From positions 372,001 to 436,000 of the forward strand of contig NZ_CP013106.1 of assembly GCF_001431725.1 (NCBI RefSeq): a stretch of 64,000 nucleotides of DNA. The letters are read 5' to 3'. How positions within the stretch are numbered: the first letter of the stretch is position 1; every line of letters begins with the position of its first letter. The stretch is from Halomonas huangheensis (GTDB taxonomy: Bacteria; Pseudomonadota; Gammaproteobacteria; Pseudomonadales; Halomonadaceae). The position numbers and the translations under genes were made by a program. Shown in pieces: positions 1 through 64,000 of the stretch. The notes beneath the pieces are model-generated. The model was not told the DNA's origin. It saw only the letters and a list, made by a program, of their open reading frames with translations, and did no database searches.

Positions 1-512
1 ACGCCCGCATTACCATTCACACTGCCCGTCCGGGTATCGTGATTGGCAAGAAGGGTGAAGACGTCGATCGCTTGCGTCGCGAAGTCACCGAGATGATGGG
101 CGTGCCTGTTCACGTCAACATCGAGGAAGTTCGCAAGCCCGAGCTGGATGCTCAGCTCGTTGCTCAGAACATTGCCGGTCAGCTCGAGCGCCGCGTAATG
201 TTCCGTCGTGCCATGAAGCGCTCTGTCCAGAACGCCATGCGTCTGGGCGCCGGCGGCATCAAGGTGCAGCTCTCCGGTCGCCTTGGCGGCGCGGAAATTG
301 CCCGCACCGAGTGGTACCGCGAAGGTCGTGTTCCGCTGCACACTCTGCGTGCGGACATCGATTACGCCACCTACGAAGCAAAGACCACCTACGGCATCAT
401 CGGTGTCAAGGTCTGGGTCTTCAAAGGTGAAATCCTCGGGGGCATCGAGGAGGTCCGTGCAAAGGCCAAGCAGCCTGCGCCCGCGCCCTCCAAGAAGAAA
501 GGTTCCAGGTAA
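1..512 (+). CDS. rpsC: 30S ribosomal protein S3 (3' part, 5' end cut by window)
   Basis: C-terminal part of S3, a small-subunit protein at the mRNA entry tunnel. The open frame runs in from the left edge (codons begin at base 3) with no start in the window, so the gene is truncated by the window and not by mutation. The visible protein contains the KH-domain loop GKKG followed by DVDRLRREV and the conserved S3 C-terminal domain ([27 protein letters not shown]). The tail is short and lysine-rich. The next gene, rplP, starts 15 bases downstream, as in the S10 operon. Confidence 0.97.
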
Positions 513-527
513 GGGGAGAGCGAATCG

Positions 528-941
528 ATGTTACAACCCAAGCGTATGAAGTTCCGCAAGATGCAGAAAGGTCGCAACCGTGGCCTGGCGCATCGCGGAA
601 GCAAGGTAAGCTTCGGCGAGTATGGCCTCAAGGCCACTGGTCGTGGCCGTGTCACCGCCCGTCAGATCGAAGCTGGCCGTCGTGCCATCACTCGCCACGT
701 CAAGCGTGGCGGAAAGATCTGGATCCGTGTCTTCCCGGATAAGCCGATTTCCAAGAAGCCTCTGGAAGTCCGGATGGGTAAAGGTAAGGGCTCCGTCGAG
801 TACTGGGTCGCTCAGATCCAGCCGGGACGTGTCCTGTATGAGATTGAAGGCGTTTCCGAGGAGCTGGCTCGCGAAGCATTCGCACTGGCAGCTCAGAAAT
901 TCCCGGTCTCCACCACCTTTGTGAAACGGACGGTGATGTGA
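528..941 (+). CDS. rplP: 50S ribosomal protein L16
   Basis: L16, 137 aa, the usual length. It binds 23S rRNA close to the A-site tRNA and helps organise the peptidyl-transferase region. The N-terminus ([19 protein letters not shown]) and the internal [15 protein letters not shown] segment are characteristic of the family. It sits between rpsC and rpmC as in other gammaproteobacteria. The TGA stop shares its last base with the ATG of rpmC, which indicates translational coupling. Confidence 0.98.
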
Positions 942-1132
942 TGAAAGCCCAGGAAATTCGTGAAAAGTCAGTAGAACAGCTCCAGGAGCAGCTTCTCGAA
1001 CTCCTCCGCGAGCAGTTCAACCTGCGTATGCAGAAGGCCACCGGCCAGTTGAGCCAGACTCATCTGCTCAAGCAGGTTCGTCGGGACATTGCCCGCGTGA
1101 AGACTGTGCTCAACGAGAAGGCAGGTGTCTGA
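941..1132 (+). CDS. rpmC: 50S ribosomal protein L29
   Basis: L29, 63 aa, a helical-hairpin protein near the peptide exit tunnel that helps form the docking site for trigger factor and SRP. The sequence begins [17 protein letters not shown] and contains the family segment [17 protein letters not shown]. The ATG at 941 overlaps the rplP stop by one base; an in-frame GTG one codon earlier would add only one residue and is less likely. rpsQ follows one base after the stop, so rplP-rpmC-rpsQ are tightly coupled. Confidence 0.97.
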
Positions 1133-1133
1133 G

Positions 1134-1394
1134 ATGGCCGAAGAGAAGAAAGCCCGTAAACTCACCGGTAAGGTGGTGAGTGACAAGATGGACAAGTCCA
1201 TCATCGTCATGATCGAGCGTCGTGAGCGCCACCCGATCTACGGCAAATACGTGAAGCGCTCCACCAAGCTGCACGCCCACGACGAAACCAATCAGGCGAA
1301 AGCCGGCGACACGGTTTCCATTGAGGAATGTCGTCCGCTGTCCAGGAAGAAAGCCTGGACGCTGGTTGAAATCGTCGAACAGGCCAAGGGTTGA
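1134..1394 (+). CDS. rpsQ: 30S ribosomal protein S17
   Basis: S17, 86 aa from the ATG at 1134, an OB-fold primary 16S rRNA-binding protein. Family motifs include [24 protein letters not shown] and [18 protein letters not shown]. An in-frame GTG at 1125 lies inside rpmC and would add MSE; the ATG at 1134 directly after the rpmC stop is preferred. It is the last gene of the S10 operon here; a 52-base gap separates it from rplN, the first gene of the spc operon. Confidence 0.97.
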
Positions 1395-1446
1395 TTGGCC
1401 GCAGGCCATCAACTCCGTGCAGTCAGATTAGGTTTGGAGAAAACCG

Positions 1447-1818
1447 ATGATTCAGACTCAGACTATGCTGGATGTCGCCGACAACAGCGGAGCGCGCCGG
1501 GTGCAGTGCATCAAGGTGCTCGGTGGTTCACACCGCCGCTACGCTCGCGTTGGTGACGTCATCAAGGTCACGGTGAAGGAAGCTATTCCGCGCGGCAAGG
1601 TCAAGAAAGGCCAGGTGCTGAAAGCGGTAGTTGTCCGCACCCGCAGTGGCGTCCGTCGTGCCGACGGTTCGCTGATCCGCTTTGATGGAAATGCGGCTGT
1701 TTTGTTGAATAACACCAACGAACAGCCGATCGGTACCCGTATCTTCGGGCCGGTGACTCGTGAACTTCGTAATGAAAAGTTCATGAAGATCATTTCCTTG
1801 GCGCCTGAAGTGCTGTAA
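1447..1818 (+). CDS. rplN: 50S ribosomal protein L14
   Basis: L14, 123 aa, at the subunit interface, where it contributes to bridges with 16S rRNA. Diagnostic segments are [27 protein letters not shown], given here only as its location at residues 1-27, and the C-terminal [11 protein letters not shown] and [11 protein letters not shown] ribosome-binding sequence (tttggagaaa) precedes the ATG. It is the first gene of the spc operon, and rplX follows 14 bases downstream. Confidence 0.98.
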
Positions 1819-1832
1819 GGAGCGAGGCGGAT

Positions 1833-2150
1833 ATGCAAAAGATCAAACGTGATGATGAAGTCATCGTCATCGCCGGCAAGGATAAGGGTAAGCGCGGTAC
1901 CGTGAAACGTGTCCTACAGAACGAGCGTTTCGTGGTATCCGGTGTGAATATGATCAAGCGTCACACCAAACCCAACCCGATGGCTGGTAATCAGGGCGGT
2001 ATCGTCGAGCGCGAGGCACCGATTCACGCGTCCAACGTGGCGATCTTCAATCAGGAGACCGGCAAAGCGGATCGCGTCGGCTTCCAGATCAAGGAAGACG
2101 GTACCAAGGTACGTATCTACAAGTCGACGCAAGCGCAGATCGACGCCTAA
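1833..2150 (+). CDS. rplX: 50S ribosomal protein L24
   Basis: L24, 105 aa, an assembly-initiator protein bound near the 5' end of 23S rRNA, with a KOW domain. The KOW motif is visible at residues 5-30 ([21 protein letters not shown]), followed by [11 protein letters not shown] and the segment [18 protein letters not shown]. It lies between rplN and rplE in the standard spc order. The gap to rplE is 18 bases. Confidence 0.98.
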
Positions 2151-2168
2151 CGCGAGTCGGATAGCAAA

Positions 2169-2708
2169 ATGGCGAACTTGAAAGAACGTTATCAAAACGA
2201 GGTGGTGGCTCAACTCAAAGAGCAGTTCAGCTACGCCAACGTTATGCAGGTACCCCGGATCACCAAGGTGACTCTGAATATGGGTATCGGCGAAGCGACC
2301 AGCGACAAGAAGCTGATCGATAATGCCATTGGCGACCTGGAGAAGCTTTCCGGTCAGAAGCCGATGGTGACCAAGGCGCGTAAGTCCATCGCGGGCTTCA
2401 AGGTGCGTGAAGGCTGGCCGATCGGGATCAAGGTAACACTGCGCGCTGAGCGTATGTGGGACTTCCTCGATCGCCTGGTGAATATCGCGATCCCCCGTGT
2501 TCGTGACTTCCGTGGTCTCAACCCGAAGTCCTTCGACGGTCGTGGCAATTATTCCATGGGGGTGCGTGAGCAGATCATCTTCCCGGAGATCGAGTATGAT
2601 AAGATCGACCGGATTCGTGGTCTGGATGTCACCATCACCACTACTGCCAACACCGACGATGAAGGTCGTGCGCTGCTGAGCGCGCTGAACTTCCCGTTCA
2701 AGAAATAA
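2169..2708 (+). CDS. rplE: 50S ribosomal protein L5
   Basis: L5, 179 aa, of the central protuberance; it binds 5S rRNA and contacts P-site tRNA. Family motifs include [41 protein letters not shown] and [22 protein letters not shown]. Length matches E. coli L5. In E. coli, S8 represses the spc mRNA near the L5 start; a structure of that kind could exist here but was not modelled. Confidence 0.98.
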
Positions 2709-2718
2709 GGGTGGGATC

Positions 2719-3024
2719 ATGGCAAAGAAGAGCATGATTGAGCGCGAACTGAAGCGCACCAAGCTGGTGGATAAGTACGCTGCCAAGCGCACTGCGCTCA
2801 AGGCGGTCATCCAGGACGTGAACTCCTCCGATGAGGAGCGCTTCGACGCGCAGCTCAAGTTGCAGTCGCTACCGCGTGACTCCAGCCCGGTACGTCAGCG
2901 TAACCGCTGCCGTATCACTGGCCGTCCGCACGGCTACTACAACAAGTTCGGCCTCGGCCGTAACAAGCTGCGTGAAGCCGCCATGCGTGGCGACGTGCCC
3001 GGACTCAAGAAGTCCAGCTGGTAA
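2719..3024 (+). CDS. rpsN: 30S ribosomal protein S14 (long, zinc-free form)
   Basis: S14, 101 aa, in the head of the small subunit. The length and the sequence [25 protein letters not shown] near the C-terminus identify the long form without the paired CXXC zinc motif; only one cysteine is visible in that region. The start ATG is preceded by the sequence ggtgggatc. It lies 10 bases after rplE and 32 bases before rpsH. Confidence 0.98.
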
Positions 3025-3056
3025 CGCCACGTAGAATCATCAGGAGCGCAACGTAA

Positions 3057-3449
3057 ATGAGCATGCAAGACACTCTGGCGGATATGTGTACTCGTATCCG
3101 CAATGCGCAGCAGGCCACTAAGGAGACGGTCACCATGCCGTCTTCCAAGATCAAGGTTGAAGTGGCCCGTGTGCTGAAAGAAGAGGGTTTCATCACTGAC
3201 TTCGCGGTTAGCGAATCAGCCAAGCCCGAACTGACCGTGAGCCTCAAGTACTTTGAAGGCAAGCCGGTTATCGAGCACCTGCAGCGGGTTTCCAAGCCTT
3301 CCCTTCGTCAGTACAAGGGTAAGGATGCGCTGCCGAAGGTCGCCGATGGCCTGGGTATCGCTATCGTCACCACCTCCAGGGGTGTAATGACTGATCGGGC
3401 GGCTCGTCAGGCTGGTGTCGGCGGCGAAGTCCTCTGCACCGTATTCTAG
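3057..3449 (+). CDS. rpsH: 30S ribosomal protein S8
   Basis: S8, 130 aa, a primary 16S rRNA-binding protein and, in E. coli, the translational repressor of the spc operon. The N-terminus ([18 protein letters not shown]) and the C-terminal [22 protein letters not shown] are typical. The ATG at 3057 has an AGGAG at good distance; the second ATG at 3063 is too far from it to be preferred. rplF starts 9 bases after the stop. Confidence 0.98.
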
Positions 3450-3458
3450 GAGTCTGGA

Positions 3459-3989
3459 ATGTCCCGCGTAGCCAAATATCCGGTCAAAGTGCCTGCCGGC
3501 GTCGACATTAAACTCGACGGCGAGACACTGACTGTCAAGGGCAGTCAGGGCACCCTTTCCATGTCCGTTCACAAAGATGTTGTGATCGGTCAGGAAGACG
3601 GTCAACTGACCTTCACGCCTAGTGAAGCAGCCAAGTCCTGGGCCATGGTCGGCACTACCCGTGCCCTGGTTCAGAACCTGGTCACTGGCGTGTCTGAGGG
3701 CTTTACCAAGTCCCTCGAAATCATCGGCGTCGGTTATCGCGCTCAAGCGAAAGGCCAGACGCTCAATCTGTCACTGGGCTTCTCACACCCGGTCGATTAC
3801 CAGCTGCCTGAAGGTGTCGTGGCGGAAACGCCCAAGAACACCGTTATCGTGCTGAAAAGCGCGGACAAGCAGAAGCTCGGCCAGGTCGCCGCGGAAATCC
3901 GCGCATTCCGTCCGCCTGAACCCTATAAGGGTAAGGGTGTTCGCTATGCCGACGAGCAGGTTCGTCGTAAAGAAGCCAAGAAGAAGTAA
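3459..3989 (+). CDS. rplF: 50S ribosomal protein L6
   Basis: L6, 176 aa, a two-domain protein near the GTPase-associated centre. Diagnostic segments are the N-terminal [15 protein letters not shown], the middle [24 protein letters not shown], and the C-terminal [31 protein letters not shown] sequence upstream gives a good ribosome-binding site that overlaps the rpsH stop region. rplR follows after 9 bases. Confidence 0.98.
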
Positions 3990-3998
3990 GGCAGGGTT

Positions 3999-4349
3999 AT
4001 GAACGCGAAGAAAGAATCTCGTCTCCGTCGTGCCCGCCGCGCTCGCGCCAAGATCCGCGAGCTGGGCGTGTTTCGCCTGTGCGTCAACCGTACCCCACGC
4101 CACATCTATGCGCAGATTATCTCGCCGGATGGTGGCAAGGTCCTGGCCAGCGCTTCCACGCTGGACAAGAGCCTTCGTGAGGGTTCGACCGGCAATTCCG
4201 ACGCCGCCGCCAAGGTGGGTGCTCTGATTGCTGAACGCGCCAAGGAAGCAGGCATCACCCAGGTGGCCTTCGACCGGGCAGGCTTCAAGTACCACGGTCG
4301 TGTGAAGGCCCTGGCCGACGCCGCTCGTGAAGGCGGCCTGGAATTCTAA
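3999..4349 (+). CDS. rplR: 50S ribosomal protein L18
   Basis: L18, 116 aa, a 5S rRNA-binding protein of the central protuberance. The basic N-terminus ([16 protein letters not shown]) and the C-terminal [26 protein letters not shown] are family signatures. Length is standard. It sits between rplF and rpsE in the usual order. Confidence 0.98.
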
Positions 4350-4361
4350 AGGGTTTTTACG

Positions 4362-4862
4362 ATGGCGAAGAACGAACAGAATAGCGGCGATCTGCAGGAA
4401 AAACTCGTGCAGGTCAACCGTGTCGCCAAGGTAGTCAAGGGTGGCCGTATCTTCGGTTTCACCGCTCTGACTGTCGTGGGCGACGGCAATGGTCGCGTCG
4501 GTTTTGGCCGTGGCAAGGCACGTGAAGTGCCGGTCGCGATCCAGAAAGCGATGGATCAAGCGCGCCGTAACATGGTCAAGGTCAACCTGGTCAATGGTAC
4601 TCTGCAGTACCCGGTCAAGGCTCGTCATGGCGCCTCCAAGGTGTACATGCAGCCTGCGTCCGACGGTACCGGTATCATCGCCGGTGGCGCCATGCGCTCC
4701 GTGCTTGAGCTGGCTGGCGTCCACAACGTACTGGCCAAGTGCTACGGCTCCACCAATCCGGTGAACGTGGTGCGTGCGACCGTCAAGGGTCTGTCTGCAA
4801 TGCAGTCGCCGGAAGACGTGGCCGCCAAGCGCGGTCTCTCAGTCGAAGCGATTACGGGGTAA
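4362..4862 (+). CDS. rpsE: 30S ribosomal protein S5
   Basis: S5, 166 aa, a small-subunit protein that affects decoding accuracy and the mRNA helicase activity of the ribosome. Visible are the dsRNA-binding-like N-terminal domain ([20 protein letters not shown]), the segment [18 protein letters not shown], and the C-terminal domain with [23 protein letters not shown]. Length matches E. coli S5. rpmD starts 6 bases downstream. Confidence 0.98.
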
Positions 4863-4868
4863 GACACC

Positions 4869-5051
4869 ATGGCAGCTAGCATCAAGGTAACCCAGACGCG
4901 CAGCACCATTGGCATTCTTGCCAAGCACAAGGCCACTATGAAAGGTCTTGGTCTGCGTCGCATCGGTCACACCGTCGAGCTGGAAGACACCCCTGCCGTT
5001 CGCGGCATGATCCACAAGGTCAACTACCTTGTGCGGGTTGAGGGAGAGTAA
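4869..5051 (+). CDS. rpmD: 50S ribosomal protein L30
   Basis: L30, 60 aa, a small large-subunit protein. The family motif [16 protein letters not shown] is followed by [22 protein letters not shown]. Length and position between rpsE and rplO are as expected. The gap to rplO is only 3 bases. Confidence 0.97.
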
Positions 5052-5054
5052 TCC

Positions 5055-5489
5055 ATGAAACTTAACAGCCTGAGCCCGGCACCGGGCTCCAAGCACGCCG
5101 AGAAGCGCGTCGGTCGTGGCATCGGCTCTGGTCTGGGAAAGACCGGTGGCCGTGGTCACAAAGGCCAGAAGTCGCGCAGTGGCGGTAGCGTCAAGCCGGG
5201 CTTCGAGGGCGGTCAGATGCCTCTGCAGCGTCGTCTGCCGAAGTTTGGCTTCACGTCTGCGAAGTCTCTGGTGTCCGAGGAAGTGCGTCTTGGCGAACTG
5301 GCCAAGGTCGCTGGTGACGAAGTCACCCTCGAGACGCTGAAAGAAGCCAATGTGCTGAAGGACGCCACGCAGTTTGCCAAGGTGATCCTGTCTGGCGATT
5401 TGAACAAGGCGGTTACAGTCCGCGGTCTGCGTGTCACCAAAGGTGCACGTGCCGCGATTGAAGCCGCTGGTGGCAAGGTAGAGGACTAA
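5055..5489 (+). CDS. rplO: 50S ribosomal protein L15
   Basis: L15, 144 aa, a late-assembling large-subunit protein with a glycine-rich extended N-terminus ([20 protein letters not shown] at residues 22-41) that threads into 23S rRNA. The C-terminal globular part carries [21 protein letters not shown]. secY starts directly after the TAA stop, so the two genes are translationally adjacent. Confidence 0.98.
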
Positions 5490-6821
5490 ATGGCCAAGTC
5501 AGGAAAAATGCCGGCGATGGGCAGCGGTCTGAGTGAACTGTGGGCGCGTCTGCGCTTCGTGCTCCTCGCCATTGTGGTTTACCGAATCGGTGCCCACATC
5601 CCCGTTCCCGGTATCAATCCTGACCAGCTTGCTGCCTTGTTCAGGGAGCAGCAGGGTACCATCCTGGGCATGTTCAACATGTTCTCGGGTGGTGCCCTGG
5701 AGCGCATGAGTATCCTCGCCCTGGGCATCATGCCCTATATCTCGGCGTCGATCATCATGCAGCTCCTGTCTGCCGTCTCTCCCCAACTGGAACAGTTGAA
5801 GAAGGAAGGGGAGAGCGGCCGCCGCAAGATCAATCAGTACACGCGTTATGGGACGGTGATACTGGCTTTTGTTCAGGCCTCCGGTATGTCGGTTGGCCTG
5901 GCGAGCCAGGGCATCGCCTATACAGTCGATTTCAGTTTCTATTTCACCGCTATCACCACTTTTGTGTGTGGTGCGGTATTCCTGATGTGGCTGGGTGAGC
6001 AGATTACCGAGAAGGGCATCGGCAACGGTATCTCGTTGTTGATCTTCTCAGGTATCGTCGCCGGACTGCCAAGCGCTGTGGCCCAGGCTTTCGAGCTTGC
6101 CCGCAACGAAGGCGCGTGGAACGTGTTGCCGCTGTTGGCGCTTTCCCTGCTGGGTATTGCCACCGTGGCGTTTGTCGTGTTCATTGAGCGCGGCCAGCGT
6201 AGGATTACGGTGAATTACCCGCGTCGCCAGGTCGGCAACAAGATGTACGCCGGACAGAGCAGCTATCTGCCGCTCAAGGTTAATATGGCAGGGGTTATCC
6301 CAGCCATCTTTGCCTCGAGCATCCTGCTGTTCCCCGCCTCCCTCGGTCAGTGGGTTGGTGCGGGTGATGGCATGGAATGGCTGCAGAGAGCATCGCAGGC
6401 GTTGGCCCCTGGTCAACCTCTGTATATCTTGCTTTTCTCGGCGGCGGTGGTATTCTTCTGCTTCTTTTACACAGCGCTGGTCTTCAATCCCAAGGATGTT
6501 GCCGACAACCTCAAGAAGTCGGGAGCTTTCCTTCCGGGTATTCGTCCCGGTGAGCAGACCGCTCGCTATGTCGACAAGGTCATGACTCGTCTGACCCTGT
6601 TTGGCGCCCTCTACATCACTGCGGTTTCCCTGATGCCCCAGTTTCTGATCGTGGCGTGGAACGTGCCGTTCTTTTTCGGCGGTACCTCGCTGCTGATCGT
6701 GGTTGTGGTGATCATGGACTTCATGGCCCAGGTGCAGTCGCATCTCATGTCGCACCAGTATGAGTCGGTGATGAAGAAGTCCAACCTGAAAGGCTATGGT
6801 AGCGGCGGCATCATGCGCTAA
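5490..6821 (+). CDS. secY: Protein translocase subunit SecY
   Basis: SecY, 443 aa, the channel subunit of the Sec translocon in the inner membrane. About ten hydrophobic segments can be followed through the sequence. Typical motifs are [12 protein letters not shown], the plug region [23 protein letters not shown], the cytoplasmic loop [16 protein letters not shown], and the C-terminal [10 protein letters not shown]. It is the penultimate gene of the spc operon; the ATG abuts the rplO stop with no spacer. Confidence 0.98.
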
Positions 6822-6871
6822 TTAGCGCCGCAGCCCATTTGGCGCCGCGAGCCTGTTTTGGAGAAAGAACG

Positions 6872-6985
6872 ATGAAAGTTCGTGCTTCCGTGAAGAAAAT
6901 GTGCCGCAATTGCAAGATCATTCGTCGCAATGGCGCTGTCCGCGTCATCTGCAGCGAGCCGCGGCACAAGCAGCGCCAGGGCTGA
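6872..6985 (+). CDS. rpmJ: 50S ribosomal protein L36 (zinc-ribbon form)
   Basis: A 37-aa gene between secY and rpsM, translated directly from the bases. It begins [19 protein letters not shown] and ends HKQRQG. Cys11, Cys14, Cys27 and His32 form the CCCH zinc site, so this is the zinc-binding L36 form and not the zinc-independent paralogue used in zinc starvation. A ribosome-binding sequence (tttggagaaag) lies just upstream. It closes the spc operon. Confidence 0.96.
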
Positions 6986-7022
6986 CCCTGGTCTGTAATG
7001 AACCGGGTGCTGGCATTCCCCC

Positions 7023-7051
7023 TTGCCCTTTTTGAGGGGAGGGGGTATGCT
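7023..7051 (+). promoter_or_regulatory. Candidate sigma70 promoter of the alpha operon
   Basis: TTGCCC at 7023-7028 and TATGCT at 7046-7051 are separated by 17 bases, a good sigma70 arrangement. They lie in the 123-base gap between rpmJ and rpsM. The same stretch has a C-rich run pairing with a G-rich run (around 7012-7046), so an mRNA leader structure is possible. In E. coli the alpha operon leader is where S4 represses translation; whether this leader does the same was not tested. Confidence 0.45.
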
Positions 7052-7108
7052 GTTGCGCCTTTTGTAGTTGATTAACCGAGCAAGCCGCTCAAATTTCGGA
7101 GTAAGCTG

Positions 7109-7465
7109 ATGGCCCGTATTGCAGGCGTCAATATCCCGGACAACAAGCATGCGGCGATCTCGCTGACTTACATCTTCGGGATTGGCCGTACTCGCGCACA
7201 GGATATCTGTGCCGCGGCCGGTATCGCGCCGACTGCCAAGATTCAGGACCTGTCATCTGAAGAGATTGACACCCTGCGTGGCGAAGTTGGCAAGTACACC
7301 GTAGAAGGCGATCTTCGTCGTGATGTTACGCTGAATATCAAGCGTCTCATGGACCTGGGTTGCTATCGTGGTCTGCGTCATCGTCGTGGTCTTCCGCTGC
7401 GTGGTCAGCGTACCAAGACCAATGCGCGTACCCGTAAGGGCCCGCGCAAGCCGATCCGCAAATAA
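7109..7465 (+). CDS. rpsM: 30S ribosomal protein S13
   Basis: S13, 118 aa, in the head of the small subunit, contacting P-site tRNA and inter-subunit bridges. N-terminal [15 protein letters not shown], the helix-two-turn-helix region [20 protein letters not shown], and the C-terminal [18 protein letters not shown] are standard. A GGAG sequence precedes the ATG. It is the first gene of the alpha operon. Confidence 0.98.
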
Positions 7466-7504
7466 CACGCACGTTCTGGCGTAAAGACAGGAATAGACAT
7501 CAAC

Positions 7505-7891
7505 ATGGCTAACCCGCGTAGCAACCGTAAAAAGGTTAAAAAGCAGGTAGTGGATGCCGTAGCGCATATCCATGCCTCTTTTAACAACACGATCATTACG
7601 ATCACAGACCGCCAGGGCAATGCTCTTTCCTGGGCAACTGCCGGTGGTTCGGGTTTTCGTGGTTCTCGCAAGAGCACCCCGTTCGCTGCTCAAGTAGCAA
7701 GTGAGCGTGCAGCTACTGCTGCAGCCGAGTATGGTGTGAAAAACGTCGACGTGCTGGTCAAGGGCCCCGGTCCTGGCCGTGAATCCGCCGTGCGCGCTCT
7801 GAATGCCGCCGGCTTCCGCGTGCAAAGCATCACCGACGCGACGCCCATTCCCCATAATGGCTGCCGTCCGCCGAAGAAACGCCGCGTTTAA
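7505..7891 (+). CDS. rpsK: 30S ribosomal protein S11
   Basis: S11, 128 aa, in the platform of the small subunit near the mRNA exit. Family segments include [22 protein letters not shown] residues 17-35 and the C-terminal [18 protein letters not shown], including the NG pair that is commonly converted to isoaspartate. It lies 39 bases after rpsM and 12 bases before rpsD. Confidence 0.98.
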
Positions 7892-7903
7892 GGAGACAGA
7901 TTC

Positions 7904-8524
7904 ATGGCTCGTTACATTGGACCGAAGTGCAAACTGTCTCGTCGGGAAGGTACCGATCTCTTCCTCAAGAGCGGTGTCACTCCCTTCGAGAAGAAGTGCA
8001 AATCCGAGCAGATCCCGGGTGTGCACGGCCAGCGCCGTCAGCGTCTTTCCGACTACGGCTTGCAGCTTCGCGAGAAGCAGAAAGTACGTCGTATGTATGG
8101 CGTACTCGAAAAGCAGTTCCGCAACTACTACAAGGAAGCTGCCCGTCTGAAGGGCGCGACCGGTGAGTTGTTGCTGCAGCTGCTTGAGTCCCGACTGGAC
8201 AACGTCGTCTACCGCATGGGCTTTGGTTCTACTCGCTCCGAGGCTCGTCAACTGGTAAGCCACAAGGCAATTGTCGTTAACGGCAAGACTGTCAACGTGG
8301 CATCCTACCAGGTCAAGCCCGGCGACGTAGTATCCGTCCGTGAAAAGGCCAAAAACCAGGCGCGTATCCAAAGCGCTCTGTCCATCGCTGCCAACCGTGG
8401 CGATGTGGCCTGGATCGAGATTGATGCCAAGAAGATGGAAGGCACCTTCAAGGCTCTGCCTGAGCGCGGTGACCTGACTGCCGACATCAACGAACAACTG
8501 ATCGTCGAGCTGTACTCGAAGTAA
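7904..8524 (+). CDS. rpsD: 30S ribosomal protein S4
   Basis: S4, 206 aa, a primary 16S rRNA-binding protein and, in E. coli, the translational repressor of the alpha operon. The N-terminus ([20 protein letters not shown]) and the S4 RNA-binding domain ([19 protein letters not shown]) are clear. It has no four-cysteine zinc cluster, so it is the zinc-independent form. An AAGGAG sequence lies before the ATG. A hairpin separates it from rpoA. Confidence 0.98.
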
Positions 8525-8536
8525 GCGGCCAGCCCG

Positions 8537-8561
8537 CACCGCCTTCCAGAGGGAGGCGGTG
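8537..8561 (+). other. Intra-operon RNA hairpin between rpsD and rpoA
   Basis: An 11-bp stem (8537-8547 with 8551-8561, one G-U pair) closes over a three-base loop. No T-run follows, so it is unlikely to terminate all transcription. It may protect or process the mRNA between rpsD and rpoA, or act as a weak attenuator. Confidence 0.55.
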
Positions 8562-8604
8562 ATTCACCATCGAGTATCCGTTTGGCAGCCTGAAAGGTGT
8601 TCAT

Positions 8605-9603
8605 ATGCAGCGTTCAGTGACAGAGTTTCTCCGTCCTCGCGACATCAAGGTCGAAGAGATCAGCGCACACCACGCAAAGATCGTGCTCGAACCGTTCGAG
8701 CGTGGCTTCGGCCACACGCTGGGTAATGCTCTGCGTCGTATCCTGCTTTCCTCCATGCCCGGCTGTGCCGTGGTAGAGGCGGAGATTGCAGGCGTTGATC
8801 ATGAGTACAGCGCGATCGAGGGCGTCCAGGAAGATGTCATCGAAATCCTCCTGAACCTCAAGGACGTGGCGATCAAGATGCACAGCCGCGATGAGGCGGT
8901 GCTCTCGCTGAACAAGCAGGGCCCGGCCATCGTCACTGCTAGTGATATCGCCGTTGACCACGATGTTGAGGTCGTCAACCCCGAGCACATCATCGCCCAT
9001 GTCAATGAGGGTGCAGAGCTGAAGATGCAGCTCAAGGTGGCCCGTGGTCGTGGCTATGAGCCTGCGGACGTCCGCAGCGAAGCCGACGACGAATCTCGTG
9101 CCATCGGCCGTCTGCAGCTGGATGCAACCTTCAGCCCAGTGCGTCGTGTTTCCTACTCTGTTGAGGCTGCGCGTGTTGAACAGCGTACTGACCTCGACAA
9201 GTTGATCATTGATCTGGAAACCGATGGCACCCTGGATCCGGAAGAGGCGATCCGTCGCAGCGCGACCATCCTGCAGGAGCAGCTGGCAGCGTTCGTCGAC
9301 CTGGAAGCCGACAAGGAACAGGAAGTGGTAGAGGAAGAGGATCATATCGATCCCATCCTGCTGCGCCCCGTAGACGATCTTGAGTTGACCGTTCGTAGTG
9401 CCAACTGCCTCAAGGCCGAGAATATCTACTACATCGGTGATCTGATTCAGCGTACAGAAGTTGAGCTGTTGAAGACCCCGAATCTCGGCAAGAAGTCCTT
9501 GAATGAAATCAAGGATGTGTTGGCAGCACGTGGTCTGTCCCTCGGCATGCGGCTGGAAAATTGGCCGCCGGCGAGCCTGAAGGACGACAAGGCCACGGCC
9601 TGA
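8605..9603 (+). CDS. rpoA: DNA-directed RNA polymerase subunit alpha
   Basis: RpoA, 332 aa, close to the usual 329. The N-terminal dimerisation domain shows [39 protein letters not shown] sequence around residues 19-53, which contains the assembly core. The C-terminal domain has the DNA- and activator-binding helices ([36 protein letters not shown]). It lies between rpsD and rplQ as in E. coli. Confidence 0.99.
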
Positions 9604-9642
9604 GCGTCGGCTCGAGTCCCAGTTTGGTAAGGAATCACAACC

Positions 9643-10029
9643 ATGCGTCATCGTAAGAGTGGTCGTCACCTGAATCGCACGAGCTCGCATCGCCAGGCCA
9701 TGTTCAAGAACATGAGCGTGTCGCTGATCGAGCACGAAGTGATCAAGACAACCCTGCCCAAGGCCAAGGAGCTGCGTCGTCATATCGAGCCGCTCATCAC
9801 TCTGGCCAAGCAGGACAGCGTCGCTAACCGTCGTCTGGCCTTCAGCCGTACTCGCTCCAAAGAAGCAGTCGGCAAGCTCTTCAATGAGCTGGGTCCGCGT
9901 TACGTCGAGCGTCCGGGCGGTTACGTCCGTATTCTCAAGTGCGGTTTCCGCACCGGCGACAACGCTCCCATGGCTTTCGTCGAATTGGTCGATCGCCCCG
10001 TCGTGGAAGAGGCTGCTGGCGAGGAGTAA
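9643..10029 (+). CDS. rplQ: 50S ribosomal protein L17
   Basis: L17, 128 aa, at the exit side of the large subunit. The sequence begins [20 protein letters not shown] and contains [21 protein letters not shown], both family hallmarks. It ends the alpha operon and is followed within about 30 bases by a strong terminator. Confidence 0.98.
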
Positions 10030-10059
10030 TCCTCACCTGCAACACTTGCCCCGACGTAA

Positions 10060-10092
10060 AACCGGTCTCCCTCACGGGAGGCCGGTTTTTTT
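10060..10092 (+). terminator. Rho-independent terminator of the alpha operon
   Basis: A 12-bp GC-rich stem (10060-10071 with 10076-10087, one G-U pair) with the loop tcac runs directly into seven T residues. It lies 30 bases after rplQ and just ahead of the convergent MocR gene. Confidence 0.93.
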
Positions 10093-10178
10093 ATGCGCGA
10101 ATGTTTTATGCGCGAACGTTACTGGTAGCTGTGTGCGGTGCGGTTGCTCAGGGCAGCGATTCAACCGACAACAGAAGA

Positions 10179-11558
10179 TCATGTTGGTTTGTCGAGAAAG
10201 CCCTGCGCTCTCGGGTCGCTGGCATAGGCGACGTTGAGGCGAATCCATGCACTGTCGGTGTTGTCGGGCATGAAGACCTCGCCGGGGGATAGCCGGACAC
10301 CGGCCTTGCTGGCATTGGCGACCAATTGGCGCGAGGAAGCCAGCGATGGGTGACGGGCCCAGATGAACATGCCTCCTGCCGGTTCGGCGAAGACTTGCCA
10401 ACCGGCATTGTGCAGCGTGGCGAGCGTGGTGGACATCTGCCCGGCGAGACGTGTCCTCAGACGCTCGATCAGCCTGCGGTAGCTGCCGTTCTGCAGCATG
10501 GTGGCCAGTACCTGCTCGGCGAAATGCGGTGCGGAGATGCTGGTCAGCATCTTGATATCGACCAGTGACCTCAACAGTTGCGGGCGCGCGGCGATAAAGC
10601 CGACCCGCAGCGAGCAGGACAGGCTCTTGGAAAAGCTGCCAATGTAGATGACGCGCTCAAGACCATCGAGGGCGGCCAGGCGCACCGTGGGGCTGTGCTG
10701 GAAGTCGGCGTAGATGTCATCCTCGACGATCTGCACGCCATAACGCTCGGCGAGCTGCAGCACCCGGTGAGCAACCGGAGCGCTCAGAGTGGTGCCAGTG
10801 GGGTTCTGAAACACGCTATTGATGAACATCAGCCGCGGACGGTGTTGCTTGAGCAGCACGGCCAGCTGTTCGACATCGGGGCCGTCCGCCAGGCGGGGCA
10901 CGCCGACGATATTGGCGCGTTGCAGGCGCAGCAGCCCGATCAGGTTGTAATAGCCCGGCGATTCAACAAACACGCTGTCGCCGGGTTTTACCAACAGCCT
11001 GACCAGCAGATCCAGCGCATGGCTACCGCCACCGGTCAGCAGGATTTGGTTGGCATCGGCCTCGACGCCGAGCAGGCGGATGCGCTCCTGCATAAGCGTC
11101 CTGAGCGCCGGGGTGCCCATCGGCGAACTGTAATCGAAGATACCGGCACGGCTGCGGCGAGTCACCGAGCGAATGGCGTAGGCCAGATCATCGCTTTCTC
11201 GCCAGCTATCGGGTAGCCAGCCACAGCCGAGTTTCAGCCCCTGATCGTCCTGGTCGAATAGGCTCCAGCTGTCACTGGTGACATCCGCGAGGCTGATCGG
11301 CGTTTCTGCTGGCAGCGGACTGGAGTCGGCTACGAAGAAGCCTGCCCCCGGCCGCGAGCGCACCAGTCCCTCGGCAACCAGATGCTCGTAGGCCTCGATG
11401 ACCGCATTGCGTCCCACTTCGAGCTGCCGCGACAGTTGGCGTATCGAGGGTAGGCGACTGCCACTGCCGGCACTGTTGTCGACGATCCATTCACGCAGAT
11501 GTTCGGCCACCTGGCCGGCCTGCGGTCTGGTGGACAGGGCATCGAGTTCAATGGGCAT
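10179..11558 (-). CDS. MocR-family transcriptional regulator (GntR HTH + aminotransferase-like domain)
   Basis: 459 aa. Residues 12-77 form a GntR winged helix (LPSIRQLSRQLEVGRNAVIEAY). Residues about 100-459 form a fold-type I PLP-dependent aminotransferase domain with the NPTG motif at 253-256, the DDIYAD motif at 280-285, and the PLP lysine K311 in GSFSKSLS with the phosphate-binding arginine at 318. All PLP-binding residues look intact. MocR proteins usually sense PLP or amino-acid-like ligands and regulate a divergent gene; here the divergent partners are the MFS exporter and SDR from 11,817. Subfamily (PdxR, GabR, other) cannot be decided from sequence alone. Confidence 0.9.
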   Translation of the reverse strand: MPIELDALSTRPQAGQVAEHLREWIVDNSAGSGSRLPSIRQLSRQLEVGRNAVIEAYEHLVAEGLVRSRPGAGFFVADSSPLPAETPISLADVTSDSWSLFDQDDQGLKLGCGWLPDSWRESDDLAYAIRSVTRRSRAGIFDYSSPMGTPALRTLMQERIRLLGVEADANQILLTGGGSHALDLLVRLLVKPGDSVFVESPGYYNLIGLLRLQRANIVGVPRLADGPDVEQLAVLLKQHRPRLMFINSVFQNPTGTTLSAPVAHRVLQLAERYGVQIVEDDIYADFQHSPTVRLAALDGLERVIYIGSFSKSLSCSLRVGFIAARPQLLRSLVDIKMLTSISAPHFAEQVLATMLQNGSYRRLIERLRTRLAGQMSTTLATLHNAGWQVFAEPAGGMFIWARHPSLASSRQLVANASKAGVRLSPGEVFMPDNTDSAWIRLNVAYASDPRAQGFLDKPT

Positions 11559-11816
11559 GGCGCAGCAGTCTCCAGCTCGGTGCGGGTCGGCGCTCTCGAG
11601 AGGAGGGCCATTATCGGCTCATTGTGCCGGGGCTGGGTAAAGCAGGCAATTCATGCGCGTTGATGTTTGGGGGCTGACGGATGGGGGGCGAAGACTCGCA
11701 ACTGTTCAGCAATATTGCCGAACAGTGTCGGGAGATTGCCGCCGACTGTGTCTTACCCCGGTCGACGCAAGGCGAGATGCTGAGGCCGATATTCCCCTGA
11801 TACTGCAAGGTCCATC

Positions 11817-12998
11817 ATGAATCGTACTGCTGCTGTTCGGCTCGCCTTTGCGCTGTGCATGATAACCACCGCCGTCAATCTCCAGGCCCCGTTGTATGAC
11901 GCCTTGGCCGCCAGAGACGGCATGGGGGCGGGGGCGGCCAGTGTCGCCTTTGCATGCTATGTGTTGGGCGTGTTTCCCGTGTTGCTGGTCTTGAATGGGC
12001 TGGCGGATCGCATCGGGCGCAAACGGATGATCATCGCCGCCCTCTGTCTGGCGCTGACGGCAACGGTGCTGACCATAGTCGCTCCGGGGCTGGTGAGCCT
12101 GGCGATTGCCCGTCTGCTGATGGGCGTGGGCACGGCGATGACTTCTGCGGTGGCGCCTGGCTGGATGATCGAGCTGTTCGCTGGCGAGGACAAGCGTCGT
12201 GCCGCCAACTGGGTGACGGCGGCGACATCGCTGGGCTTCGGTCTTGGCGCTGCCGTGACCAGCGTGTTTGTGATGCAGGGCGCCGGCGTTGTGCTGGTAC
12301 CGGCGAGCCTGTGGTTGTACCTCGGGGCGGGTGGGTTGGCATTGTTGTTGGTGGTGGTGAGCCTGGCGGATCATATGCCACGCCAGCCGCAACGCAGTAT
12401 GCTGCGGTTGCCCGCCTGGCCTGCGGGTGCCTTGCCTTTTGGTCTGGCGATTCTGCTGGCGTGGGCGACCGTCGGTCTGGTGATCACCCTGCTGCCGTCG
12501 ATCCTCGCCGAGCATGGGCTGTCTGGCTGGTCGGGGTTTGCCGTGTTCGGCATCTGTAGCTGTGGGGTGCTGTTCCAGCCCTGGGCACGCCAGTTGTCGC
12601 CGCGAGTCTCGACGCGGCTGGGGTTGGTGATTCTGCCGCTGGCCTATGCATTGATTGCCTGGGGAGCACTGCAAGGCGTGTTGAGTGCGATACTGATCGG
12701 TACCATCGCCGCCAGCAGTGCCTGCTATGGGTTCATCTATCTGGGCGGGATGAGCGGTGTACTGGAGGCCGCAGGAGACCAGGCGTCGGAAGCCAGTGCC
12801 GGATTCTTCCTGATGGCCTATATCGGCTTCAGTCTGCCGGTGGTGTTCACCGGAATATTGATGGATTGGCTGGGGCATGTGGCAGCATTGGTGATCTTCG
12901 GTAGTGTTCTATTGATTGGTGGCGTGCTGGTACTTGCCAGCTTGAACCCGCCGGACGCGGCCGGTGGCGAGGAAGCACAGATGGAGAAGTCGAGATGA
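11817..12998 (+). CDS. MFS transporter, putative exporter
   Basis: 393 aa with about twelve hydrophobic segments. The MFS motif A between TM2 and TM3 is GLADRIGRKRMII. It is transcribed away from the MocR regulator across a 258-base gap, and its TGA overlaps the ATG of the SDR gene by four bases, so the two form an operon. Substrate is unknown; regulation by the neighbouring MocR protein is an inference from the divergent arrangement. Confidence 0.85.
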   Translation: MNRTAAVRLAFALCMITTAVNLQAPLYDALAARDGMGAGAASVAFACYVLGVFPVLLVLNGLADRIGRKRMIIAALCLALTATVLTIVAPGLVSLAIARLLMGVGTAMTSAVAPGWMIELFAGEDKRRAANWVTAATSLGFGLGAAVTSVFVMQGAGVVLVPASLWLYLGAGGLALLLVVVSLADHMPRQPQRSMLRLPAWPAGALPFGLAILLAWATVGLVITLLPSILAEHGLSGWSGFAVFGICSCGVLFQPWARQLSPRVSTRLGLVILPLAYALIAWGALQGVLSAILIGTIAASSACYGFIYLGGMSGVLEAAGDQASEASAGFFLMAYIGFSLPVVFTGILMDWLGHVAALVIFGSVLLIGGVLVLASLNPPDAAGGEEAQMEKSR

Positions 12999-13756
12999 CA
13001 GCCAGGTTGCAGGACAAGGTGGCAATCATTACCGGAGCGGGACAGGGCATTGGTGAGGCCATCGCCGAAGCCTTCGTCGGCCAGGGCGCGGATGTGGTTA
13101 TTGCCGACCGCAATGAAGCCAACGGCAGTCGCGTTGCGGCAAGGCTGGATGCGACCTTCATCAGAACCGATGTCACGTGCCAGGCCGATATCGAGCAACT
13201 GGTTGCGGCAACCATCGAGCGCTTCGGGCGCGTGGATGTGCTGATCAACAACGCCGGGGCCAATGTCTTCCATGTGCCGCATGAGATGCCGCGCAGCGAG
13301 TGGGCGCACTGCATGGCGCTGGATCTGGAAGCCTGCTGGGCGATGATCGAAGCGGTGTTGCCGAATATGCGTTGCCGTGGTGCGGGGAGCGTCATCAACA
13401 TTGCCAGTACCCATGGCTTTCAGATCATCCCGCACACCTTTCCATACCCGGTGGCCAAGCATGGCCTGATCGGCATGACCCGAGCTCTGGGCGTGGAATA
13501 CGCCGCCGAAGGCATCCGGGTCAATGCCATCTCGCCGGGGTATATCGATACCCAGATTGCGCGTGATTACTGGGCCGGTTTCGATGATCCGGCCGCCGAG
13601 CGTTCCAAGGCAGAAAAGCTGCATCCGCCACAGAGGGTAGGGAGGCCAGAGGAAGTGGCGATGACGGCGGTATTCCTCGCCTCGGATGAAGCCCCGTTCA
13701 TCAATGCCGAGAATATCGTCATCGATGGAGGCCGCTCCTGCCTCTACCACGAGTGA
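12995..13756 (+). CDS. Short-chain dehydrogenase/reductase
   Basis: 253 aa classical SDR. The Rossmann motif GAGQGIGEA is at residues 12-20, NNAGA follows in the middle, and the catalytic Ser with the YPVAK motif (Tyr and Lys of the triad) is present. The C-terminal region reads NIVIDGGRSCLYHE. NAD(P)-dependent oxidation or reduction of an alcohol/ketone is expected; the substrate is not evident. It is translationally coupled to the MFS gene and convergent with uvrA. Confidence 0.88.
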   Translation: MTARLQDKVAIITGAGQGIGEAIAEAFVGQGADVVIADRNEANGSRVAARLDATFIRTDVTCQADIEQLVAATIERFGRVDVLINNAGANVFHVPHEMPRSEWAHCMALDLEACWAMIEAVLPNMRCRGAGSVINIASTHGFQIIPHTFPYPVAKHGLIGMTRALGVEYAAEGIRVNAISPGYIDTQIARDYWAGFDDPAAERSKAEKLHPPQRVGRPEEVAMTAVFLASDEAPFINAENIVIDGGRSCLYHE

Positions 13757-13809
13757 GCCGGTCCCGCCCTCTACCGACTTGTTGAAGGACAGTAAAGGGC
13801 AGCGACGCT

Positions 13810-13863
13810 ATCCAGATCCAGATCCAGATCCAGATCCAGATCCAGATCCAGATCCAGATCCAG
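13810..13863. repeat. Tandem hexanucleotide repeat (ATCCAG)9
   Basis: Nine perfect copies of ATCCAG without interruption, followed by one degenerate copy. The array lies in the 109-base gap between the convergent SDR and uvrA genes and ends two bases before the uvrA stop codon. Because the unit is six bases, length changes do not shift a reading frame, and no gene is read through it. Slippage during replication is expected for such an array. Confidence 0.97.
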
Positions 13864-13865
13864 AC

Positions 13866-16760
13866 TCAGGCGCTGGCCTTCTCCTTGCCACCTTGCTTGC
13901 TGTTGCTGCTCTTCCTGGTTGGTGTTGGGTTCGCCTGGCGTTCGAGCAATGGCTTCAGGAAGCGTCCTGTGTGTGACACTTCCATTTTGGACACCTTCTC
14001 AGGGGTGCCCTCGGCAATGATCTGGCCACCGCCGGAGCCACCTTCGGGGCCAAGGTCGATGATCCAATCGGCAGTCTTGATCACGTCGAGGTTATGCTCG
14101 ATGACCACGATGGTATTGCCGTGATCACGCAGGCGATGAAGCACGGTCAGCAGCTGGCGAATATCCTCGAAGTGCAGGCCGGTGGTCGGCTCATCGAGGA
14201 TATACAGGGTCTTGCCGGTATCGCGTTTGGCCAGCTCCCTCGCTAGCTTGACGCGCTGCGCCTCGCCGCCTGAGAGCGTGGTGGCGCTCTGTCCAAGGCG
14301 GATATAGGTCAGGCCAACATCGACCAGTGTCTGCAGGCGTCGAGCAATGGCCGGCACCGGGCTGAAGAACTCCAGCGCTTCCTCGACCGTCATCCCGAGG
14401 ACTTCGTCGATGGTCTTGCCCTTGTACTGGATATCCAGCGTCTCGCGGTTGTAGCGCTTGCCCTTGCACACGTCACAAGGCACGTAGATGTCCGGCAGGA
14501 AGTGCATCTCGACCTTGATCATGCCTTCGCCCTGACAGGCCTCGCAGCGGCCACCCTTGACGTTGAAGGAGAAGCGGCCTGGCTTGTAGCCCCGTGAACG
14601 AGCTTCCTGAGTCCCGGCAAACAGTTCCCGAATCGGGGTGAAGATGCCGGTGTAGGTCGCCGGGTTGGAGCGCGGCGTTCGACCGATCGGGCTCTGGTCG
14701 ATATCGATGACCTTGTCGAGCTGATCCAGCCCTTCGATGCCGGTATAGGGCGAGGGGGTCAAGGTTGTGGCGCGGTTGAGTTCGCGAGCGGCAATTGGCA
14801 TCAGGGTGCTGTTGATCAGTGTTGACTTGCCTGAACCGGAAACACCGGTCACACATACCAGCAGTCCCAGCGGTAGTTCGAGCGTCACGTCCTGCAGGTT
14901 ATTGCCGGTGGCGCCGGTCAGTTTGAGCATCTTCTCCGGGTTGCCGGGTATCCGCCACGGTGGTACGGCGATCTCGCGAGAGCCGCACAGATACTGGCCG
15001 GTGAGCGAGTGCTCATTGTCCATGATCTGTTGTGGTGTGCCCTGGGCGACGATCTGTCCGCCATGCACGCCCGCACCGGGTCCGATATCCAATACGTGGT
15101 CGGCGGCGCGAATGGCGTCCTCATCGTGCTCCACGACGATCACGGTATTACCGAGATCGCGTAGGCGCACCAGTGTCTGCAGCAGACGGTCATTGTCGCG
15201 CTGGTGAAGGCCGATGGACGGCTCATCGAGGATATACATGACACCGACCAACCCGGCACCAATCTGACTGGCGAGACGAATACGTTGGGCTTCGCCACCG
15301 GAGAGCGTCTCGGCACTGCGCTCAAGGTTGAGGTAGTCGAGGCCGACGTTGACGAGAAATTCGAGGCGAGCGGAAATCTCGTTGATGATCTTCAACGCGA
15401 TCTCACCCTTGCGGCCCGGCAGACTCAGCTCGGAAAAGTACTGCTGTGCCTCACCGATCGGCAGGCGTACCACGTCGGGCAGGGTGGTGCCGTCGACGAA
15501 CACATGGCGAGCCTCCTTGCGCAGACGTGCCCCTTCGCAGGTCTGACATGGCTGTACCGCGATGTAGCGCGATAGCTCTTCACGCACCATGCTCGATTCG
15601 GTTTCACGGTAGCGTCGCTGCATATTGGGCAGCACGCCTTCGAAGGTATGCTCACGAGTGACCTTCTTGCCCCGATCATTGACGTAGATGAAGGCGATTT
15701 CATCCGTGCCGCTGCCGTGGAGGATGACGTCGCGCTCGTGGCGGGCGAGGTCCTGCCAGGAGGTTTCCAGAGTAAAACGGTAGTGCTCGGCCACCGACTT
15801 GAGCTGGTTGAAGTAGTAGACACTGCGCCGGTCCCAACCCTTGATGACGCCTTCGGCCAGCGACAACTCCGGATGGCTGATCAACTTGTCGGGATCGAAG
15901 AACTGTTCCACTCCCAGGCCGTCGCAGGTTGGACAGGCGCCCGCCGGGTTGTTGAACGAGAACATGCGCGGTTCAAGTTCGGGGATCGAATAGCCGCACA
16001 CCGGGCAGGCGAAGCGTGCTGAGAAGGTGATATCCGGCTGCTCACCGTCCATGAAGTGCACCATGGCAGTACCATCGGCCAGGCCCAGTGCAGTCTCGAA
16101 GGACTCGGCAAGGCGCTGCTCCAGCCCTTCACGGACCTTGATGCGGTCGACGACCACGCTGATGTCATGCTTGCGGTTCTTGTCCAGCGGCTTGATGTCA
16201 TCCAACTCAAGCACCTGGCCATCGATCATCGCGCGCACGAAGCCCTGAGCGCGTAGTTCGGCCAGCAACTGTAGGTGCTCACCCTTGCGTCCGCTGACCA
16301 CTGGCGCCATCAACATCAGCTTGCTGCCTTCCGGCAGTGTCAGTACCTGGTCGACCATCTGCGAGATGGTCTGCGCCTCGAGGTCCTCTCCGTGCTCCGG
16401 GCAACGTGGGGTGCCGGCGCGGGCGAACAGCAGGCGCAAGTAGTCGTAGATCTCGGTGATGGTGCCGACTGTGGAGCGTGGGTTGTGGGAAGTGGATTTC
16501 TGCTCGATGGAAATCGCTGGAGACAGCCCCTCGATATGATCAACATCGGGCTTTTCCATCATCGACAGGAACTGACGCGCATAGGTCGATAGTGACTCTA
16601 CATAACGCCTCTGCCCCTCGGCATACAGAGTATCGAAGGCCAGGGAGGACTTGCCGGAGCCGGATAGGCCCGTCACCACGATCAGCTTGTCACGGGGCAG
16701 CTCGACATCGATATGCTTGAGGTTGTGGGTGCGCGCACCCCTGACCAGTATCTTGTCCAT
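13866..16760 (-). CDS. uvrA: Excinuclease ABC subunit A
   Basis: UvrA, 964 aa from the ATG at 16760, the damage-recognition ATPase of nucleotide excision repair. Two ABC modules are visible: Walker [10 protein letters not shown] and GVSGSGKST, and two LSGGEAQR signatures. Zinc fingers are present (CPVCGY...[14 protein letters not shown]...CDVCKG). An in-frame start 30 bases upstream would add ten non-conserved residues; the chosen ATG has a GAGGTGGGA ribosome site and begins [15 protein letters not shown], like other UvrA proteins. The lysine- and serine-rich tail extends slightly past E. coli UvrA. No LexA-type box was recognised upstream. Confidence 0.98.
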
Positions 16761-16981
16761 TCCCACCTCGCGGACCGGGCAAAAGGTCAATTATACGGGG
16801 CGGTAGGCGGTGGCGGCAAAGTGAAGCAGGTTTTGGCGTTTGCGGCGAGAGAGTCTGGCGCTAGAATATGCGATCGAACTTCAGTGTGGTGTCTCGCAGA
16901 TTCACCGTGCTTCCACGCCATCAGGCGTCATTGAAGCCCTTCACCAGACACTTCATCCATCTCCAGGTTGCCGGAAGTTAT

Positions 16982-18355
16982 ATGTCCAAAGGCACAATGT
17001 TGTTGGCCTCCGAGCGGCGATCCATCGTCGGTCTTGCCGGGCTTTATGCCACGCGCATGCTCGGATTGTTCATGGTACTACCCGTGTTGGCGCTCAATGC
17101 TGATCATCTGGCGGGTGCTACGCCATTGCTGGTAGGACTGGCGCTGGGTGTGTACGGCCTGACCCAGGCCTTGCTGCAGATTCCTTTTGGAGTGCTCTCG
17201 GATCGGATCGGGCGCAAGCCGGTCATTGCTGGTGGCTTGCTCCTGTTCATGATCGGTAGTGTTGTGGCTGCTCAAGCGGACTCCATCGAGATGATGATTC
17301 TTGGGCGAAGTCTTCAAGGCAGCGGTGCGGTGGCTGCGGCGATCATGGCTCTGCTGGCGGATCAGACTCGTGAGCAGGTACGTACCGCCGCCATGGCCAC
17401 CATCGGCTTGTCGATTGGAGTAGCCTTCGGCGTGGCCATGGTGCTTGGGCCGTTGGTTACCACTCACTTTGGCCTGTCGGGTGTGTTCTGGCTGACCGCG
17501 TTGCTCGCGTTGCTGGGCATGCTGGTACTGTGGAAGCTGGTACCCCCGGCGCCACGGCGGCGCGGGCACCGAGACGTTGGCATGAACCGTGGTCAACTCG
17601 CCAGTATCATCGGCCGTGCCGACCTATGGCGAATGGATGCCTCGATCTTCAGCCTGCATCTGATTCTGATGGCGATCTTTACCGCAGTTCCTTTTCGTCT
17701 GGTTGACGCAGGAATCGTGGAAGCGCGCCATGGACTGGTGTATCTCGGCGTCATGGGCTTGTCATTTGTGGCCATGGTGCCGTTGGTCATCATTGCCGAG
17801 AAGCGTCGCAAGATGAAACTGATGTGCCTGGGCGCCATCAGCACCATCGTCCTCAGTCTGTTGGGGCTGGGGCTAGCGAGTACTCACCTTGTCGTGTTGC
17901 TGGCGTGGTTGTTTGCCTTCTTTACCGCTTTCAACCTGCTTGAAGCGACACTGCCATCGATGATCAGTAAGCTGGCGCCTGCCGGAGCCAAGGGCACGGC
18001 GATGGGAATCTACTCCACCAGCCAGTTTCTTGGCGCTTTTCTCGGCGGGGTAATGGGGGGCTTTCTGTCGGATCGTTCTGGTCTGTCAGCGGTGTTCCTC
18101 GGCGCTGCGATCGTCGGCCTGGCCTGGTGGTTGGTGATGCTGGGTATGCGGGCACCGCGACATCTTTCCAGTGAGGTTGTAGTGTTGTCTGATGAGCAGC
18201 AGGACACGCCTCTGGATACCTTGATGGAGCGTTTCGCTGCCGTAACCGGCGTCGAGGATGTGATGGTGGTGCCGGAGGAACGGCTAGCCTACCTCAAGGT
18301 TGATCGGGCACAACTCGACAAAGAGGCGCTGGCGCGCCTGACGGGTTCAAACTGA
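16982..18355 (+). CDS. YajR-like MFS transporter with C-terminal YAM domain
   Basis: 457 aa. About twelve transmembrane segments fill residues 15-385, with motif A as GVLSDRIGRKPVI. A cytoplasmic ferredoxin-like tail follows (residues about 400-457, FAAVTGVEDVMVVPEERLAYLKVD), which matches the YAM domain of E. coli YajR. The ATG at 16982 has a GGAA ribosome site and gives the expected N-terminus; an extension of 38 residues to an earlier in-frame ATG is possible but looks non-coding. It is divergent from uvrA and upstream of ssb. Substrate is not known. Confidence 0.86.
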   Translation: MSKGTMLLASERRSIVGLAGLYATRMLGLFMVLPVLALNADHLAGATPLLVGLALGVYGLTQALLQIPFGVLSDRIGRKPVIAGGLLLFMIGSVVAAQADSIEMMILGRSLQGSGAVAAAIMALLADQTREQVRTAAMATIGLSIGVAFGVAMVLGPLVTTHFGLSGVFWLTALLALLGMLVLWKLVPPAPRRRGHRDVGMNRGQLASIIGRADLWRMDASIFSLHLILMAIFTAVPFRLVDAGIVEARHGLVYLGVMGLSFVAMVPLVIIAEKRRKMKLMCLGAISTIVLSLLGLGLASTHLVVLLAWLFAFFTAFNLLEATLPSMISKLAPAGAKGTAMGIYSTSQFLGAFLGGVMGGFLSDRSGLSAVFLGAAIVGLAWWLVMLGMRAPRHLSSEVVVLSDEQQDTPLDTLMERFAAVTGVEDVMVVPEERLAYLKVDRAQLDKEALARLTGSN

Positions 18356-18591
18356 TAGACTGCTGCCCGATCGTTTTTTGACGGTTCTGCGCTCTGAAGA
18401 TTCATGCGCAGACGCGTAGATGGGCAGCGAGCTGACAGCTTCTCGCGTATAGTAGCGGGAATGGTTTTTGATCAGCAGTGGGTGAGATACCTCTGCCTGA
18501 TTCTGATTCATATTGAGGCTTGCGCCAGACACGGTAAGCAAGAGGTGTTAACAGCCCTCGCAAGTCCACTACCACGATCAAGGAGTCAAAC

Positions 18592-19254
18592 ATGGCCCGT
18601 GGCGTCAACAAGGTCATCCTCATCGGTAACCTGGGACAGGATCCTGAGGTGCGTTTCACCCCTTCCGGAACGGCCGTGGCCAACCTCAACCTGGCGACCA
18701 CCGACACCTGGATGGATCGTCAGAGTGGCCAGCGTCAGGAGCGTACGGAATGGCATCGTATCGTGCTGTTCAACAAGCTGGCGGAGATTGCCCAGCAGTA
18801 CGTGAAGAAGGGCTCGAAGCTGTACATCGAAGGCCGCCTGCAGACGCGTAAGTGGCAGGATCAGAATGGCCAGGACCGTTATTCCACGGAGATCGTCGCC
18901 AACGACATGCAGATGCTCGACGGACGCGGTGATGGTGGTCAGGGCGGCAACTATGGCGGTGCACCTCAGGGTGGCCAGCAGAACTATGGTGGATCACCTC
19001 AGCAGGGTGGAGCACCTCAACAGGGCGGTGCCCCACAGCAGGGTGGCGGCAACTATGGTGGTGCTCCTCAAGGCGGTGGCCAGCAGTATGGCGGTGCTCC
19101 GCAACAGGGCGGCTATGGTGGTGCTCCACAGCAGCCGGCTGGTGGTCAGCCGCAGAATCGCCCCGCGCCGAACCAGGGCGGAGGCCAGAAGGGCAACTTC
19201 GGCGCACCGGACCCGGGTAGCTTCGACGACTTCGATGACGAGATCCCGTTCTAG
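18592..19254 (+). CDS. ssb: Single-stranded DNA-binding protein
   Basis: SSB, 220 aa. Residues 1-110 form the OB fold ([49 protein letters not shown]). Residues about 112-205 form a long Gly/Gln/Pro/Tyr-rich disordered linker built from short units such as GGAPQQ and NYGGAPQ. The acidic tip DDFDDEIPF recruits partner proteins. It is longer than E. coli SSB (178 aa) because of the linker. An AGGAG site precedes the ATG. uvrA lies nearby on the opposite strand, as in many gammaproteobacteria. Confidence 0.98.
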
Positions 19255-19294
19255 AGTTGTCCCTGGACGCCAGGCGACACTGAACGCGATCAGC

Positions 19295-19322
19295 AAGGAG
19301 GCGGCCATTTGGCCGCCTCCTT
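19295..19322 (+). terminator. Strong hairpin after ssb, probable terminator
   Basis: A perfect 13-bp GC-rich inverted repeat (19295-19307 with 19310-19322) begins 41 bases after the ssb stop. The following T-run is short (tta), so termination efficiency is uncertain. It also lies downstream of the convergent esterase gene. Confidence 0.7.
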
Positions 19323-19473
19323 ACGTTGCTGGCTGCATTCAGATCCGTTGTTGTGAGTGAACTCGTGAACAATGAGACGCACGTGGTGTGCTTGGCAGCT
19401 CAGGGCCAATGGGGTATCGAATGTCACACCTCGCGCGGCCTGAGGTGGCAATACCGCAACGCGCGTACGGAGG

Positions 19474-20358
19474 TTATGGTACGCGGCGGTGTTGGGAGGA
19501 CTGCTGGTGCTGGATTTGCGTACGTAGAGCCTGACAGAAGTGTTGCCAGGCACTGGCCATGTTGTCGAGGCTCATGTAGGCCTGCAGGGCGCTATGTACC
19601 ATGCCATGCGCCATGTGCTCTCCGACTACGGCGCCCTGGTGGCGCCAGCGAGCTGCGGCCTGGGCAATCATCGGCGACAGGGGGTCATGTTCGACACTGA
19701 GTATCTCGATACCGGGTGCAGGAGGTTGCTGGTCGCACCATCGTGGAGCCTCGTCGGCAATGAGCTGCCAGGCCGAGAGCACATCGGCACGCGAGAATAG
19801 TGGCGCATCCGGGCCCAGCAACTCAAGGCGAGGAGTATCCACCACGGGGTAGATCAGGCCGAGCACGACATTGGCACCGCCCCGGCGGTACTGGTGAACG
19901 GCATCGATGGCCAGTCGTCCGCCGGCACTATCCCCGGCGATCACCGCTGGCGAGACATGACGAATGACTGCGAGGCAATCCTCCAGCGCGGTCAGATAGT
20001 TGGCTTCCGGCAATAGACGGTAATTCACGCTGATCACTTCCCGCTCCAGTCCCAACGCCAACCCTTGTGCGGCGGCTCTGTGACTGTCCGATGAACCGTA
20101 TGTCCAGCCTCCGCCGTGTATATAGACAATGGGCGCCTGAGGTGGCTGTATCGGAGATTCACGTGGTGGTTGCCACTGGCACTTGAAGCGCTTTATGCCA
20201 ACGCCTGCCAGGCGATCATCGATCTGCTGGATGCGTTCATCGTGGTGGTAGAAGGTCGCCGCCAGTCGCTCGTAGGCACTGAGTGCCTGTGATCGTGGTA
20301 ACCGAACGAGCGCTTGCATGCCGGCCTCGTAGCGGCTGATGAAGTCGTCGATAGTCAT
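19474..20358 (-). CDS. Alpha/beta hydrolase, HSL-type esterase
   Basis: 294 aa with no signal peptide, so cytoplasmic. The oxyanion motif HGGGW is at residues 81-85, the nucleophile elbow GDSAGG has Ser144, the acid is likely Asp225 (VEHDPLSP), and the histidine is likely His251 (AHGM). This is the arrangement of the hormone-sensitive-lipase family of carboxylesterases. Substrate is unknown. It stands alone, convergent with ssb and divergent from the betaine-type binding protein gene. Confidence 0.88.
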   Translation of the reverse strand: MTIDDFISRYEAGMQALVRLPRSQALSAYERLAATFYHHDERIQQIDDRLAGVGIKRFKCQWQPPRESPIQPPQAPIVYIHGGGWTYGSSDSHRAAAQGLALGLEREVISVNYRLLPEANYLTALEDCLAVIRHVSPAVIAGDSAGGRLAIDAVHQYRRGGANVVLGLIYPVVDTPRLELLGPDAPLFSRADVLSAWQLIADEAPRWCDQQPPAPGIEILSVEHDPLSPMIAQAAARWRHQGAVVGEHMAHGMVHSALQAYMSLDNMASAWQHFCQALRTQIQHQQSSQHRRVP

Positions 20359-20625
20359 CTATCGGTTCCTGCTACCCATGATCTACAGCGGATTCGAATA
20401 CCCACCATAACGAATACGCGTAGTTATCACGTTGATTTATCGTTCTTCAGACATAGACTTGAGGCGGATGCAGGGCTTCCGCCTCTGTAGCAGATGACAG
20501 TACAACCATCGCTGGTAAAGACAACATCTCACGACATCTCAGTCGATAAAAGCTCGGTCCAGGCAAGGTCGATCTGCAACATCTGAGTCCACGAAAACAA
20601 ATATCTACGACAGAGAACATATTCC

Positions 20626-21513
20626 ATGAGACACCCTATTCTTCTCGCCATGTTGGCATCGCTGGGTATTGTTGCTACTGCGGCCCAGGCAAATGAACTG
20701 GTCGTCGGTGGCAAGAATTTCACCGAGCAGCAATTGATATCCAGCATCACCACCCAGTATCTGGATGACCTCGGCTACGATGTCGAGAATCGTGCGGGTA
20801 TGGGATCGTCGGTTCTTCGTCAGGCCCAGGAAAATGGTCAGGTCGATCTGTACTGGGAGTACACGGGCACTTCATTGATCGTCTATAACGAGGTCGAGGA
20901 AAAGCTCGGTCCGGATGCTGCCTATGAGCGCGTCAAGGAACTGGATGCCGAGAAGGGCCTGGTGTGGCTGGAGCCTTCGGGCGTCAACAATACCTATGCG
21001 CTGGCGATGCGAGCCGATGACGCCGAGGAGCGCGGTATTGCGAGCATTTCCGACCTCGCTGAGGAGGTCAATGATGGTGCAGAACTGGTGTTTGCCTCGA
21101 ACGCGGAGTTCTACGCACGTGATGACGGCCTGCGTCCGATGCAGCAGACCTATGACTTCCGTTTTGAGCGTTCCAACATCAAACGGATGGATACCGGGCT
21201 GACCTATTCGGCGTTGCGTGATGAGCAGGTCGATGTCGCTATTGCCACCACCACCGATGGACGCCTTTCCGCCTTCAGCCTGACCGTGCTCGAGGATGAC
21301 AAGGGTTTCTTCCCACCTTACGCCATGACTCCGGTGGTCAGGCAGGAGGCGCTCGACAACAACCCAGAGCTTGAAGCGCAGCTGAATGCACTGTCATCAC
21401 GCCTGAATGATGACAGCATGCGGCAGCTCAATGAACGTGTGGATGTAGAGCGCGAGACGGTTGAAGATGTGGCGGCAGACTTCCTGAAAACCGAAGGGCT
21501 GATTGGCGGCTGA
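20626..21513 (+). CDS. Glycine betaine/choline-type ABC substrate-binding protein (OpuAC/OsmF family)
   Basis: 295 aa. A cleavable signal peptide covers residues 1-22 (cleavage after AQA). The mature start ELVVGGKNFTEQQLISSI and the segment DLYWEYTGTSL are hallmarks of the OpuAC-type quaternary-amine binding proteins. No permease or ATPase gene is adjacent, so it is an orphan that must work with subunits encoded elsewhere. In a halophile the likely ligand is an osmoprotectant such as betaine or choline; this is an inference. The 267-base upstream gap contains a small hairpin (20461-20485). Confidence 0.85.
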   Translation: MRHPILLAMLASLGIVATAAQANELVVGGKNFTEQQLISSITTQYLDDLGYDVENRAGMGSSVLRQAQENGQVDLYWEYTGTSLIVYNEVEEKLGPDAAYERVKELDAEKGLVWLEPSGVNNTYALAMRADDAEERGIASISDLAEEVNDGAELVFASNAEFYARDDGLRPMQQTYDFRFERSNIKRMDTGLTYSALRDEQVDVAIATTTDGRLSAFSLTVLEDDKGFFPPYAMTPVVRQEALDNNPELEAQLNALSSRLNDDSMRQLNERVDVERETVEDVAADFLKTEGLIGG

Positions 21514-21540
21514 TAGCTCCTTTCATCAGGGTGACTTCTG

Positions 21541-21581
21541 CAGTGAAGGGGAGCTGGTTTTACCGTCGGGCCCCTTCACTG
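21541..21581. terminator. Candidate bidirectional terminator between binding protein and soxR
   Basis: An 11-bp inverted repeat (21541-21551 with 21571-21581) spans a 19-base interval between two convergent genes; its right arm overlaps the last bases of soxR. A T-rich stretch lies in the loop and not after the stem, so function as a terminator is only plausible. Confidence 0.4.
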
Positions 21582-22037
21582 TGGATCGAACATTCGTGGT
21601 CCGGGTCCATCCTCGGAGGCAATATCATCGGGGTTGCGCAACGGACAAGAGCTGAGTGACAGGCAGCCACAACCGATACAGCCATCGAGCTGATCGCGTA
21701 GTTTGGTCAGCTTGTCGATGCGCTCATTCAAGTCATCTTTCCAGCGGTCTGATATTTGATGCCATTCCCCCGCGGAAGGGGCTCGCTTTTCCGGTAGTAC
21801 TGCCAGAGCATCGTGGATCTCGGCAAGTGGGATTCCCAGCCGCTGCGCAATCTTGATCACCGCCACTCGACGCAATACATCTCGCGAGTAACGCCTTTGG
21901 TTGCCGGCGTTTCGCCAGCTGTGGATCAACCCCCTGGTTTCGTAGAAGCGTAAAGCGGAGACGGCCACTCCACTGCGCTGTGCGACTTCTCCGACCGATA
22001 GTTGTTTGTGGATCTCATGTTTGCTGCGCTTTTCCAT
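21576..22037 (-). CDS. soxR: Redox-sensitive transcriptional activator SoxR
   Basis: SoxR, 153 aa from the ATG at 22037, which has a GAGG ribosome site; an upstream start would add 19 unrelated residues. The MerR-type helix-turn-helix occupies residues 12-60 ([25 protein letters not shown]). A long helix follows, and the [2Fe-2S] cluster cysteines are Cys120, Cys123, Cys125 and Cys131, spaced exactly as in E. coli SoxR. It is divergent from the flavin reductase gene with a SoxR-box-like palindrome between them. No soxS lies nearby, as is usual outside enterics, where SoxR directly controls detoxification genes. Confidence 0.95.
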
Positions 22038-22100
22038 GTTCCAACCTCGAATTTCTGATGAGGGAACGGCCTGGTGAAAAAGATCTTCTGCCAAGTCTTG

Positions 22101-22120
22101 ACCTAAACCAAGGTTTAGGT
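22101..22120. promoter_or_regulatory. SoxR-box-like operator
   Basis: Two 9-base arms, ACCTAAACC and GGTTTAGGT, form a perfect inverted repeat around a two-base centre. The layout resembles the E. coli soxS box (CCTCAAG...CTTGAGG). A TTGACC at 22098-22103 overlaps its left edge and could be the -35 of the rightward promoter, which is the usual position for a MerR-family operator. It lies 63 bases before soxR and 42 bases before the flavin reductase start. Confidence 0.8.
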
Positions 22121-22162
22121 ATCAAGCTGGCGCTGTCAACTATTGGATCAACCGGAGGCGAC

Positions 22163-22735
22163 ATGCAAACCCCCACCAATCTCTGCCTTGTATTTGGTAG
22201 TGCCCGCACCCTTTGCCTTGTCTATGGTAGTGCTCGAGACGCTCGTCTCTGCGATGCGGTAGCCGACTGGATCCATAAACAGCTCGCCGGATACGCACAC
22301 CTGCAGGTCAGCGTGGTCGACCCTCTTGATGGCCGGAGCAGCCATGAGCGCAATGCGACGCTGGCCGAGGCCGACGCCTTTCTGGTCATCACTCCGGAGT
22401 ACAATCATTCCTTCCCGGCACCGCTGAAGGCGATCATCGACGGCGCCAAACAGGAGTGGGAGGCGAAGCCGGTAGCATTCTTCTCCTACGGCGGTATTTC
22501 TGGTGGACTGCGTGCGGTCGAGCAACTGCGGTCGGTATTCACAGAGCTGCATGCTGTCAGTGTGCGAGATCAGGTGAGCATTGCCTTTGTCCATGGCGCG
22601 TTCGATCAGTCTGGTGAGCTCAAGGACGAAGCAAGGGTGCGCCGGTCATTCGATGTCATGTTGGCCAGGCTTGGCTGGTGGGCCGATGCCCTGGCGCAGG
22701 CCCGAGCCAGACATCCTTATCGGGAGGTCAACTGA
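22163..22735 (+). CDS. NAD(P)H-dependent FMN reductase / quinone reductase family protein
   Basis: 190 aa flavodoxin-fold reductase. The flavin phosphate loop GSAR appears near the N-terminus, and PEYNHSFPAPLKAIIDGAK is the strongly conserved central motif; YGGISGGLRAVEQLR follows. The ATG at 22163 has a CCGGAGG ribosome site. Its first strand and loop occur twice in tandem (see the repeat at 22181). It is driven from the SoxR-box region, and its stop overlaps the ATG of the acetyltransferase gene. Reduction of quinones, nitroaromatics or flavins is the expected chemistry; the exact substrate is not known. Confidence 0.88.
   Translation: MQTPTNLCLVFGSARTLCLVYGSARDARLCDAVADWIHKQLAGYAHLQVSVVDPLDGRSSHERNATLAEADAFLVITPEYNHSFPAPLKAIIDGAKQEWEAKPVAFFSYGGISGGLRAVEQLRSVFTELHAVSVRDQVSIAFVHGAFDQSGELKDEARVRRSFDVMLARLGWWADALAQARARHPYREVN
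22181..22240 (+). repeat. Tandem 30-base (ten-codon) duplication inside the FMN reductase gene
   Basis: Bases 22181-22210 and 22211-22240 encode LCLVFGSART and LCLVYGSARD. The two units differ at seven of 30 positions, mostly at third codon positions. Each unit contains the first beta strand and the GSAR flavin-phosphate loop. Relatives normally have one copy, so the protein carries an extra strand-loop at its N-terminus. Confidence 0.93.
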
Positions 22736-23601
22736 TGACACATACGGAAACGTTGGCAGGTGGCATCGGCTCCAGGAATACCGATGCCATTGATCTACAG
22801 GCCTGGTTGGAGCGCATTCACTACCGTGGTTCGCTCGAGCCGAGTTCCGAGTCGCTGGCGGCGCTGGTGGATCGACACATGGCCGCGATCCCCTTCGAGG
22901 CCATCGATGTCATGCTCGACCGCGGAGTCAATCTGGCGCCCGAAGCCATCGATCGCAAGATGTTGCAGGGGCAGCGGGGTGGCTACTGTTTCGAACACGC
23001 CAGCCTGATGCGACGTGCCTTGCGCGCGCTGGGTTATACCGTGGAGCAACAACTCGGTCGCGTCTGGGTGAGCCATGATCTGACTGGCCCGGCGCCATCT
23101 GCCAGCCACGCCATGCTCAAGGTCTTGGCCAACGAGCAGTGGTGGCTGGTTGATGTTGGTTTTGGCAGTTTCCTGTCCAATGAACCGTTGGCCTGGCGGC
23201 TGGATGAGCCACAAGCGACAGCGTATGGTGCCTTCCGCCTGGTCCGAACCCTCAATGGCGTGATGCTTGAAACACTGTATCGAGACCAATGGTCGCCGCT
23301 CTACGAGATACTCGACTTTGCCTGGCAGGCAGTGGATTTCGAAGTTGCCAATCACTATGTCGCCTGGCATACGGAATCACATTTCAGGCACGAGCTGATG
23401 GTGGCACGCACCGAGGGCGACGTCCGCCGTACACTTGCCGGCAATCGTTTCAAGTTGGCTCAACCTGGAGGCGGCTCCCAGGAACAGTGGTTGGATGTCG
23501 AAGGTATGACTGCTGTGCTGAGAGATGAGTTCGGATTACCGGTCGCTGCCGAGTGGTTGCCATTGCTCGAGCGCATTGTTGCTGATTCCCGGGAGGGATG
23601 A
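22735..23601 (+). CDS. nat: Arylamine N-acetyltransferase
   Basis: 288 aa. The catalytic triad of the family is visible: Cys85 in RGGYCFEH, His125 in SHAML and Asp140 in VDVGFGS. NAT enzymes transfer acetyl groups from acetyl-CoA to arylamines, hydrazines or arylhydroxylamines. The ATG overlaps the stop of the flavin reductase gene, so both are co-translated from the SoxR-box promoter. Together they could reduce a nitro or quinone compound and then acetylate the amine; this is an inference. A few residues of N-terminal extension precede the conserved domain. Confidence 0.94.
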   Translation: MTHTETLAGGIGSRNTDAIDLQAWLERIHYRGSLEPSSESLAALVDRHMAAIPFEAIDVMLDRGVNLAPEAIDRKMLQGQRGGYCFEHASLMRRALRALGYTVEQQLGRVWVSHDLTGPAPSASHAMLKVLANEQWWLVDVGFGSFLSNEPLAWRLDEPQATAYGAFRLVRTLNGVMLETLYRDQWSPLYEILDFAWQAVDFEVANHYVAWHTESHFRHELMVARTEGDVRRTLAGNRFKLAQPGGGSQEQWLDVEGMTAVLRDEFGLPVAAEWLPLLERIVADSREG

Positions 23602-23853
23602 GTGGCGTGCGGCCCTGGTATCGGGACTGCACTATCCCGAGACGAACCGTTGCTGATGACGGAAAAAATGCGAAAGGGCTTCTGACTGGTAGTCGACGAT
23701 GGGTGTGCTTTTCGTGCATGATTTCAAGGCTAACAGTCAGCACTGACTGATCACCGGTCAGGACTCTCTTTCCATGCAACGCGCTGCGCCATGTTTCTGT
23801 CATGGTGCCATGCGGCCCGTTGCAATCTCACCCATTGCCAACGGAGAGGCTCG

Positions 23854-24660
23854 ATGGCAGATCTGCTGTGGTACCAGTACGTCCTGATCGGATTGATCTT
23901 CTGCTGGAGTGGGTTTGTGCGTTCGAGCCTCGGCTTTGGCGGAGCGGTGCTGGCGCTGCCTTTCCTGCTGCTGGTCCACAACGAGCCATTGGTGTTTTTG
24001 CCGTTGGTCGCCGTGCACCTGATGATCTTCTCCAGTTGGATCGCCTGGCAAGGGAATCGGCAGTTGAAGCTGGCGGGAGCCACGGGAGGAATGGGTACCG
24101 AAGAGTTACCGGTCAGCAATATCGATTGGCGTTATCTGCGCAAGGCGCTGTCGATCATGATTGTACCCAAGCTGATCGGTGTCGTCGGATTGTTGACTTT
24201 GCCGGCACAGCTGATGACGTCGGTGATCTTCACCATCGTGATCATCTATGGCGCCAGCTATGCCCTCAACCGTCCCTTTCAGAGCCGCAGCCGGGTGGTC
24301 GATGTGGTGCTGCTGGCGTTGGGCGGTTATGTCAGTGGTACATCGCTGATTGGCGCACCACTGATCGTCGCGGTCTTTGCCTCGCATGTGGCTCGCCACC
24401 AGTTGCGCGACACGCTATTCGTGCTGTGGTTTATCCTGGTGGTGATCAAGATGGTGTCGTTCATCATTGCCGGAGTCGACCTGCAACTGATTCACCATCT
24501 GTGGCTGCTCCCTTGTGCTCTGGTTGGCCACCTGCTGGGTGAGCGCGTTCACCAGTATCTGGTGGACGGTCGCTCGGAAATATTCTTCCGCGTGCTCGGC
24601 GTGGTGTTGGTACTGGTCAGCGTGGTAGGGCTGGCCACGGCCTCTTTATTGCCGCACTGA
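23854..24660 (+). CDS. TSUP (TauE/SafE) family permease
   Basis: 268 aa from the ATG at 23854, which has a GAGAGG site. About eight hydrophobic segments are visible, with the duplicated TSUP motif GxxLGFGGAVLALPFLL-like at residues 24-44 and GGYVSGTSLIGAPLIVA in the second half. The family exports or imports sulfite, sulfoacetate or related anions. It is separated from nat by 252 bases and has no clear partner; the sulfatase operon starts about 1 kb away, beyond a convergent LysR gene. Substrate is unknown. Confidence 0.85.
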   Translation: MADLLWYQYVLIGLIFCWSGFVRSSLGFGGAVLALPFLLLVHNEPLVFLPLVAVHLMIFSSWIAWQGNRQLKLAGATGGMGTEELPVSNIDWRYLRKALSIMIVPKLIGVVGLLTLPAQLMTSVIFTIVIIYGASYALNRPFQSRSRVVDVVLLALGGYVSGTSLIGAPLIVAVFASHVARHQLRDTLFVLWFILVVIKMVSFIIAGVDLQLIHHLWLLPCALVGHLLGERVHQYLVDGRSEIFFRVLGVVLVLVSVVGLATASLLPH

Positions 24661-24710
24661 TTTTGTAGAACCGACTTTTGCTACGCATGATTTTTACCAC
24701 GTATGGCCGG

Positions 24711-25598
24711 CTATCTGTGTGCCAGCCCACGAGCAATGGCGAGGAAGTTCTTGAGCGCGGGGTTGGTGGTGCTGGGTAACCATACCAGCATCAACTCGGC
24801 GTGAGGTGCATCCTGGTCGGCCAATGGTCGGTAGATCACTCCTTCTATGTGCAAGGCGGTGGCAGAGCTCGGAAGTAGTGTGTAGCCAAGGCCACTGGCC
24901 ACCAGACCAATAATGGCATGAAGTTGATTGACCTCCTGGGCGATGGTCAATTCGACGTTGTGGCGCTCACAAAGTGGCTGAAATACTGAGCGGATGTAGC
25001 GCGCCTTGCTGCCGGAAGCAATGATCATCTGTTCACTGACGATGTCGCGAAAATGGATGGCCTCACGGTCAGCCAAGGGGTGGTCGCTATTCAAGGCGAC
25101 ATGGTAGGGCTCGCGCAGCAGCGTCAGGTGACGCAGGGTGTCATCAACCCCCAGCGGCCGCATCAATGCGGCATCGAGCATGCCTTCACGGACGGCCTCG
25201 CCAAGCTCGCTGGAGATCATCTCGGTCAGTTCCAATTGCACCAATGGATGCTGTTTGCGAAAGCGAGAGACCGAGCGTGGCAGCACGTGCAGGGCCGCGT
25301 TTTCGACAAACCCCAGCCGCAGCCGCCCGATGGCCCCCTTGGCTGCACTACTTGCGGTGGCAATAGCCATCTCATACTGGCGCAACACTCTGACTGCTTC
25401 TTCGACAAAGATGCGTCCCGCTTCGGTCGGCAACACCTGGCGCTGAGTCCGAGTGAACAGCGCAAACCCCAACTCACGCTCGATCTTCTGAACTTGCTGG
25501 CTGAGTGCTGATTGGCTGATCCCCAAATGCTCTGCTGCCCGCACAAAGTGCCGCTCTTCGCCAAGCATTATCAATGACTGCAAATGGTTGAGGTTCAT
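24711..25598 (-). CDS. LysR-family transcriptional regulator of the TTT/sulfatase operon
   Basis: 295 aa. The N-terminal winged helix is residues 1-60 (MNLNHLQSLIMLGEERHFVRAAEHLGISQSALSQQ), and the periplasmic-binding-protein-like effector domain follows (IGRLRLGFVENAALHVLPR). It is divergent from the binding-protein gene at 25,746 across 147 bases that contain a LysR-type inverted repeat, so it is the probable regulator of that operon. The effector is presumably the transported acid or sulfate ester. Confidence 0.93.
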   Translation of the reverse strand: MNLNHLQSLIMLGEERHFVRAAEHLGISQSALSQQVQKIERELGFALFTRTQRQVLPTEAGRIFVEEAVRVLRQYEMAIATASSAAKGAIGRLRLGFVENAALHVLPRSVSRFRKQHPLVQLELTEMISSELGEAVREGMLDAALMRPLGVDDTLRHLTLLREPYHVALNSDHPLADREAIHFRDIVSEQMIIASGSKARYIRSVFQPLCERHNVELTIAQEVNQLHAIIGLVASGLGYTLLPSSATALHIEGVIYRPLADQDAPHAELMLVWLPSTTNPALKNFLAIARGLAHR

Positions 25599-25617
25599 GG
25601 CTTAGACTTAGGTTTTA

Positions 25618-25634
25618 AATAAGAAAAACTTATT
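25618..25634. promoter_or_regulatory. LysR-type operator candidate
   Basis: AATAAG and CTTATT flank five A residues as a perfect inverted repeat. It starts 20 bases from the lysR start codon in the divergent gap, the usual position for a LysR recognition site. The T-N11-A pattern is present within it. Confidence 0.5.
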
Positions 25635-25745
25635 CGATTATCGATATCTAGCTCTTATTGTGGATACAGAAGCAGCTATCCGCAAACTTGCTGCTTCCTC
25701 GTTGACCCGCTGCATGGCAGGGGCATCACAATAAAAGTCACCTCA

Positions 25746-26735
25746 ATGACAGGTAACCAAGCCATGAAGAATGCGATGAGCACGTCTCTGTTGGTCGGAC
25801 TGCTGGCGTCACTGGTATCGATTTCCAGTTTTGCAGAATCGAATTGGCCCCAGAAGCCCATTCACCTTATGGTCCCCTATCCTCCGGGCGGCAACGTTGA
25901 TTTGATCGGACGCACCTTGAGCGAGCCGCTGAGTCGTGCGCTAGGGCAGCCGGTGGTGGTGGAGAATCGCGCCGGAGCCGGTGGCACCATTGCCAGTAGC
26001 GAAGTCGCCCGTGCCGACGCCGACGGTTACACCTTGTTGATCGGTGATATCGCGACCCACGGCATCAATCCACATGTCTACGGCAACCTGGCCTATGATC
26101 CTGTCGAAGATTTCGCGCCCATTCTACAGATCACTTCGGTGCCACTGGTGATGGGGATTGGCCCGAAGCTGGGTGTGACGACGTTCGAGGAATTCATGGC
26201 GCTGGCGAAGTCCTCTCCAGAGAGCATCGATTACGCTTCGGCTGGCAATGGCACGCCTCAACAACTGGCATTTGAATACCTCAAGGCCAAGACCGGTATC
26301 GAAGGGCTACACATTCCTTACAAGGGATCGGCTCCCGCACGCACGGCTCTGATTGCTGGTGAGATTGGCGTATTTATTGACGGCACCCTCGTGCCAAGCG
26401 TCAAGGAAGGCAGTGTCACCGCACTAGCCGTCACCGGGCAGGAGCGTTCTGCAGCGTTGCCCGATGTTCCCACTCTGATGGAACTGGGGGTGGATGATTA
26501 CAGCTTTGCCTCCTGGCATGGGCTGTTCGCTCCGGCAGGTACGCCTGCTGATGTTGTCGAGACCCTCAATGCCGCCGTCAACGAGGTGCTGGCGGATCCT
26601 GAAATCCAGCAGCGTTTTGCGGCGGTCAATATTGGCCTGGTGGGGGGAACTCCCGAGGCGTTTGCCGAGTACGTTGAACAGCAATCGCAGCAACTGGGTG
26701 AGTTGGTAGAGCTGGCCGGTGCCACGAATCACTGA
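25746..26735 (+). CDS. Tripartite tricarboxylate transporter substrate-binding protein (TctC/Bug family)
   Basis: 329 aa. A signal peptide spans about residues 1-31 (MKNAMSTSLLVGLLASLVSISSFAES, taking the second ATG at 25764 as an alternative start). The Bug-family motifs PIHLMVPYPPGGNVDLIGR and VVVENRAGAGGTIAS are present. It binds a small carboxylated ligand in the periplasm for the TctA/TctB membrane pair encoded downstream. A sulfatase gene lies between it and tctB, which is unusual. The ligand is unknown. Confidence 0.92.
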   Translation: MTGNQAMKNAMSTSLLVGLLASLVSISSFAESNWPQKPIHLMVPYPPGGNVDLIGRTLSEPLSRALGQPVVVENRAGAGGTIASSEVARADADGYTLLIGDIATHGINPHVYGNLAYDPVEDFAPILQITSVPLVMGIGPKLGVTTFEEFMALAKSSPESIDYASAGNGTPQQLAFEYLKAKTGIEGLHIPYKGSAPARTALIAGEIGVFIDGTLVPSVKEGSVTALAVTGQERSAALPDVPTLMELGVDDYSFASWHGLFAPAGTPADVVETLNAAVNEVLADPEIQQRFAAVNIGLVGGTPEAFAEYVEQQSQQLGELVELAGATNH

Positions 26736-26789
26736 GCGGCAACAGGTACTGCGCTGTATCCCCCTTTGTTTTCTGCTGGAGTCTGCTGA

Positions 26790-28274
26790 ATGTCTTTCAA
26801 CAAGCCCAATGTACTTTTCATCTCTGTGGATCAATGGCCTGCCCAACTGCTGGGGTGTGCGGGGCACTCGGCCATCGAAACTCCGACGCTGGATCGCCTG
26901 GCCGAGGTCGGTACGCGCTTCACCAATTGCTATGCCGAGACACCAATCTGCATTCCTTCTCGACGCTCGATGATGACGGGGGCTAGCTCTCGGTTGCATG
27001 GTGATCGCGAGTTTCAGCCTGATCTGCCCATGCCTCGGCATCTACCGACGCTGGCTCAGTGTTTCCGCGACCAAGGCTACCAGGCTTATGCAGTAGGAAA
27101 ACTGCATGTTTACCCTCCCCGAGACCGAATTGGCTTCGATGATGTCTGGCTATCCGAGGAAGGGCGAGGACAGCTCGGTGGTCCAGATGACTACGAGATG
27201 TTTCTGGCTGACGAAGGTTTTGTGGGGCAGCAGTTTCTACATGGAATGAGCAATAACGAGTACGAATGGCGCAGTTGGCATCTTCCCGAGCACACTCATG
27301 TGACGTCCTGGACAACACGAACTGCGGCTCGCATGATCAAACGCCGTGATCCCACGCGTCCCGGTTTCTGGCATGTTTCCTACACACCACCTCATCCGCC
27401 GATTGTGCCGCTGGCCTCCTATATGGAGCGCTATACCCGCCGGGAGATGCCGTCGCCATTGGTATCGGACTGGTCCAGAGATATCGAGCAACTGCCTTAT
27501 GTCCTGAGAGCCGTGCGTGAGTATTGGCGCTCGCTGCCGCCAATTCAACACGCCGATATGCTGCGAGCCTTTCTAGCGCTGTGTACCCATATCGATCACC
27601 AGATTCGTATCTTGATAGGCACGCTCAGAGAGGAAGGTCTTCTGGACAACACCGTGCTGTGTTTTACCGGTGACCACGGAGACATGCTGGGAGATCACGG
27701 CCTTTACGCCAAGCGCTTGATGTATGAGGGATCTGCCAAGGTGCCGATGATCATGGTCGATGTTCGCCACGGTACGCGGCTGGAAGCGGGTGGTGTGGAC
27801 CAGCGTTTGATGGGGCTCCAGGACATCATGCCGAGCCTGCTGGAACTGGCGGGTCTGCCGGTGCCTGAGGGACTTGACGGAATCAGTGTACTGAGCGAAC
27901 AACGCAGGAATATCTTCTACGGCGAGTCGCTGACAGGAGTTCGTGCCAGTCGGATGGTGCGGGATGCGCGCTACAAATTGATCTGGTACCCCGCCGGCAA
28001 TCACTTCCAGTTGTTCGACCTTGAAGAAGATCCGCAGGAGACCATCGATCTGGTGTCTGACACACGCCTCGAGCCGGTGGTAGCGAGATTGAAGGATGCG
28101 TTACGAGAACGACTCTATGGCAGTGATCTTGAATGGGTCGAGGGGGATTGTCTGGTTGGGGTGGAAGCACTAGCCCCTGAGCGCCACGATAATCGACAGC
28201 TGTCGGGGCAACGTGGCCTGCATTATCCCGAATTGCCGAAGGCCGACCCTTCGGTAGCGGTGGGCTCATGGTGA
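26790..28274 (+). CDS. Cytoplasmic sulfatase (alkaline phosphatase superfamily)
   Basis: 494 aa without a signal peptide. The maturation motif CIPSRRSMMTG has Cys54, the residue converted to formylglycine, so this is a Cys-type sulfatase. Metal-site segments are NVLFISVDQW (Asp14) and TGDHGDMLGDHG. The N-terminal region resembles choline sulfatases and arylsulfatases, and phosphonate monoester hydrolases share the CXPSR motif, so the exact ester is open. It is encoded within the TTT operon, 10 bases before tctB. This suggests that the imported compound is a sulfate ester cleaved inside the cell. A sulfatase-maturing enzyme is not in the window. Confidence 0.88.
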   Translation: MSFNKPNVLFISVDQWPAQLLGCAGHSAIETPTLDRLAEVGTRFTNCYAETPICIPSRRSMMTGASSRLHGDREFQPDLPMPRHLPTLAQCFRDQGYQAYAVGKLHVYPPRDRIGFDDVWLSEEGRGQLGGPDDYEMFLADEGFVGQQFLHGMSNNEYEWRSWHLPEHTHVTSWTTRTAARMIKRRDPTRPGFWHVSYTPPHPPIVPLASYMERYTRREMPSPLVSDWSRDIEQLPYVLRAVREYWRSLPPIQHADMLRAFLALCTHIDHQIRILIGTLREEGLLDNTVLCFTGDHGDMLGDHGLYAKRLMYEGSAKVPMIMVDVRHGTRLEAGGVDQRLMGLQDIMPSLLELAGLPVPEGLDGISVLSEQRRNIFYGESLTGVRASRMVRDARYKLIWYPAGNHFQLFDLEEDPQETIDLVSDTRLEPVVARLKDALRERLYGSDLEWVEGDCLVGVEALAPERHDNRQLSGQRGLHYPELPKADPSVAVGSW

Positions 28275-28284
28275 GGATGTGCTG

Positions 28285-28776
28285 ATGCGTTCGCTTGCCT
28301 TTCTTCGCCTGAATCCCAAAGACCTTGCATCAGGGCTACTGATGATGGTGATCGGTCTGCTGGTGATGTGGGAAGCCGCTGGCTATCGGTTGGGTAGCGC
28401 CAGTCAGATGGGTGCTGGCTACTACCCGATGTTGCTGGGTGTGGCGCTGGTGCTGCTTGGCATCGGTATCCTCGCGGTTTCTCGGTGCTCTACCACGGCA
28501 AAGGACGATAGCGCCCAGCGCAATCCCAGCCAGCGTATCGAGCGTGGTGCGCTGCGTTCCACGTTGCTGGTGCCGTTGTCGATTGCCCTGTTTGCCGCCT
28601 TGCTGGAACCAGCGGGACTGATTCCTGCCTGTGTCGTGCTGGTTATTGTCAGCTCGCTGGCAGCACCCTCGTTCAGCGTTGTTCGTCTGATCGGGTTGTG
28701 TGTGGGTGTGCCTGTACTGGTGGTGCTCATCTTTGTGGTAGGGCTTGGGCTGCCGTTTACGCTGGTGGGAGGCTAG
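28285..28776 (+). CDS. Tripartite tricarboxylate transporter small membrane subunit TctB
   Basis: 163 aa from the ATG at 28285 (GTGAGGA ribosome site) with four hydrophobic segments, the usual TctB topology. The first transmembrane pair is separated by GSASQMGAGYYPMLLG, a typical TctB loop. It follows the sulfatase by 10 bases and precedes tctA by 3 bases, so it is tightly coupled. Confidence 0.9.
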   Translation: MRSLAFLRLNPKDLASGLLMMVIGLLVMWEAAGYRLGSASQMGAGYYPMLLGVALVLLGIGILAVSRCSTTAKDDSAQRNPSQRIERGALRSTLLVPLSIALFAALLEPAGLIPACVVLVIVSSLAAPSFSVVRLIGLCVGVPVLVVLIFVVGLGLPFTLVGG

Positions 28777-28779
28777 ATC

Positions 28780-30297
28780 ATGGAGCTACTCTCGAATCTT
28801 GCCGAAGGCGCATCCGTTGCCTTTACATGGAGTGCCCTGATGTACTGCTTCATTGGGGTATCGCTAGGCATGGTCGTAGGGGTGTTGCCTGGCGTCGGGC
28901 CTTTGCCCGCAATTGCCATGTTGTTGCCGATAACCTTCTACATCCCACAGACGGAAGCCATCATCATGTTGGCCGGTATCTACTACGGTGGGCAGTATGG
29001 CGGTTCGACAGCTTCGATTCTGCTTAACTTGCCTGGTACACCTGCCGCCGCTGTGACCGCGTTGGAAGGCTACCCCCTTGCGCAGCAGGGGCGAGCAGGA
29101 GTGGCGCTATTCATGACCGCTATCGCCTCGTTCGTTGGTAGTTTTTTCGGCATTCTGCTGGTCGGCGGCTTTGCGCCAGTCCTGGCATCTTTTGCGCTTG
29201 AGTTCGGCGCCGCCGAGTATTTTTCGCTGATGATCCTCGCATTACTTGGTGCAGCGGCTATCGGGGGAGGAACCTTCCTGCGTTCGCTTTCGATGGTGGT
29301 GCTGGGCTTGCTGTTGGGGATTGTTGGGCAGGACGTAACCTCCGGTCAGTTCCGTTTCACCTTCGGTCTTCCCTATATTGCTGATGGACTCAATATCGTT
29401 GCCGTTGCCATGGGGCTGTTTGGTGTTTCGGAGGTGATGGCCACCGCCCATCGCGCTCGTAGCGGTAAGCCACAGGCCTTTGGCTTGAAGAGCATGCTGC
29501 CGGAACGAGAGGATCTTGCTCGGAGCTGGCGCTCGATGGCACGGGGTACCGGCATTGGTGCAGGGTGTGGAATTCTGCCGGGGGCAGGGGCGGCCATGGC
29601 ATCGTTTATGGCCTATGCGGTTGAGCGCCGTCTAAGCAAGACGCCTGAGCGATTTGGCCATGGAGCCATGGAGGGTCTTACTGCACCAGAGTCGGCCAAT
29701 AATGCCACTGCCCAGGCGGCCTTTATTCCCACTCTGACCCTTGGTGTGCCAGGGGATGCGGTAATGGCTGTAATGCTCGGCGCCCTGATGATTCATGGCA
29801 TCAACCCCGGCCCTGGACTGATCAGCGATCATCCCGACCTGTTCTGGGGGCTAGTGGTCAGTTTCCTGATCGGTAACGCTATGTTGCTGGTGTTGAATAT
29901 TCCCTTGATCGGCCTGTGGACACGCCTCTTGCAGATTCCCTATGCGGTGCTCTACCCAGCGATTCTGACGCTGATCTGTATCGGTGTTTACAGCATCAAC
30001 AGTTCCACTTTCGATATTTTCCTTGTCATGTTCTTTGGTGTGGTGGGCTATGGCCTGATTCGTCTGGGTTTTCCTCCAGCGCCTCTTGTACTTGGTTTTA
30101 TTCTGAGCCCGATGCTCGAGGAGAACTTTCGCCGGGCAATGCTCCTGGCACGAGGTGACTGGAGCACTTTCCTTGCAAGCCCCATCAGCGCGACCTTTCT
30201 GGGACTTTCCATGACCATTGTCATGGTCGCTCTTGTTGTCGCCTTACGCCCGCGCGCGACTTCGAGATGCCGTCACCAGGGAGAGTCACGGTCCTGA
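28780..30297 (+). CDS. Tripartite tricarboxylate transporter large membrane subunit TctA
   Basis: 505 aa with about eleven or twelve hydrophobic segments. Conserved TctA motifs include GVLPGVGPLPAIAMLLP, YYGGQYGGSTASILLNLPGTP and GAGAAMASFMAY. It is the ion-coupled permease of the system formed with the Bug protein and TctB. It is the last gene of the operon; the 245 bases after it contain no gene and only a short AGACT/AGTCT hairpin. Confidence 0.94.
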   Translation: MELLSNLAEGASVAFTWSALMYCFIGVSLGMVVGVLPGVGPLPAIAMLLPITFYIPQTEAIIMLAGIYYGGQYGGSTASILLNLPGTPAAAVTALEGYPLAQQGRAGVALFMTAIASFVGSFFGILLVGGFAPVLASFALEFGAAEYFSLMILALLGAAAIGGGTFLRSLSMVVLGLLLGIVGQDVTSGQFRFTFGLPYIADGLNIVAVAMGLFGVSEVMATAHRARSGKPQAFGLKSMLPEREDLARSWRSMARGTGIGAGCGILPGAGAAMASFMAYAVERRLSKTPERFGHGAMEGLTAPESANNATAQAAFIPTLTLGVPGDAVMAVMLGALMIHGINPGPGLISDHPDLFWGLVVSFLIGNAMLLVLNIPLIGLWTRLLQIPYAVLYPAILTLICIGVYSINSSTFDIFLVMFFGVVGYGLIRLGFPPAPLVLGFILSPMLEENFRRAMLLARGDWSTFLASPISATFLGLSMTIVMVALVVALRPRATSRCRHQGESRS

Positions 30298-30542
30298 CTG
30301 GAAGGAGGTGGGAGACTGGGAGTCTGTGTCCAGGGACTTACGATGACTTTGAACGAGGGCGATCAATCCCCCGTTCCTGAGTTTTCCAGTTCTGCCTGCT
30401 CCTCATGGACGGGCGCTGATCGACCATCCTGGTGTAGAATGTGGCCCTTTGGCGTCGCCTCCTGCAAGAGGCGCTCGACGTAACGTCGGGGGCTCTCCAC
30501 CAGGAATTGTGTGGTCGGCCTCTGCAAGGACGAGGAGTCATC

Positions 30543-31433
30543 GTGAAGCTGCTGATTCTGGATGCCGGACATTGTCTGTCGCTGGCGCTGGCTCGCGCCT
30601 GCAGCCAACGCAGCGATACTGAACTGGTTATTGATGCCTCGACCAGGGTAGAGCGCGCGAAACTTGAGTCACTCAAGCCCGATGCCTTGATCATCCCCCC
30701 CTTGTCGCGCCCCTTCAGCGTGACACCAGCGGCGGTCACTGAGCATGCCGAGGCCGTAGAGTCCTGCATGGAGGCCTGCAAGGCCGCGGGGATTCCTCTG
30801 CTGTGGTGTGTTTCCGACCAACTTTATGAGGACGGTCATCCAACCCCTATTGATGAGCATGTGATTCCGGCCCCCCGTGATGATGGATTGCGCCGCCTGG
30901 TCAAGACCGGCGACCGCATTCGTGCGGAGTGTCCACAGCATCTGATTGTGCGTGTTGGCCCGATGTTCGCCCTCGAAGGCTCTCACTCCTGGCTGGGAGA
31001 GTTGCTCGATACCATGATTTCTGGCGATGCAGTGCGTGTCGAGTCGGATGTCACCCTATGTCCCACTTCCGCCGATGCCGTGGCCATGGCGCTGATCGGT
31101 ATGCTGCAGCAGCAGGTCTGCGGTGCGAATTCCTGGGGGAGTTACCATGTGGCGGGCGTCGAGCCGATCAGTGCCTATACCTTTGTATCCACGGTTCGCA
31201 CTCAGCTGGAAACACGCCTGGAAGGACGCGGCGAGAAGCTTGCTCTGGGCGAGGTCAAGGCACTGAGCCATCACCATGACCAGCCACTGCGCCGGGTTCT
31301 CAATTGTCGTCGGGTGCTGGAAGTATTCGGGGTACATCAGAAACCGTGGCGCCTCGAGCTGGGGCGGATGCTGGATAGTTGGTGCGAGGCCAGGGACGCT
31401 GAAGGAGATCATGAGCGGGAGAGCTCAACATGA
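30543..31433 (+). CDS. RmlD-like NAD(P)-binding sugar-nucleotide reductase family protein
   Basis: 296 aa, starting at a GTG (30543) that has a GACGAGGAG ribosome site; an upstream in-frame ATG lacks one. The fold looks like an extended SDR of the dTDP-4-dehydrorhamnose reductase type, with segments such as ESCMEACKAAGIPLLWCVSDQLYEDG and RVGPMFALEG. The glycine-rich Rossmann motif is degenerate (LLILDAGHCLSLALA), so enzymatic activity is uncertain. Its stop overlaps the ATG of plsC, so the two are co-translated. No rhamnose genes are adjacent. Confidence 0.65.
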   Translation: MKLLILDAGHCLSLALARACSQRSDTELVIDASTRVERAKLESLKPDALIIPPLSRPFSVTPAAVTEHAEAVESCMEACKAAGIPLLWCVSDQLYEDGHPTPIDEHVIPAPRDDGLRRLVKTGDRIRAECPQHLIVRVGPMFALEGSHSWLGELLDTMISGDAVRVESDVTLCPTSADAVAMALIGMLQQQVCGANSWGSYHVAGVEPISAYTFVSTVRTQLETRLEGRGEKLALGEVKALSHHHDQPLRRVLNCRRVLEVFGVHQKPWRLELGRMLDSWCEARDAEGDHERESST

Positions 31434-32191
31434 ACCTGGTACGCAGTATCATCTTCTATATCGGCTACTTTGCCGCAATGTTGGTGTGCGGAGTACTGTT
31501 TCTGCCGCCGTCTCCCTTTGTACCGTTGAAGTCGCGCTATCTGCTGCTCAATCTCTATAACCACTTCATCATGGCCTGGTTCCGTATTGCCTGTGGGGTA
31601 CGCTATGAGGTCAGCGGGCGCGAGAACCTCAGCGGTGAGCCGGTGGTAATGCTGGCCAACCACCAGAGTGAGTGGGAAACGGTGTACCTGCAGCTACTCA
31701 AGCCGCCGGTTTGTACGGTGCTGAAGAAGGAGCTGTTGAATATTCCGATCTTTGGCTGGGCGCTGCGTCTGCTGCATCCAATTGCCCTGGACCGTTCGAA
31801 ACCTGCACGAGCCATGCGCCAGGTGCTGTCGCAAGGGGGAATGCGACTCAAGGAAGGCCTGACAGTCTTGATCTTCCCGGAAGGGACCCGGGTAGAGCCG
31901 GGCAAGCGGCGTCGTTATAACAAGAGCGGCACCGTGATTGCCTGCCGAGCCGGTGTGCCAGTCGTACCGGTGGCACATAATGCGGGAGAATGCTGGCCGG
32001 GGAATAGTTGGATCAAGCGGCCCGGTCGTATCAGCCTGGTGGTGGGCGAGCCGATTGCCACCGAAGGGCGTACAGCTGAAGAAGTGCTTGTCGAAGTCGA
32101 GAGCTGGATCGAGGCACGCCTTGCGGAAATTTCTACAGTGCCGCGGCCCGCGCCGTCACAGAGTGCAGCGCCCGAGAGGCTTCCCGACTGA
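31430..32191 (+). CDS. plsC: 1-acyl-sn-glycerol-3-phosphate acyltransferase
   Basis: 253 aa, with a hydrophobic N-terminus anchoring it to the inner membrane. The acyltransferase motif NHQSEWE (His78, with Glu83 where many relatives have Asp) and FPEGTR are present; both are normal for one proteobacterial subgroup as I recall. It makes phosphatidic acid from lysophosphatidic acid. It is coupled to the RmlD-like gene by an ATGA overlap and is convergent with the fabA-fabB operon, from which a strong hairpin separates it. Confidence 0.9.
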   Translation: MNLVRSIIFYIGYFAAMLVCGVLFLPPSPFVPLKSRYLLLNLYNHFIMAWFRIACGVRYEVSGRENLSGEPVVMLANHQSEWETVYLQLLKPPVCTVLKKELLNIPIFGWALRLLHPIALDRSKPARAMRQVLSQGGMRLKEGLTVLIFPEGTRVEPGKRRRYNKSGTVIACRAGVPVVPVAHNAGECWPGNSWIKRPGRISLVVGEPIATEGRTAEEVLVEVESWIEARLAEISTVPRPAPSQSAAPERLPD

Positions 32192-32215
32192 TTCGGCGAG
32201 ATGAACCATGAATAA

Positions 32216-32247
32216 TGAGAAACGGCGCCCGAAGGCGCCGTTTCTCA
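32216..32247. terminator. Bidirectional terminator between plsC and fabB
   Basis: A perfect 14-bp inverted repeat (32216-32229 with 32234-32247) with the tetraloop CGAA. The gaaac/gtttc portions give A/T-rich flanks in both directions, suiting two convergent operons. Confidence 0.85.
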
Positions 32248-32291
32248 TTCAGGCTGATACCGATTGCACCGGCATCAGTTTCTCGTCCTGA

Positions 32292-33512
32292 CTACTTGTC
32301 CTCGTACCGCTGCAATACGAGGCAGGCGTTGGTACCACCAAAGCCGAAGCTGTTGGATAGTACGCGATCAAGCTTCACGCCATCACGACGGTCGGTGACA
32401 ATATCGAAGCCATCGGCCTGCTCATCGAGCTGATGGACATTGGCCGAGGCTGCGATGAAGTCATTTTCCATCATCAGCAGGGAGTAGATGGCTTCCTGCA
32501 CGCCGGTAGCACCCAGAGAGTGGCCGGTCAGTGACTTGGTGGAGCTCATCGCTGGCGTCGAGTTACCGAACACCTCACGAATCGCCTTGAGTTCAGCAAC
32601 ATCGCCTACCGGTGTCGAAGTGCCATGGGTGTTGACGTAGTCGACCGTGCCATCGACGGTCGACAGTGCCTGGCGCATGCAGCGTACGGCACCTTCACCA
32701 GAGGGAGCCACCATGTCTTTACCGTCAGACGTAGCACCATAGCCGACAACTTCGGCATAGATCTTCGCGCCGCGTGCCTTGGCATGCTCCAGCTCTTCGA
32801 GTACCAGCATGCCACCACCACCGGCAATGACGAAGCCATCACGGCTGGTGTCGTAGGGGCGGGAGGCGCTCGCCGGCGCGTCATTGTAGCTGGTCGACAG
32901 AGCGCCCATGGCGTCGAACAGGCAGGACAGTGTCCAGTGTTCTTCCTCGCCACCACCGGCAAACACGACGTCCTGCTTGCCAAGCTGAATCTGCTCCATG
33001 GCACTGCCAATGCAGTGTGCTGAGGTCGCACAAGCGGAAGAGATGGAGTAGTTGACGCCCTTGATCTGGAACGGCGTGGCCAGACAGGCGGATACCGTGC
33101 TGCCCATGGTGCGGGTAACACGGTAGGGCCCGACACGGCGCAGGCCTTTCGCACGCATGACATCCGCAGCTTCGACCTGGTTGGCGCTGGAAGCCCCACC
33201 AGACCCAGCGATCAAGCCGGTACGCTCGTTGGAAACCTGTTCTGGCGCGAGGCCGGAATCTTCGATGGCCTGAGCCATGGAGACATAGGCATAAGCTGCT
33301 GCATCGCCCATGAAGCGGCGCAGTTTGCGGTCAATCAGCGCATCCAGGTCAATGTCCACGACTCCAGCAACATGGCTGCGAAAGCCCAGGTCGGCATACT
33401 CTTCCTTGAAACGAATGCCGGAACGGCCATTCTGGAGTGCCTCGAGGACCTGCTGCCGGTCGTTTCCAAGACAGGATACGATGCCCAGGCCAGTGACTAC
33501 CACTCGTCGCAT
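32292..33512 (-). CDS. fabB: 3-oxoacyl-[acyl-carrier-protein] synthase I
   Basis: KAS I, 406 aa from the ATG at 33512, which has an AGGAGG site and begins [16 protein letters not shown]; an upstream start is spurious. The catalytic cysteine is Cys161 in SACATSAHC, and the two histidines lie in [11 protein letters not shown] and [12 protein letters not shown]. It elongates unsaturated fatty acyl chains. It lies 13 bases after fabA, forming the fabA-fabB operon for unsaturated fatty acid synthesis. Confidence 0.97.
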
Positions 33513-33525
33513 GGAAGCCTCCTGT

Positions 33526-34041
33526 TCAGAAGTTCGCAGTGGAGGTGAACAGGCCGACGCGCAGATCGTTGGCCTGATAGATGTCGCGGCCATCGACGGA
33601 AACAGTCCCGTCCGCCATGCCTAGAATCAGGCGGCGAGTGATGACGCGCTTGATATTGATACGGTACGTGACCTTCTGGGCTTCGGGCATGATCTGGCCA
33701 CTGAACTTGACCTCTCCACAGCCGAGAGCGCGGCCACGTCCTGGATGGCCGAGCCAACCGAGATAGAAGCCAACCAACTGCCACATGGCATCAAGGCCGA
33801 GGCAGCCAGGCATCACGGGGTCGCCCGGGAAGTGGCAGTCGAAGAACCACAGATCAGGGCGGATATCGAGCTCGGCGATCAGCTCGCCCTTCCCATATTC
33901 GCCGCCCTCTTCGTAGATGCCTGCAATACGATCCAGCATCAGCATGTTGGGGGCCGGCAGTTGGGCATTGCCCGGGCCGAACAGCTCACCGCGGCTGCAT
34001 GCCAGCAATTGATCACGATCGAAAGAGTGTTGCTTGGTCAC
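33526..34041 (-). CDS. fabA: 3-hydroxydecanoyl-[ACP] dehydratase/isomerase
   Basis: FabA, 171 aa, using a GTG at 34041. This start puts the catalytic residues at His70 ([11 protein letters not shown]) and Asp84 (LGLDAMWQL), the numbering of E. coli FabA; the upstream ATG at 34098 would add 19 residues. The signature [21 protein letters not shown] is present. It introduces the double bond in the ten-carbon intermediate of unsaturated fatty acid synthesis. fabB follows. Confidence 0.96.
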
Positions 34042-34340
34042 TGAGTCGTTCCGAGTTTCGAAGAGATGATAAGCCGCTTGCGGCAATTGGTGCCGCATTG
34101 GCGGCTAGGCACTAGTCTACTGTCCGTGCAGGCTGAATGCACGCCATGCCCCATGGAAGATGGTCGCATAATATGTAGTGGCAATACGGTATACCGTTCA
34201 AGGAGCTATGTAGACCCGCCGATAGATACCTTCATTGATGGCAAGTTCCCCACAATCGAGTCTTTCGTTCGTTGGCAAATGATATCGCCATGGGGTCATC
34301 GTTTTCTCTCGGTAGGCTGTTGGTTTGGATGAGACCAGCT
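34042..34340. other. Intergenic region upstream of fabA and downstream of phr
   Basis: About 300 bases between the 5' end of fabA and the 3' end of phr. It must contain the fabAB promoter. No convincing ORF, RNA gene or repeat was seen; a CGGCAATTGG/GCCGC-rich segment near 34,080-34,100 is just short palindromic sequence. Confidence 0.5.
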
Positions 34341-35771
34341 TCAGTTGTCCGCGCGAGTCAGGGATTTGAAGGCGTCCAGCGCACGCTGGCGCGCTGTCTT
34401 GTGCTCGATGATAGGTTGTGGATATTCAGCATCGGTCACCAGGTCGGTGGATGGTGAGTGCCGCATGCGGGGTGGTAGTTCCGCGAGTTCCGGTAGCCAT
34501 TCAGCAATGAAGTGGCCTTCGGCATCAAAACGCTGTGACTGTGTGGTCGGGTTGAAGATGCGAAACCATGGAGCCGCATCGGTGCCGGTGGACGCCGCCC
34601 ACTGCCAACCACCGTTGTTGGCAGCGAAGTCGCCGTCTATCAGGTGCTCCATGAAGAAGGCTTCGCCATGGCGCCAGTCGATCAAGAGGTGCTTGGAAAG
34701 GAACATGGCCACTACCATACGTAGGCGGTTGTGCATCCAGCCGGTAGTGGTCAGCTGGCGCATGGCAGCATCGACGATAGGGTAGCCTGTACGGCCCTCA
34801 CACCATGCTGCCAGATCGTTCGGCGCGTCTCGCCATTCAAGTCCTTCGGTATGCTGCTGAAAGGCTCGGCCTCGGCAGACCTTCGGAAAGCCCCAGCACA
34901 CGTGTTGATAGAACTCTCGCCAGATCAGCTCGTTGACCCAGGCCGTCAGGCCCGCATCACCATCACGAAGGTGCCCCTGGTTGATGGTCAGTACGGCTTG
35001 CATGCACTGTCGCCAGGAAATCATGCCCAGGCTCAGGTATGGCGATAGTTCACTGGTACCCTGGATGGCTGGGTAATCGCGGTCCTCGGCATAGCGTCGA
35101 GCGCGTTGCTCGAGAAAACGCGCCAATCGGTTGGCGGCTTCCTCTTCACCCGCGGGCCAGCGCCGTTCGATCGAGGCCTGGGTCTCGGGGGCATCTGCCC
35201 CAAGGACAGCGGGAGGCGGGTCACTGGATATTTCCAACGTCTGCTGGCGGGCTGGCGCGTCAAGCACTTCCAGCCGTGACGCATCGACCATGCGTGACCA
35301 TGCGCGGGAAAAAGGGGTGAAGACGCTGTAGAAATCGCCCTTGCCGGTGAGCAACTCTCCGGGAGAAAAGGCGACAGAATCGCGGTGCGCATGTGCCTTG
35401 AGGCCGGATCGATGAAAGTACTCAATCACTGCTTCGTCGCGATGCCATTCGTTCAGTGGGTACTCACGGTTGAAGTGCAAGGCTTCGGCACCCAATTCGC
35501 GAGCCAGCGTGAGTAGTGTCTCGGGCGCATCGTCAAAATGCTCGGTATTGCGATACAGCAATGGAATATTGAGCTTTGCCAGCGACTCGCCGAGCGCAGC
35601 GGCACCGCGCAGCCAAAAGCTGATCTTGTTGGGGCCGTGGCCATGTTGCCGCCACTGTGTACGACTGCCCAGGAATACGCCGACGACTGGGCCGCGACTG
35701 GCTGCAACGCTCAATGCAGTGTTGTCGTTGACTCGCAGGTCGCTGCGAAACCACACCAGACTCAGGTGCAT
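34341..35771 (-). CDS. phr: Deoxyribodipyrimidine photolyase (class I CPD)
   Basis: 476 aa from the ATG at 35771, which has an AGGAG site. The N-terminal alpha/beta domain (MHLSLVWFRSDLRVNDNTAL) binds the antenna cofactor, and the C-terminal helical domain binds FAD. Typical motifs include WVNELIWREFYQH, TGYPIVDAAMRQL, GWMHNRLRMVVAMFLSK and GDFAANNGGWQWAASTGTDAAPWFRIFNP. It repairs cyclobutane pyrimidine dimers using blue or near-UV light. It is co-directional with the MerR-type gene 97 bases upstream, suggesting light-controlled expression. Confidence 0.96.
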   Translation of the reverse strand: MHLSLVWFRSDLRVNDNTALSVAASRGPVVGVFLGSRTQWRQHGHGPNKISFWLRGAAALGESLAKLNIPLLYRNTEHFDDAPETLLTLARELGAEALHFNREYPLNEWHRDEAVIEYFHRSGLKAHAHRDSVAFSPGELLTGKGDFYSVFTPFSRAWSRMVDASRLEVLDAPARQQTLEISSDPPPAVLGADAPETQASIERRWPAGEEEAANRLARFLEQRARRYAEDRDYPAIQGTSELSPYLSLGMISWRQCMQAVLTINQGHLRDGDAGLTAWVNELIWREFYQHVCWGFPKVCRGRAFQQHTEGLEWRDAPNDLAAWCEGRTGYPIVDAAMRQLTTTGWMHNRLRMVVAMFLSKHLLIDWRHGEAFFMEHLIDGDFAANNGGWQWAASTGTDAAPWFRIFNPTTQSQRFDAEGHFIAEWLPELAELPPRMRHSPSTDLVTDAEYPQPIIEHKTARQRALDAFKSLTRADN

Positions 35772-35868
35772 GGGAAACGTCTCCTGGCTGGAGATAAAGT
35801 CATGCCCGAGGCAGACTCGGGCATGTACGAAAAGCATCTGTGCTCAGCAATGATCCGATAGTAAATCC

Positions 35869-36798
35869 TCATGGTGCAATGCTGATGCCACTCGCCAGCA
35901 GAGGGCGCAGACGATCCACTGCCTGAGGAATATGGCTGCCGAGCGTAATGACTTCGGTGCCATCAAGGTCTGGTGCACGGATTCTGGCGACTGGACCACA
36001 CAAGGCCAGGGGGGTGTCGAGTTGTCCGGCCAGACGTGGTAGCTGATGTCGAATCATGTCGGTGCGTTCTGCCTTGCCGCTACATAACACGATGGCATCG
36101 GTCTGCAGGCGCTGCTGAGCAATGGGGAGCTCACTCAAGGGTAATACAGTATCGAACAGGTAAACGCGATACCCCCGATCGCTGGCCGCCAGAGCAAGCA
36201 TCATGCTCCATAGAGGGCCATCATCATCGGGCAGGGTATCGACCAGAAGTGTCGGCCCCTCGCAGGTATCGTTGCCATGATAGAGGCGGATACCGATGCG
36301 TGTTCTGAAGAAAGACTCCAGACAGCGTCGCTGCAGAGCAGCCCCCGGCTTCCCTTCCCAATGTTCCTCGAGCTGGATGACCAGCGGCTGCCACAGCTCG
36401 CTGATGCAGGCCGTCACCGGATACAGTGCCATGGCTTGTAGATACAGCCGTTCCAGTTGTTTGACATCGAGTGCATCGACTGCTGCCAGCGCCTGACGGC
36501 AAAGGCCCGCCCAGTTACTGCTGCAGAGCTCGGAGGATTCGCTGAGTTCGGGTTGATTGAGTAGGTCAGTGACCTGACTGACGGGTACGCCACGGTGGAG
36601 CCATTGCAGGATACGTTCGATGCGTTCGATATCGCTGCGGGAGTAGAGACGATGTCCTTTGGGAGTACGCTGGGGCGTAATCAGACCATAGCGTCGTTCC
36701 CAGGCTCGCAGTGTCACCGAATTGACCCCGGTGAGGCGTGAGACCTCGCGTATCGGATAGAGGGGAGAAGTGGTGGCTGGGGGCACCGTGTCGCTCAT
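35869..36798 (-). CDS. MerR-family regulator, LitR/CarH-like but lacking B12 ligands
   Basis: 309 aa from the ATG at 36798, which has a GAGG site. The MerR winged helix is residues 14-60 (YPIREVSRLTGVNSVTLRAWERRYG). The C-terminal part follows the four-helix bundle plus Rossmann layout of cobalamin-dependent photoreceptors. The W-x9-EH motif has become W147-x9-RR, and the E-x-H-x-x-G B12-axial-histidine motif is replaced by residues 190-195 (PDDDGP). It therefore should not bind cobalamin in the usual way, like the B12-independent LitR proteins of Pseudomonas that act with short LOV photoreceptors. It lies upstream of phr on the same strand. Confidence 0.85.
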   Translation of the reverse strand: MSDTVPPATTSPLYPIREVSRLTGVNSVTLRAWERRYGLITPQRTPKGHRLYSRSDIERIERILQWLHRGVPVSQVTDLLNQPELSESSELCSSNWAGLCRQALAAVDALDVKQLERLYLQAMALYPVTACISELWQPLVIQLEEHWEGKPGAALQRRCLESFFRTRIGIRLYHGNDTCEGPTLLVDTLPDDDGPLWSMMLALAASDRGYRVYLFDTVLPLSELPIAQQRLQTDAIVLCSGKAERTDMIRHQLPRLAGQLDTPLALCGPVARIRAPDLDGTEVITLGSHIPQAVDRLRPLLASGISIAP

Positions 36799-36865
36799 GA
36801 GAGCCTCGCTGGATGACGGTATTGTCACGGAAAACGCAGGTGGAACGGATGCCTCCCTGAGTATT

Positions 36866-36889
36866 TGTATAGTTATTGTCAAGTGTACA
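36866..36889. promoter_or_regulatory. LitR-type operator candidate upstream of merR-phr
   Basis: TGTATA (36866-36871) and TGTACA (36884-36889) are separated by exactly 12 bases. On the minus strand this reads TGTACA-N12-TATACA, with a TTGACA -35-like hexamer between the half-sites. It is close to the T(G/A)TACA-N12-TGTA(C/T)A consensus that I recall for the Pseudomonas LitR homologue, with one mismatch. It lies 68 bases before the merR start. Confidence 0.6.
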
Positions 36890-37016
36890 ACATGCACCGA
36901 GTCTGTAGCGTCGGGCGCGAGAAGGCCTTCCTGCTGTAGCTCAGGGCGGCAGTCCGGTACTCGACTTATTGATCACATTCTTCACACATCATGAGTGTCC
37001 CGGTAGACAGGTATGA

Positions 37017-37403
37017 TCAACGATGTGAGCGGAGTGATTCTCCCACCTGGTCGGCGACAGCATTGGCCAGCGCCGCAATGAAATCCGGGTGTTCACCGAC
37101 CGGCGCCAGCAGAGTGATATCAAGGTCATCGTAAAGGCTGGCCAACTCCTTGATCTGTGCTGGCACGTCCTTGCGTAGGTGGCGTCCTGCGGCAAAGAAC
37201 AGTGGTAGAACTTCAATCCTTGTTGTTCCAGCCTGGACCAGCTGTGCCACGCTGTCTTCCAGCGATGGGTCACAGAGCTCCATATAGGCCAGCCGGATAG
37301 GAGTATCCAGCCGAGGCAGCAGGGCGTCGCGAAACTGTTCAAAAGGCGCACGCCAATTTGGGTCGCTGGAGCCGTGGGCGAGAAGTACTAGAGCGTAGGA
37401 CAT
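37017..37403 (-). CDS. CbiX/SirB-type sirohydrochlorin chelatase
   Basis: 128 aa, single-domain class II chelatase. The two metal-binding histidines are His10 in LLAHGSSDP and His75 in PLFFAAGRHLRKDVP. Such enzymes insert Co or Fe into sirohydrochlorin for cobalamin or siroheme. It is on the same strand as merR and phr, about 218 bases upstream of merR. The unusual pentapeptide-repeat sequence (37,460-37,533) lies just upstream of its start. No other tetrapyrrole genes are adjacent. Confidence 0.82.
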   Translation of the reverse strand: MSYALVLLAHGSSDPNWRAPFEQFRDALLPRLDTPIRLAYMELCDPSLEDSVAQLVQAGTTRIEVLPLFFAAGRHLRKDVPAQIKELASLYDDLDITLLAPVGEHPDFIAALANAVADQVGESLRSHR

Positions 37404-37459
37404 GTGAGTCTCCCTGATGGCGGGGCGTGGTAATGGAGGCTGGAGCCAGGCGTTTTTTT

Positions 37460-37533
37460 AACCAGTGCTTTTTAACCAGGTGCTTACCAACCAGATCCAT
37501 TCCAACCAGGTTCATTCTAACCAGCTGCAAGGC
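37460..37533. repeat. Five-copy tandem 15-base repeat beginning AACCAG
   Basis: AACCAG starts at 37460, 37474, 37489, 37504 and 37519, so the period is 15 bases (14 once). The rest of the unit is partly conserved (GTGCTT, GTTCATT). Since 15 is divisible by three, the minus strand reads as LV-x3 pentapeptide repeats. The unit is too short and the spacing too regular for a CRISPR array. Confidence 0.85.
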
Positions 37534-37571
37534 TAACAGCCGATAGCATGGCATGCGATGAAGTCGAAATA

Positions 37572-37588
37572 TGTATAGCTCTTGTACA
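37572..37588. promoter_or_regulatory. Second TGTATA/TGTACA pair, upstream of the TIGR01777 gene
   Basis: TGTATA (37572-37577) and TGTACA (37583-37588) lie five bases apart. They are the same two hexamers, in the same order, as upstream of merR-phr, but with shorter spacing. This suggests that the same regulator may act on the downstream epimerase gene. Confidence 0.4.
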
Positions 37589-37745
37589 GCATGGATGTGT
37601 GAATGTGGTCAGGCATCATGATGGAGGCCCGGCTACGCTGTCATCGTGGGTATGCTGAATTCATGGGAATAGCGCACGTTTCAGTTGATACTGATATTCA
37701 GCGGCTCCATCCGGGCGCAGCATGGGTACACACAGGAGAATGGGG

Positions 37746-38657
37746 ATGCGAGTACTGATAACGGGAGGGAGTGGCTTTGTTGGTCAGCGACTTTGCCGCC
37801 GTCTGATCGATGCCGGGCACCGTGTTCTGGTGGTATCCCGTAACCCGGAGCAGGCTCAGCAGCGGTTACCGAAGCAGGTTGATATCCGCACTAGCGCACT
37901 GGACTTCGTGGACACGCCGCCCTCGGCGTTGGTCAATCTGGCCGGTGAGCCGATTGCAGAGAAGCGCTGGTCCGATGCTCACAAGGAAAAGTTACTCGAC
38001 TCACGCATCAATGCCACTCGAGAGCTGGTGATGTTGTGCGAGCAACTCGCCCAGACCGCGACGCCTCCCCGAGTGATGATATCCGGCTCAGCCATGGGCT
38101 TTTACGGTGATCAGGGGGGCGGGGCCGAAGCTGCACCGGTCACCGAGGACACCGTGCCTCACGACGAGTTCGTGCACCGACTGTGCCTACGCTGGGAGCA
38201 GGAGGCGGAGGGAGTCACCCGCTATGGTGTGCGCCTTGCTGTGCTGCGTACTGGACTGGTACTGGATAGCGATGGCGGCATGCTCAAGCGCCTGCTGCCA
38301 CCGTTCAGGATGGGGTTGGGCGGCCGGCTGGGCAGCGGTGAGCAATATATGCCCTGGATTCACCGCGAGGATCTGGTCGAGATCATTCTCTGGCTGCTCA
38401 ATCACGAGGAACAGTCCGGAGTCTTCAATGCCAGTGCACCAAACCCGGTGACCAATGCCGAATTCACACATGCCCTCGGCAAGCATCTGCATCGGCCAAC
38501 GCTGTTGGCCATGCCGGAACTGGCGTTGCAGACCATGCTGGGCGAATTGGCACGCCTGTTGTTGACCGGTGCACGGATGGTACCCAAACGCCTCGAGGAT
38601 GAAGGCTTCACGTTTCACTATCGAACGCTGGATGAGGCGTTGGGGGAGATTCTATAG
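37746..38657 (+). CDS. TIGR01777 (SDR39U1/YfcH) family NAD-dependent epimerase-like protein
   Basis: 303 aa from the ATG at 37746, placed six bases after AGGAG. The N-terminal Rossmann motif ITGGSGFVGQRL is residues 5-16, followed by NLAGEPIAEKRW and SGSAMGFYGD, typical of the family. The C-terminal DUF1731-like segment is present (EFTHALGKHLHRPTLLAMPELALQ). Family function is poorly defined. In several gammaproteobacteria it neighbours photolyase and MerR genes, as here, which supports a role in the light or oxidative response. Confidence 0.88.
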   Translation: MRVLITGGSGFVGQRLCRRLIDAGHRVLVVSRNPEQAQQRLPKQVDIRTSALDFVDTPPSALVNLAGEPIAEKRWSDAHKEKLLDSRINATRELVMLCEQLAQTATPPRVMISGSAMGFYGDQGGGAEAAPVTEDTVPHDEFVHRLCLRWEQEAEGVTRYGVRLAVLRTGLVLDSDGGMLKRLLPPFRMGLGGRLGSGEQYMPWIHREDLVEIILWLLNHEEQSGVFNASAPNPVTNAEFTHALGKHLHRPTLLAMPELALQTMLGELARLLLTGARMVPKRLEDEGFTFHYRTLDEALGEIL

Positions 38658-38792
38658 GGCCGCACGGCCCGAGCCCCGAGCTTTAAGCTGTCAGCTATAA
38701 GCTGTAACTAAATCCCGAGCCCCGGGCTTTTGTCTGTGGACCGCGGAGCGGCACTGGACAGCTCGACGCCCGGGGCTTCCGGCTTCCGGCCG
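38658..38792. repeat. GC-rich short inverted/direct repeats between convergent genes
   Basis: Contains GGGCC-CAC-GGCCC, two AGCCCCG/CGGGGCT-like inverted elements, two TAAGCTGT direct repeats, and CCGGCTTCCGGC. A GGGCTTTT run gives a terminator-like end for the plus-strand gene. The region probably terminates both the epimerase and rapA. Confidence 0.55.
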
Positions 38793-41732
38793 TTACTGCT
38801 CTATTGTCACGATCACTCGCACAGCATCCAACCGTAGACGGGTACTCTCGATCGCATCATCCAGCGCCTTGCGCTCATTGCGCAGAGCGTCTATTTCGTC
38901 CTCGCGCACCGAGGGGTTGCGCTTCGCCAGTGCTTCCAGACGAGTCAGTTCATTATCGAGGGCGGCACGCATGCGTGTCTGCGCCGCTTCGACGATACTC
39001 GGCAGTTCGCGTTGGGCCTCGTTCTCGGCACGGTCGAGCAGGCTGCGCAGTTGCTCGTGACGCGACTTGATCAGGTCGCGAGCGACCGCCTTCTTGACCT
39101 TCTGCAGGTTCTTCGACAGGCCGGTGAACGACACCTTGTCGGTCAGGTTGGCACCGCTCTCGTCGAGAAGCACTCGCACTGCGGTCGGCGGTAGGAAGCG
39201 GTTGAGGTGTAGCCGCTTCGGCGCCGGGCAATGGGTACGGAAGACCAGCTCCGCCATTAGCCTTCCTGCGGGGATCGCTGGGTGCTTGAGCAGTGCCAGT
39301 GCAGTGTTGCCCATCGGACCATCGAGAATGCGGCCCATCATCTCGCGCAATAGTGGATGTTCCCAGGACAGGCGTTGTACGTCGTCACGCCCCAGTGCAC
39401 GTGCTCGCGAGGTGGTGGCGGTGAAGCCTTCTTCACCCTTGACCAGACCAGGGAGGCCATCAAGCATCTGCGGACTGGGTACCAGGTGCTGCAGGCCATT
39501 GCCCAGCTCACGGCTGTCGACGCCGAAGATATCCAGTGCCTGGTCGAGGTAGCGAGGCAAGGCGCGGTCTTCATCCAGCTCGTGAATCGACTCGATGACC
39601 GCTGCGGCGCGCTCGGGACGACAGGCGTTGAGCTCCAGCAGACGATTGCGTCCGGCGTCACGCTCGGTCAGGCGAGCCTCGAACAGCGCACGAGTCTCGT
39701 TGATGACCTCCTCCATCGCCTCGTCGTCGAGCAGGCTTTCGGCCAACTCATCGCCGAAGGCATCATGCAGCTCATTGCCCAGACCATGGGGCGCATCGAA
39801 GGCATCCATACCCTGCTGATACCAACGCAGCAGCTTCTCTCCGGGGCTCGCTTCGAATACCGGCACATGAATCTCGATGGCATGACGCTGGCCGATACGA
39901 TCAAGACGACCGATGCGCTGCTCCAGCTGGTCGGGGTGCAGCGGCAGGTCGAACATCACCAGGTGGCGGCAGAACTGGAAATTTCGGCCTTCAGAGCCGA
40001 TTTCCGAGCACACCAATACCTGGCAACCATCTTCCTCGTCGGCGAAGGCCGCAGCGGCACGGTCGCGATCGACCAGTGACATGCCTTCATGGAAGACCGG
40101 TGCCTGCACACCACCGAGCACACGCAGCGCCTCGGATAAACCCTGAGCGGTCTCACGATCATGAGCAATGACAAGTATCTTGTCGTCGCCCAACTCGGTC
40201 AGTTGCTCGAGCAGCCAGGTGACGCGTGGATCGACCTGCCACCAGGGCTCGGCATTGAGCGGATCATCTTCCAGCGCGCGGTACATTCCGTCGAGATAGA
40301 CCATGACCTCGGGGTGGTCGAGTCCGGTCTCGATCAGCAGTTCATCGAGATAGTCCTCGTCGCGTGCCAGGCGGCGCAGTACTCGCCGGTAGGACGAAGG
40401 TAGTTCGAGTGTCGAGACATGTAGGCGACGCTCGGGGAAGCCCCCGACATGGCGTCGGCTATTGCGGAACATCACTCGGCCGGTACCGTGACGGTCGAGC
40501 AGTTGATCGCGCAGTTGGGCGCGAGCTGCGGAGCGTTGCTCGCCGTTGCATTCCGGATTGGAGAGCGTGCTCAGCAATGCCTGGCTATCGCTGTCATCGG
40601 CGACGGCTCCCACGCTGTCACGTGCGGCGGCATCCAGCAGTTGGTCCTGAGAGTCGGCGTTTTCCAACACCTCGATGGCCTGGGCGACGGCGACATAGCC
40701 ATGTTCCTCGTCACGGAACTCCTCGAGGTTGGCATAACGGTCAGGGTCGAGTAGGCGCAGGCGTGCAAAGTGACTCGCCAGTCCCATCTGTTCCGGGGTC
40801 GCCGTCAGCAACAGAACGCCGGAAGTGGCGCGTGCGAGGCGCTCGACACAGCTATACCCGGGACCGACCTCATCCTCACTCCATTCGAGATGGTGCGCCT
40901 CATCGACGATCAGCAGGTCCCACTGGCAAGCCTCGGCCTGTTGCTGGCGGCGTGAGTTGGCAAACAGCCAGTCCTGACTGGCCAGCACCAGTTGCCCGGC
41001 ATCGAAGGGATTGCTGTCACCATAGGCCTGACACTGCTGCTCGTCGAGCAATGTGACCGACAGAGAAAAGCGTCTCAGCAGCTCGACAAGCCACTGATGG
41101 GTGAGGCTGGCCGGTACCAGAATCAGTGCGCGTTCGACACGGCCGGTCAACAACAGGCGATGAAGAATCAGGCCTGCTTCGATGGTCTTGCCGAGACCGA
41201 CCTCGTCGGCGAGCAGCACACGAGGTGCCTGACGTGAGGACACCTCATCCGCGATGTACAGCTGGTGAGGGATCAGATCGATACGTGGCCCGCCAAGGCC
41301 AAGAGCACTGTTCTGTTCGACACGGTGATGGTGGTGCAGGGTACGGAAGCGCAGGTCGAACCAGTCATTGCGATCCACCTGGCCGGTCAGCAGACGATCA
41401 CGTGCCTGATCGAACTGCATGCTGTCAGCCAGTTGCGCCTCGGGAAGTTCGCAGAGTTCGCCGCTGTCGTTCTCGCCGATGTAGACGATCAGACCACCGA
41501 CTTCCTTCGAGTCGTCGACAGTCATTTGCCAGCCTTGAGATGACTGGATACGGTCGCCGTTACCGAAGGCGACGCGCGTCAGTGGTGCGAGACGAGTGCT
41601 GTAGGTCCGGGTTTCCTGGCTGGCGCCGAAGAGCACGGTGACGCTGCGCGCATCGCAGCTGAGAATAGTGCCCAGGCCGAGTTCGGCCTCACCGTCGCTG
41701 ATCCAGCGCTGGCCGGGAGAGAAGTCGCTCAT
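38793..41732 (-). CDS. rapA: RNA polymerase-associated protein RapA
   Basis: RapA, 979 aa (E. coli 968), a SWI2/SNF2 ATPase that recycles RNA polymerase. The N-terminal Tudor-like region (FSPGQRWISDGEAELGLGTI), the helicase Walker A LADEVGLGKTIEAGLIL and the Walker B DEAHHLEW are present. The second RecA lobe shows QVLVCSEIGSEGRNFQFCRHLVMFDLP and IGRLDRIGQ. A long coiled C-terminal domain follows. A GAGG site precedes the ATG. It is a single gene. Confidence 0.97.
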   Translation of the reverse strand: MSDFSPGQRWISDGEAELGLGTILSCDARSVTVLFGASQETRTYSTRLAPLTRVAFGNGDRIQSSQGWQMTVDDSKEVGGLIVYIGENDSGELCELPEAQLADSMQFDQARDRLLTGQVDRNDWFDLRFRTLHHHHRVEQNSALGLGGPRIDLIPHQLYIADEVSSRQAPRVLLADEVGLGKTIEAGLILHRLLLTGRVERALILVPASLTHQWLVELLRRFSLSVTLLDEQQCQAYGDSNPFDAGQLVLASQDWLFANSRRQQQAEACQWDLLIVDEAHHLEWSEDEVGPGYSCVERLARATSGVLLLTATPEQMGLASHFARLRLLDPDRYANLEEFRDEEHGYVAVAQAIEVLENADSQDQLLDAAARDSVGAVADDSDSQALLSTLSNPECNGEQRSAARAQLRDQLLDRHGTGRVMFRNSRRHVGGFPERRLHVSTLELPSSYRRVLRRLARDEDYLDELLIETGLDHPEVMVYLDGMYRALEDDPLNAEPWWQVDPRVTWLLEQLTELGDDKILVIAHDRETAQGLSEALRVLGGVQAPVFHEGMSLVDRDRAAAAFADEEDGCQVLVCSEIGSEGRNFQFCRHLVMFDLPLHPDQLEQRIGRLDRIGQRHAIEIHVPVFEASPGEKLLRWYQQGMDAFDAPHGLGNELHDAFGDELAESLLDDEAMEEVINETRALFEARLTERDAGRNRLLELNACRPERAAAVIESIHELDEDRALPRYLDQALDIFGVDSRELGNGLQHLVPSPQMLDGLPGLVKGEEGFTATTSRARALGRDDVQRLSWEHPLLREMMGRILDGPMGNTALALLKHPAIPAGRLMAELVFRTHCPAPKRLHLNRFLPPTAVRVLLDESGANLTDKVSFTGLSKNLQKVKKAVARDLIKSRHEQLRSLLDRAENEAQRELPSIVEAAQTRMRAALDNELTRLEALAKRNPSVREDEIDALRNERKALDDAIESTRLRLDAVRVIVTIEQ

Positions 41733-41932
41733 GGTGCCTCGGAAGATGCGTCAATTCGGGTCGTTGCTGTCGTCGGGAGGAGAATCTTCCGACAGCAGGG
41801 CGCGGTATCTTACAGTAATCCATCGGCTGGCTTAAGAGCTGTTATGCATGGCATGAGTCAGCGAGCGAGTTGTGCCGACCGAAACTGCAGACCACAGGCT
41901 GGCCTGCAGGGGTGCTGGTGGACGTTGTGGTT

Positions 41933-41962
41933 GGACCGAGGCCAGGGTGACGGCCTCGGTCC
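41933..41962. terminator. Perfect 11-bp hairpin downstream of the thioredoxin-fusion gene
   Basis: GGACCGAGGCC (41933-41943) and its exact complement at 41952-41962 flank an eight-base loop, about 50 bases past the stop of the minus-strand gene. No T-run follows in either direction, so termination may need other factors. Confidence 0.5.
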
Positions 41963-42012
41963 TGAAGCTGCTGGTGCGGTTCACCTGCAGCAATATTCAG
42001 CGTGACACTGAT

Positions 42013-42810
42013 TCAACGATCCAACCAGTTCTGCATAAGGGGCAGCGTCAACTCCCCTATATGGCGCTCAAGCAACTTTCCGTCGGTGCCGAACAGCAGA
42101 GTGGTCGGCAGGCCAGGTGATTCGCTGGCGGCGAGTAGCTGCTGACGAGGATCAAGCAGTGCGTAGCGGAAACTCAGCGCTTCGGCGTCGAGGAAGCGAG
42201 TGATGGTCATCAAATCTTCCCCCTGATTGGCGACTACCACATTCACATCATCACGCTGGTCGAACTCGGCCAGCAATGGCATTTCCCGCCGGCAGGGCGG
42301 GCACCAGGTGGCCCACAGATTGACGATCAACGGCTTGCCGGTCAGGGTGCTCAAGTCGATGGGGTTGCCATCGATATCCTCGAGCACCAAAGGTGGAACT
42401 TCGCGTGGTGAAGGGCTGGGGCCGATAGGAGCAAGGGTGACCAGCGCCAACCAACCCAGCGATGCCACGATGGTCAGAGCGCCGGCTCCCAGCATTGCTC
42501 CGATATGCTTGCGCAATGCCCACAGTGTCCATAGTAGTGCTGCTGCCAGCCCCCATATTCCGCTGTACCCCGGGACCCAGGGTTTGATGATATCCATCGG
42601 TACCGCCTGCCATGCCTCCCAGTGCAGGACCACGTGGCCGAGCCGCGCGCCGAGCAGCCAGCACAGCAGTAGACCATTGAACCAGCGGGCATGAGTCCTG
42701 CGAGGAAGTCCAAGCAGGAAGGCGCTGGCAGCCAGCAACACCAGAGCGAGAGTGAAGGCATACAGGCGCGGTAGGCTGAGTAGCACTGGGCCAATAGCGA
42801 TGGCATCCAT
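42013..42810 (-). CDS. Lgt-like membrane domain fused to a TlpA-type thioredoxin
   Basis: 265 aa. Residues 1-128 form about four hydrophobic segments whose sequence (GARLGHVVLHWEAW, then PMDIIKPWVPGYSGIWGLAAAL) resembles the Arg-Gly-x-Val loop region of the lipoprotein transferase Lgt. Residues 135-265 are a TlpA/ResA thioredoxin with the active site WATWCPPC (Cys170, Cys173) and the cis-proline region GLPTTLLF. The thioredoxin part should face the periplasm and reduce or exchange disulfides. The membrane part is too short and lacks most Lgt catalytic sequence, so diacylglyceryl transfer is unlikely. Confidence 0.78.
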   Translation of the reverse strand: MDAIAIGPVLLSLPRLYAFTLALVLLAASAFLLGLPRRTHARWFNGLLLCWLLGARLGHVVLHWEAWQAVPMDIIKPWVPGYSGIWGLAAALLWTLWALRKHIGAMLGAGALTIVASLGWLALVTLAPIGPSPSPREVPPLVLEDIDGNPIDLSTLTGKPLIVNLWATWCPPCRREMPLLAEFDQRDDVNVVVANQGEDLMTITRFLDAEALSFRYALLDPRQQLLAASESPGLPTTLLFGTDGKLLERHIGELTLPLMQNWLDR

Positions 42811-42973
42811 GTTCGGGGGGGCTCCATTGGCAGGCCGAGGGCATATTTATCGGCAAGCGTACTGGGCGGGACGAATGCTGTCACCTACTGGCACAGCGGA
42901 CCTCGAACACGGCTGGTATCATCGTGCCTATGTCTCAGCACTGAACTCGCAACATCGATGCTGCTTCTCTTTC

Positions 42974-43240
42974 ATGAACCAACCGGATACAGGCATGGTG
43001 CACAAATCAGCCCTCGACCCCTTGCGCGTACTGGCGATCGCCAGCCAGGCCCTCGGTTTTATCCTGATCTTCGTGCTCGGGACCATACTCGAGTCGCCAC
43101 GTCCCTGGCAGGGGCTGACGTTGGCAATAATGCTGGTGGTCGCACTATCTGTGGCAGTCGCACGACGCTATCGCAACAATCGCCTGCAAAAGCAGCGCGA
43201 TGAGCGACGCGAACGCCTGCTGAGCGACGACGAGCACTGA
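42974..43240 (+). CDS. Small membrane protein of unknown function
   Basis: 88 aa from the ATG at 42974 (or 81 aa from the ATG at 42995, which has a slightly better upstream context). Two hydrophobic segments (VLAIASQALGFILIFVLGTI and LTLAIMLVVALSVAVA) are followed by a strongly basic and acidic tail. I do not recognise a family. It is divergent from the thioredoxin-fusion gene. Confidence 0.5.
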   Translation: MNQPDTGMVHKSALDPLRVLAIASQALGFILIFVLGTILESPRPWQGLTLAIMLVVALSVAVARRYRNNRLQKQRDERRERLLSDDEH

Positions 43241-43247
43241 ATACATC

Positions 43248-43688
43248 TCACGGAAGACTCTCTGCGGGACCTGAATTCTGGGGGAGCGGTGCACATCGGC
43301 TGGGGTCGATGGCTGCGAGACGCAGGTAGTGGCCTTCCGGTAGTCGACAGGTTGCCACTCGCCAGGCGCACTGGTGCGACATACTGTTGGTGGACTCCTG
43401 AATACGAATGTCCTCCAGTAAGTGGCAGTAGTGCTCGAGGCGTTGACAAAGAACACCAAACTCGTCGTTGGCCACCTCAATATTGAAGATGCGTGGCGTG
43501 ACTGGGGCACTGGCCGCCAGCAGCATCAGCACGTGAGTATGCCCGTCGTTATCGGTTCCCAGTTCAAATGTCATGCCACTGGTGGTGTGAACCAATCGCC
43601 TCAGGCCAAGTACCTCCGCAAAGATTTCATTCATTGCTTGCAGGTTCTGGACTTCGACAGCACTGGGCTCTAGTGACAGATGTTGCAT
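43248..43688 (-). CDS. VOC-superfamily protein (glyoxalase/bleomycin-resistance fold)
   Basis: 146 aa from the ATG at 43688, preceded by TTGAGG. The sequence follows the VOC pattern: AMNEIFAEVLGLRRLVHTTSG, then IFNIEVANDEFGVLCQRL, and a C-terminal CAWRVATCRLPEGHYLRLAAID that resembles the closing strand of such domains. Metal ligands cannot be assigned with confidence. It lies 208 bases downstream of the crotonase on the same strand and may or may not belong to that operon. Confidence 0.6.
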   Translation of the reverse strand: MQHLSLEPSAVEVQNLQAMNEIFAEVLGLRRLVHTTSGMTFELGTDNDGHTHVLMLLAASAPVTPRIFNIEVANDEFGVLCQRLEHYCHLLEDIRIQESTNSMSHQCAWRVATCRLPEGHYLRLAAIDPSRCAPLPQNSGPAESLP

Positions 43689-43896
43689 GGTATTCGCCTC
43701 AAGGCGAGCTAACGCAAATAAGATAAGTAAGGAAGGTTCGTCGGGAAGTATGGTCTGTTGGTGCACATCGTGCCGGTGAATCCTGACTATCAAGGCCATT
43801 GAACACTGTAATTCGAGGACCTTGACGTCGATGGCGTGAGGCATTGTGTTCCAGAAGCCCAGTGCAGACGTCACCATCACTCGCGCCAGATAGCTG

Positions 43897-44664
43897 TCAC
43901 CGTTTCAGGAAGATCGCCTCACGCTTCTCTGCGAAGGCGGCACGGCCTTCGTCAGCATCTGCGGTTGCGAAGCAGATGGTCTGGAGATCACGTTCGTAGG
44001 CGACCGCTTGTTCCAGAGGCATATTGAAGGCGGCATGCAGATTGGCTTTGGCGGTTTCCGCTGCAATAGGTGCCCGTGCGGCGATCTGCTCGGCGACTTC
44101 CTCTGCGCGGGGAAGCAGCGTATCGGGTGGCATTATTTCGCTGACGAGCCCCCAGGCCAGTGATTGCTGTGCGGTGATGGACTCACCGGTCATGACCATG
44201 AGGGCTGCGTTTGACGGACCAATGGAACGTGCCAGGTGTGCTGTCATGCCGCCGCCACCGATCCATCCGAGTTTGACTTCAGGGGCCGCCAGGCGAGCGC
44301 TATCGGCGGCGAGGCGAATATCGCAGGACATGGCCATCTCCAGTCCGCCGCCGAATGCATAGCCGTTGATGGCGGCGATGCTCGGCTTTTTCAGCCCCCG
44401 CAGCAGATCGCAGTATTCTGTACGATTCCGGAAGTCCCAGGGTGTGGTGTATGAGTTCAGAAGCGCAATATCCGAGCCTGCGCAAAAGGCTTTTCCAGTT
44501 CCGGTCACAATGACCGTTCTAATGCCATTCTCAGAATTACAGTAGTCGATCGCGTCCTTGAGTAGGGATGCCATCTCTGGCGTCATGGCATTGAGCTTTT
44601 CGGGGCGGTTATAGGTGATCGTGGCGACGTGGCCATTGGTTGTCAGCGTTAATGGCTGGCTCAT
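43897..44664 (-). CDS. Enoyl-CoA hydratase/isomerase (crotonase) family protein
   Basis: 255 aa. The crotonase oxyanion-hole segments CAGSDIALLNSY and AAINGYAFGGGLEMAMSCDIRLAAD are clear, followed by PEVKLGWIGGGGMTAHLARSIG. The family hydrates, isomerises, dehydrates or cleaves CoA thioesters. It is the last gene of the seven-gene operon; its ATG overlaps the stop of the binding-protein-like gene by one base. A CoA-ester substrate supplied by the CaiB protein is inferred. Confidence 0.92.
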   Translation of the reverse strand: MSQPLTLTTNGHVATITYNRPEKLNAMTPEMASLLKDAIDYCNSENGIRTVIVTGTGKAFCAGSDIALLNSYTTPWDFRNRTEYCDLLRGLKKPSIAAINGYAFGGGLEMAMSCDIRLAADSARLAAPEVKLGWIGGGGMTAHLARSIGPSNAALMVMTGESITAQQSLAWGLVSEIMPPDTLLPRAEEVAEQIAARAPIAAETAKANLHAAFNMPLEQAVAYERDLQTICFATADADEGRAAFAEKREAIFLKR

Positions 44665-45800
44665 CAGTTCTTCCTCCCTTGATCCCGGTGTGACCGTTCA
44701 AACAGTGTGGTGAGATCCTGCGCCAGGCGATGTTCCGAAACACCGCCCTCCAGCCCTTCGCGCAGGCGTGCCGATGCTTGAGTTTGAAAAGCGATGTATC
44801 CGTTGTGGCGTGGGCGAATGCTGGCATGCCTTAGCGTGTGTAGCGTGTTGGCATAAAAGCCATTCCATCGTTGATTCAATTGCGGGTCACGCCAGCTTTT
44901 CAGAGCACTTGGCTGCCCCGCCTGTTGAGGGATGAAGTCCGTCTGGGCACTGTCACTGAGCAACCACAGCAGATGCTCACGCAAGGTATCGTCAAACTTG
45001 CAGTGACGTGAGATGGCGATTCCAGTGCCGCCTAGAATTGAGCCTGGCGAGGCACCTGACGACAGCCTCGGCGCATCAAGGAAACTCAACGCTCTCGATA
45101 AGGTGGGGTTGGCATAGTTTACGTAGCCGTAAACCAGGGGACACATGCGCACGTCGTCGCTTGTGGTCATGTGTTCCAGCATACCTATGGGATTCAGTGC
45201 TTGTATTGAAGGTGGTGAGTGAGATGCCAGTGTTGCGAGGATCTTGATGGCCTCACAGGAAACCGCGGCATCGATCCATCGATCGCCCTCACGCAGGTCA
45301 GCCTTCGGGTCGAGAGCGGCAGCGATGGAAAGCAATGAGAGCAGAGCGTGGGGCCCGGCCAGAGCCAGCGCCACCCCGCCCTGGGTCTGTGATAGCGCGA
45401 TGACCTGCTCCCATGTCTCGGGAACCGCTGTGGTCATCAGGTCCGTGCGGGCAGCCATGACTTGGGTGGCGGCATCCAATGGAAGTGCCCATTGGTGGCC
45501 TTGATACTGATAGCTGGCATAGCTGAGTCCAACCGATGAGGTGGCGATCCGCTGAAGATCATTGTCTTCCAGTATCTGATCCAACGGTATCAGGCATCCC
45601 GAGCTGACGGCTTCACCAAGATGAGGATGGTCCAGTACTATCAGGTCGTAGCGTTCGCACAGTTCCGCGACAGGAGCAGACTCGAAGCCCTCCAGAGGAT
45701 GTGTTTCCCAGTGGACGGGACCGTTTGCTCGGGCCGCCGCCTCAAGGGCTTGAAACCCTCGGGGGTGGTCCCAGGTCAGTCCGGTGAAAGGTGCGCTCAT
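44664..45800 (-). CDS. Solute-binding-protein fold without an export signal, operon-encoded
   Basis: 378 aa, beginning MSAPFTGLTWDHPRGFQAL with no hydrophobic leader, so it should stay in the cytoplasm. The body resembles ABC-type sugar-binding proteins: YDLIVLDHPHLGEAV, IPLDQILEDND, YQGHQWALPLDAATQVMAAR, ETWEQVIALSQ. No ABC permease or ATPase is near. Both ends overlap neighbours: the CaiB-type gene's stop overlaps its ATG, and its own stop overlaps the crotonase ATG. A role in binding a CoA substrate, an effector, or a pathway intermediate is possible. I cannot assign a function. Confidence 0.75.
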   Translation of the reverse strand: MSAPFTGLTWDHPRGFQALEAAARANGPVHWETHPLEGFESAPVAELCERYDLIVLDHPHLGEAVSSGCLIPLDQILEDNDLQRIATSSVGLSYASYQYQGHQWALPLDAATQVMAARTDLMTTAVPETWEQVIALSQTQGGVALALAGPHALLSLLSIAAALDPKADLREGDRWIDAAVSCEAIKILATLASHSPPSIQALNPIGMLEHMTTSDDVRMCPLVYGYVNYANPTLSRALSFLDAPRLSSGASPGSILGGTGIAISRHCKFDDTLREHLLWLLSDSAQTDFIPQQAGQPSALKSWRDPQLNQRWNGFYANTLHTLRHASIRPRHNGYIAFQTQASARLREGLEGGVSEHRLAQDLTTLFERSHRDQGRKN

Positions 45801-46987
45801 GGGCGTTCCCCGAGCAATACGGCGCTGCCGAAGGCCGCTATTTCCTCGTCACTGAAACCGGCTTCGCGAAGGATTTCTTCGCTGTGTTCACCGGCCAGCG
45901 GTGCGCCGCGAGCGATGTGGCTCGGCGTCTTGCTGAAGCGGATCGGAAAGCCCGGTGTTTTCACTCGCCCCTCGGTTGGGTGGTCGTATTCCACGAAGGT
46001 AGCGTTATGCGCGATCTGAGGATCGGCTACGAGATCCGCGTACCCATACACCGGAGCGGCCCAGATACCATATTCCTCGAACTGGGCCATCCAGGCCTCG
46101 GTGTCCCGGGCCGGCAGTGACTCACGTACCAGTCGAAACAACTGATCGCGGTTGTTCCAGCCATCCTGTTCGTTGTCCATCTCCGCCAGCTTTGGCTGTT
46201 CAAGTGCTGCTCCCAGTTGTTGCAGGTCGGGCATGGCCAGCGCGATGAAACCGTCACGGGTCGCGAAGATGCCGTAGGGTGAGCGAATGTAGACATGCCC
46301 ATGAGGTTCGGCGCTGCGCTGCTGGGGTTTGCCTGCCACGGTAAATACCGACAGTTCCTGCATCTGCAGGGTGGTGATGGCGTCGAGCATGTTGACTTCC
46401 ACCTTCTGGCCTTCACCGGTGCGCTCACGGTGCAACAGGGCTGCCAGTACGCCCTCGAAGGCGGTGTACGCGGTGACTGCATCGACAAGGTACTGCCCGG
46501 CGGGCTGTGGGACTTCGCCTTCACGACCGCTGGAGAGCATGGCTCCGGACATGGCCTGCAACAGAAGGTCCTGCCCTGGGCGACGTGCGTAGGGGCCATC
46601 TTCACCGAAGCCTGACATGGAGACGTAGATCAGGTTCGGGTTGATCTCCGCGAGGCTTTCATAGTCGACACCTAGTCGTTGGGCCACGCCGGGTCGGTAG
46701 TTCTGTATAAAGACATCCGCTTCGGTGACCAGACGTCGAATGATGTCGCGGCCGGGGTCGCTTTTCAGGTTGACCGCGAGGGAGCGCTTGTTGCGATTCA
46801 ATGAAAGGAAAGACACGTTGATGCGGTTGCCATTGGCACCACCGGCCGGCATATGTCGTTGCCACTCACCGCTCACCGGTTCGATCTTGACCACATCGGC
46901 CCCCAGGTCACCGAGTCGCTGAGCAGCAAATGGGCCAGCCATGGCGATGGAACAGTCGAGGACTTTGTAGCCGTTCAATATTGTCAT
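45797..46987 (-). CDS. CaiB/BaiF family (class III) CoA-transferase
   Basis: 396 aa from the ATG at 46987 (AGGA site); a longer frame upstream looks non-coding. Family motifs are DLGADVVKIEPVSG, NRNKRSLAVNLK and the catalytic Asp140 in RPGQDLLLQAMSG. It moves CoA from one acyl-CoA to an acid. It follows the SDR by 14 bases and overlaps the binding-protein-like gene. It likely activates the acid produced by the upstream dehydrogenases. Confidence 0.93.
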   Translation of the reverse strand: MTILNGYKVLDCSIAMAGPFAAQRLGDLGADVVKIEPVSGEWQRHMPAGGANGNRINVSFLSLNRNKRSLAVNLKSDPGRDIIRRLVTEADVFIQNYRPGVAQRLGVDYESLAEINPNLIYVSMSGFGEDGPYARRPGQDLLLQAMSGAMLSSGREGEVPQPAGQYLVDAVTAYTAFEGVLAALLHRERTGEGQKVEVNMLDAITTLQMQELSVFTVAGKPQQRSAEPHGHVYIRSPYGIFATRDGFIALAMPDLQQLGAALEQPKLAEMDNEQDGWNNRDQLFRLVRESLPARDTEAWMAQFEEYGIWAAPVYGYADLVADPQIAHNATFVEYDHPTEGRVKTPGFPIRFSKTPSHIARGAPLAGEHSEEILREAGFSDEEIAAFGSAVLLGERP

Positions 46988-47001
46988 CGTTGTGGGTCCT
47001 G

Positions 47002-47781
47002 TTAGTTCATCATCCAGCCACCGTCTACCGGCAGGGTCTGGCCAGTAACGAAAGCTGAGGCGTCGGAGGCGAGGAATACGATGGCGGCGGCGATATCCGT
47101 GGCATTGCCTCGACGCTTGATCGCCTGGTGATCGAGCACGAACTGAGCGTATTGCTGTGGGTCGGGGTGAATCCTTTCTGCATCGGTGGGAAAGGCGCCA
47201 GGGGAAACTGCGTTGCAGGTGATGCCCCATTTACCGAATTCGCGAGCCCATGCCCGGGTCAGGCCCATCAGCGCGCCCTTTGACTGTACATAGGGCGAGA
47301 GATGCTCCCATCCGCCCGACAGCGTGATCGACGATATATTGATGATGCGCCCCCATCGCTGTGCACGCATGCCGGGCAGGGCGACCTTGGTGCAGGCCAG
47401 GGCTGCCTCTACATTGACGGCATGCACCTGGCGCATCTCTTCCAGGCTGTAGTCCTCGAACGGCTTGCTGGGATAGATGGCGGCGTTGTTGATGACGACA
47501 TCCAGTGCTTGATCCTGTGTCAGTTCCTGCAATCGATGGCTCAGGAGAACATGGTCCGCCAGGTCGATTTCCAGCAGGTGCAATTGCGCACGATGGGCTT
47601 CGGGAACTGCCGCATGCAGCCTGGCGACTTTGTCGCAGTCGTTATCGATGGCAATTACCATGGCGCCCATGGCCAGCATTTCCAGTGTCGTTTCAAGGCC
47701 CAGGCCACCCGCGGCACCGGTATAGAGAATGCGCTTCCCGGATAGGGAAAAGCGCTCGATAAGTGGTGATGCTGGTGTCAT
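47002..47781 (-). CDS. Short-chain dehydrogenase/reductase of the sugar-acid operon
   Basis: 259 aa classical SDR: the cofactor motif TGAAGGLG, NNAAIYPSKP, the catalytic serine in NISSITLSG, and YVQSK. The C-terminus reads GQTLPVDGGWMMN. It resembles gluconate-5-dehydrogenase or 3-oxoacyl reductase types. Its ATG overlaps the stop of the DUF4432 gene by four bases. Confidence 0.9.
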   Translation of the reverse strand: MTPASPLIERFSLSGKRILYTGAAGGLGLETTLEMLAMGAMVIAIDNDCDKVARLHAAVPEAHRAQLHLLEIDLADHVLLSHRLQELTQDQALDVVINNAAIYPSKPFEDYSLEEMRQVHAVNVEAALACTKVALPGMRAQRWGRIINISSITLSGGWEHLSPYVQSKGALMGLTRAWAREFGKWGITCNAVSPGAFPTDAERIHPDPQQYAQFVLDHQAIKRRGNATDIAAAIVFLASDASAFVTGQTLPVDGGWMMN

Positions 47782-48956
47782 GAGCGGCCTCCAATACGAC
47801 GGAAGTCACCGGATGGCGCTGGGTAATCCTCGGCAGGTTGTTGAGCGATGGCGGCAATGTGTTGTTCGCAACGGGCGATGGCAATATCCCCGTCGAGCAC
47901 ACTGAAGCGCGTCTGGTAGCAGCGCTCATCGCCATGTTCCAGCCAGATCATTTCTCCCCGATCGCGGGCACCGCTCTGACCAAGAACATGGTGTGTCGAG
48001 GGTTCGATACCCATGGCGTATTGTCCGGCCTGAAAGTTCTGCCACTGGAACTGGCAGGGAAATTGCGTCTTGCGAGTGGTGACGCACAGCCCCAGGCCAA
48101 GGCGGTCATTGACAAGAGCGCACGGCACCTGGTCGTCATCATCGCACCCCATTTCGTGTTCCCAGACCTGTTCGTGGAAGCGACGTTGTGGTGTAGGAGG
48201 CGTACGGTAGCCTACGTTCTGATCACGGTAGCCATCGGCGTGGGAAGCCCACACCACGTCACGTATAGGAGCCAGATAGCGGCTACCTTCGTCGAGCAGG
48301 GGATAGCCGAGATTGATGTGATAGCAGAGCATGTGCGGCGTGCGATAGAAGCCACGATTGACCACCCTATCGTTGAGCGTTATGGCATTGCTGCCGACCT
48401 CGATCTCGATGCGCCGATGCAGTTCCAGATGTTCGCCGAAGACCGCTCCCTGACGAATGATACCCTCGGCCCACAATAGACAGGTGTCACCGTCCCAGCG
48501 CTCTCCATAACCGGTGAGATGGGCAGGTATGGTTCCGACACGCCCGTGCAGTGATTGTTTTGCGACCTGCCGAGGGGCATAAACGTAGTTGTCCGTTGGT
48601 GCGTCATACATGAACAAGGTGTGGTCCAGGCCACAGGTGATCATGAAGCCGGAGAATGAGCGCATCCAGCCGAGCCCACCTTCGCCCTCATATTCATGCA
48701 GGCCTGGGTGTCGAAAGCCGGATGGTGAGTGCCAGCCGATGGCCTGACCTCGATATTCACAGTCGGCGATGTCCATGGCGCGATCCACCAGAACGGTGAA
48801 GCGCAGCCCAGTGCCGGAGCGGAATTCGAGCAGGCGAATGCCGCGTTCCACACCGTTTTCCAAGTGCATCAGCCGCACACCGGCAAACTGACCGAGATCG
48901 CCGGTGCGAGCTTCCAGGTCGTGGCGGCTGAGTGATTGGCCGTAAATGTCAGGCAT
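47778..48956 (-). CDS. DUF4432 / aldose 1-epimerase-like protein
   Basis: 392 aa from the ATG at 48956 (AGGGGG site); an upstream extension is non-conserved. The beta-sandwich resembles galactose mutarotases, with the conserved segments VDRAMDIADCEYRGQAIGW, GFMITCGLDHT and HINLGYPLLDEG typical of DUF4432. It may interconvert sugar anomers or isomerise a sugar acid. It is the third gene of the operon. Confidence 0.85.
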   Translation of the reverse strand: MPDIYGQSLSRHDLEARTGDLGQFAGVRLMHLENGVERGIRLLEFRSGTGLRFTVLVDRAMDIADCEYRGQAIGWHSPSGFRHPGLHEYEGEGGLGWMRSFSGFMITCGLDHTLFMYDAPTDNYVYAPRQVAKQSLHGRVGTIPAHLTGYGERWDGDTCLLWAEGIIRQGAVFGEHLELHRRIEIEVGSNAITLNDRVVNRGFYRTPHMLCYHINLGYPLLDEGSRYLAPIRDVVWASHADGYRDQNVGYRTPPTPQRRFHEQVWEHEMGCDDDDQVPCALVNDRLGLGLCVTTRKTQFPCQFQWQNFQAGQYAMGIEPSTHHVLGQSGARDRGEMIWLEHGDERCYQTRFSVLDGDIAIARCEQHIAAIAQQPAEDYPAPSGDFRRIGGRS

Positions 48957-49026
48957 GCAGTAACCCCCTGGGCGCCGCCTGAAGCGGCACCACACGATTG
49001 AGGAATGATGGCGGAAAGGGTGAGAG

Positions 49027-49941
49027 CTAGACGCCGTTGGTGCGCAATTTTCCTTCCAGAAAACGCTTGGCCCGAGGGACGTCGCTCTCGTCCAGATGTT
49101 CAATGATGATCGGAATGTTGGGGTGCTTGCGGGCCAGACGCTGCAGGTAAAGGTCGTAGTTCAGCTCACCAAGTCCGGGGGCAGGTAACTCGATGTCTCC
49201 CACACCTCGAAAGGTGTGGCTCTCAGCCGCGCTGTCGTCACCGATATTGTGGTGCTTCTCGCTCTTGTCATCGCCCGAGCGTTTTACATCCTTGGCGTGA
49301 GCGATACATATCCTGTCCGAAAGGGCATCGAACACATGGTTCAAGGTCGCGTCCATTCTGTCGATGTTGTGGGCTTCGAAATAGTTGGTTGGGTCCATCA
49401 GAAGCCCCAGGCCGGGATGATCCACCTCGGCGAACATACGTAAGGTCTCCTCGACCGAACCAACCACGTTATTGACGTAGGTTTCCAACAGGAATACGGC
49501 TCCGTGGTCATAGGCATGTTGGGCCAGTTCAGCGATTACAGCGCGGCAATCGGCCCACCCTTCTTCGGTCTTGTTCCTGGGGTGGTGTGTCCAGTCACTG
49601 TCCGGATTGAAAGTGCCGGTTTCCGAGATGACATAGGGCGTACCCAGGTGGCGTGCATTGGCAATGATTTCCTTGAGCAGGGCGTTGCGTGATTGCCTCT
49701 CTCCGCTATCCGGGTGGACGATGTTGGTGTACGCAGATATCGCACAGATGGCTAGATGGTGGTCACGAAACGTATCTCGAATACGATCGCATTTTTCTCG
49801 GGTGATCTGGCCTGCCGAAAGGTCCATGTCCTTGAAGTGCATGTCCAACTGCACAGTATTGAAATCATGGCTGCGGATTACGCTGGCGGTTTTTTCCAAT
49901 TCGTAGGGGAAATAGCCCGAAAAGATTCCAGTCTGCATCAT
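49027..49941 (-). CDS. Sugar phosphate isomerase/epimerase family TIM barrel
   Basis: 304 aa. It matches the xylose-isomerase-like TIM barrel (AP_endonuc_2) family: the glutamates in ISETGTF and LLETYVNN, the Asp in LLMDPTNYFE, and the terminal Glu in IIIEHLDESD are likely metal ligands. Isomerisation or dehydration of a polyol or keto-sugar is expected. Two ATGs at 49941 and 49938 are possible; the first is eight bases from AGGAG. Confidence 0.88.
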   Translation of the reverse strand: MMQTGIFSGYFPYELEKTASVIRSHDFNTVQLDMHFKDMDLSAGQITREKCDRIRDTFRDHHLAICAISAYTNIVHPDSGERQSRNALLKEIIANARHLGTPYVISETGTFNPDSDWTHHPRNKTEEGWADCRAVIAELAQHAYDHGAVFLLETYVNNVVGSVEETLRMFAEVDHPGLGLLMDPTNYFEAHNIDRMDATLNHVFDALSDRICIAHAKDVKRSGDDKSEKHHNIGDDSAAESHTFRGVGDIELPAPGLGELNYDLYLQRLARKHPNIPIIIEHLDESDVPRAKRFLEGKLRTNGV

Positions 49942-50007
49942 GATGGCGTCTCCTATCTGTTGTTGTTGGGTCCTACGTAACTGACGTCGAAAAGCATGTG
50001 TTGTTTG

Positions 50008-51099
50008 TCAGTGTTGATCGATGAAGTCGGTGAAGTGCACCGTCCGGCCCGTATTGATGGATTGATAGGCAGCCTCCACCAGGGCCATGGTATGCACCGT
50101 ATCGGCGACACTGAGTACTGGCTCGGTGCCGCTGTGTACGGCGAACTGTAGTTGTTCCATGACGCCAATAAAGGCATGCGGGAACCACATGGTCTGCCAA
50201 CTCGGCGATATCCACTTTCCGTCGGTGTGCGTGCGGCTGGCGTAGCGAATAGTGGATGCTGCCCCCGTTGGCCAGCCGATGGTGCCCTGGGCGACCCCTT
50301 GAGTGCCTTCGACTCGCCAACGTATGTGTTGGTCATCTTGATAATTCTCGTCGCGTGGTCCCGACCAGACGTCTTCCAGGGACAGTGCCAGCAGGCCTGA
50401 TGGAAACCGTAGTGTCGTGACCACTATGCCGTCTTCATGCTCGAATTCGGTGCGTGGGTCGCAGCGAGTCACGCTGGTCACCTCCTGTGGCTCGCCGAAC
50501 AGGAAACGCAGAGCATCCAGGTGGTGAACGCTCATATTGGCCAACGTCAGGCGCTCATAGGTACTCAGGAACCCCTGCCAATGCGGTATGGCGTGCATAT
50601 CAATCTGCGCGAATACTGGCTCGCCCAGAACGCCGGCACGCAGTAACTGCGATAGCGAGCGAATGGACTGGTCATAGCGCATGTTCTGATTGACTGATAG
50701 AGGCTTACCGATCGCCGCCGCTTCATCACGAAGTTGCCGAGCTTCCTCCAGCGTCAGTGCCAGAGGTTTCTGCACTAGTATTGCCTTGATGTGTGGTGCG
50801 TGCAGGGCTGCGCGTATCAGCGCGGGTTGCTGGTCGGGAGGGTAGGCGATGTCCAGAATCTGGACCCGGGAGTCGTCGATCAATGCCTGCGGTGTATCGT
50901 AAACGGTATCGATCGACCAGCGTCTTGCTACTTTCTCAGCGTTGTCACGGGTGCGCGAGGCGATTGCACAGACGGAAAAGCCGGCTTCCTTATAGGCTGC
51001 CAAATGGCACTCGGCCATGATCATGCCTGCACCGATACAGCCGATTCGATAGTCGCGGACACGGACTTCCGGATCTGGTTGGAGAGTGAGTTCAGTCAT
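50008..51099 (-). CDS. Gfo/Idh/MocA-family NAD(P)-dependent oxidoreductase
   Basis: 363 aa. The N-terminal Rossmann motif is GCIGAGMIMAECHLAAY (residues 19-35), followed by QKPLALTLEEARQLRDEA, the usual EKP-type site (here QKP) for the conserved lysine. The C-terminal alpha/beta domain resembles inositol and glucose dehydrogenases. It oxidises a sugar or polyol. It is the first gene of the operon, divergent from lacI. Confidence 0.92.
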   Translation of the reverse strand: MTELTLQPDPEVRVRDYRIGCIGAGMIMAECHLAAYKEAGFSVCAIASRTRDNAEKVARRWSIDTVYDTPQALIDDSRVQILDIAYPPDQQPALIRAALHAPHIKAILVQKPLALTLEEARQLRDEAAAIGKPLSVNQNMRYDQSIRSLSQLLRAGVLGEPVFAQIDMHAIPHWQGFLSTYERLTLANMSVHHLDALRFLFGEPQEVTSVTRCDPRTEFEHEDGIVVTTLRFPSGLLALSLEDVWSGPRDENYQDDQHIRWRVEGTQGVAQGTIGWPTGAASTIRYASRTHTDGKWISPSWQTMWFPHAFIGVMEQLQFAVHSGTEPVLSVADTVHTMALVEAAYQSINTGRTVHFTDFIDQH

Positions 51100-51211
51100 C
51101 TTTGCCTCTCGGTAGTGGGAACAGGTGCGCCAGGCCCCCAGCGAGCAGCGTGAATCGAACGACAGATGTCGAGCGAAATGAAGAATGCCTGAATAGATTT
51201 GGTTATTTATG

Positions 51212-51302
51212 ATGTTATATCAAACATTTTTTACCATCATTAAACATCATTTTATGTCATTTTTGTTATACTTAAGTCATATTCAGGTAAGTTGTTAAAC
51301 AA
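51212..51302. promoter_or_regulatory. AT-rich divergent control region with inverted repeats
   Basis: Within the 262-base gap between the operon and lacI there is ATGTT-N6-AACAT (51212-51227) and TTGTT-A-AACAA (51292-51302), in DNA much richer in A+T than its surroundings. Both have the symmetry expected of LacI-family operators. Direct CATCATT repeats lie between them. Confidence 0.45.
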
Positions 51303-51361
51303 TAATTGCCGTTATTAATGAATAATGATGTGTTTTGATGCTCTCGCTGAGAGGAGGCGTT

Positions 51362-52363
51362 GTGCGTACGACCATCAGTCAGATTGCTGAAGTATCCGGT
51401 TATTCACCGGCAACCGTTGACCGAGTTCTCAATGATCGCGCGGGCGTTCGATCGCGAACCCGAGACGCTATTCTGCAAACCGCGCATGAGCTGGGTTATT
51501 TCGGTCTTGCTTCGGCCTATGGCCCACCGGAAGTGGAAATGGATTTCCTGCTGCCTGCAGGTGACAACACCTTCATGCTGTTGCTGCGCAAGTTCATTAT
51601 TGAGGAGGCCACAAAGTACGCTGGTATCAAGCCACGTCTGCACCTCTACGAAGATTTCAATCCAGAGCATCTGGCGGAGCGATTGTTGGAGTTGCAAGGA
51701 CATACCGATGCCGTGGCTATCGTGATGCCGGATCACCCTTCAATACGTGAAGCGGTCAATCGTCTGGTGATAGGCGGTATCCACGTGGCGACGTTGGTCT
51801 CGGACTTGCCGTCACTCAACAAGATCGGTTACGTGGGAGTCGATAATCGAGCCGCAGGGCGTCTGGCTGGACTGCTTACCGGTCGATTTCTGAGGGATGA
51901 CCGTGAGCACGACGTCGCCGTCTTCATCGGCTTCGCCTCATACCGGGGCCATGAAGAGCGGGAGATGGGATTTCGTTCGATTCTGGCCCAGGATTATCCT
52001 CACCTGCGCATTCGTGACATCGTTCAAGTCAACGATGATCGCGAGCGAGCTTACGAGGAGACTCAGCGCCTGCTGATGAATGAGCCGCCGGCTGCTATCT
52101 ACAATATTGGTGCCGGCAATCAGGGAATAGCACGAGCCCTGCGTGACGCCGGTGCCAGCCCGGTATTCATTGCTCACGACTTGACCGAGGCGACCAAGGG
52201 CATGCTGATGGACAGGACGCTCGATGCGGTGATCGACCAGAACCCCAGAGTCGAGGCTCGTGAGGTCATCAAGTTGTTGGCGTCTGCGGTCAGAGGGGCA
52301 TGTGAGCCCTCGTATCCACCGCGCCTGCAGGTTGTGTTTCGCGAGAACATACCGGTGGTTTGA
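51362..52363 (+). CDS. LacI-family transcriptional regulator
   Basis: 333 aa from the GTG at 51362, close behind GAGGAGG. The HTH covers residues 3-25 (TTISQIAEVSGYSPATVDRVLNDRAG), and the hinge and sugar-binding core follow. An ATG eight codons earlier is less likely because the ribosome site lies after it. It is divergent from the seven-gene operon, which it probably represses until the sugar-type inducer appears. Confidence 0.92.
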   Translation: MRTTISQIAEVSGYSPATVDRVLNDRAGVRSRTRDAILQTAHELGYFGLASAYGPPEVEMDFLLPAGDNTFMLLLRKFIIEEATKYAGIKPRLHLYEDFNPEHLAERLLELQGHTDAVAIVMPDHPSIREAVNRLVIGGIHVATLVSDLPSLNKIGYVGVDNRAAGRLAGLLTGRFLRDDREHDVAVFIGFASYRGHEEREMGFRSILAQDYPHLRIRDIVQVNDDRERAYEETQRLLMNEPPAAIYNIGAGNQGIARALRDAGASPVFIAHDLTEATKGMLMDRTLDAVIDQNPRVEAREVIKLLASAVRGACEPSYPPRLQVVFRENIPVV

Positions 52364-52469
52364 GAGCCGGGAGGAAGGAGTGATATTTGAGCGTGGTCCA
52401 TTCCGAAGTATTGCGATGGAACGCGATATATGGCCCCTCATTCGTCTGTCCTCAGAGAATGACGTTTTA

Positions 52470-52498
52470 GTGTCATTATCAGGTCACTACTGTGTCAC
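52470..52498 (+). promoter_or_regulatory. Three tandem Pho-box half-sites upstream of phnC
   Basis: GTGTCAT, AGGTCAC and GTGTCAC begin at 52470, 52481 and 52492, an exact 11-base period with four-base AT-rich spacers. This matches the PhoB recognition layout CTGTCAT-N4-CTGTCAT. A TAATTG or TAACTA -10-like sequence follows 10-13 bases later. Confidence 0.65.
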
Positions 52499-52574
52499 TA
52501 CATGATTAACTAATTGATTATATTGGCGAGTGGCAGAAAGGATTTGTCACCATACCGAACCTCCGCAGAGTAAG

Positions 52575-52592
52575 ATGTCACAAGACTGCCAT
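52575..52592 (+). promoter_or_regulatory. Second Pho-box candidate next to phnC
   Basis: ATGTCAC-AAGA-CTGCCAT matches the PhoB consensus at 12 of 14 specified positions. Its last base is the first base of the palindromic PhnF-type operator. It lies 65 bases before the phnC start. Confidence 0.65.
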
Positions 52593-52603
52593 TGTCTAGA
52601 CAA
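52592..52603. promoter_or_regulatory. PhnF-type palindromic operator upstream of phnC
   Basis: TTGTCTAGACAA is a perfect 12-base palindrome. The GTCTAGAC core is the type of site bound by GntR/HutC-family regulators, and the same core overlaps the phnF start codon at 55,552. It lies directly downstream of a Pho box, where a repressor would block transcription. Confidence 0.65.
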
Positions 52604-52629
52604 CTGAGAGTCATCTATTCCTTGCAGAC

Positions 52630-52657
52630 TGATGCCATTCCTTGAGGAGAGGCATCA
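52630..52657 (+). other. RNA hairpin presenting the phnC ribosome-binding site
   Basis: TGATGCC (52630-52636) pairs with GGCATCA (52651-52657), whose last base is the A of the phnC ATG. The 14-base loop contains the GAGGAG ribosome site. Translation of phnC could be affected by this structure. Confidence 0.4.
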
Positions 52658-53511
52658 TGTCCATTCCCACGATCATCGTTGAGCAACTCAACAAGACATT
52701 TGGCCATCGACGCGTGCTCGATGGTATCAGTTTCAACGTCACTCCCGGCGAAATGGTCGCCCTGATTGGTCCTTCCGGCTCGGGAAAATCGACCCTGTTA
52801 CGTCATCTGGTGGGCCTGACCTGTGGCAACCGCGGCGAGGGAGGGCGTGTCTCGGTCATGGGCCGTGATGTGCAGATGTCGGGCCGTATGCGCCGCGCCA
52901 GTCGTGGTGAACGCTGTCGCACCGGGTACATCTTCCAGCAGTTCAATCTGGTGGGCCGACTCAGTGTGATGACCAATGTGCTGATCGGCGGCCTCGGCAG
53001 TATGCCCCGTGGGCGTGCCGTACTGGGACGTTTCTCGGCGGAAGAGCGGCAGCGCGCCCGCGAATGCCTGGCGCGGGTAGGGCTGGAGGAGCTGGCCGAG
53101 CAACGCGCCAATACCCTTTCCGGTGGTCAGCAGCAGCGTGTCGCCATTGCTCGGGTGCTGATGCAGGACGCCGAGATCATCCTCGCCGACGAGCCCATCG
53201 CTTCTCTTGATCCGCGTAGTGCCCGTGAAGTCATGGAAATCCTCGAACGCATCCACCAGGAAGATGGCCGCACGGTAGTCGTGACCCTTCATCAGGTTGA
53301 GGTGGCCCGCCGCTACTGCAAACGTGCGATTGCTCTCAAGGAAGGGCGTCTGTATTTCGATGGTCCGACTCATGAGCTCACCGATGGTCGTCTACAGACA
53401 CTGTACGAGAACGCTGGTCTCGACGAACTCCGCGCATCGGCGAATACCGGTGACGCCACTGAACCTGCCCGGGCACCCGCCATGGCCAGGGTGCAGGTAG
53501 CGCATAGCTGA
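52657..53511 (+). CDS. phnC: Phosphonate ABC transporter ATP-binding protein
   Basis: 284 aa ABC ATPase from the ATG at 52657. Walker [10 protein letters not shown] (residues 37-45), the signature [15 protein letters not shown] and Walker [11 protein letters not shown] are all intact. With PhnD and PhnE it imports phosphonates across the inner membrane. It is the first gene of the phn operon, behind Pho boxes and a PhnF-type operator. Confidence 0.96.
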
Positions 53512-53582
53512 GTGCTGATGCTGCCTGTAAACGATAACAAACTGTCCTTACGCATCCCTCTTATCCATCAGGAGTAACTTTC

Positions 53583-54608
53583 ATGGCACTCGCCTCCCTG
53601 CGTCGCCTGACTCTGCCATTGATTGCTGGTTTCAGCCTCGCTGCTGTTTCTCAGTTGGCAGCCGCCGATACCCTCAAGTTCGGCATCATTTCCACCGAAG
53701 CCAGCCAGAATCAAGCCCCCCTGTGGGAGCCTTTCCTCGAGGCAATGTCCGAGGAAATCGGCATGGAAATCGAGCCGTACTTTGCCACTGACTATGCCGC
53801 GGTTATCCAGGCGATGCGCTTCGATCAGATCGATCTCGCCTGGTATGGCAACAAGTCGGCGATGGAAGCGGTAGACCGTGCCGATGGTGAAGTTTTCGCG
53901 CAGACGGTACCTGACAATGGCCAGCCGGGTTACTGGAGCTTGATGATTGTCAATCAGGACAGTGATCTGCACAGCATCGAGGACGTGCTGGCCAATGCCG
54001 CCGATCTGGTATTCGGCAATGGCGACCCGAACTCGACTTCCGGTTATCTGGTGCCTGGCTACTACGTGTTCGCCGAGAACAACGTCGATGCTTCCACAGC
54101 CTTCAAGCGCACCTTGAACTCCAGCCATGAGACCAATGCGTTGGCGGTGGCCAATCACCAGGTTGATGTCGCCACTTTCAATACCGAGGGCATGGAGCGT
54201 CTCGAAATCACCGCGCCGGAAAAGGCCGAGCAACTGCGTGTGATCTGGAAGTCGCCGTTGATTCCTTCCGACCCGCTGGTGTGGCGCAAGGATCTGGATG
54301 AGGACACCAAGCAGAAGTTACGTGACTTCCTGTTCAGCTATGGCGATAGCGACGCTGAGCGTGAGGTTCTGGCACCGCTGCAGTGGGCGCGTTTCGATGA
54401 GTCGAGCAACGATCAACTGTTGCCGATCCGCCAACTGGAGCTGTTCAAGCAGCGTTCCAGCATCGCGGGTGACCAGAGTCTCGATGACAGCGAGCGACAG
54501 CAGAAGTTGGCCGAGATTGATGCCCAGCTTGATCAACTCGGCGAGCGTATGAAGGAGATCCAGGCAGCCGATGCTGACTCCACGTCGGATAGCGTCAACG
54601 CGGGCTGA
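53583..54608 (+). CDS. phnD: Phosphonate ABC transporter substrate-binding protein
   Basis: 341 aa. The signal peptide spans about residues 1-28 (cleavage after AAA). The mature part begins [16 protein letters not shown], with the phosphonate-binding segments [11 protein letters not shown] and [15 protein letters not shown]. It captures phosphonates in the periplasm for PhnCE. A strong hairpin follows the gene, which would favour high PhnD levels relative to PhnE. Confidence 0.96.
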
Positions 54609-54621
54609 TCGGCCCGAGCCG

Positions 54622-54643
54622 GAGAGCGCCTGCGGGCGCTCTC
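54622..54643 (+). other. mRNA hairpin between phnD and phnE
   Basis: A perfect 9-bp GC stem (54622-54630 with 54635-54643) with a TGCG tetraloop and no T-run. Such structures after binding-protein genes protect the upstream mRNA from 3' decay. This suits the higher amount of PhnD needed. Confidence 0.65.
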
Positions 54644-54667
54644 GCATGCTGCTTCGCAGGAGAAATC

Positions 54668-55462
54668 ATGACTACCCAGACTTCCATATCCAGTATCCAG
54701 CAGCCGCCAAAGCGCAGTTGGGCCACGCTGTTGAGCTGGTTCGTGGCCATCAGTGTACTGGCCTGGGCATGGCAGGGCGTCGAGATGCAGCCCAGCCTGT
54801 TGGTCACCAACGCCGACAACATGGCCACTCTTGCGGGAGATTTCTTTCCGCCGGCGTTCGGCAACCTTGGACACTATATTGACCAGATGATGGTCACGAT
54901 CCAGATCGCCATCTGGGGCACATTGCTGGCGATCATCGTCGCAGTCCCGTGCAGCCTGTTGTCCTCCGAGAACCTGGCTCCATGGTGGGTCTACCAGCCC
55001 ATGCGGAGGTTGATGGATGCCACGCGCGCCATCAATGAGTTGGTGTTCGCCATGTTGTTCGTGGTGGCGGTAGGGCTGGGGCCCTTTGCCGGGACTCTGG
55101 CGCTGTTCGTGCACACCACCGGTGTGCTGGCCAAACTGTTCTCCGAGGCCGTGGAAGCCAGTGAGGCAGGGCCGATGGAGGGCATTCGTGTGACAGGCGC
55201 TGGGCGTATCGAGGAAATCGTCTTCGGCTTGATCCCTCAAGTATTACCGCTGTGGATCTCGGTAAGTCTGTATCGCTTCGAATCGAATATCCGCTCGGCC
55301 ACGGTACTGGGAATGGTCGGCGGCGGGGGTATCGGCGTCGCGCTGTGGGAGACCATGCGCGGTTTCCAGTATGCCGAGACGGCGACCATCATGCTGGTGA
55401 TCATCATTGCCGTGACAGTGCTCGATATGGCCTCCCAGAGGGTCCGCAAGCGCTTCATCTAG
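54668..55462 (+). CDS. phnE: Phosphonate ABC transporter permease
   Basis: 264 aa with about six hydrophobic segments. The ABC permease EAA-type loop is visible as [21 protein letters not shown]. An AGGAG site lies before the ATG. It is the only permease of the operon, as in most species. Confidence 0.95.
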
Positions 55463-55551
55463 ACTGTTGGACACAGCTCGGTGGAATACAGCGATGTATG
55501 GCTTCGGTAGGCAATGGAGGACAGCAGATGGTCTTTATTCAAGGAGCGAAC

Positions 55552-55563
55552 ATGTCTAGACAA
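55552..55563. promoter_or_regulatory. Second PhnF-type operator, overlapping the phnF start codon
   Basis: ATGTCTAGACAA matches the TTGTCTAGACAA palindrome upstream of phnC at 11 of 12 positions. It includes the phnF ATG itself. Binding here would repress phnF and the genes beyond it, giving autoregulation inside the operon. Confidence 0.55.
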
Positions 55564-56322
55564 CTGGCCCGACAGGACGCCGGACCACGCTATCGCCAAC
55601 TGGCGGACATTCTCGCCAGAGAAGTGCGTACCGAATACGTTCCGGGCGATCTGTTGCCCAGTGAGTCGGTGCTGGCAAGACGCTTTGCGGTCAACCGCCA
55701 TACCGTGCGTCGGGCACTCGATGAACTGGTGGCGGCGGGCATGGTCACGCGTCATCAGGGATTGGGTACCCAGGTGGTCGATCGCCGTCTCGACTACAGC
55801 GTCAGTGCCGGCAGCAAGGTGACCCACAATCTCGCCGAGCAGGGCATCAATACCGACAGCCGCTGCCTGAGCCAGGCCCTGGTCAAACCACCGGAAGCGA
55901 TTGCCCAGCGCTTTGGGCTTGCTGAGGACCAACAGTTGCTGTGCGTCGACACTCTGAGATTGGTCGATGAGGTTGCCATGATGCGACTGCGCCACTGGTT
56001 TGATCCCGCCAGGGTGCCGGGCTGGACCCAACGCTATCGCGGCGGCTCCACCCGCGCCCTGCTCGATCAACACTACGGCCTGCGTCTGATGCGTTCCCGC
56101 GTACGTATCGAAGCCTGCCAGGCCGACGCTGAAGACTGCCGATTGCTGCAGTGCCCCCATTATGCGCCGTTGCTGACCTTGACCAGCGACAACGTCGACG
56201 CCGAGGGGCGTCTGGTCGAGGTCTCGGTGAGTCGTGCGCGTGCCGACCGGCTGGCCTACCACGTGGACTTTTCCGGCGCTGATTTCGACAAGAATCCCAT
56301 CGTGGATCCTGATCAGAGTTAA
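55552..56322 (+). CDS. phnF: Phosphonate operon repressor, GntR/HutC family
   Basis: 256 aa from the ATG at 55552, which has an AAGGAG site; a start at 55528 is less supported. The N-terminal winged helix is residues 12-75 (YRQLADILAREVRTEYVPGDLLPSESVLARRF), and a UTRA effector domain follows. It probably represses the operon when phosphonate or phosphate signals are absent. It lies between phnE and phnG as in E. coli. Confidence 0.93.
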   Translation: MSRQLARQDAGPRYRQLADILAREVRTEYVPGDLLPSESVLARRFAVNRHTVRRALDELVAAGMVTRHQGLGTQVVDRRLDYSVSAGSKVTHNLAEQGINTDSRCLSQALVKPPEAIAQRFGLAEDQQLLCVDTLRLVDEVAMMRLRHWFDPARVPGWTQRYRGGSTRALLDQHYGLRLMRSRVRIEACQADAEDCRLLQCPHYAPLLTLTSDNVDAEGRLVEVSVSRARADRLAYHVDFSGADFDKNPIVDPDQS

Positions 56323-56348
56323 TACCGCTACCAGGACGAGGTTTCCTC

Positions 56349-56780
56349 ATGACTCCAACACAACGTCACCGCGTGCTTGCGCTGACGCCTCATACACGGC
56401 TGCTGAGTGTCTGGCAGACACTGGGCATTCAGACCAGTCACCGTTGTGTGCGTGGCCCCGAAACCGGCATGGCCATGGTACGTGGCCGCATGGGGGGCTC
56501 CGGCAGTGCCTTCAATCTCGGTGAAATGACCCTGACTCGCGCCAGTGTGATGCTGGAAGACGGCAGTCTCGGCCATGGCTGGGTGGCGGGCCGCGACCAG
56601 GATCAGGCCGAATTGATCGCGCTGATCGATGCCTGTGCCCGCCATGAAAGCTGGGCACGTCGTATCGACACGGAGCTGGTCGAGCCGCTGGCCCAGGCGC
56701 TGGAAGAGGAGCGCGCCCAGGCGTCGCGCCAGGCCGCAGCAACCCGCGTCGATTTCTTCACCATGGTGCGAGGGGAATGA
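56349..56780 (+). CDS. phnG: C-P lyase core subunit PhnG
   Basis: 143 aa. The segment GPETGMAMVRGRMGGSGSAFNLGEMTLTRASV is characteristic of PhnG, shown here as its position at residues 38-69. PhnG is part of the PhnGHIJ core complex that turns a phosphonate and ATP into a ribose 1-phosphonate 5-triphosphate. phnH starts within its stop codon. Confidence 0.95.
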   Translation: MTPTQRHRVLALTPHTRLLSVWQTLGIQTSHRCVRGPETGMAMVRGRMGGSGSAFNLGEMTLTRASVMLEDGSLGHGWVAGRDQDQAELIALIDACARHESWARRIDTELVEPLAQALEEERAQASRQAAATRVDFFTMVRGE

Positions 56781-57439
56781 GCATGAATACGCGCGCAACG
56801 ACCAGCAGCACCGCGAACCAGAATCCTGGTCAGCGTTGGCCGATGCTTGACGATGGCGTTCACCATCCGCAGCGCCTGTTTCGTCAATTGCTCGGCGCGA
56901 TGTCCGAGCCCGGCACGCTGCAGACATTGAGTATCGATGACCTCCCCGCCGATGCGCAGCTGTCGCCTGCAGCCTGGGCCACCGTGCTCACGCTCTGCGA
57001 CCTCGATACTCGCCTGTGGATCGACCCACGCCTCGAGACATCGGGGCTGCGTGAGGCGGTGGCGTTCCAGACCGGTGCTGCAATTACCGAGGTGCCCGCA
57101 GACGCCGACTTCGCATTGGTGGTACCGCAGACCCTTGTGGAAATCACTGACTTTGCCATCGGCAGTGATGCCTGGCCCGACCGCAGCACCACCTTGATCG
57201 TGGTGGCCGAACAACTCGCCGAAGGTAACGACTGGCGGCTCACTGGCCCCGGCATCGCCGATCACCGCAGCCTGGCCCTCGGTGGCCAGGTCGCGCCACT
57301 GATGTGGCGCCTGGCGGCCAATCACAACTGCTTCCCGCGTGGCCTCGATGCGTTCATCACCAGTGGCTATCAACTGCTGTCGATTGCCCGCAGCACCCGC
57401 ATTGCTGCCGGAAATGGCCAGACCGAGGAGAACGCCTGA
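56777..57439 (+). CDS. phnH: C-P lyase core subunit PhnH
   Basis: 220 aa. Typical motifs include DDGVHHPQRLFRQLLGAMSEPG, FQTGA and FPRGLDAFITS. It forms the dimerising core subunit of the C-P lyase. The ATG at 56777 overlaps the phnG stop; the second ATG at 56783 is better spaced from AGGGG and may be the true start, giving a protein two residues shorter. Confidence 0.94.
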   Translation: MSMNTRATTSSTANQNPGQRWPMLDDGVHHPQRLFRQLLGAMSEPGTLQTLSIDDLPADAQLSPAAWATVLTLCDLDTRLWIDPRLETSGLREAVAFQTGAAITEVPADADFALVVPQTLVEITDFAIGSDAWPDRSTTLIVVAEQLAEGNDWRLTGPGIADHRSLALGGQVAPLMWRLAANHNCFPRGLDAFITSGYQLLSIARSTRIAAGNGQTEENA

Positions 57440-58575
57440 TGTACGTAGCCGTGAAAGGGGGCGAGAAGGCGATTGCCAACGCCCATCAGTGGATGGCGGA
57501 TCGCCGCAGAGGCGATCGTGAGCAGGCAGAAATAGGCGTCGACCAGGTGCAGCAACAGCTGGGGCTGGCGGTGGACAGGGTCATGGCCGAGGCCTCGCTG
57601 CATGATCCCGAACTGGCGGCACTGGCGCTGAAACAGGCCAGTGGCGATATGGTCGAGGCGGTGTTCCTGCTGCGTGCCTACCGCACTACCTTGCCGAGAC
57701 TGGCCGAGACCTGTCCGCTGGATACCGGTGCCATGCATATCGAGCGGCGCATCAGCGCCACCTTCAAGGATGTGCCGGGCGGCCAGGTGCTGGGGCCAAC
57801 CTACGATTACACCCATCGCCTGTTGGACTTCATGTTGCTTGCCGAAGGAGAAGCTCCCGAGGCCGAGCGCGCCGAGGCAGCGCTGGAACGTTGTCCGCAG
57901 ATTCTCGACTGCCTCAATGCCGAAGGGCTGATCGAGCAGGAAGTCGATGATGGCAGTGTGCCCTATGACATCACCCGTGACCCACCCGACTTTCCCGTCG
58001 ATCGTGCCACCCGTCTGCAGATGCTGGCGCGGGGCGACGAGGGCTACCTGTTGGCGCTGGGTTACTCGACGCAGCGCGGCTATGGCCGCAACCACCCCTT
58101 CGCCGGGGAGATTCGTCAGGGCAGCGTGGAAGTCGAGATCGAGGTGGAGGGCTTCGAAGGCCCGCTCTGCATCGGTGAGATAACGCTGACCGAGTGCCAG
58201 ATGATCAACCAGTTCGGGGGCTCGCGGGAGAAGGCACCGCAGTTCACTCGCGGATACGGGCTGGCCTTCGGACGCAACGAGCGCAAGACCATGGCCATGG
58301 CGCTGGTCGATCGTGCCCTGCGTGCCGAGGAACTGGGCGAGTCGATCCAGAGCCCGGCCCAGCAGGCCGAGTTTGTGCTGGCCCATACCGACAGTGTCGA
58401 GGCCTCGGGGTTTGTCTCGCACCTCAAGTTGCCGCACTACGTCGACTTCCAGTCCGAGCTGGAACTGCTGCGTCGCCTGCGCCGTGAGCACGCCGAGCGT
58501 CAGTCGAGCGAGCCGGTGAGCAGGGAATCGATGGCCCGTGATGAAACCGCCGGGACCGAGGAGACCGCACAATGA
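57439..58575 (+). CDS. phnI: C-P lyase core subunit PhnI (nucleosidase)
   Basis: 378 aa from the ATG at 57439; an upstream frame is spurious. The N-terminal MYVAVKGGEKAIANAHQWM and the central SASLHDPELAALALKQASGD-like segment match PhnI. It replaces the adenine of ATP with the phosphonate. The start overlaps the phnH stop, and phnJ overlaps its end. Confidence 0.96.
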   Translation: MYVAVKGGEKAIANAHQWMADRRRGDREQAEIGVDQVQQQLGLAVDRVMAEASLHDPELAALALKQASGDMVEAVFLLRAYRTTLPRLAETCPLDTGAMHIERRISATFKDVPGGQVLGPTYDYTHRLLDFMLLAEGEAPEAERAEAALERCPQILDCLNAEGLIEQEVDDGSVPYDITRDPPDFPVDRATRLQMLARGDEGYLLALGYSTQRGYGRNHPFAGEIRQGSVEVEIEVEGFEGPLCIGEITLTECQMINQFGGSREKAPQFTRGYGLAFGRNERKTMAMALVDRALRAEELGESIQSPAQQAEFVLAHTDSVEASGFVSHLKLPHYVDFQSELELLRRLRREHAERQSSEPVSRESMARDETAGTEETAQ

Positions 58576-59438
58576 CCACCGCCAACCACAGCGCTGCCAG
58601 CACAACAGCGGGCTACAACTTTGCCTACCTCGATGAGCAGACCAAGCGCATGATTCGTCGTGCCCTGCTCAAGGCGGTGGCGATTCCCGGCTATCAGGTG
58701 CCCTTCGGTGGGCGTGAAATGCCGATGCCCTATGGCTGGGGGACCGGCGGCATGCAGTTGACCGCCAGCATCCTCGGCGCCGATGACGTACTCAAGGTCA
58801 TCGACCAGGGCGCCGACGACACCACCAATGCGGTGAGCATTCGCGCCTTCTTCGAGCGTGTCGCAGACGTCGAGACCACCACCGAGACGGCGAAGGCCAG
58901 TGTGATCCAGACCCGTCACCGCATCCCCGAGAAGACGTTGAGCAAGGACCAGATCCTGGTTTTTCAGGTGCCGATTCCCGAGCCGCTGCGCTTTATCGAG
59001 CCCAGCGAGGAGGAAACGCGGGTGATGCATGCGCTGGAGGAGTACGGCGTCATGCACGTCAAACTCTACGAGGACATCGCTCGCCACGGACATATCGCCA
59101 CCACCTATGCCTACCCGGTCAAGGTCGATGGCCGCTATGTGATGGACCCGTCGCCGATTCCCAAGTTCGACAACCCCAAGCTGCACATGAGCGAGGCGCT
59201 TATGCTGTTCGGCGCGGGACGCGAGAAGCGGCTCTATGCCATTCCTCCGCATACCCGGGTCGAGAGCCTCGACTTCGAGGATCACCCGTTCGAGATCCAG
59301 GCCTGGGATGAGCCCTGTGCGCTGTGCGGTGCCACCGACAGCTATCTCGATGAGGTCATCACCGATGATGCCGGCGGTCGCATGTTTGTCTGCTCGGATA
59401 CTGATTACTGCCAGTCTCGTCGCGAGGAGGTGGCATGA
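58572..59438 (+). CDS. phnJ: C-P lyase catalytic subunit PhnJ (radical SAM)
   Basis: 288 aa. The C-x2-C-x21-C-x5-C motif is exact: Cys249, Cys252 and Cys274 should hold the [4Fe-4S] cluster and Cys280 is the thiyl radical residue (E. coli Cys241, 244, 266 and 272). PhnJ homolytically cleaves the carbon-phosphorus bond, releasing an alkane and 5-phosphoribosyl 1,2-cyclic phosphate. A GAGGAG site lies before the ATG. Confidence 0.97.
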   Translation: MTTANHSAASTTAGYNFAYLDEQTKRMIRRALLKAVAIPGYQVPFGGREMPMPYGWGTGGMQLTASILGADDVLKVIDQGADDTTNAVSIRAFFERVADVETTTETAKASVIQTRHRIPEKTLSKDQILVFQVPIPEPLRFIEPSEEETRVMHALEEYGVMHVKLYEDIARHGHIATTYAYPVKVDGRYVMDPSPIPKFDNPKLHMSEALMLFGAGREKRLYAIPPHTRVESLDFEDHPFEIQAWDEPCALCGATDSYLDEVITDDAGGRMFVCSDTDYCQSRREEVA

Positions 59439-60274
59439 AGCGCCCTATGCATACTCATTCCAGACCAGCGCGTCCCGAGCTGACACGCTCCGCATTGCTC
59501 GAGGCACGCGATATCACCCGGCTCTACGGCCCCGGCAAGGGCTGTGAGCAGATCGATTTCCGCCTGCACCAGGGTGAGGTGCTGGGCATTGTCGGCGAAT
59601 CCGGTTCCGGCAAGTCGACCCTGCTGCGAGTACTGTCGGGGTTGGAAAGGCCCGATGCCGGCCAGGTCATCTATCACAGCGATATCGACGGTTCCGCCGG
59701 ACAGTCCGGTGCCCTTGATCTTTATGCCATCAGCGAGGCGCGCCGCCGTGCCCTGCTGCGGATGGAGTGGGGGCTGGTTCACCAGAACCCGCGCGATGGT
59801 CTGCGACTTGGCGTATCCGCCGGTGCCAATGTCGGCGAGCGCTTGATGGCACTGGGCCAGCGCCACTACGGCAATCTGCGCGCCGCCGGACAGGACTGGA
59901 TGGCGCGTGTCGAACTCGACCCTCAACGTATCGATGATGCACCGCAGACCTTCTCCGGCGGCATGCAGCAACGCCTGCAGATTGCGCGCACCCTGGTGAC
60001 TCAGCCACGGCTGGTGTTTATGGATGAGCCGACCGGTGGGCTGGATGTCTCGGTACAGGCGCGCCTGCTCGATATGCTGCGTACCCTGACGCGTGAGTTG
60101 GGGCTGTCGGTGGTGCTTGTCACCCATGACCTCGCGGTAGCCCGTCTGCTGGCCCACCGCCTGATGGTGATGCGGCGTGGTCGAGTGGTCGAGGCTGGGC
60201 TCACCGATCAGATTCTTGATGATCCGCAGCATCCTTACACCCAACTGCTGGTGTCTTCGGTGCTGACTCCCTGA
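59435..60274 (+). CDS. phnK: C-P lyase accessory ABC-type protein PhnK
   Basis: 279 aa ABC ATPase: Walker A GESGSGKST, signature FSGGMQQRLQIARTL and Walker B VFMDEPTGGLD. PhnK docks on the C-P lyase core and has no permease partner. Its ATG overlaps the phnJ stop and has a GAGGAGG site. Confidence 0.95.
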   Translation: MKRPMHTHSRPARPELTRSALLEARDITRLYGPGKGCEQIDFRLHQGEVLGIVGESGSGKSTLLRVLSGLERPDAGQVIYHSDIDGSAGQSGALDLYAISEARRRALLRMEWGLVHQNPRDGLRLGVSAGANVGERLMALGQRHYGNLRAAGQDWMARVELDPQRIDDAPQTFSGGMQQRLQIARTLVTQPRLVFMDEPTGGLDVSVQARLLDMLRTLTRELGLSVVLVTHDLAVARLLAHRLMVMRRGRVVEAGLTDQILDDPQHPYTQLLVSSVLTP

Positions 60275-60302
60275 GTCACCGTCATATCTTGTGGAGCCTG
60301 AC

Positions 60303-61043
60303 ATGACTGCAATGAATCAACCCTTTCTCAGCGCGAGCGGGCTGGAGAAGACCTTTACCCTGCATGCTCAGGGGGGGCAGCAACTGGCGGTGATGCGAGG
60401 CCTGGATCTGCGCCTGGCACCCGGCGAGTGTCTGGTGCTGTCCGGGCGCAGTGGCATCGGCAAGAGCACGCTGCTGAAGATGGTCAACGGCAATTATCGT
60501 ATTTCGGGAGGCAGCCTGACCCTGCACTTCAACGCCCGGGGCGAGGATGACGGCCGACTAGAACTGGCCGGGCTTCCCGCCCAGGCCTGGCATGTGCTGC
60601 GGCGTGATGTGATCGGCTATGTCAGCCAGTTTCTGAGGGTGGTGCCTCGGGTGTCGACGCGGGAAGTGGTCATGGAGCCGTTGCTGGCGCGTGGCTGTGA
60701 GGCGCACGAGGCTCGCCAGCGCGCCGAACAGTTGCTGGCGCGGCTCAACCTGCCGCAACGCCTGTGGGAGCTGGCGCCCGGGACCTTTTCCGGTGGCGAG
60801 CAGCAGCGCGTCAACATTGCCCGCGGCTTTATCGCCGAGCATCCGCTGCTGCTGCTCGATGAGCCGACGGCATCGCTGGATGCCGCCAATCGTGATGTGG
60901 TGGTGAGCTTGATCGAGGAGGCCAAGGCCCGTGGCACGGCGATGCTGGGCATCTTCCACGATCAGGACGTACGTGATCGTGTCGCCGATCGCCTGCTGCC
61001 GTTGGAGCAGTACATGGGCACTGCCAGTGAGGAGACTCCGTAA
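60303..61043 (+). CDS. phnL: C-P lyase accessory ABC-type protein PhnL
   Basis: 246 aa from the ATG at 60303, seven bases after GTGGAG; a GTG 12 bases earlier is inferior. Walker A GRSGIGKST, signature FSGGEQQRVNIARGF and Walker B LLLLDEPTASLD are intact. PhnL binds over PhnK on the core complex. It overlaps phnM. Confidence 0.95.
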   Translation: MTAMNQPFLSASGLEKTFTLHAQGGQQLAVMRGLDLRLAPGECLVLSGRSGIGKSTLLKMVNGNYRISGGSLTLHFNARGEDDGRLELAGLPAQAWHVLRRDVIGYVSQFLRVVPRVSTREVVMEPLLARGCEAHEARQRAEQLLARLNLPQRLWELAPGTFSGGEQQRVNIARGFIAEHPLLLLDEPTASLDAANRDVVVSLIEEAKARGTAMLGIFHDQDVRDRVADRLLPLEQYMGTASEETP

Positions 61044-62191
61044 TGAGCATGAGCGAACAGATTCTGACCAATGCCCGACTGGTGCTGGAAGACGAGGTCA
61101 TCAGCGGTTCACTGGTGATTCGCGATGACCGCATTGCTGCGGTAGATGCTGGCGCGGTGACGGTTGCCGGTGCCATCGACTGTGAGGGTGACATCCTGAT
61201 GCCCGGGATGATTGAACTGCATACCGACAACATGGAGAAGTACTTCCAGCCACGGCCCAAGGTGTCATGGCCTGGTCGTCAGGCGGCGCTGGCCCATGAC
61301 GCACAGATGGCTGCCAGCGGCATCACCACGGTGTTCGATGCAGTATCGATCGGAGATGTCGATGACCAGAGCATGCGCCACACGGCGTTGCACGACATGG
61401 TCGAGGCGCTGAGCAGCATCACGCGCAGCGGCATTTCTCGCGTTGATCACCGCCTGCATCTGCGCTGTGAAGTCTGTCACCCGGAGACCTTGAATCGCTT
61501 CCTCTCGTTGGCAGAGCTGCCGCAATTGGGGCTGGTATCTTTGATGGACCACTCTCCGGGACAACGTCAGTTCGCCAGCCTGGAAGCCTATCGCACCTAC
61601 TACCAGGGCAAGCATGGCTTCGATGATGCCACCATGAACGACTTCATCGAGCGTCAGTTGGCCAACAGTGCCGAGTATTCCAGTGCGCACCGCCAGTCGA
61701 TTGCCGAGGCTTGCACTCAGCGTGGTCTGGCGCTGGCCAGCCATGATGACGCCACCATCGAGCACGTCGCCGAGAGCCTTGAATATGGCACGCGCATTGC
61801 CGAGTTCCCGACCACGCGTGAGGCCGCCGAGGCATCTCATCGGCATGGTATGGCGGTGATGATGGGCGCACCCAATGTGGTTCGTGGCGGCTCACACTCA
61901 GGCAATATCGCCGCCGCCGAGCTGGTGAAGTCCGGCGTACTCGATGTGTTGTCGTCCGACTATTATCCGGCGGCGTTGCTCGATGCAGTGTTTCGCATTG
62001 CCGATATGCCGGATGGTTACTCGCTGGCGAAAGCCGTAGCCTGCGCCAGCCTTGCACCGGCCAGGGCCGTAGGACTCGATGATCGGGGGCATATCGCGCA
62101 GGGGCTGCGGGCCGACCTGATTCGCGTACGGCAGTTGGATGACCATCCGCTGGTCCAGCGTGTCTGGAGCGGCGGGAAGCAGGTGCACTGA
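61043..62191 (+). CDS. phnM: Alpha-D-ribose 1-methylphosphonate 5-triphosphate diphosphatase
   Basis: 382 aa amidohydrolase. The metal site motif MIELHTDNMEKYFQPRP is present, with later histidines in SLMDHSPGQRQF and SHDDATIEH. It removes pyrophosphate from the triphosphate before PhnJ acts. The ATG overlaps the phnL stop, and phnN overlaps its end. Confidence 0.96.
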   Translation: MSMSEQILTNARLVLEDEVISGSLVIRDDRIAAVDAGAVTVAGAIDCEGDILMPGMIELHTDNMEKYFQPRPKVSWPGRQAALAHDAQMAASGITTVFDAVSIGDVDDQSMRHTALHDMVEALSSITRSGISRVDHRLHLRCEVCHPETLNRFLSLAELPQLGLVSLMDHSPGQRQFASLEAYRTYYQGKHGFDDATMNDFIERQLANSAEYSSAHRQSIAEACTQRGLALASHDDATIEHVAESLEYGTRIAEFPTTREAAEASHRHGMAVMMGAPNVVRGGSHSGNIAAAELVKSGVLDVLSSDYYPAALLDAVFRIADMPDGYSLAKAVACASLAPARAVGLDDRGHIAQGLRADLIRVRQLDDHPLVQRVWSGGKQVH

Positions 62192-62757
62192 TGGCCAGGC
62201 TCGTTTATCTGATCGGTGCCAGTGGCGTCGGCAAGGACACGCTACTGGATGCCGCACGTGAGGCTCGCAGTGATTGGCTGGTAGCCCATCGCTACATCAC
62301 TCGCCCCAGTGGTAGAGGGGAGAACAGCGTGGCCTTGTGTGAATCCGAGTTCGCGGTGCGCCGCGAGCTAGGGTTGTTCTGCCTCGACTGGTGCGCGCAT
62401 GGACTCTGCTATGGCGTGGGCAGAGAGGTCGAGGAATGGTGCCGACGTGGGGCCACGGTGTTGCTCAATGGTAGTCGTCGGGCCTTGCCTCAAGCTCGTG
62501 AACGTTTCGGTGAAGCGCTGGTTCCGGTGGTAATCACGGCGCCATCGGAGGTGCTCAGGCAACGTCTAGTGCAGCGCGGTCGTGAGGGGAACGAGGAAAT
62601 CCAGCGGCGCCTGGCTCGTCATGCGAAGGTCGAGGCGGAGCTGGTGCGCGACTTTCCCGGACTGCCACGTATCGATAACGGCGGCAGCATCGAGGCCAGC
62701 CTGTCGGCATTGGCAGCCGTAATTGATGGTCGTTCAGGGTATTCGTATCAGGGCTGA
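62191..62757 (+). CDS. phnN: Ribose 1,5-bisphosphate phosphokinase
   Basis: 188 aa guanylate-kinase-like P-loop protein: GASGVGKDTLL at residues 9-19. It makes PRPP from ribose 1,5-bisphosphate. Its ATG shares a base with the phnM stop. It has the usual length. Confidence 0.93.
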   Translation: MARLVYLIGASGVGKDTLLDAAREARSDWLVAHRYITRPSGRGENSVALCESEFAVRRELGLFCLDWCAHGLCYGVGREVEEWCRRGATVLLNGSRRALPQARERFGEALVPVVITAPSEVLRQRLVQRGREGNEEIQRRLARHAKVEAELVRDFPGLPRIDNGGSIEASLSALAAVIDGRSGYSYQG

Positions 62758-62791
62758 GAATCGGCAGTTTTAAAGGACGGAGAGTCGCGCC

Positions 62792-63571
62792 ATGGAATTT
62801 CGCTTCAACGGTACCGGGGACAGCGCTCAGGTCCCACGCTTTGGCTGCCAGTGTCCGGCCTGTACCAGGGCTCGTGTATTCAGCAACCATCAGCGAGGCC
62901 CCTGCTGTGCCGAGGTCTCGGTGGATGGCCGACGCTACCTGCTCGATGCCGGGCGCATGGACCTTGCACACAGCTGTGAACTGGAACGCCCCGCCGCGAT
63001 TCTATTGACGCATTATCACGCCGACCATGTGCAGGGACTCTTCCATCTGCGTTGGGGTACCGGTGAGTCGATTCCAGTGTACGGCCCCAAGGATGCCAAC
63101 GGTTGTGCCGATCTCTATCGCAACCCGGGAGTACTGGATTTCCAACCCGGCCTCAAGCCATTCCGTCCACTGCGTTTTGACTCTCTCAGCGTGATACCAG
63201 TGCCGCTCAATCACAGTAAGCCGACATTGGGCTATTGCCTTGATGATGGAGGCACTCGCCTGGCCTACCTGACCGACACTCTGGGCCTGCCGCTGGAGAC
63301 CGAGCGCTTTCTGCGTGAGTGGGAGCCGGACGTGCTGGTGCTGGATGCGACTCACCCCGCATCACATCAGAATCCACGTAATCACAACACCATCAGCCAG
63401 GCTCTCGACATCATCATGCGTCTCGATCCGCCGCGCGCCTGGCTGACCCACATCAGCCACGAGTTGGACGCGGAATATCTGGCCTATCGTACCGAGTTGC
63501 CGCCCAAAGTGCGTATCGCTCGAGATGGCGAGACGCTGGGGGACTGGGGGCGACTGGAGGCTGCGTCATGA
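62792..63571 (+). CDS. phnP: 5-phospho-alpha-D-ribosyl 1,2-cyclic phosphate phosphodiesterase
   Basis: 259 aa metallo-beta-lactamase-fold protein. The motif HYHADH places His74, His76, Asp78 and His79 as the binuclear metal ligands. A zinc knuckle CQCPAC (Cys19, Cys21, Cys24) is at the N-terminus. It opens the cyclic phosphate left by PhnJ. E. coli has phnO between phnN and phnP; here there is none. Confidence 0.95.
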   Translation: MEFRFNGTGDSAQVPRFGCQCPACTRARVFSNHQRGPCCAEVSVDGRRYLLDAGRMDLAHSCELERPAAILLTHYHADHVQGLFHLRWGTGESIPVYGPKDANGCADLYRNPGVLDFQPGLKPFRPLRFDSLSVIPVPLNHSKPTLGYCLDDGGTRLAYLTDTLGLPLETERFLREWEPDVLVLDATHPASHQNPRNHNTISQALDIIMRLDPPRAWLTHISHELDAEYLAYRTELPPKVRIARDGETLGDWGRLEAAS

Positions 63572-63636
63572 TCCAGCGATTTCTTTCGATGGTGATTTCT
63601 TCTTCATCTTTTTGCGTGCACAGGCGATTCCCATGA
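63568..63636 (+). CDS. Possible 22-codon coupling ORF between phnP and the acyltransferase
   Basis: An ATG overlaps the phnP stop (ATGA), and a 22-codon frame ends with a TGA that overlaps the ATG of the acyltransferase gene. It reads MIQRFLSMVISSSSFCVHRRFP. Codon use is unlike the flanking genes. It may serve only to carry ribosomes between the two genes, or may be chance. Confidence 0.3.
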   Translation: MIQRFLSMVISSSSFCVHRRFP

Positions 63637-64000
63637 CGACTTCTCAAGCGGACAGCGGTCAGCAGCCGATGTCACAGCGGCTCTCAAGCGAACCCTGTGT
63701 GGCGCCGAGTGCTCGCCTTCATGCCACCGTGTCTGGTCGCTGGACCGAGATCGGCGAACGTTGTGTGCTCAATCATGTTGAGCTCGGTGACTACAGCTAT
63801 ATCGAGCGCGACAGTGATGCGATGTTCACTACCATCGGCAAATTCACCTCGATAGCTGCCAGCGTTCGTATCAACCCCAGCAATCATCCCTGGTGGCGTC
63901 CCACGCTGCATCACTTCACCTATCGCCCCGGCAAGTTCGGGTTTGGCGAGCATGATCAGGCCATCGATGAGGAAGTGTTCCGTTGGCGAGAGCAGGACCG
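63633..64000 (+). CDS. Hexapeptide-repeat acyltransferase of the phosphonate operon (5' part, cut by window)
   Basis: Translated directly from the bases; 122 complete codons are present and the frame runs off the right edge. After about 20 variable residues come isoleucine-patch repeats (SARLHATVSGRWTEIGERC, VELGDYSYIE) and the motif INPSNHPWWRPTLHHFTYR that marks the phosphonate-associated DapH-like acetyltransferase family. Its role in phosphonate breakdown is not settled; it may acetylate aminoalkylphosphonates in place of PhnO. Confidence 0.85.
   Translation, partial: MTTSQADSGQQPMSQRLSSEPCVAPSARLHATVSGRWTEIGERCVLNHVELGDYSYIERDSDAMFTTIGKFTSIAASVRINPSNHPWWRPTLHHFTYRPGKFGFGEHDQAIDEEVFRWREQD

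Follow-up and report, generated by a model that had tools for sequence, protein, structure and literature searches.

The locus described here raises the question of why a protein resembling the binding component of a sugar importer should be made without a leader and be encoded between the genes of two CoA enzymes. It lies in a 64,000-nucleotide stretch of the Halomonas huangheensis genome, referred to below as the window, in which a gene on the minus strand (44664..45800) encodes a leaderless 378-amino-acid protein of the type II solute-binding-protein (SBP) fold, which we call cSBP. The upstream neighbour, a CaiB/BaiF family III CoA-transferase gene (45797..46987, minus strand; Pfam CoA_transf_3, 6.3e-108), shares 4 nucleotides with it, the CaiB stop and the cSBP start overlapping in an ATGA sequence (45797..45800, minus strand), while the cSBP stop and the start of the downstream gene, which encodes a 255-amino-acid crotonase of the enoyl-CoA hydratase family (ECH; 43897..44664, minus strand; Pfam ECH_1, 2e-61), overlap by 1 nucleotide in a TGATG sequence (44664..44664, minus strand). 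Both overlaps had been reported in a first-pass annotation of the sequence, and they are indeed present; its further claim that they enforce equal translation goes beyond what the overlaps show. Directly downstream of the crotonase gene there is a 210-amino-acid ORF (43248-43880, minus strand) with no Pfam match.

Further upstream, four more genes of the minus strand are presumed members of the same operon, encoding an SDR dehydrogenase (47002..47781), a DUF4432 protein (47778..48956; annotated as 'aldose 1-epimerase family' in relatives), a xylose-isomerase-like TIM barrel (AP_endonuc_2; 49027..49941) and, as the presumed first gene, a Gfo/Idh/MocA oxidoreductase (50008..51099); the starts of CaiB (MTILNGYKVLD) and DUF4432 were assigned by reading their ORFs. 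Presumably, these seven tightly packed, co-directional genes form one operon in the order Gfo/Idh/MocA, TIM barrel, DUF4432, SDR, CaiB, cSBP, crotonase, with cSBP as the sixth gene. A LacI-family regulator gene with its own periplasmic-binding-protein-like sensor domain is divergent to it (51335..52363, plus strand), and a phosphonate cluster unrelated to cSBP, with genes for an ABC ATPase, a phosphonate-binding protein, a permease, PhnH and others, occupies 52642-63571 on the plus strand. By Pfam and annotation, none of the operon genes encodes an ABC permease or ATPase, as had been noted before. Base composition gave no sign of an island, GC being 0.56-0.60 across the operon and 0.57-0.64 on either side, with 0.525 in the bin containing the LacI gene. 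Since no full-length cSBP match was found in the 36 same-genus genomes searched, nine of which held short partial matches (26-37 bits, 78-89 residues), the operon is accessory in the genus.

The assignment to the SBP fold, which had been made from sequence pattern only, was confirmed by modelling. The window protein matched SBP_bac_8 with 44.6 bits (Pfam cut-off 27), and its AlphaFold2 model (80-row alignment; pLDDT 96.0, pTM 0.94), together with structure searches, revealed a complete two-lobed type II fold spanning its whole length, of which about 350-365 residues align structurally with LpqY, SmoF and MalE3. The first strand of the model starts at residue 5, and the best structural matches cover residues 1-4 to about 375; according to the model, cSBP is the mature portion of a binding protein, without anything extra. 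Family-specific, near-invariant residues are W10, H12, R14, H58-P59-G62, W104, Y226, Y229, Q296, R329 and R331. Several conserved residues are found at strand ends or strand-to-helix turns in the model, and the set as a whole would suit an anionic ligand.

There is also no room for a signal peptide in the window protein, because its frame spans just 394 codons from stop to stop and holds no start codon upstream of the cSBP start. We then compared its relatives. Once low-scoring or short pieces had been taken out, 127 different full-length genes were left of 130 rows; genome contigs contributed 17 of them, plasmids 11 and a genome sample 99, the window copy included. All 127 proteins carry the motif [TA]W.[HD].R[GCA] at the first strand, and its distance from the first possible start of the longest conceivable ORF is at most 16 residues in 86 of them, 17-45 in 16 and more than 45 in 25. 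No credible leader was found in any of these full-length relatives; a hydrophobic stretch precedes the motif in L048 only, and we do not consider it genuine, since translation could begin at a start codon close to the motif. A hydrophobicity test of the first 45 residues flagged 35 of the 38 secreted SBPs taken from these loci as controls, as against 1 of 37 cSBPs tested. Likewise, the motif lies near the start in all of the best 120 of 3112 homologues, in 119 as detected by pattern and in P0014 by eye. A missed signal peptide is thus ruled out by the lack of an upstream start and by the leaderless relatives, and the earlier observation that the protein has no leader extends to the family.

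The neighbourhoods of the relatives, many of them seen with only 1.5-3 kb of flank, point to CaiB as the preferred companion. A CaiB gene on the same strand lies within 200 nucleotides of cSBP in 108 of the 127 members, on the upstream side in 92 of these and on the downstream side in the other 16, which bears out the expectation that leaderless homologues would be found beside CaiB. Where CaiB is upstream, the exact 4-nucleotide overlap recurs in 73 of 92 loci, and 91 of 92 show an overlap or a gap of at most 2 nucleotides. The association depends on similarity, being present in 100 of 108 members at 350 bits or above versus 8 of 19 below. The order Gfo, TIM, DUF4432, SDR, CaiB, cSBP, crotonase was also found in alpha- and betaproteobacteria, and CaiB-cSBP-crotonase in Prauserella and Streptomyces; Actinomycetota and Chloroflexi cSBPs were covered by part of the searches. 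In a second cSBP branch, about 38% identical, CaiB directly precedes or follows cSBP, and genes for MaoC, rhamnose mutarotase and mandelate-racemase-like proteins are often nearby, joined in L057 by a fuconate dehydratase gene. In S. medicae, a bare CaiB-cSBP pair with the 4-nucleotide overlap is flanked by genes unrelated to it, those of an IS110 transposase and a lysozyme. The proposed linkage to CoA enzymes is upheld. In other members, the position of the crotonase gene is taken by MaoC, SDR or other genes, and the crotonase is thus not a constant part of the unit. In several relatives, all components of an ABC importer are encoded near cSBP, including a distinct SBP of the RbsB or MalE type, so that uptake at these loci does not require cSBP.

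Same-strand CaiB within 200 nucleotides is absent in 19 of the 127 members, several of which are divergent (below 350 bits) and adjoin SDR, UxuA, IclR or FAH genes. In L183 and L170, CaiB is on the opposite strand, 156 nucleotides and 2.2 kb away, and in L050 and L146 the order is CaiB-ECH-cSBP. L051-L053 (the same loci as L064-L066, which have longer flanks) carry cSBP followed by IclR, with UxuA (mannonate dehydratase; Pfam-checked in two of the three) upstream and CaiB about 6.4 kb away; their motif reads AWDHRRC as against TWDHPRG. L116 and L117 show the order DUF4432, SDR, cSBP, ECH, FAH with no CaiB between SDR and cSBP. In the Chloroflexi contig L027 (region 27-2286), cSBP follows, with an overlap of 8 nucleotides, an AMP-binding, acyl-CoA-synthetase-type gene standing in the place of CaiB, so that its neighbour is again an enzyme of CoA activation; the cSBP of L028, also from Chloroflexi, is found among sugar-acid-type genes. 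L016 has cSBP between a MalG-like permease gene and another ABC system, with a separate secreted-type SBP also present, and the divergent L174, L177, L178, L180-182 and L184 are near SDR, zinc-ADH, IclR, amidohydrolase or other genes.

The CaiB that accompanies cSBP belongs to PF02515 over its full length in the window and contains the Asp of the YLVDAVTA motif, which we take to be the catalytic residue of family III CoA-transferases. Because this column is D in 107 of 107 cSBP-adjacent CaiBs, the partner enzyme looks active as far as its sequence tells. We found cSBP in 18 of 398 genomes of the phylum, and the matching CaiB subfamily occurs in exactly these 18 (hypergeometric 1.5e-31, kinship ignored). 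In these searches at most four first-look candidates per genome were scored, and the subfamily thresholds were chosen after gaps in the scores were seen: with the second-branch CaiB, 19 places scored at least 403 bits, spread over 15 genomes, and the next score was 248, and the window CaiB gave 5 places at 603 bits or more in G000, G336, G360 and G375, followed by 3 at 297-301 and a gapless series from 273 down. Of the resulting 27 places, 23 are within 1.2 kb of cSBP, 3 are about 6.4 kb away, and a single one, in G336, has no cSBP nearby. The latter is a first-branch CaiB-crotonase pair (L244, 6717-8826), another such pair occurs in the second locus of L058, and both G336 and the L058 plasmid carry another cSBP elsewhere. 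L244 is an operon of the same type from which cSBP is naturally absent, and would offer a natural case for judging whether such an operon can do without it.

We also built a CaiB tree. It comprised 81 rows (14 duplicate copies removed, midpoint root, support values from a quick search), among them 35 cSBP-adjacent CaiBs, to which the 107 had been reduced at 80% identity, and CaiBs of 11 cSBP genomes. The 35, together with 11 others from cSBP loci, formed one group (SH-aLRT 96), while 34 of the 35 CaiBs encoded at other places in these 11 genomes fell outside it. The sole exception, L202, is a two-part frame of 624 residues whose placement is unsure (branch length 4); the branches of L202 and L203 exceed 4. 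Over 32 loci, mean identity was 0.59 for cSBP versus 0.78 for CaiB and 0.73 for ECH, indicating that cSBP diverges faster than either. Its divergence tracks that of ECH and CaiB alike (Spearman 0.81 and 0.80), and co-divergence therefore does not single out CaiB.

A length-shifted search also revealed ORFs in which the two proteins are fused. P0129 consists of CaiB (12-383) followed by cSBP (409-775) and P0130 of cSBP (2-376) followed by CaiB (396-768), both halves being complete in each; P0129 is 71% identical to the CaiB of the window and 46% identical to P0001. In P0142, P0143 and P0144, CaiB, linker and cSBP are joined in frame, and the cSBP half later runs out of frame. All five are single-member clusters, and an erroneous frameshift within a short overlap of the two genes could account for P0129. 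AlphaFold2 modelling of P0129 as a monomer with a thin unpaired alignment gave well-folded halves (pLDDT 91) with no fixed mutual placement (pTM 0.59). The ECH-cSBP fusions P0134 and P0135, as well as P0145, were discounted, as they read like frameshifted metagenome sequence, and P0140 (554 amino acids) proved to be a long member with low-complexity insertions and no CaiB part.

Given the pairing, the co-occurrence, the grouping of the partner CaiBs and the fusions, we favour, on this sequence evidence, a functional unit of CaiB and cSBP. In our reading, which we hold with a probability of roughly 0.6, cSBP derives from the binding protein of a sugar importer, has lost its leader and now serves as the cytoplasmic partner of a dedicated CaiB subfamily. 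Repurposing as a cytoplasmic partner had been suggested from the window alone, and adjacency, co-occurrence and fusions support it in that the partner would be the CoA-transferase. CaiB depends on an acid as well as a CoA donor, and the SBP fold is made for catching a ligand reversibly; the likeliest role of cSBP would therefore be to capture an acid, or its thioester, for CaiB. We infer from these relations a physical complex, ligand binding by cSBP, hand-over to CaiB and a sugar-acid substrate, sugar-derived acids being suggested by the sugar-type oxidoreductases, mutarotases, sugar-acid dehydratases and FAH-type hydrolases encoded nearby. In such a scheme, cSBP would close in the cytoplasm on an acid made by the operon's oxidoreductases, or on the CoA thioester of that acid, and present the acid to CaiB, which would move CoA onto it; the resulting acyl-CoA would then be acted on by the crotonase or, in other members, by a hydratase of the MaoC type. 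We tentatively propose, as a possibility that we would not yet back, that the two proteins form a two-component CoA-transferase. The binding-protein fold, which delivers sugar to a permease in ABC importers, would here deliver an acid derived from sugar to a cytoplasmic enzyme within a CoA-thioester route of sugar-acid breakdown, the steps of which would be oxidation, CoA activation, action of crotonase or MaoC, and cleavage.

It is conceivable, if unlikely, that cSBP is itself an enzyme, its two-lobed fold holding a catalytic site that acts on a sugar lactone, an acid or an acyl-CoA near the CaiB step. The conserved polar and charged residues H12, R14, D57, H60 and D109, invariant or nearly so in the 80-sequence alignment (H60 is below 93% in a wider one), are perhaps more than ligand recognition requires, and some members adjoin SDR, UxuA or MR genes without CaiB. 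However, D57 and D109 are nearly invariant also in the 24 secreted SBPs compared, the fusions and the co-occurrence indicate CaiB, and among the 50 matches listed per fold search there were only binding proteins or their fusions and no enzyme of this fold.

We regard it as improbable that cSBP is an intracellular sensor whose substrate-bound form switches on CaiB or a regulator without handing over its ligand. SBP-type domains do act as sensor domains too (PMC9602780), and LacI or IclR regulator genes are present at many cSBP loci; yet the LacI protein of the operon already has a sensor domain of its own, and it is CaiB, not any one class of regulator, that recurs as the neighbour. Nor does much speak for a mere hitch-hiker of the operon, in which case cSBP would be what is left of an SBP without its leader, retained through linkage and not specifically tied to CaiB. 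Such a remnant would fit the two subfamily CaiB loci that have no cSBP and the faster evolution of cSBP relative to its neighbours, but cSBP has been retained at full length and with its invariant residues across Pseudomonadota, Actinomycetota and Chloroflexi contigs, and CaiB occurs on either side of it, with fusions in both orders. Finally, that cSBP is an ordinary secreted transport SBP with a missed leader or another export route is hardly credible, since, despite the MalG-like permease gene beside it in L016 and the database name 'extracellular solute-binding protein', none of the 127 members has a credible leader, the fold of the window protein begins at residue 5, cSBP is found fused to a cytoplasmic-type enzyme, and several loci, L016 included, have a separate secreted-type SBP.

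Where cSBPs have been given a name, it is that of extracellular solute-binding or multiple-sugar-transport substrate-binding proteins, and they are thus credited with a transport capacity that they very likely lack. Should cSBP indeed be the partner of CaiB, this would provide a clear example of an importer's binding protein that has become a subunit delivering substrate to an enzyme of the cytoplasm, and would hint at a CoA-dependent sugar-acid pathway in rhizobia, roseobacters, bordetellae and actinobacteria.

Among known systems, the window CaiB compares with the family III CoA-transferases (CaiB/BaiF; formyl-CoA transferase, succinate-glutarate and succinyl-CoA:mesaconate enzymes), with which it shares PF02515 and the motif Asp. 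It scores highest with the succinate-glutarate and mesaconate CoA-transferase models and remains far under all matched NCBIfam equivalog cut-offs (for example 232 versus 750 bits), and thus represents a subfamily of its own. To our knowledge, no known family III CoA-transferase has a partner of the binding-protein fold, and in the open-access PMC literature we found neither a report of an SBP-fold partner of a CoA-transferase nor such a CoA-thioester route of sugar-acid breakdown. Cytosolic single-domain proteins matching SBP Pfam models have been acknowledged as a class with alternative functions, about 1% of the automatically retrieved SBP-model proteins being predicted as cytosolic (PMC9602780); unlike for cSBP, the passages concerned name no CoA-transferase partner or fusion for them. 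The closest known systems to cSBP are the type II (cluster B) sugar SBPs, such as LpqY, SmoF, MalE3 and the trehalose/maltose-binding protein (SBP_bac_8/SBP_bac_1), from which it differs in having neither a signal peptide nor a permease in the window operon, in its family-specific TWxHPRG and DHPHxGEA motifs, and in being paired or fused with a CoA-transferase.
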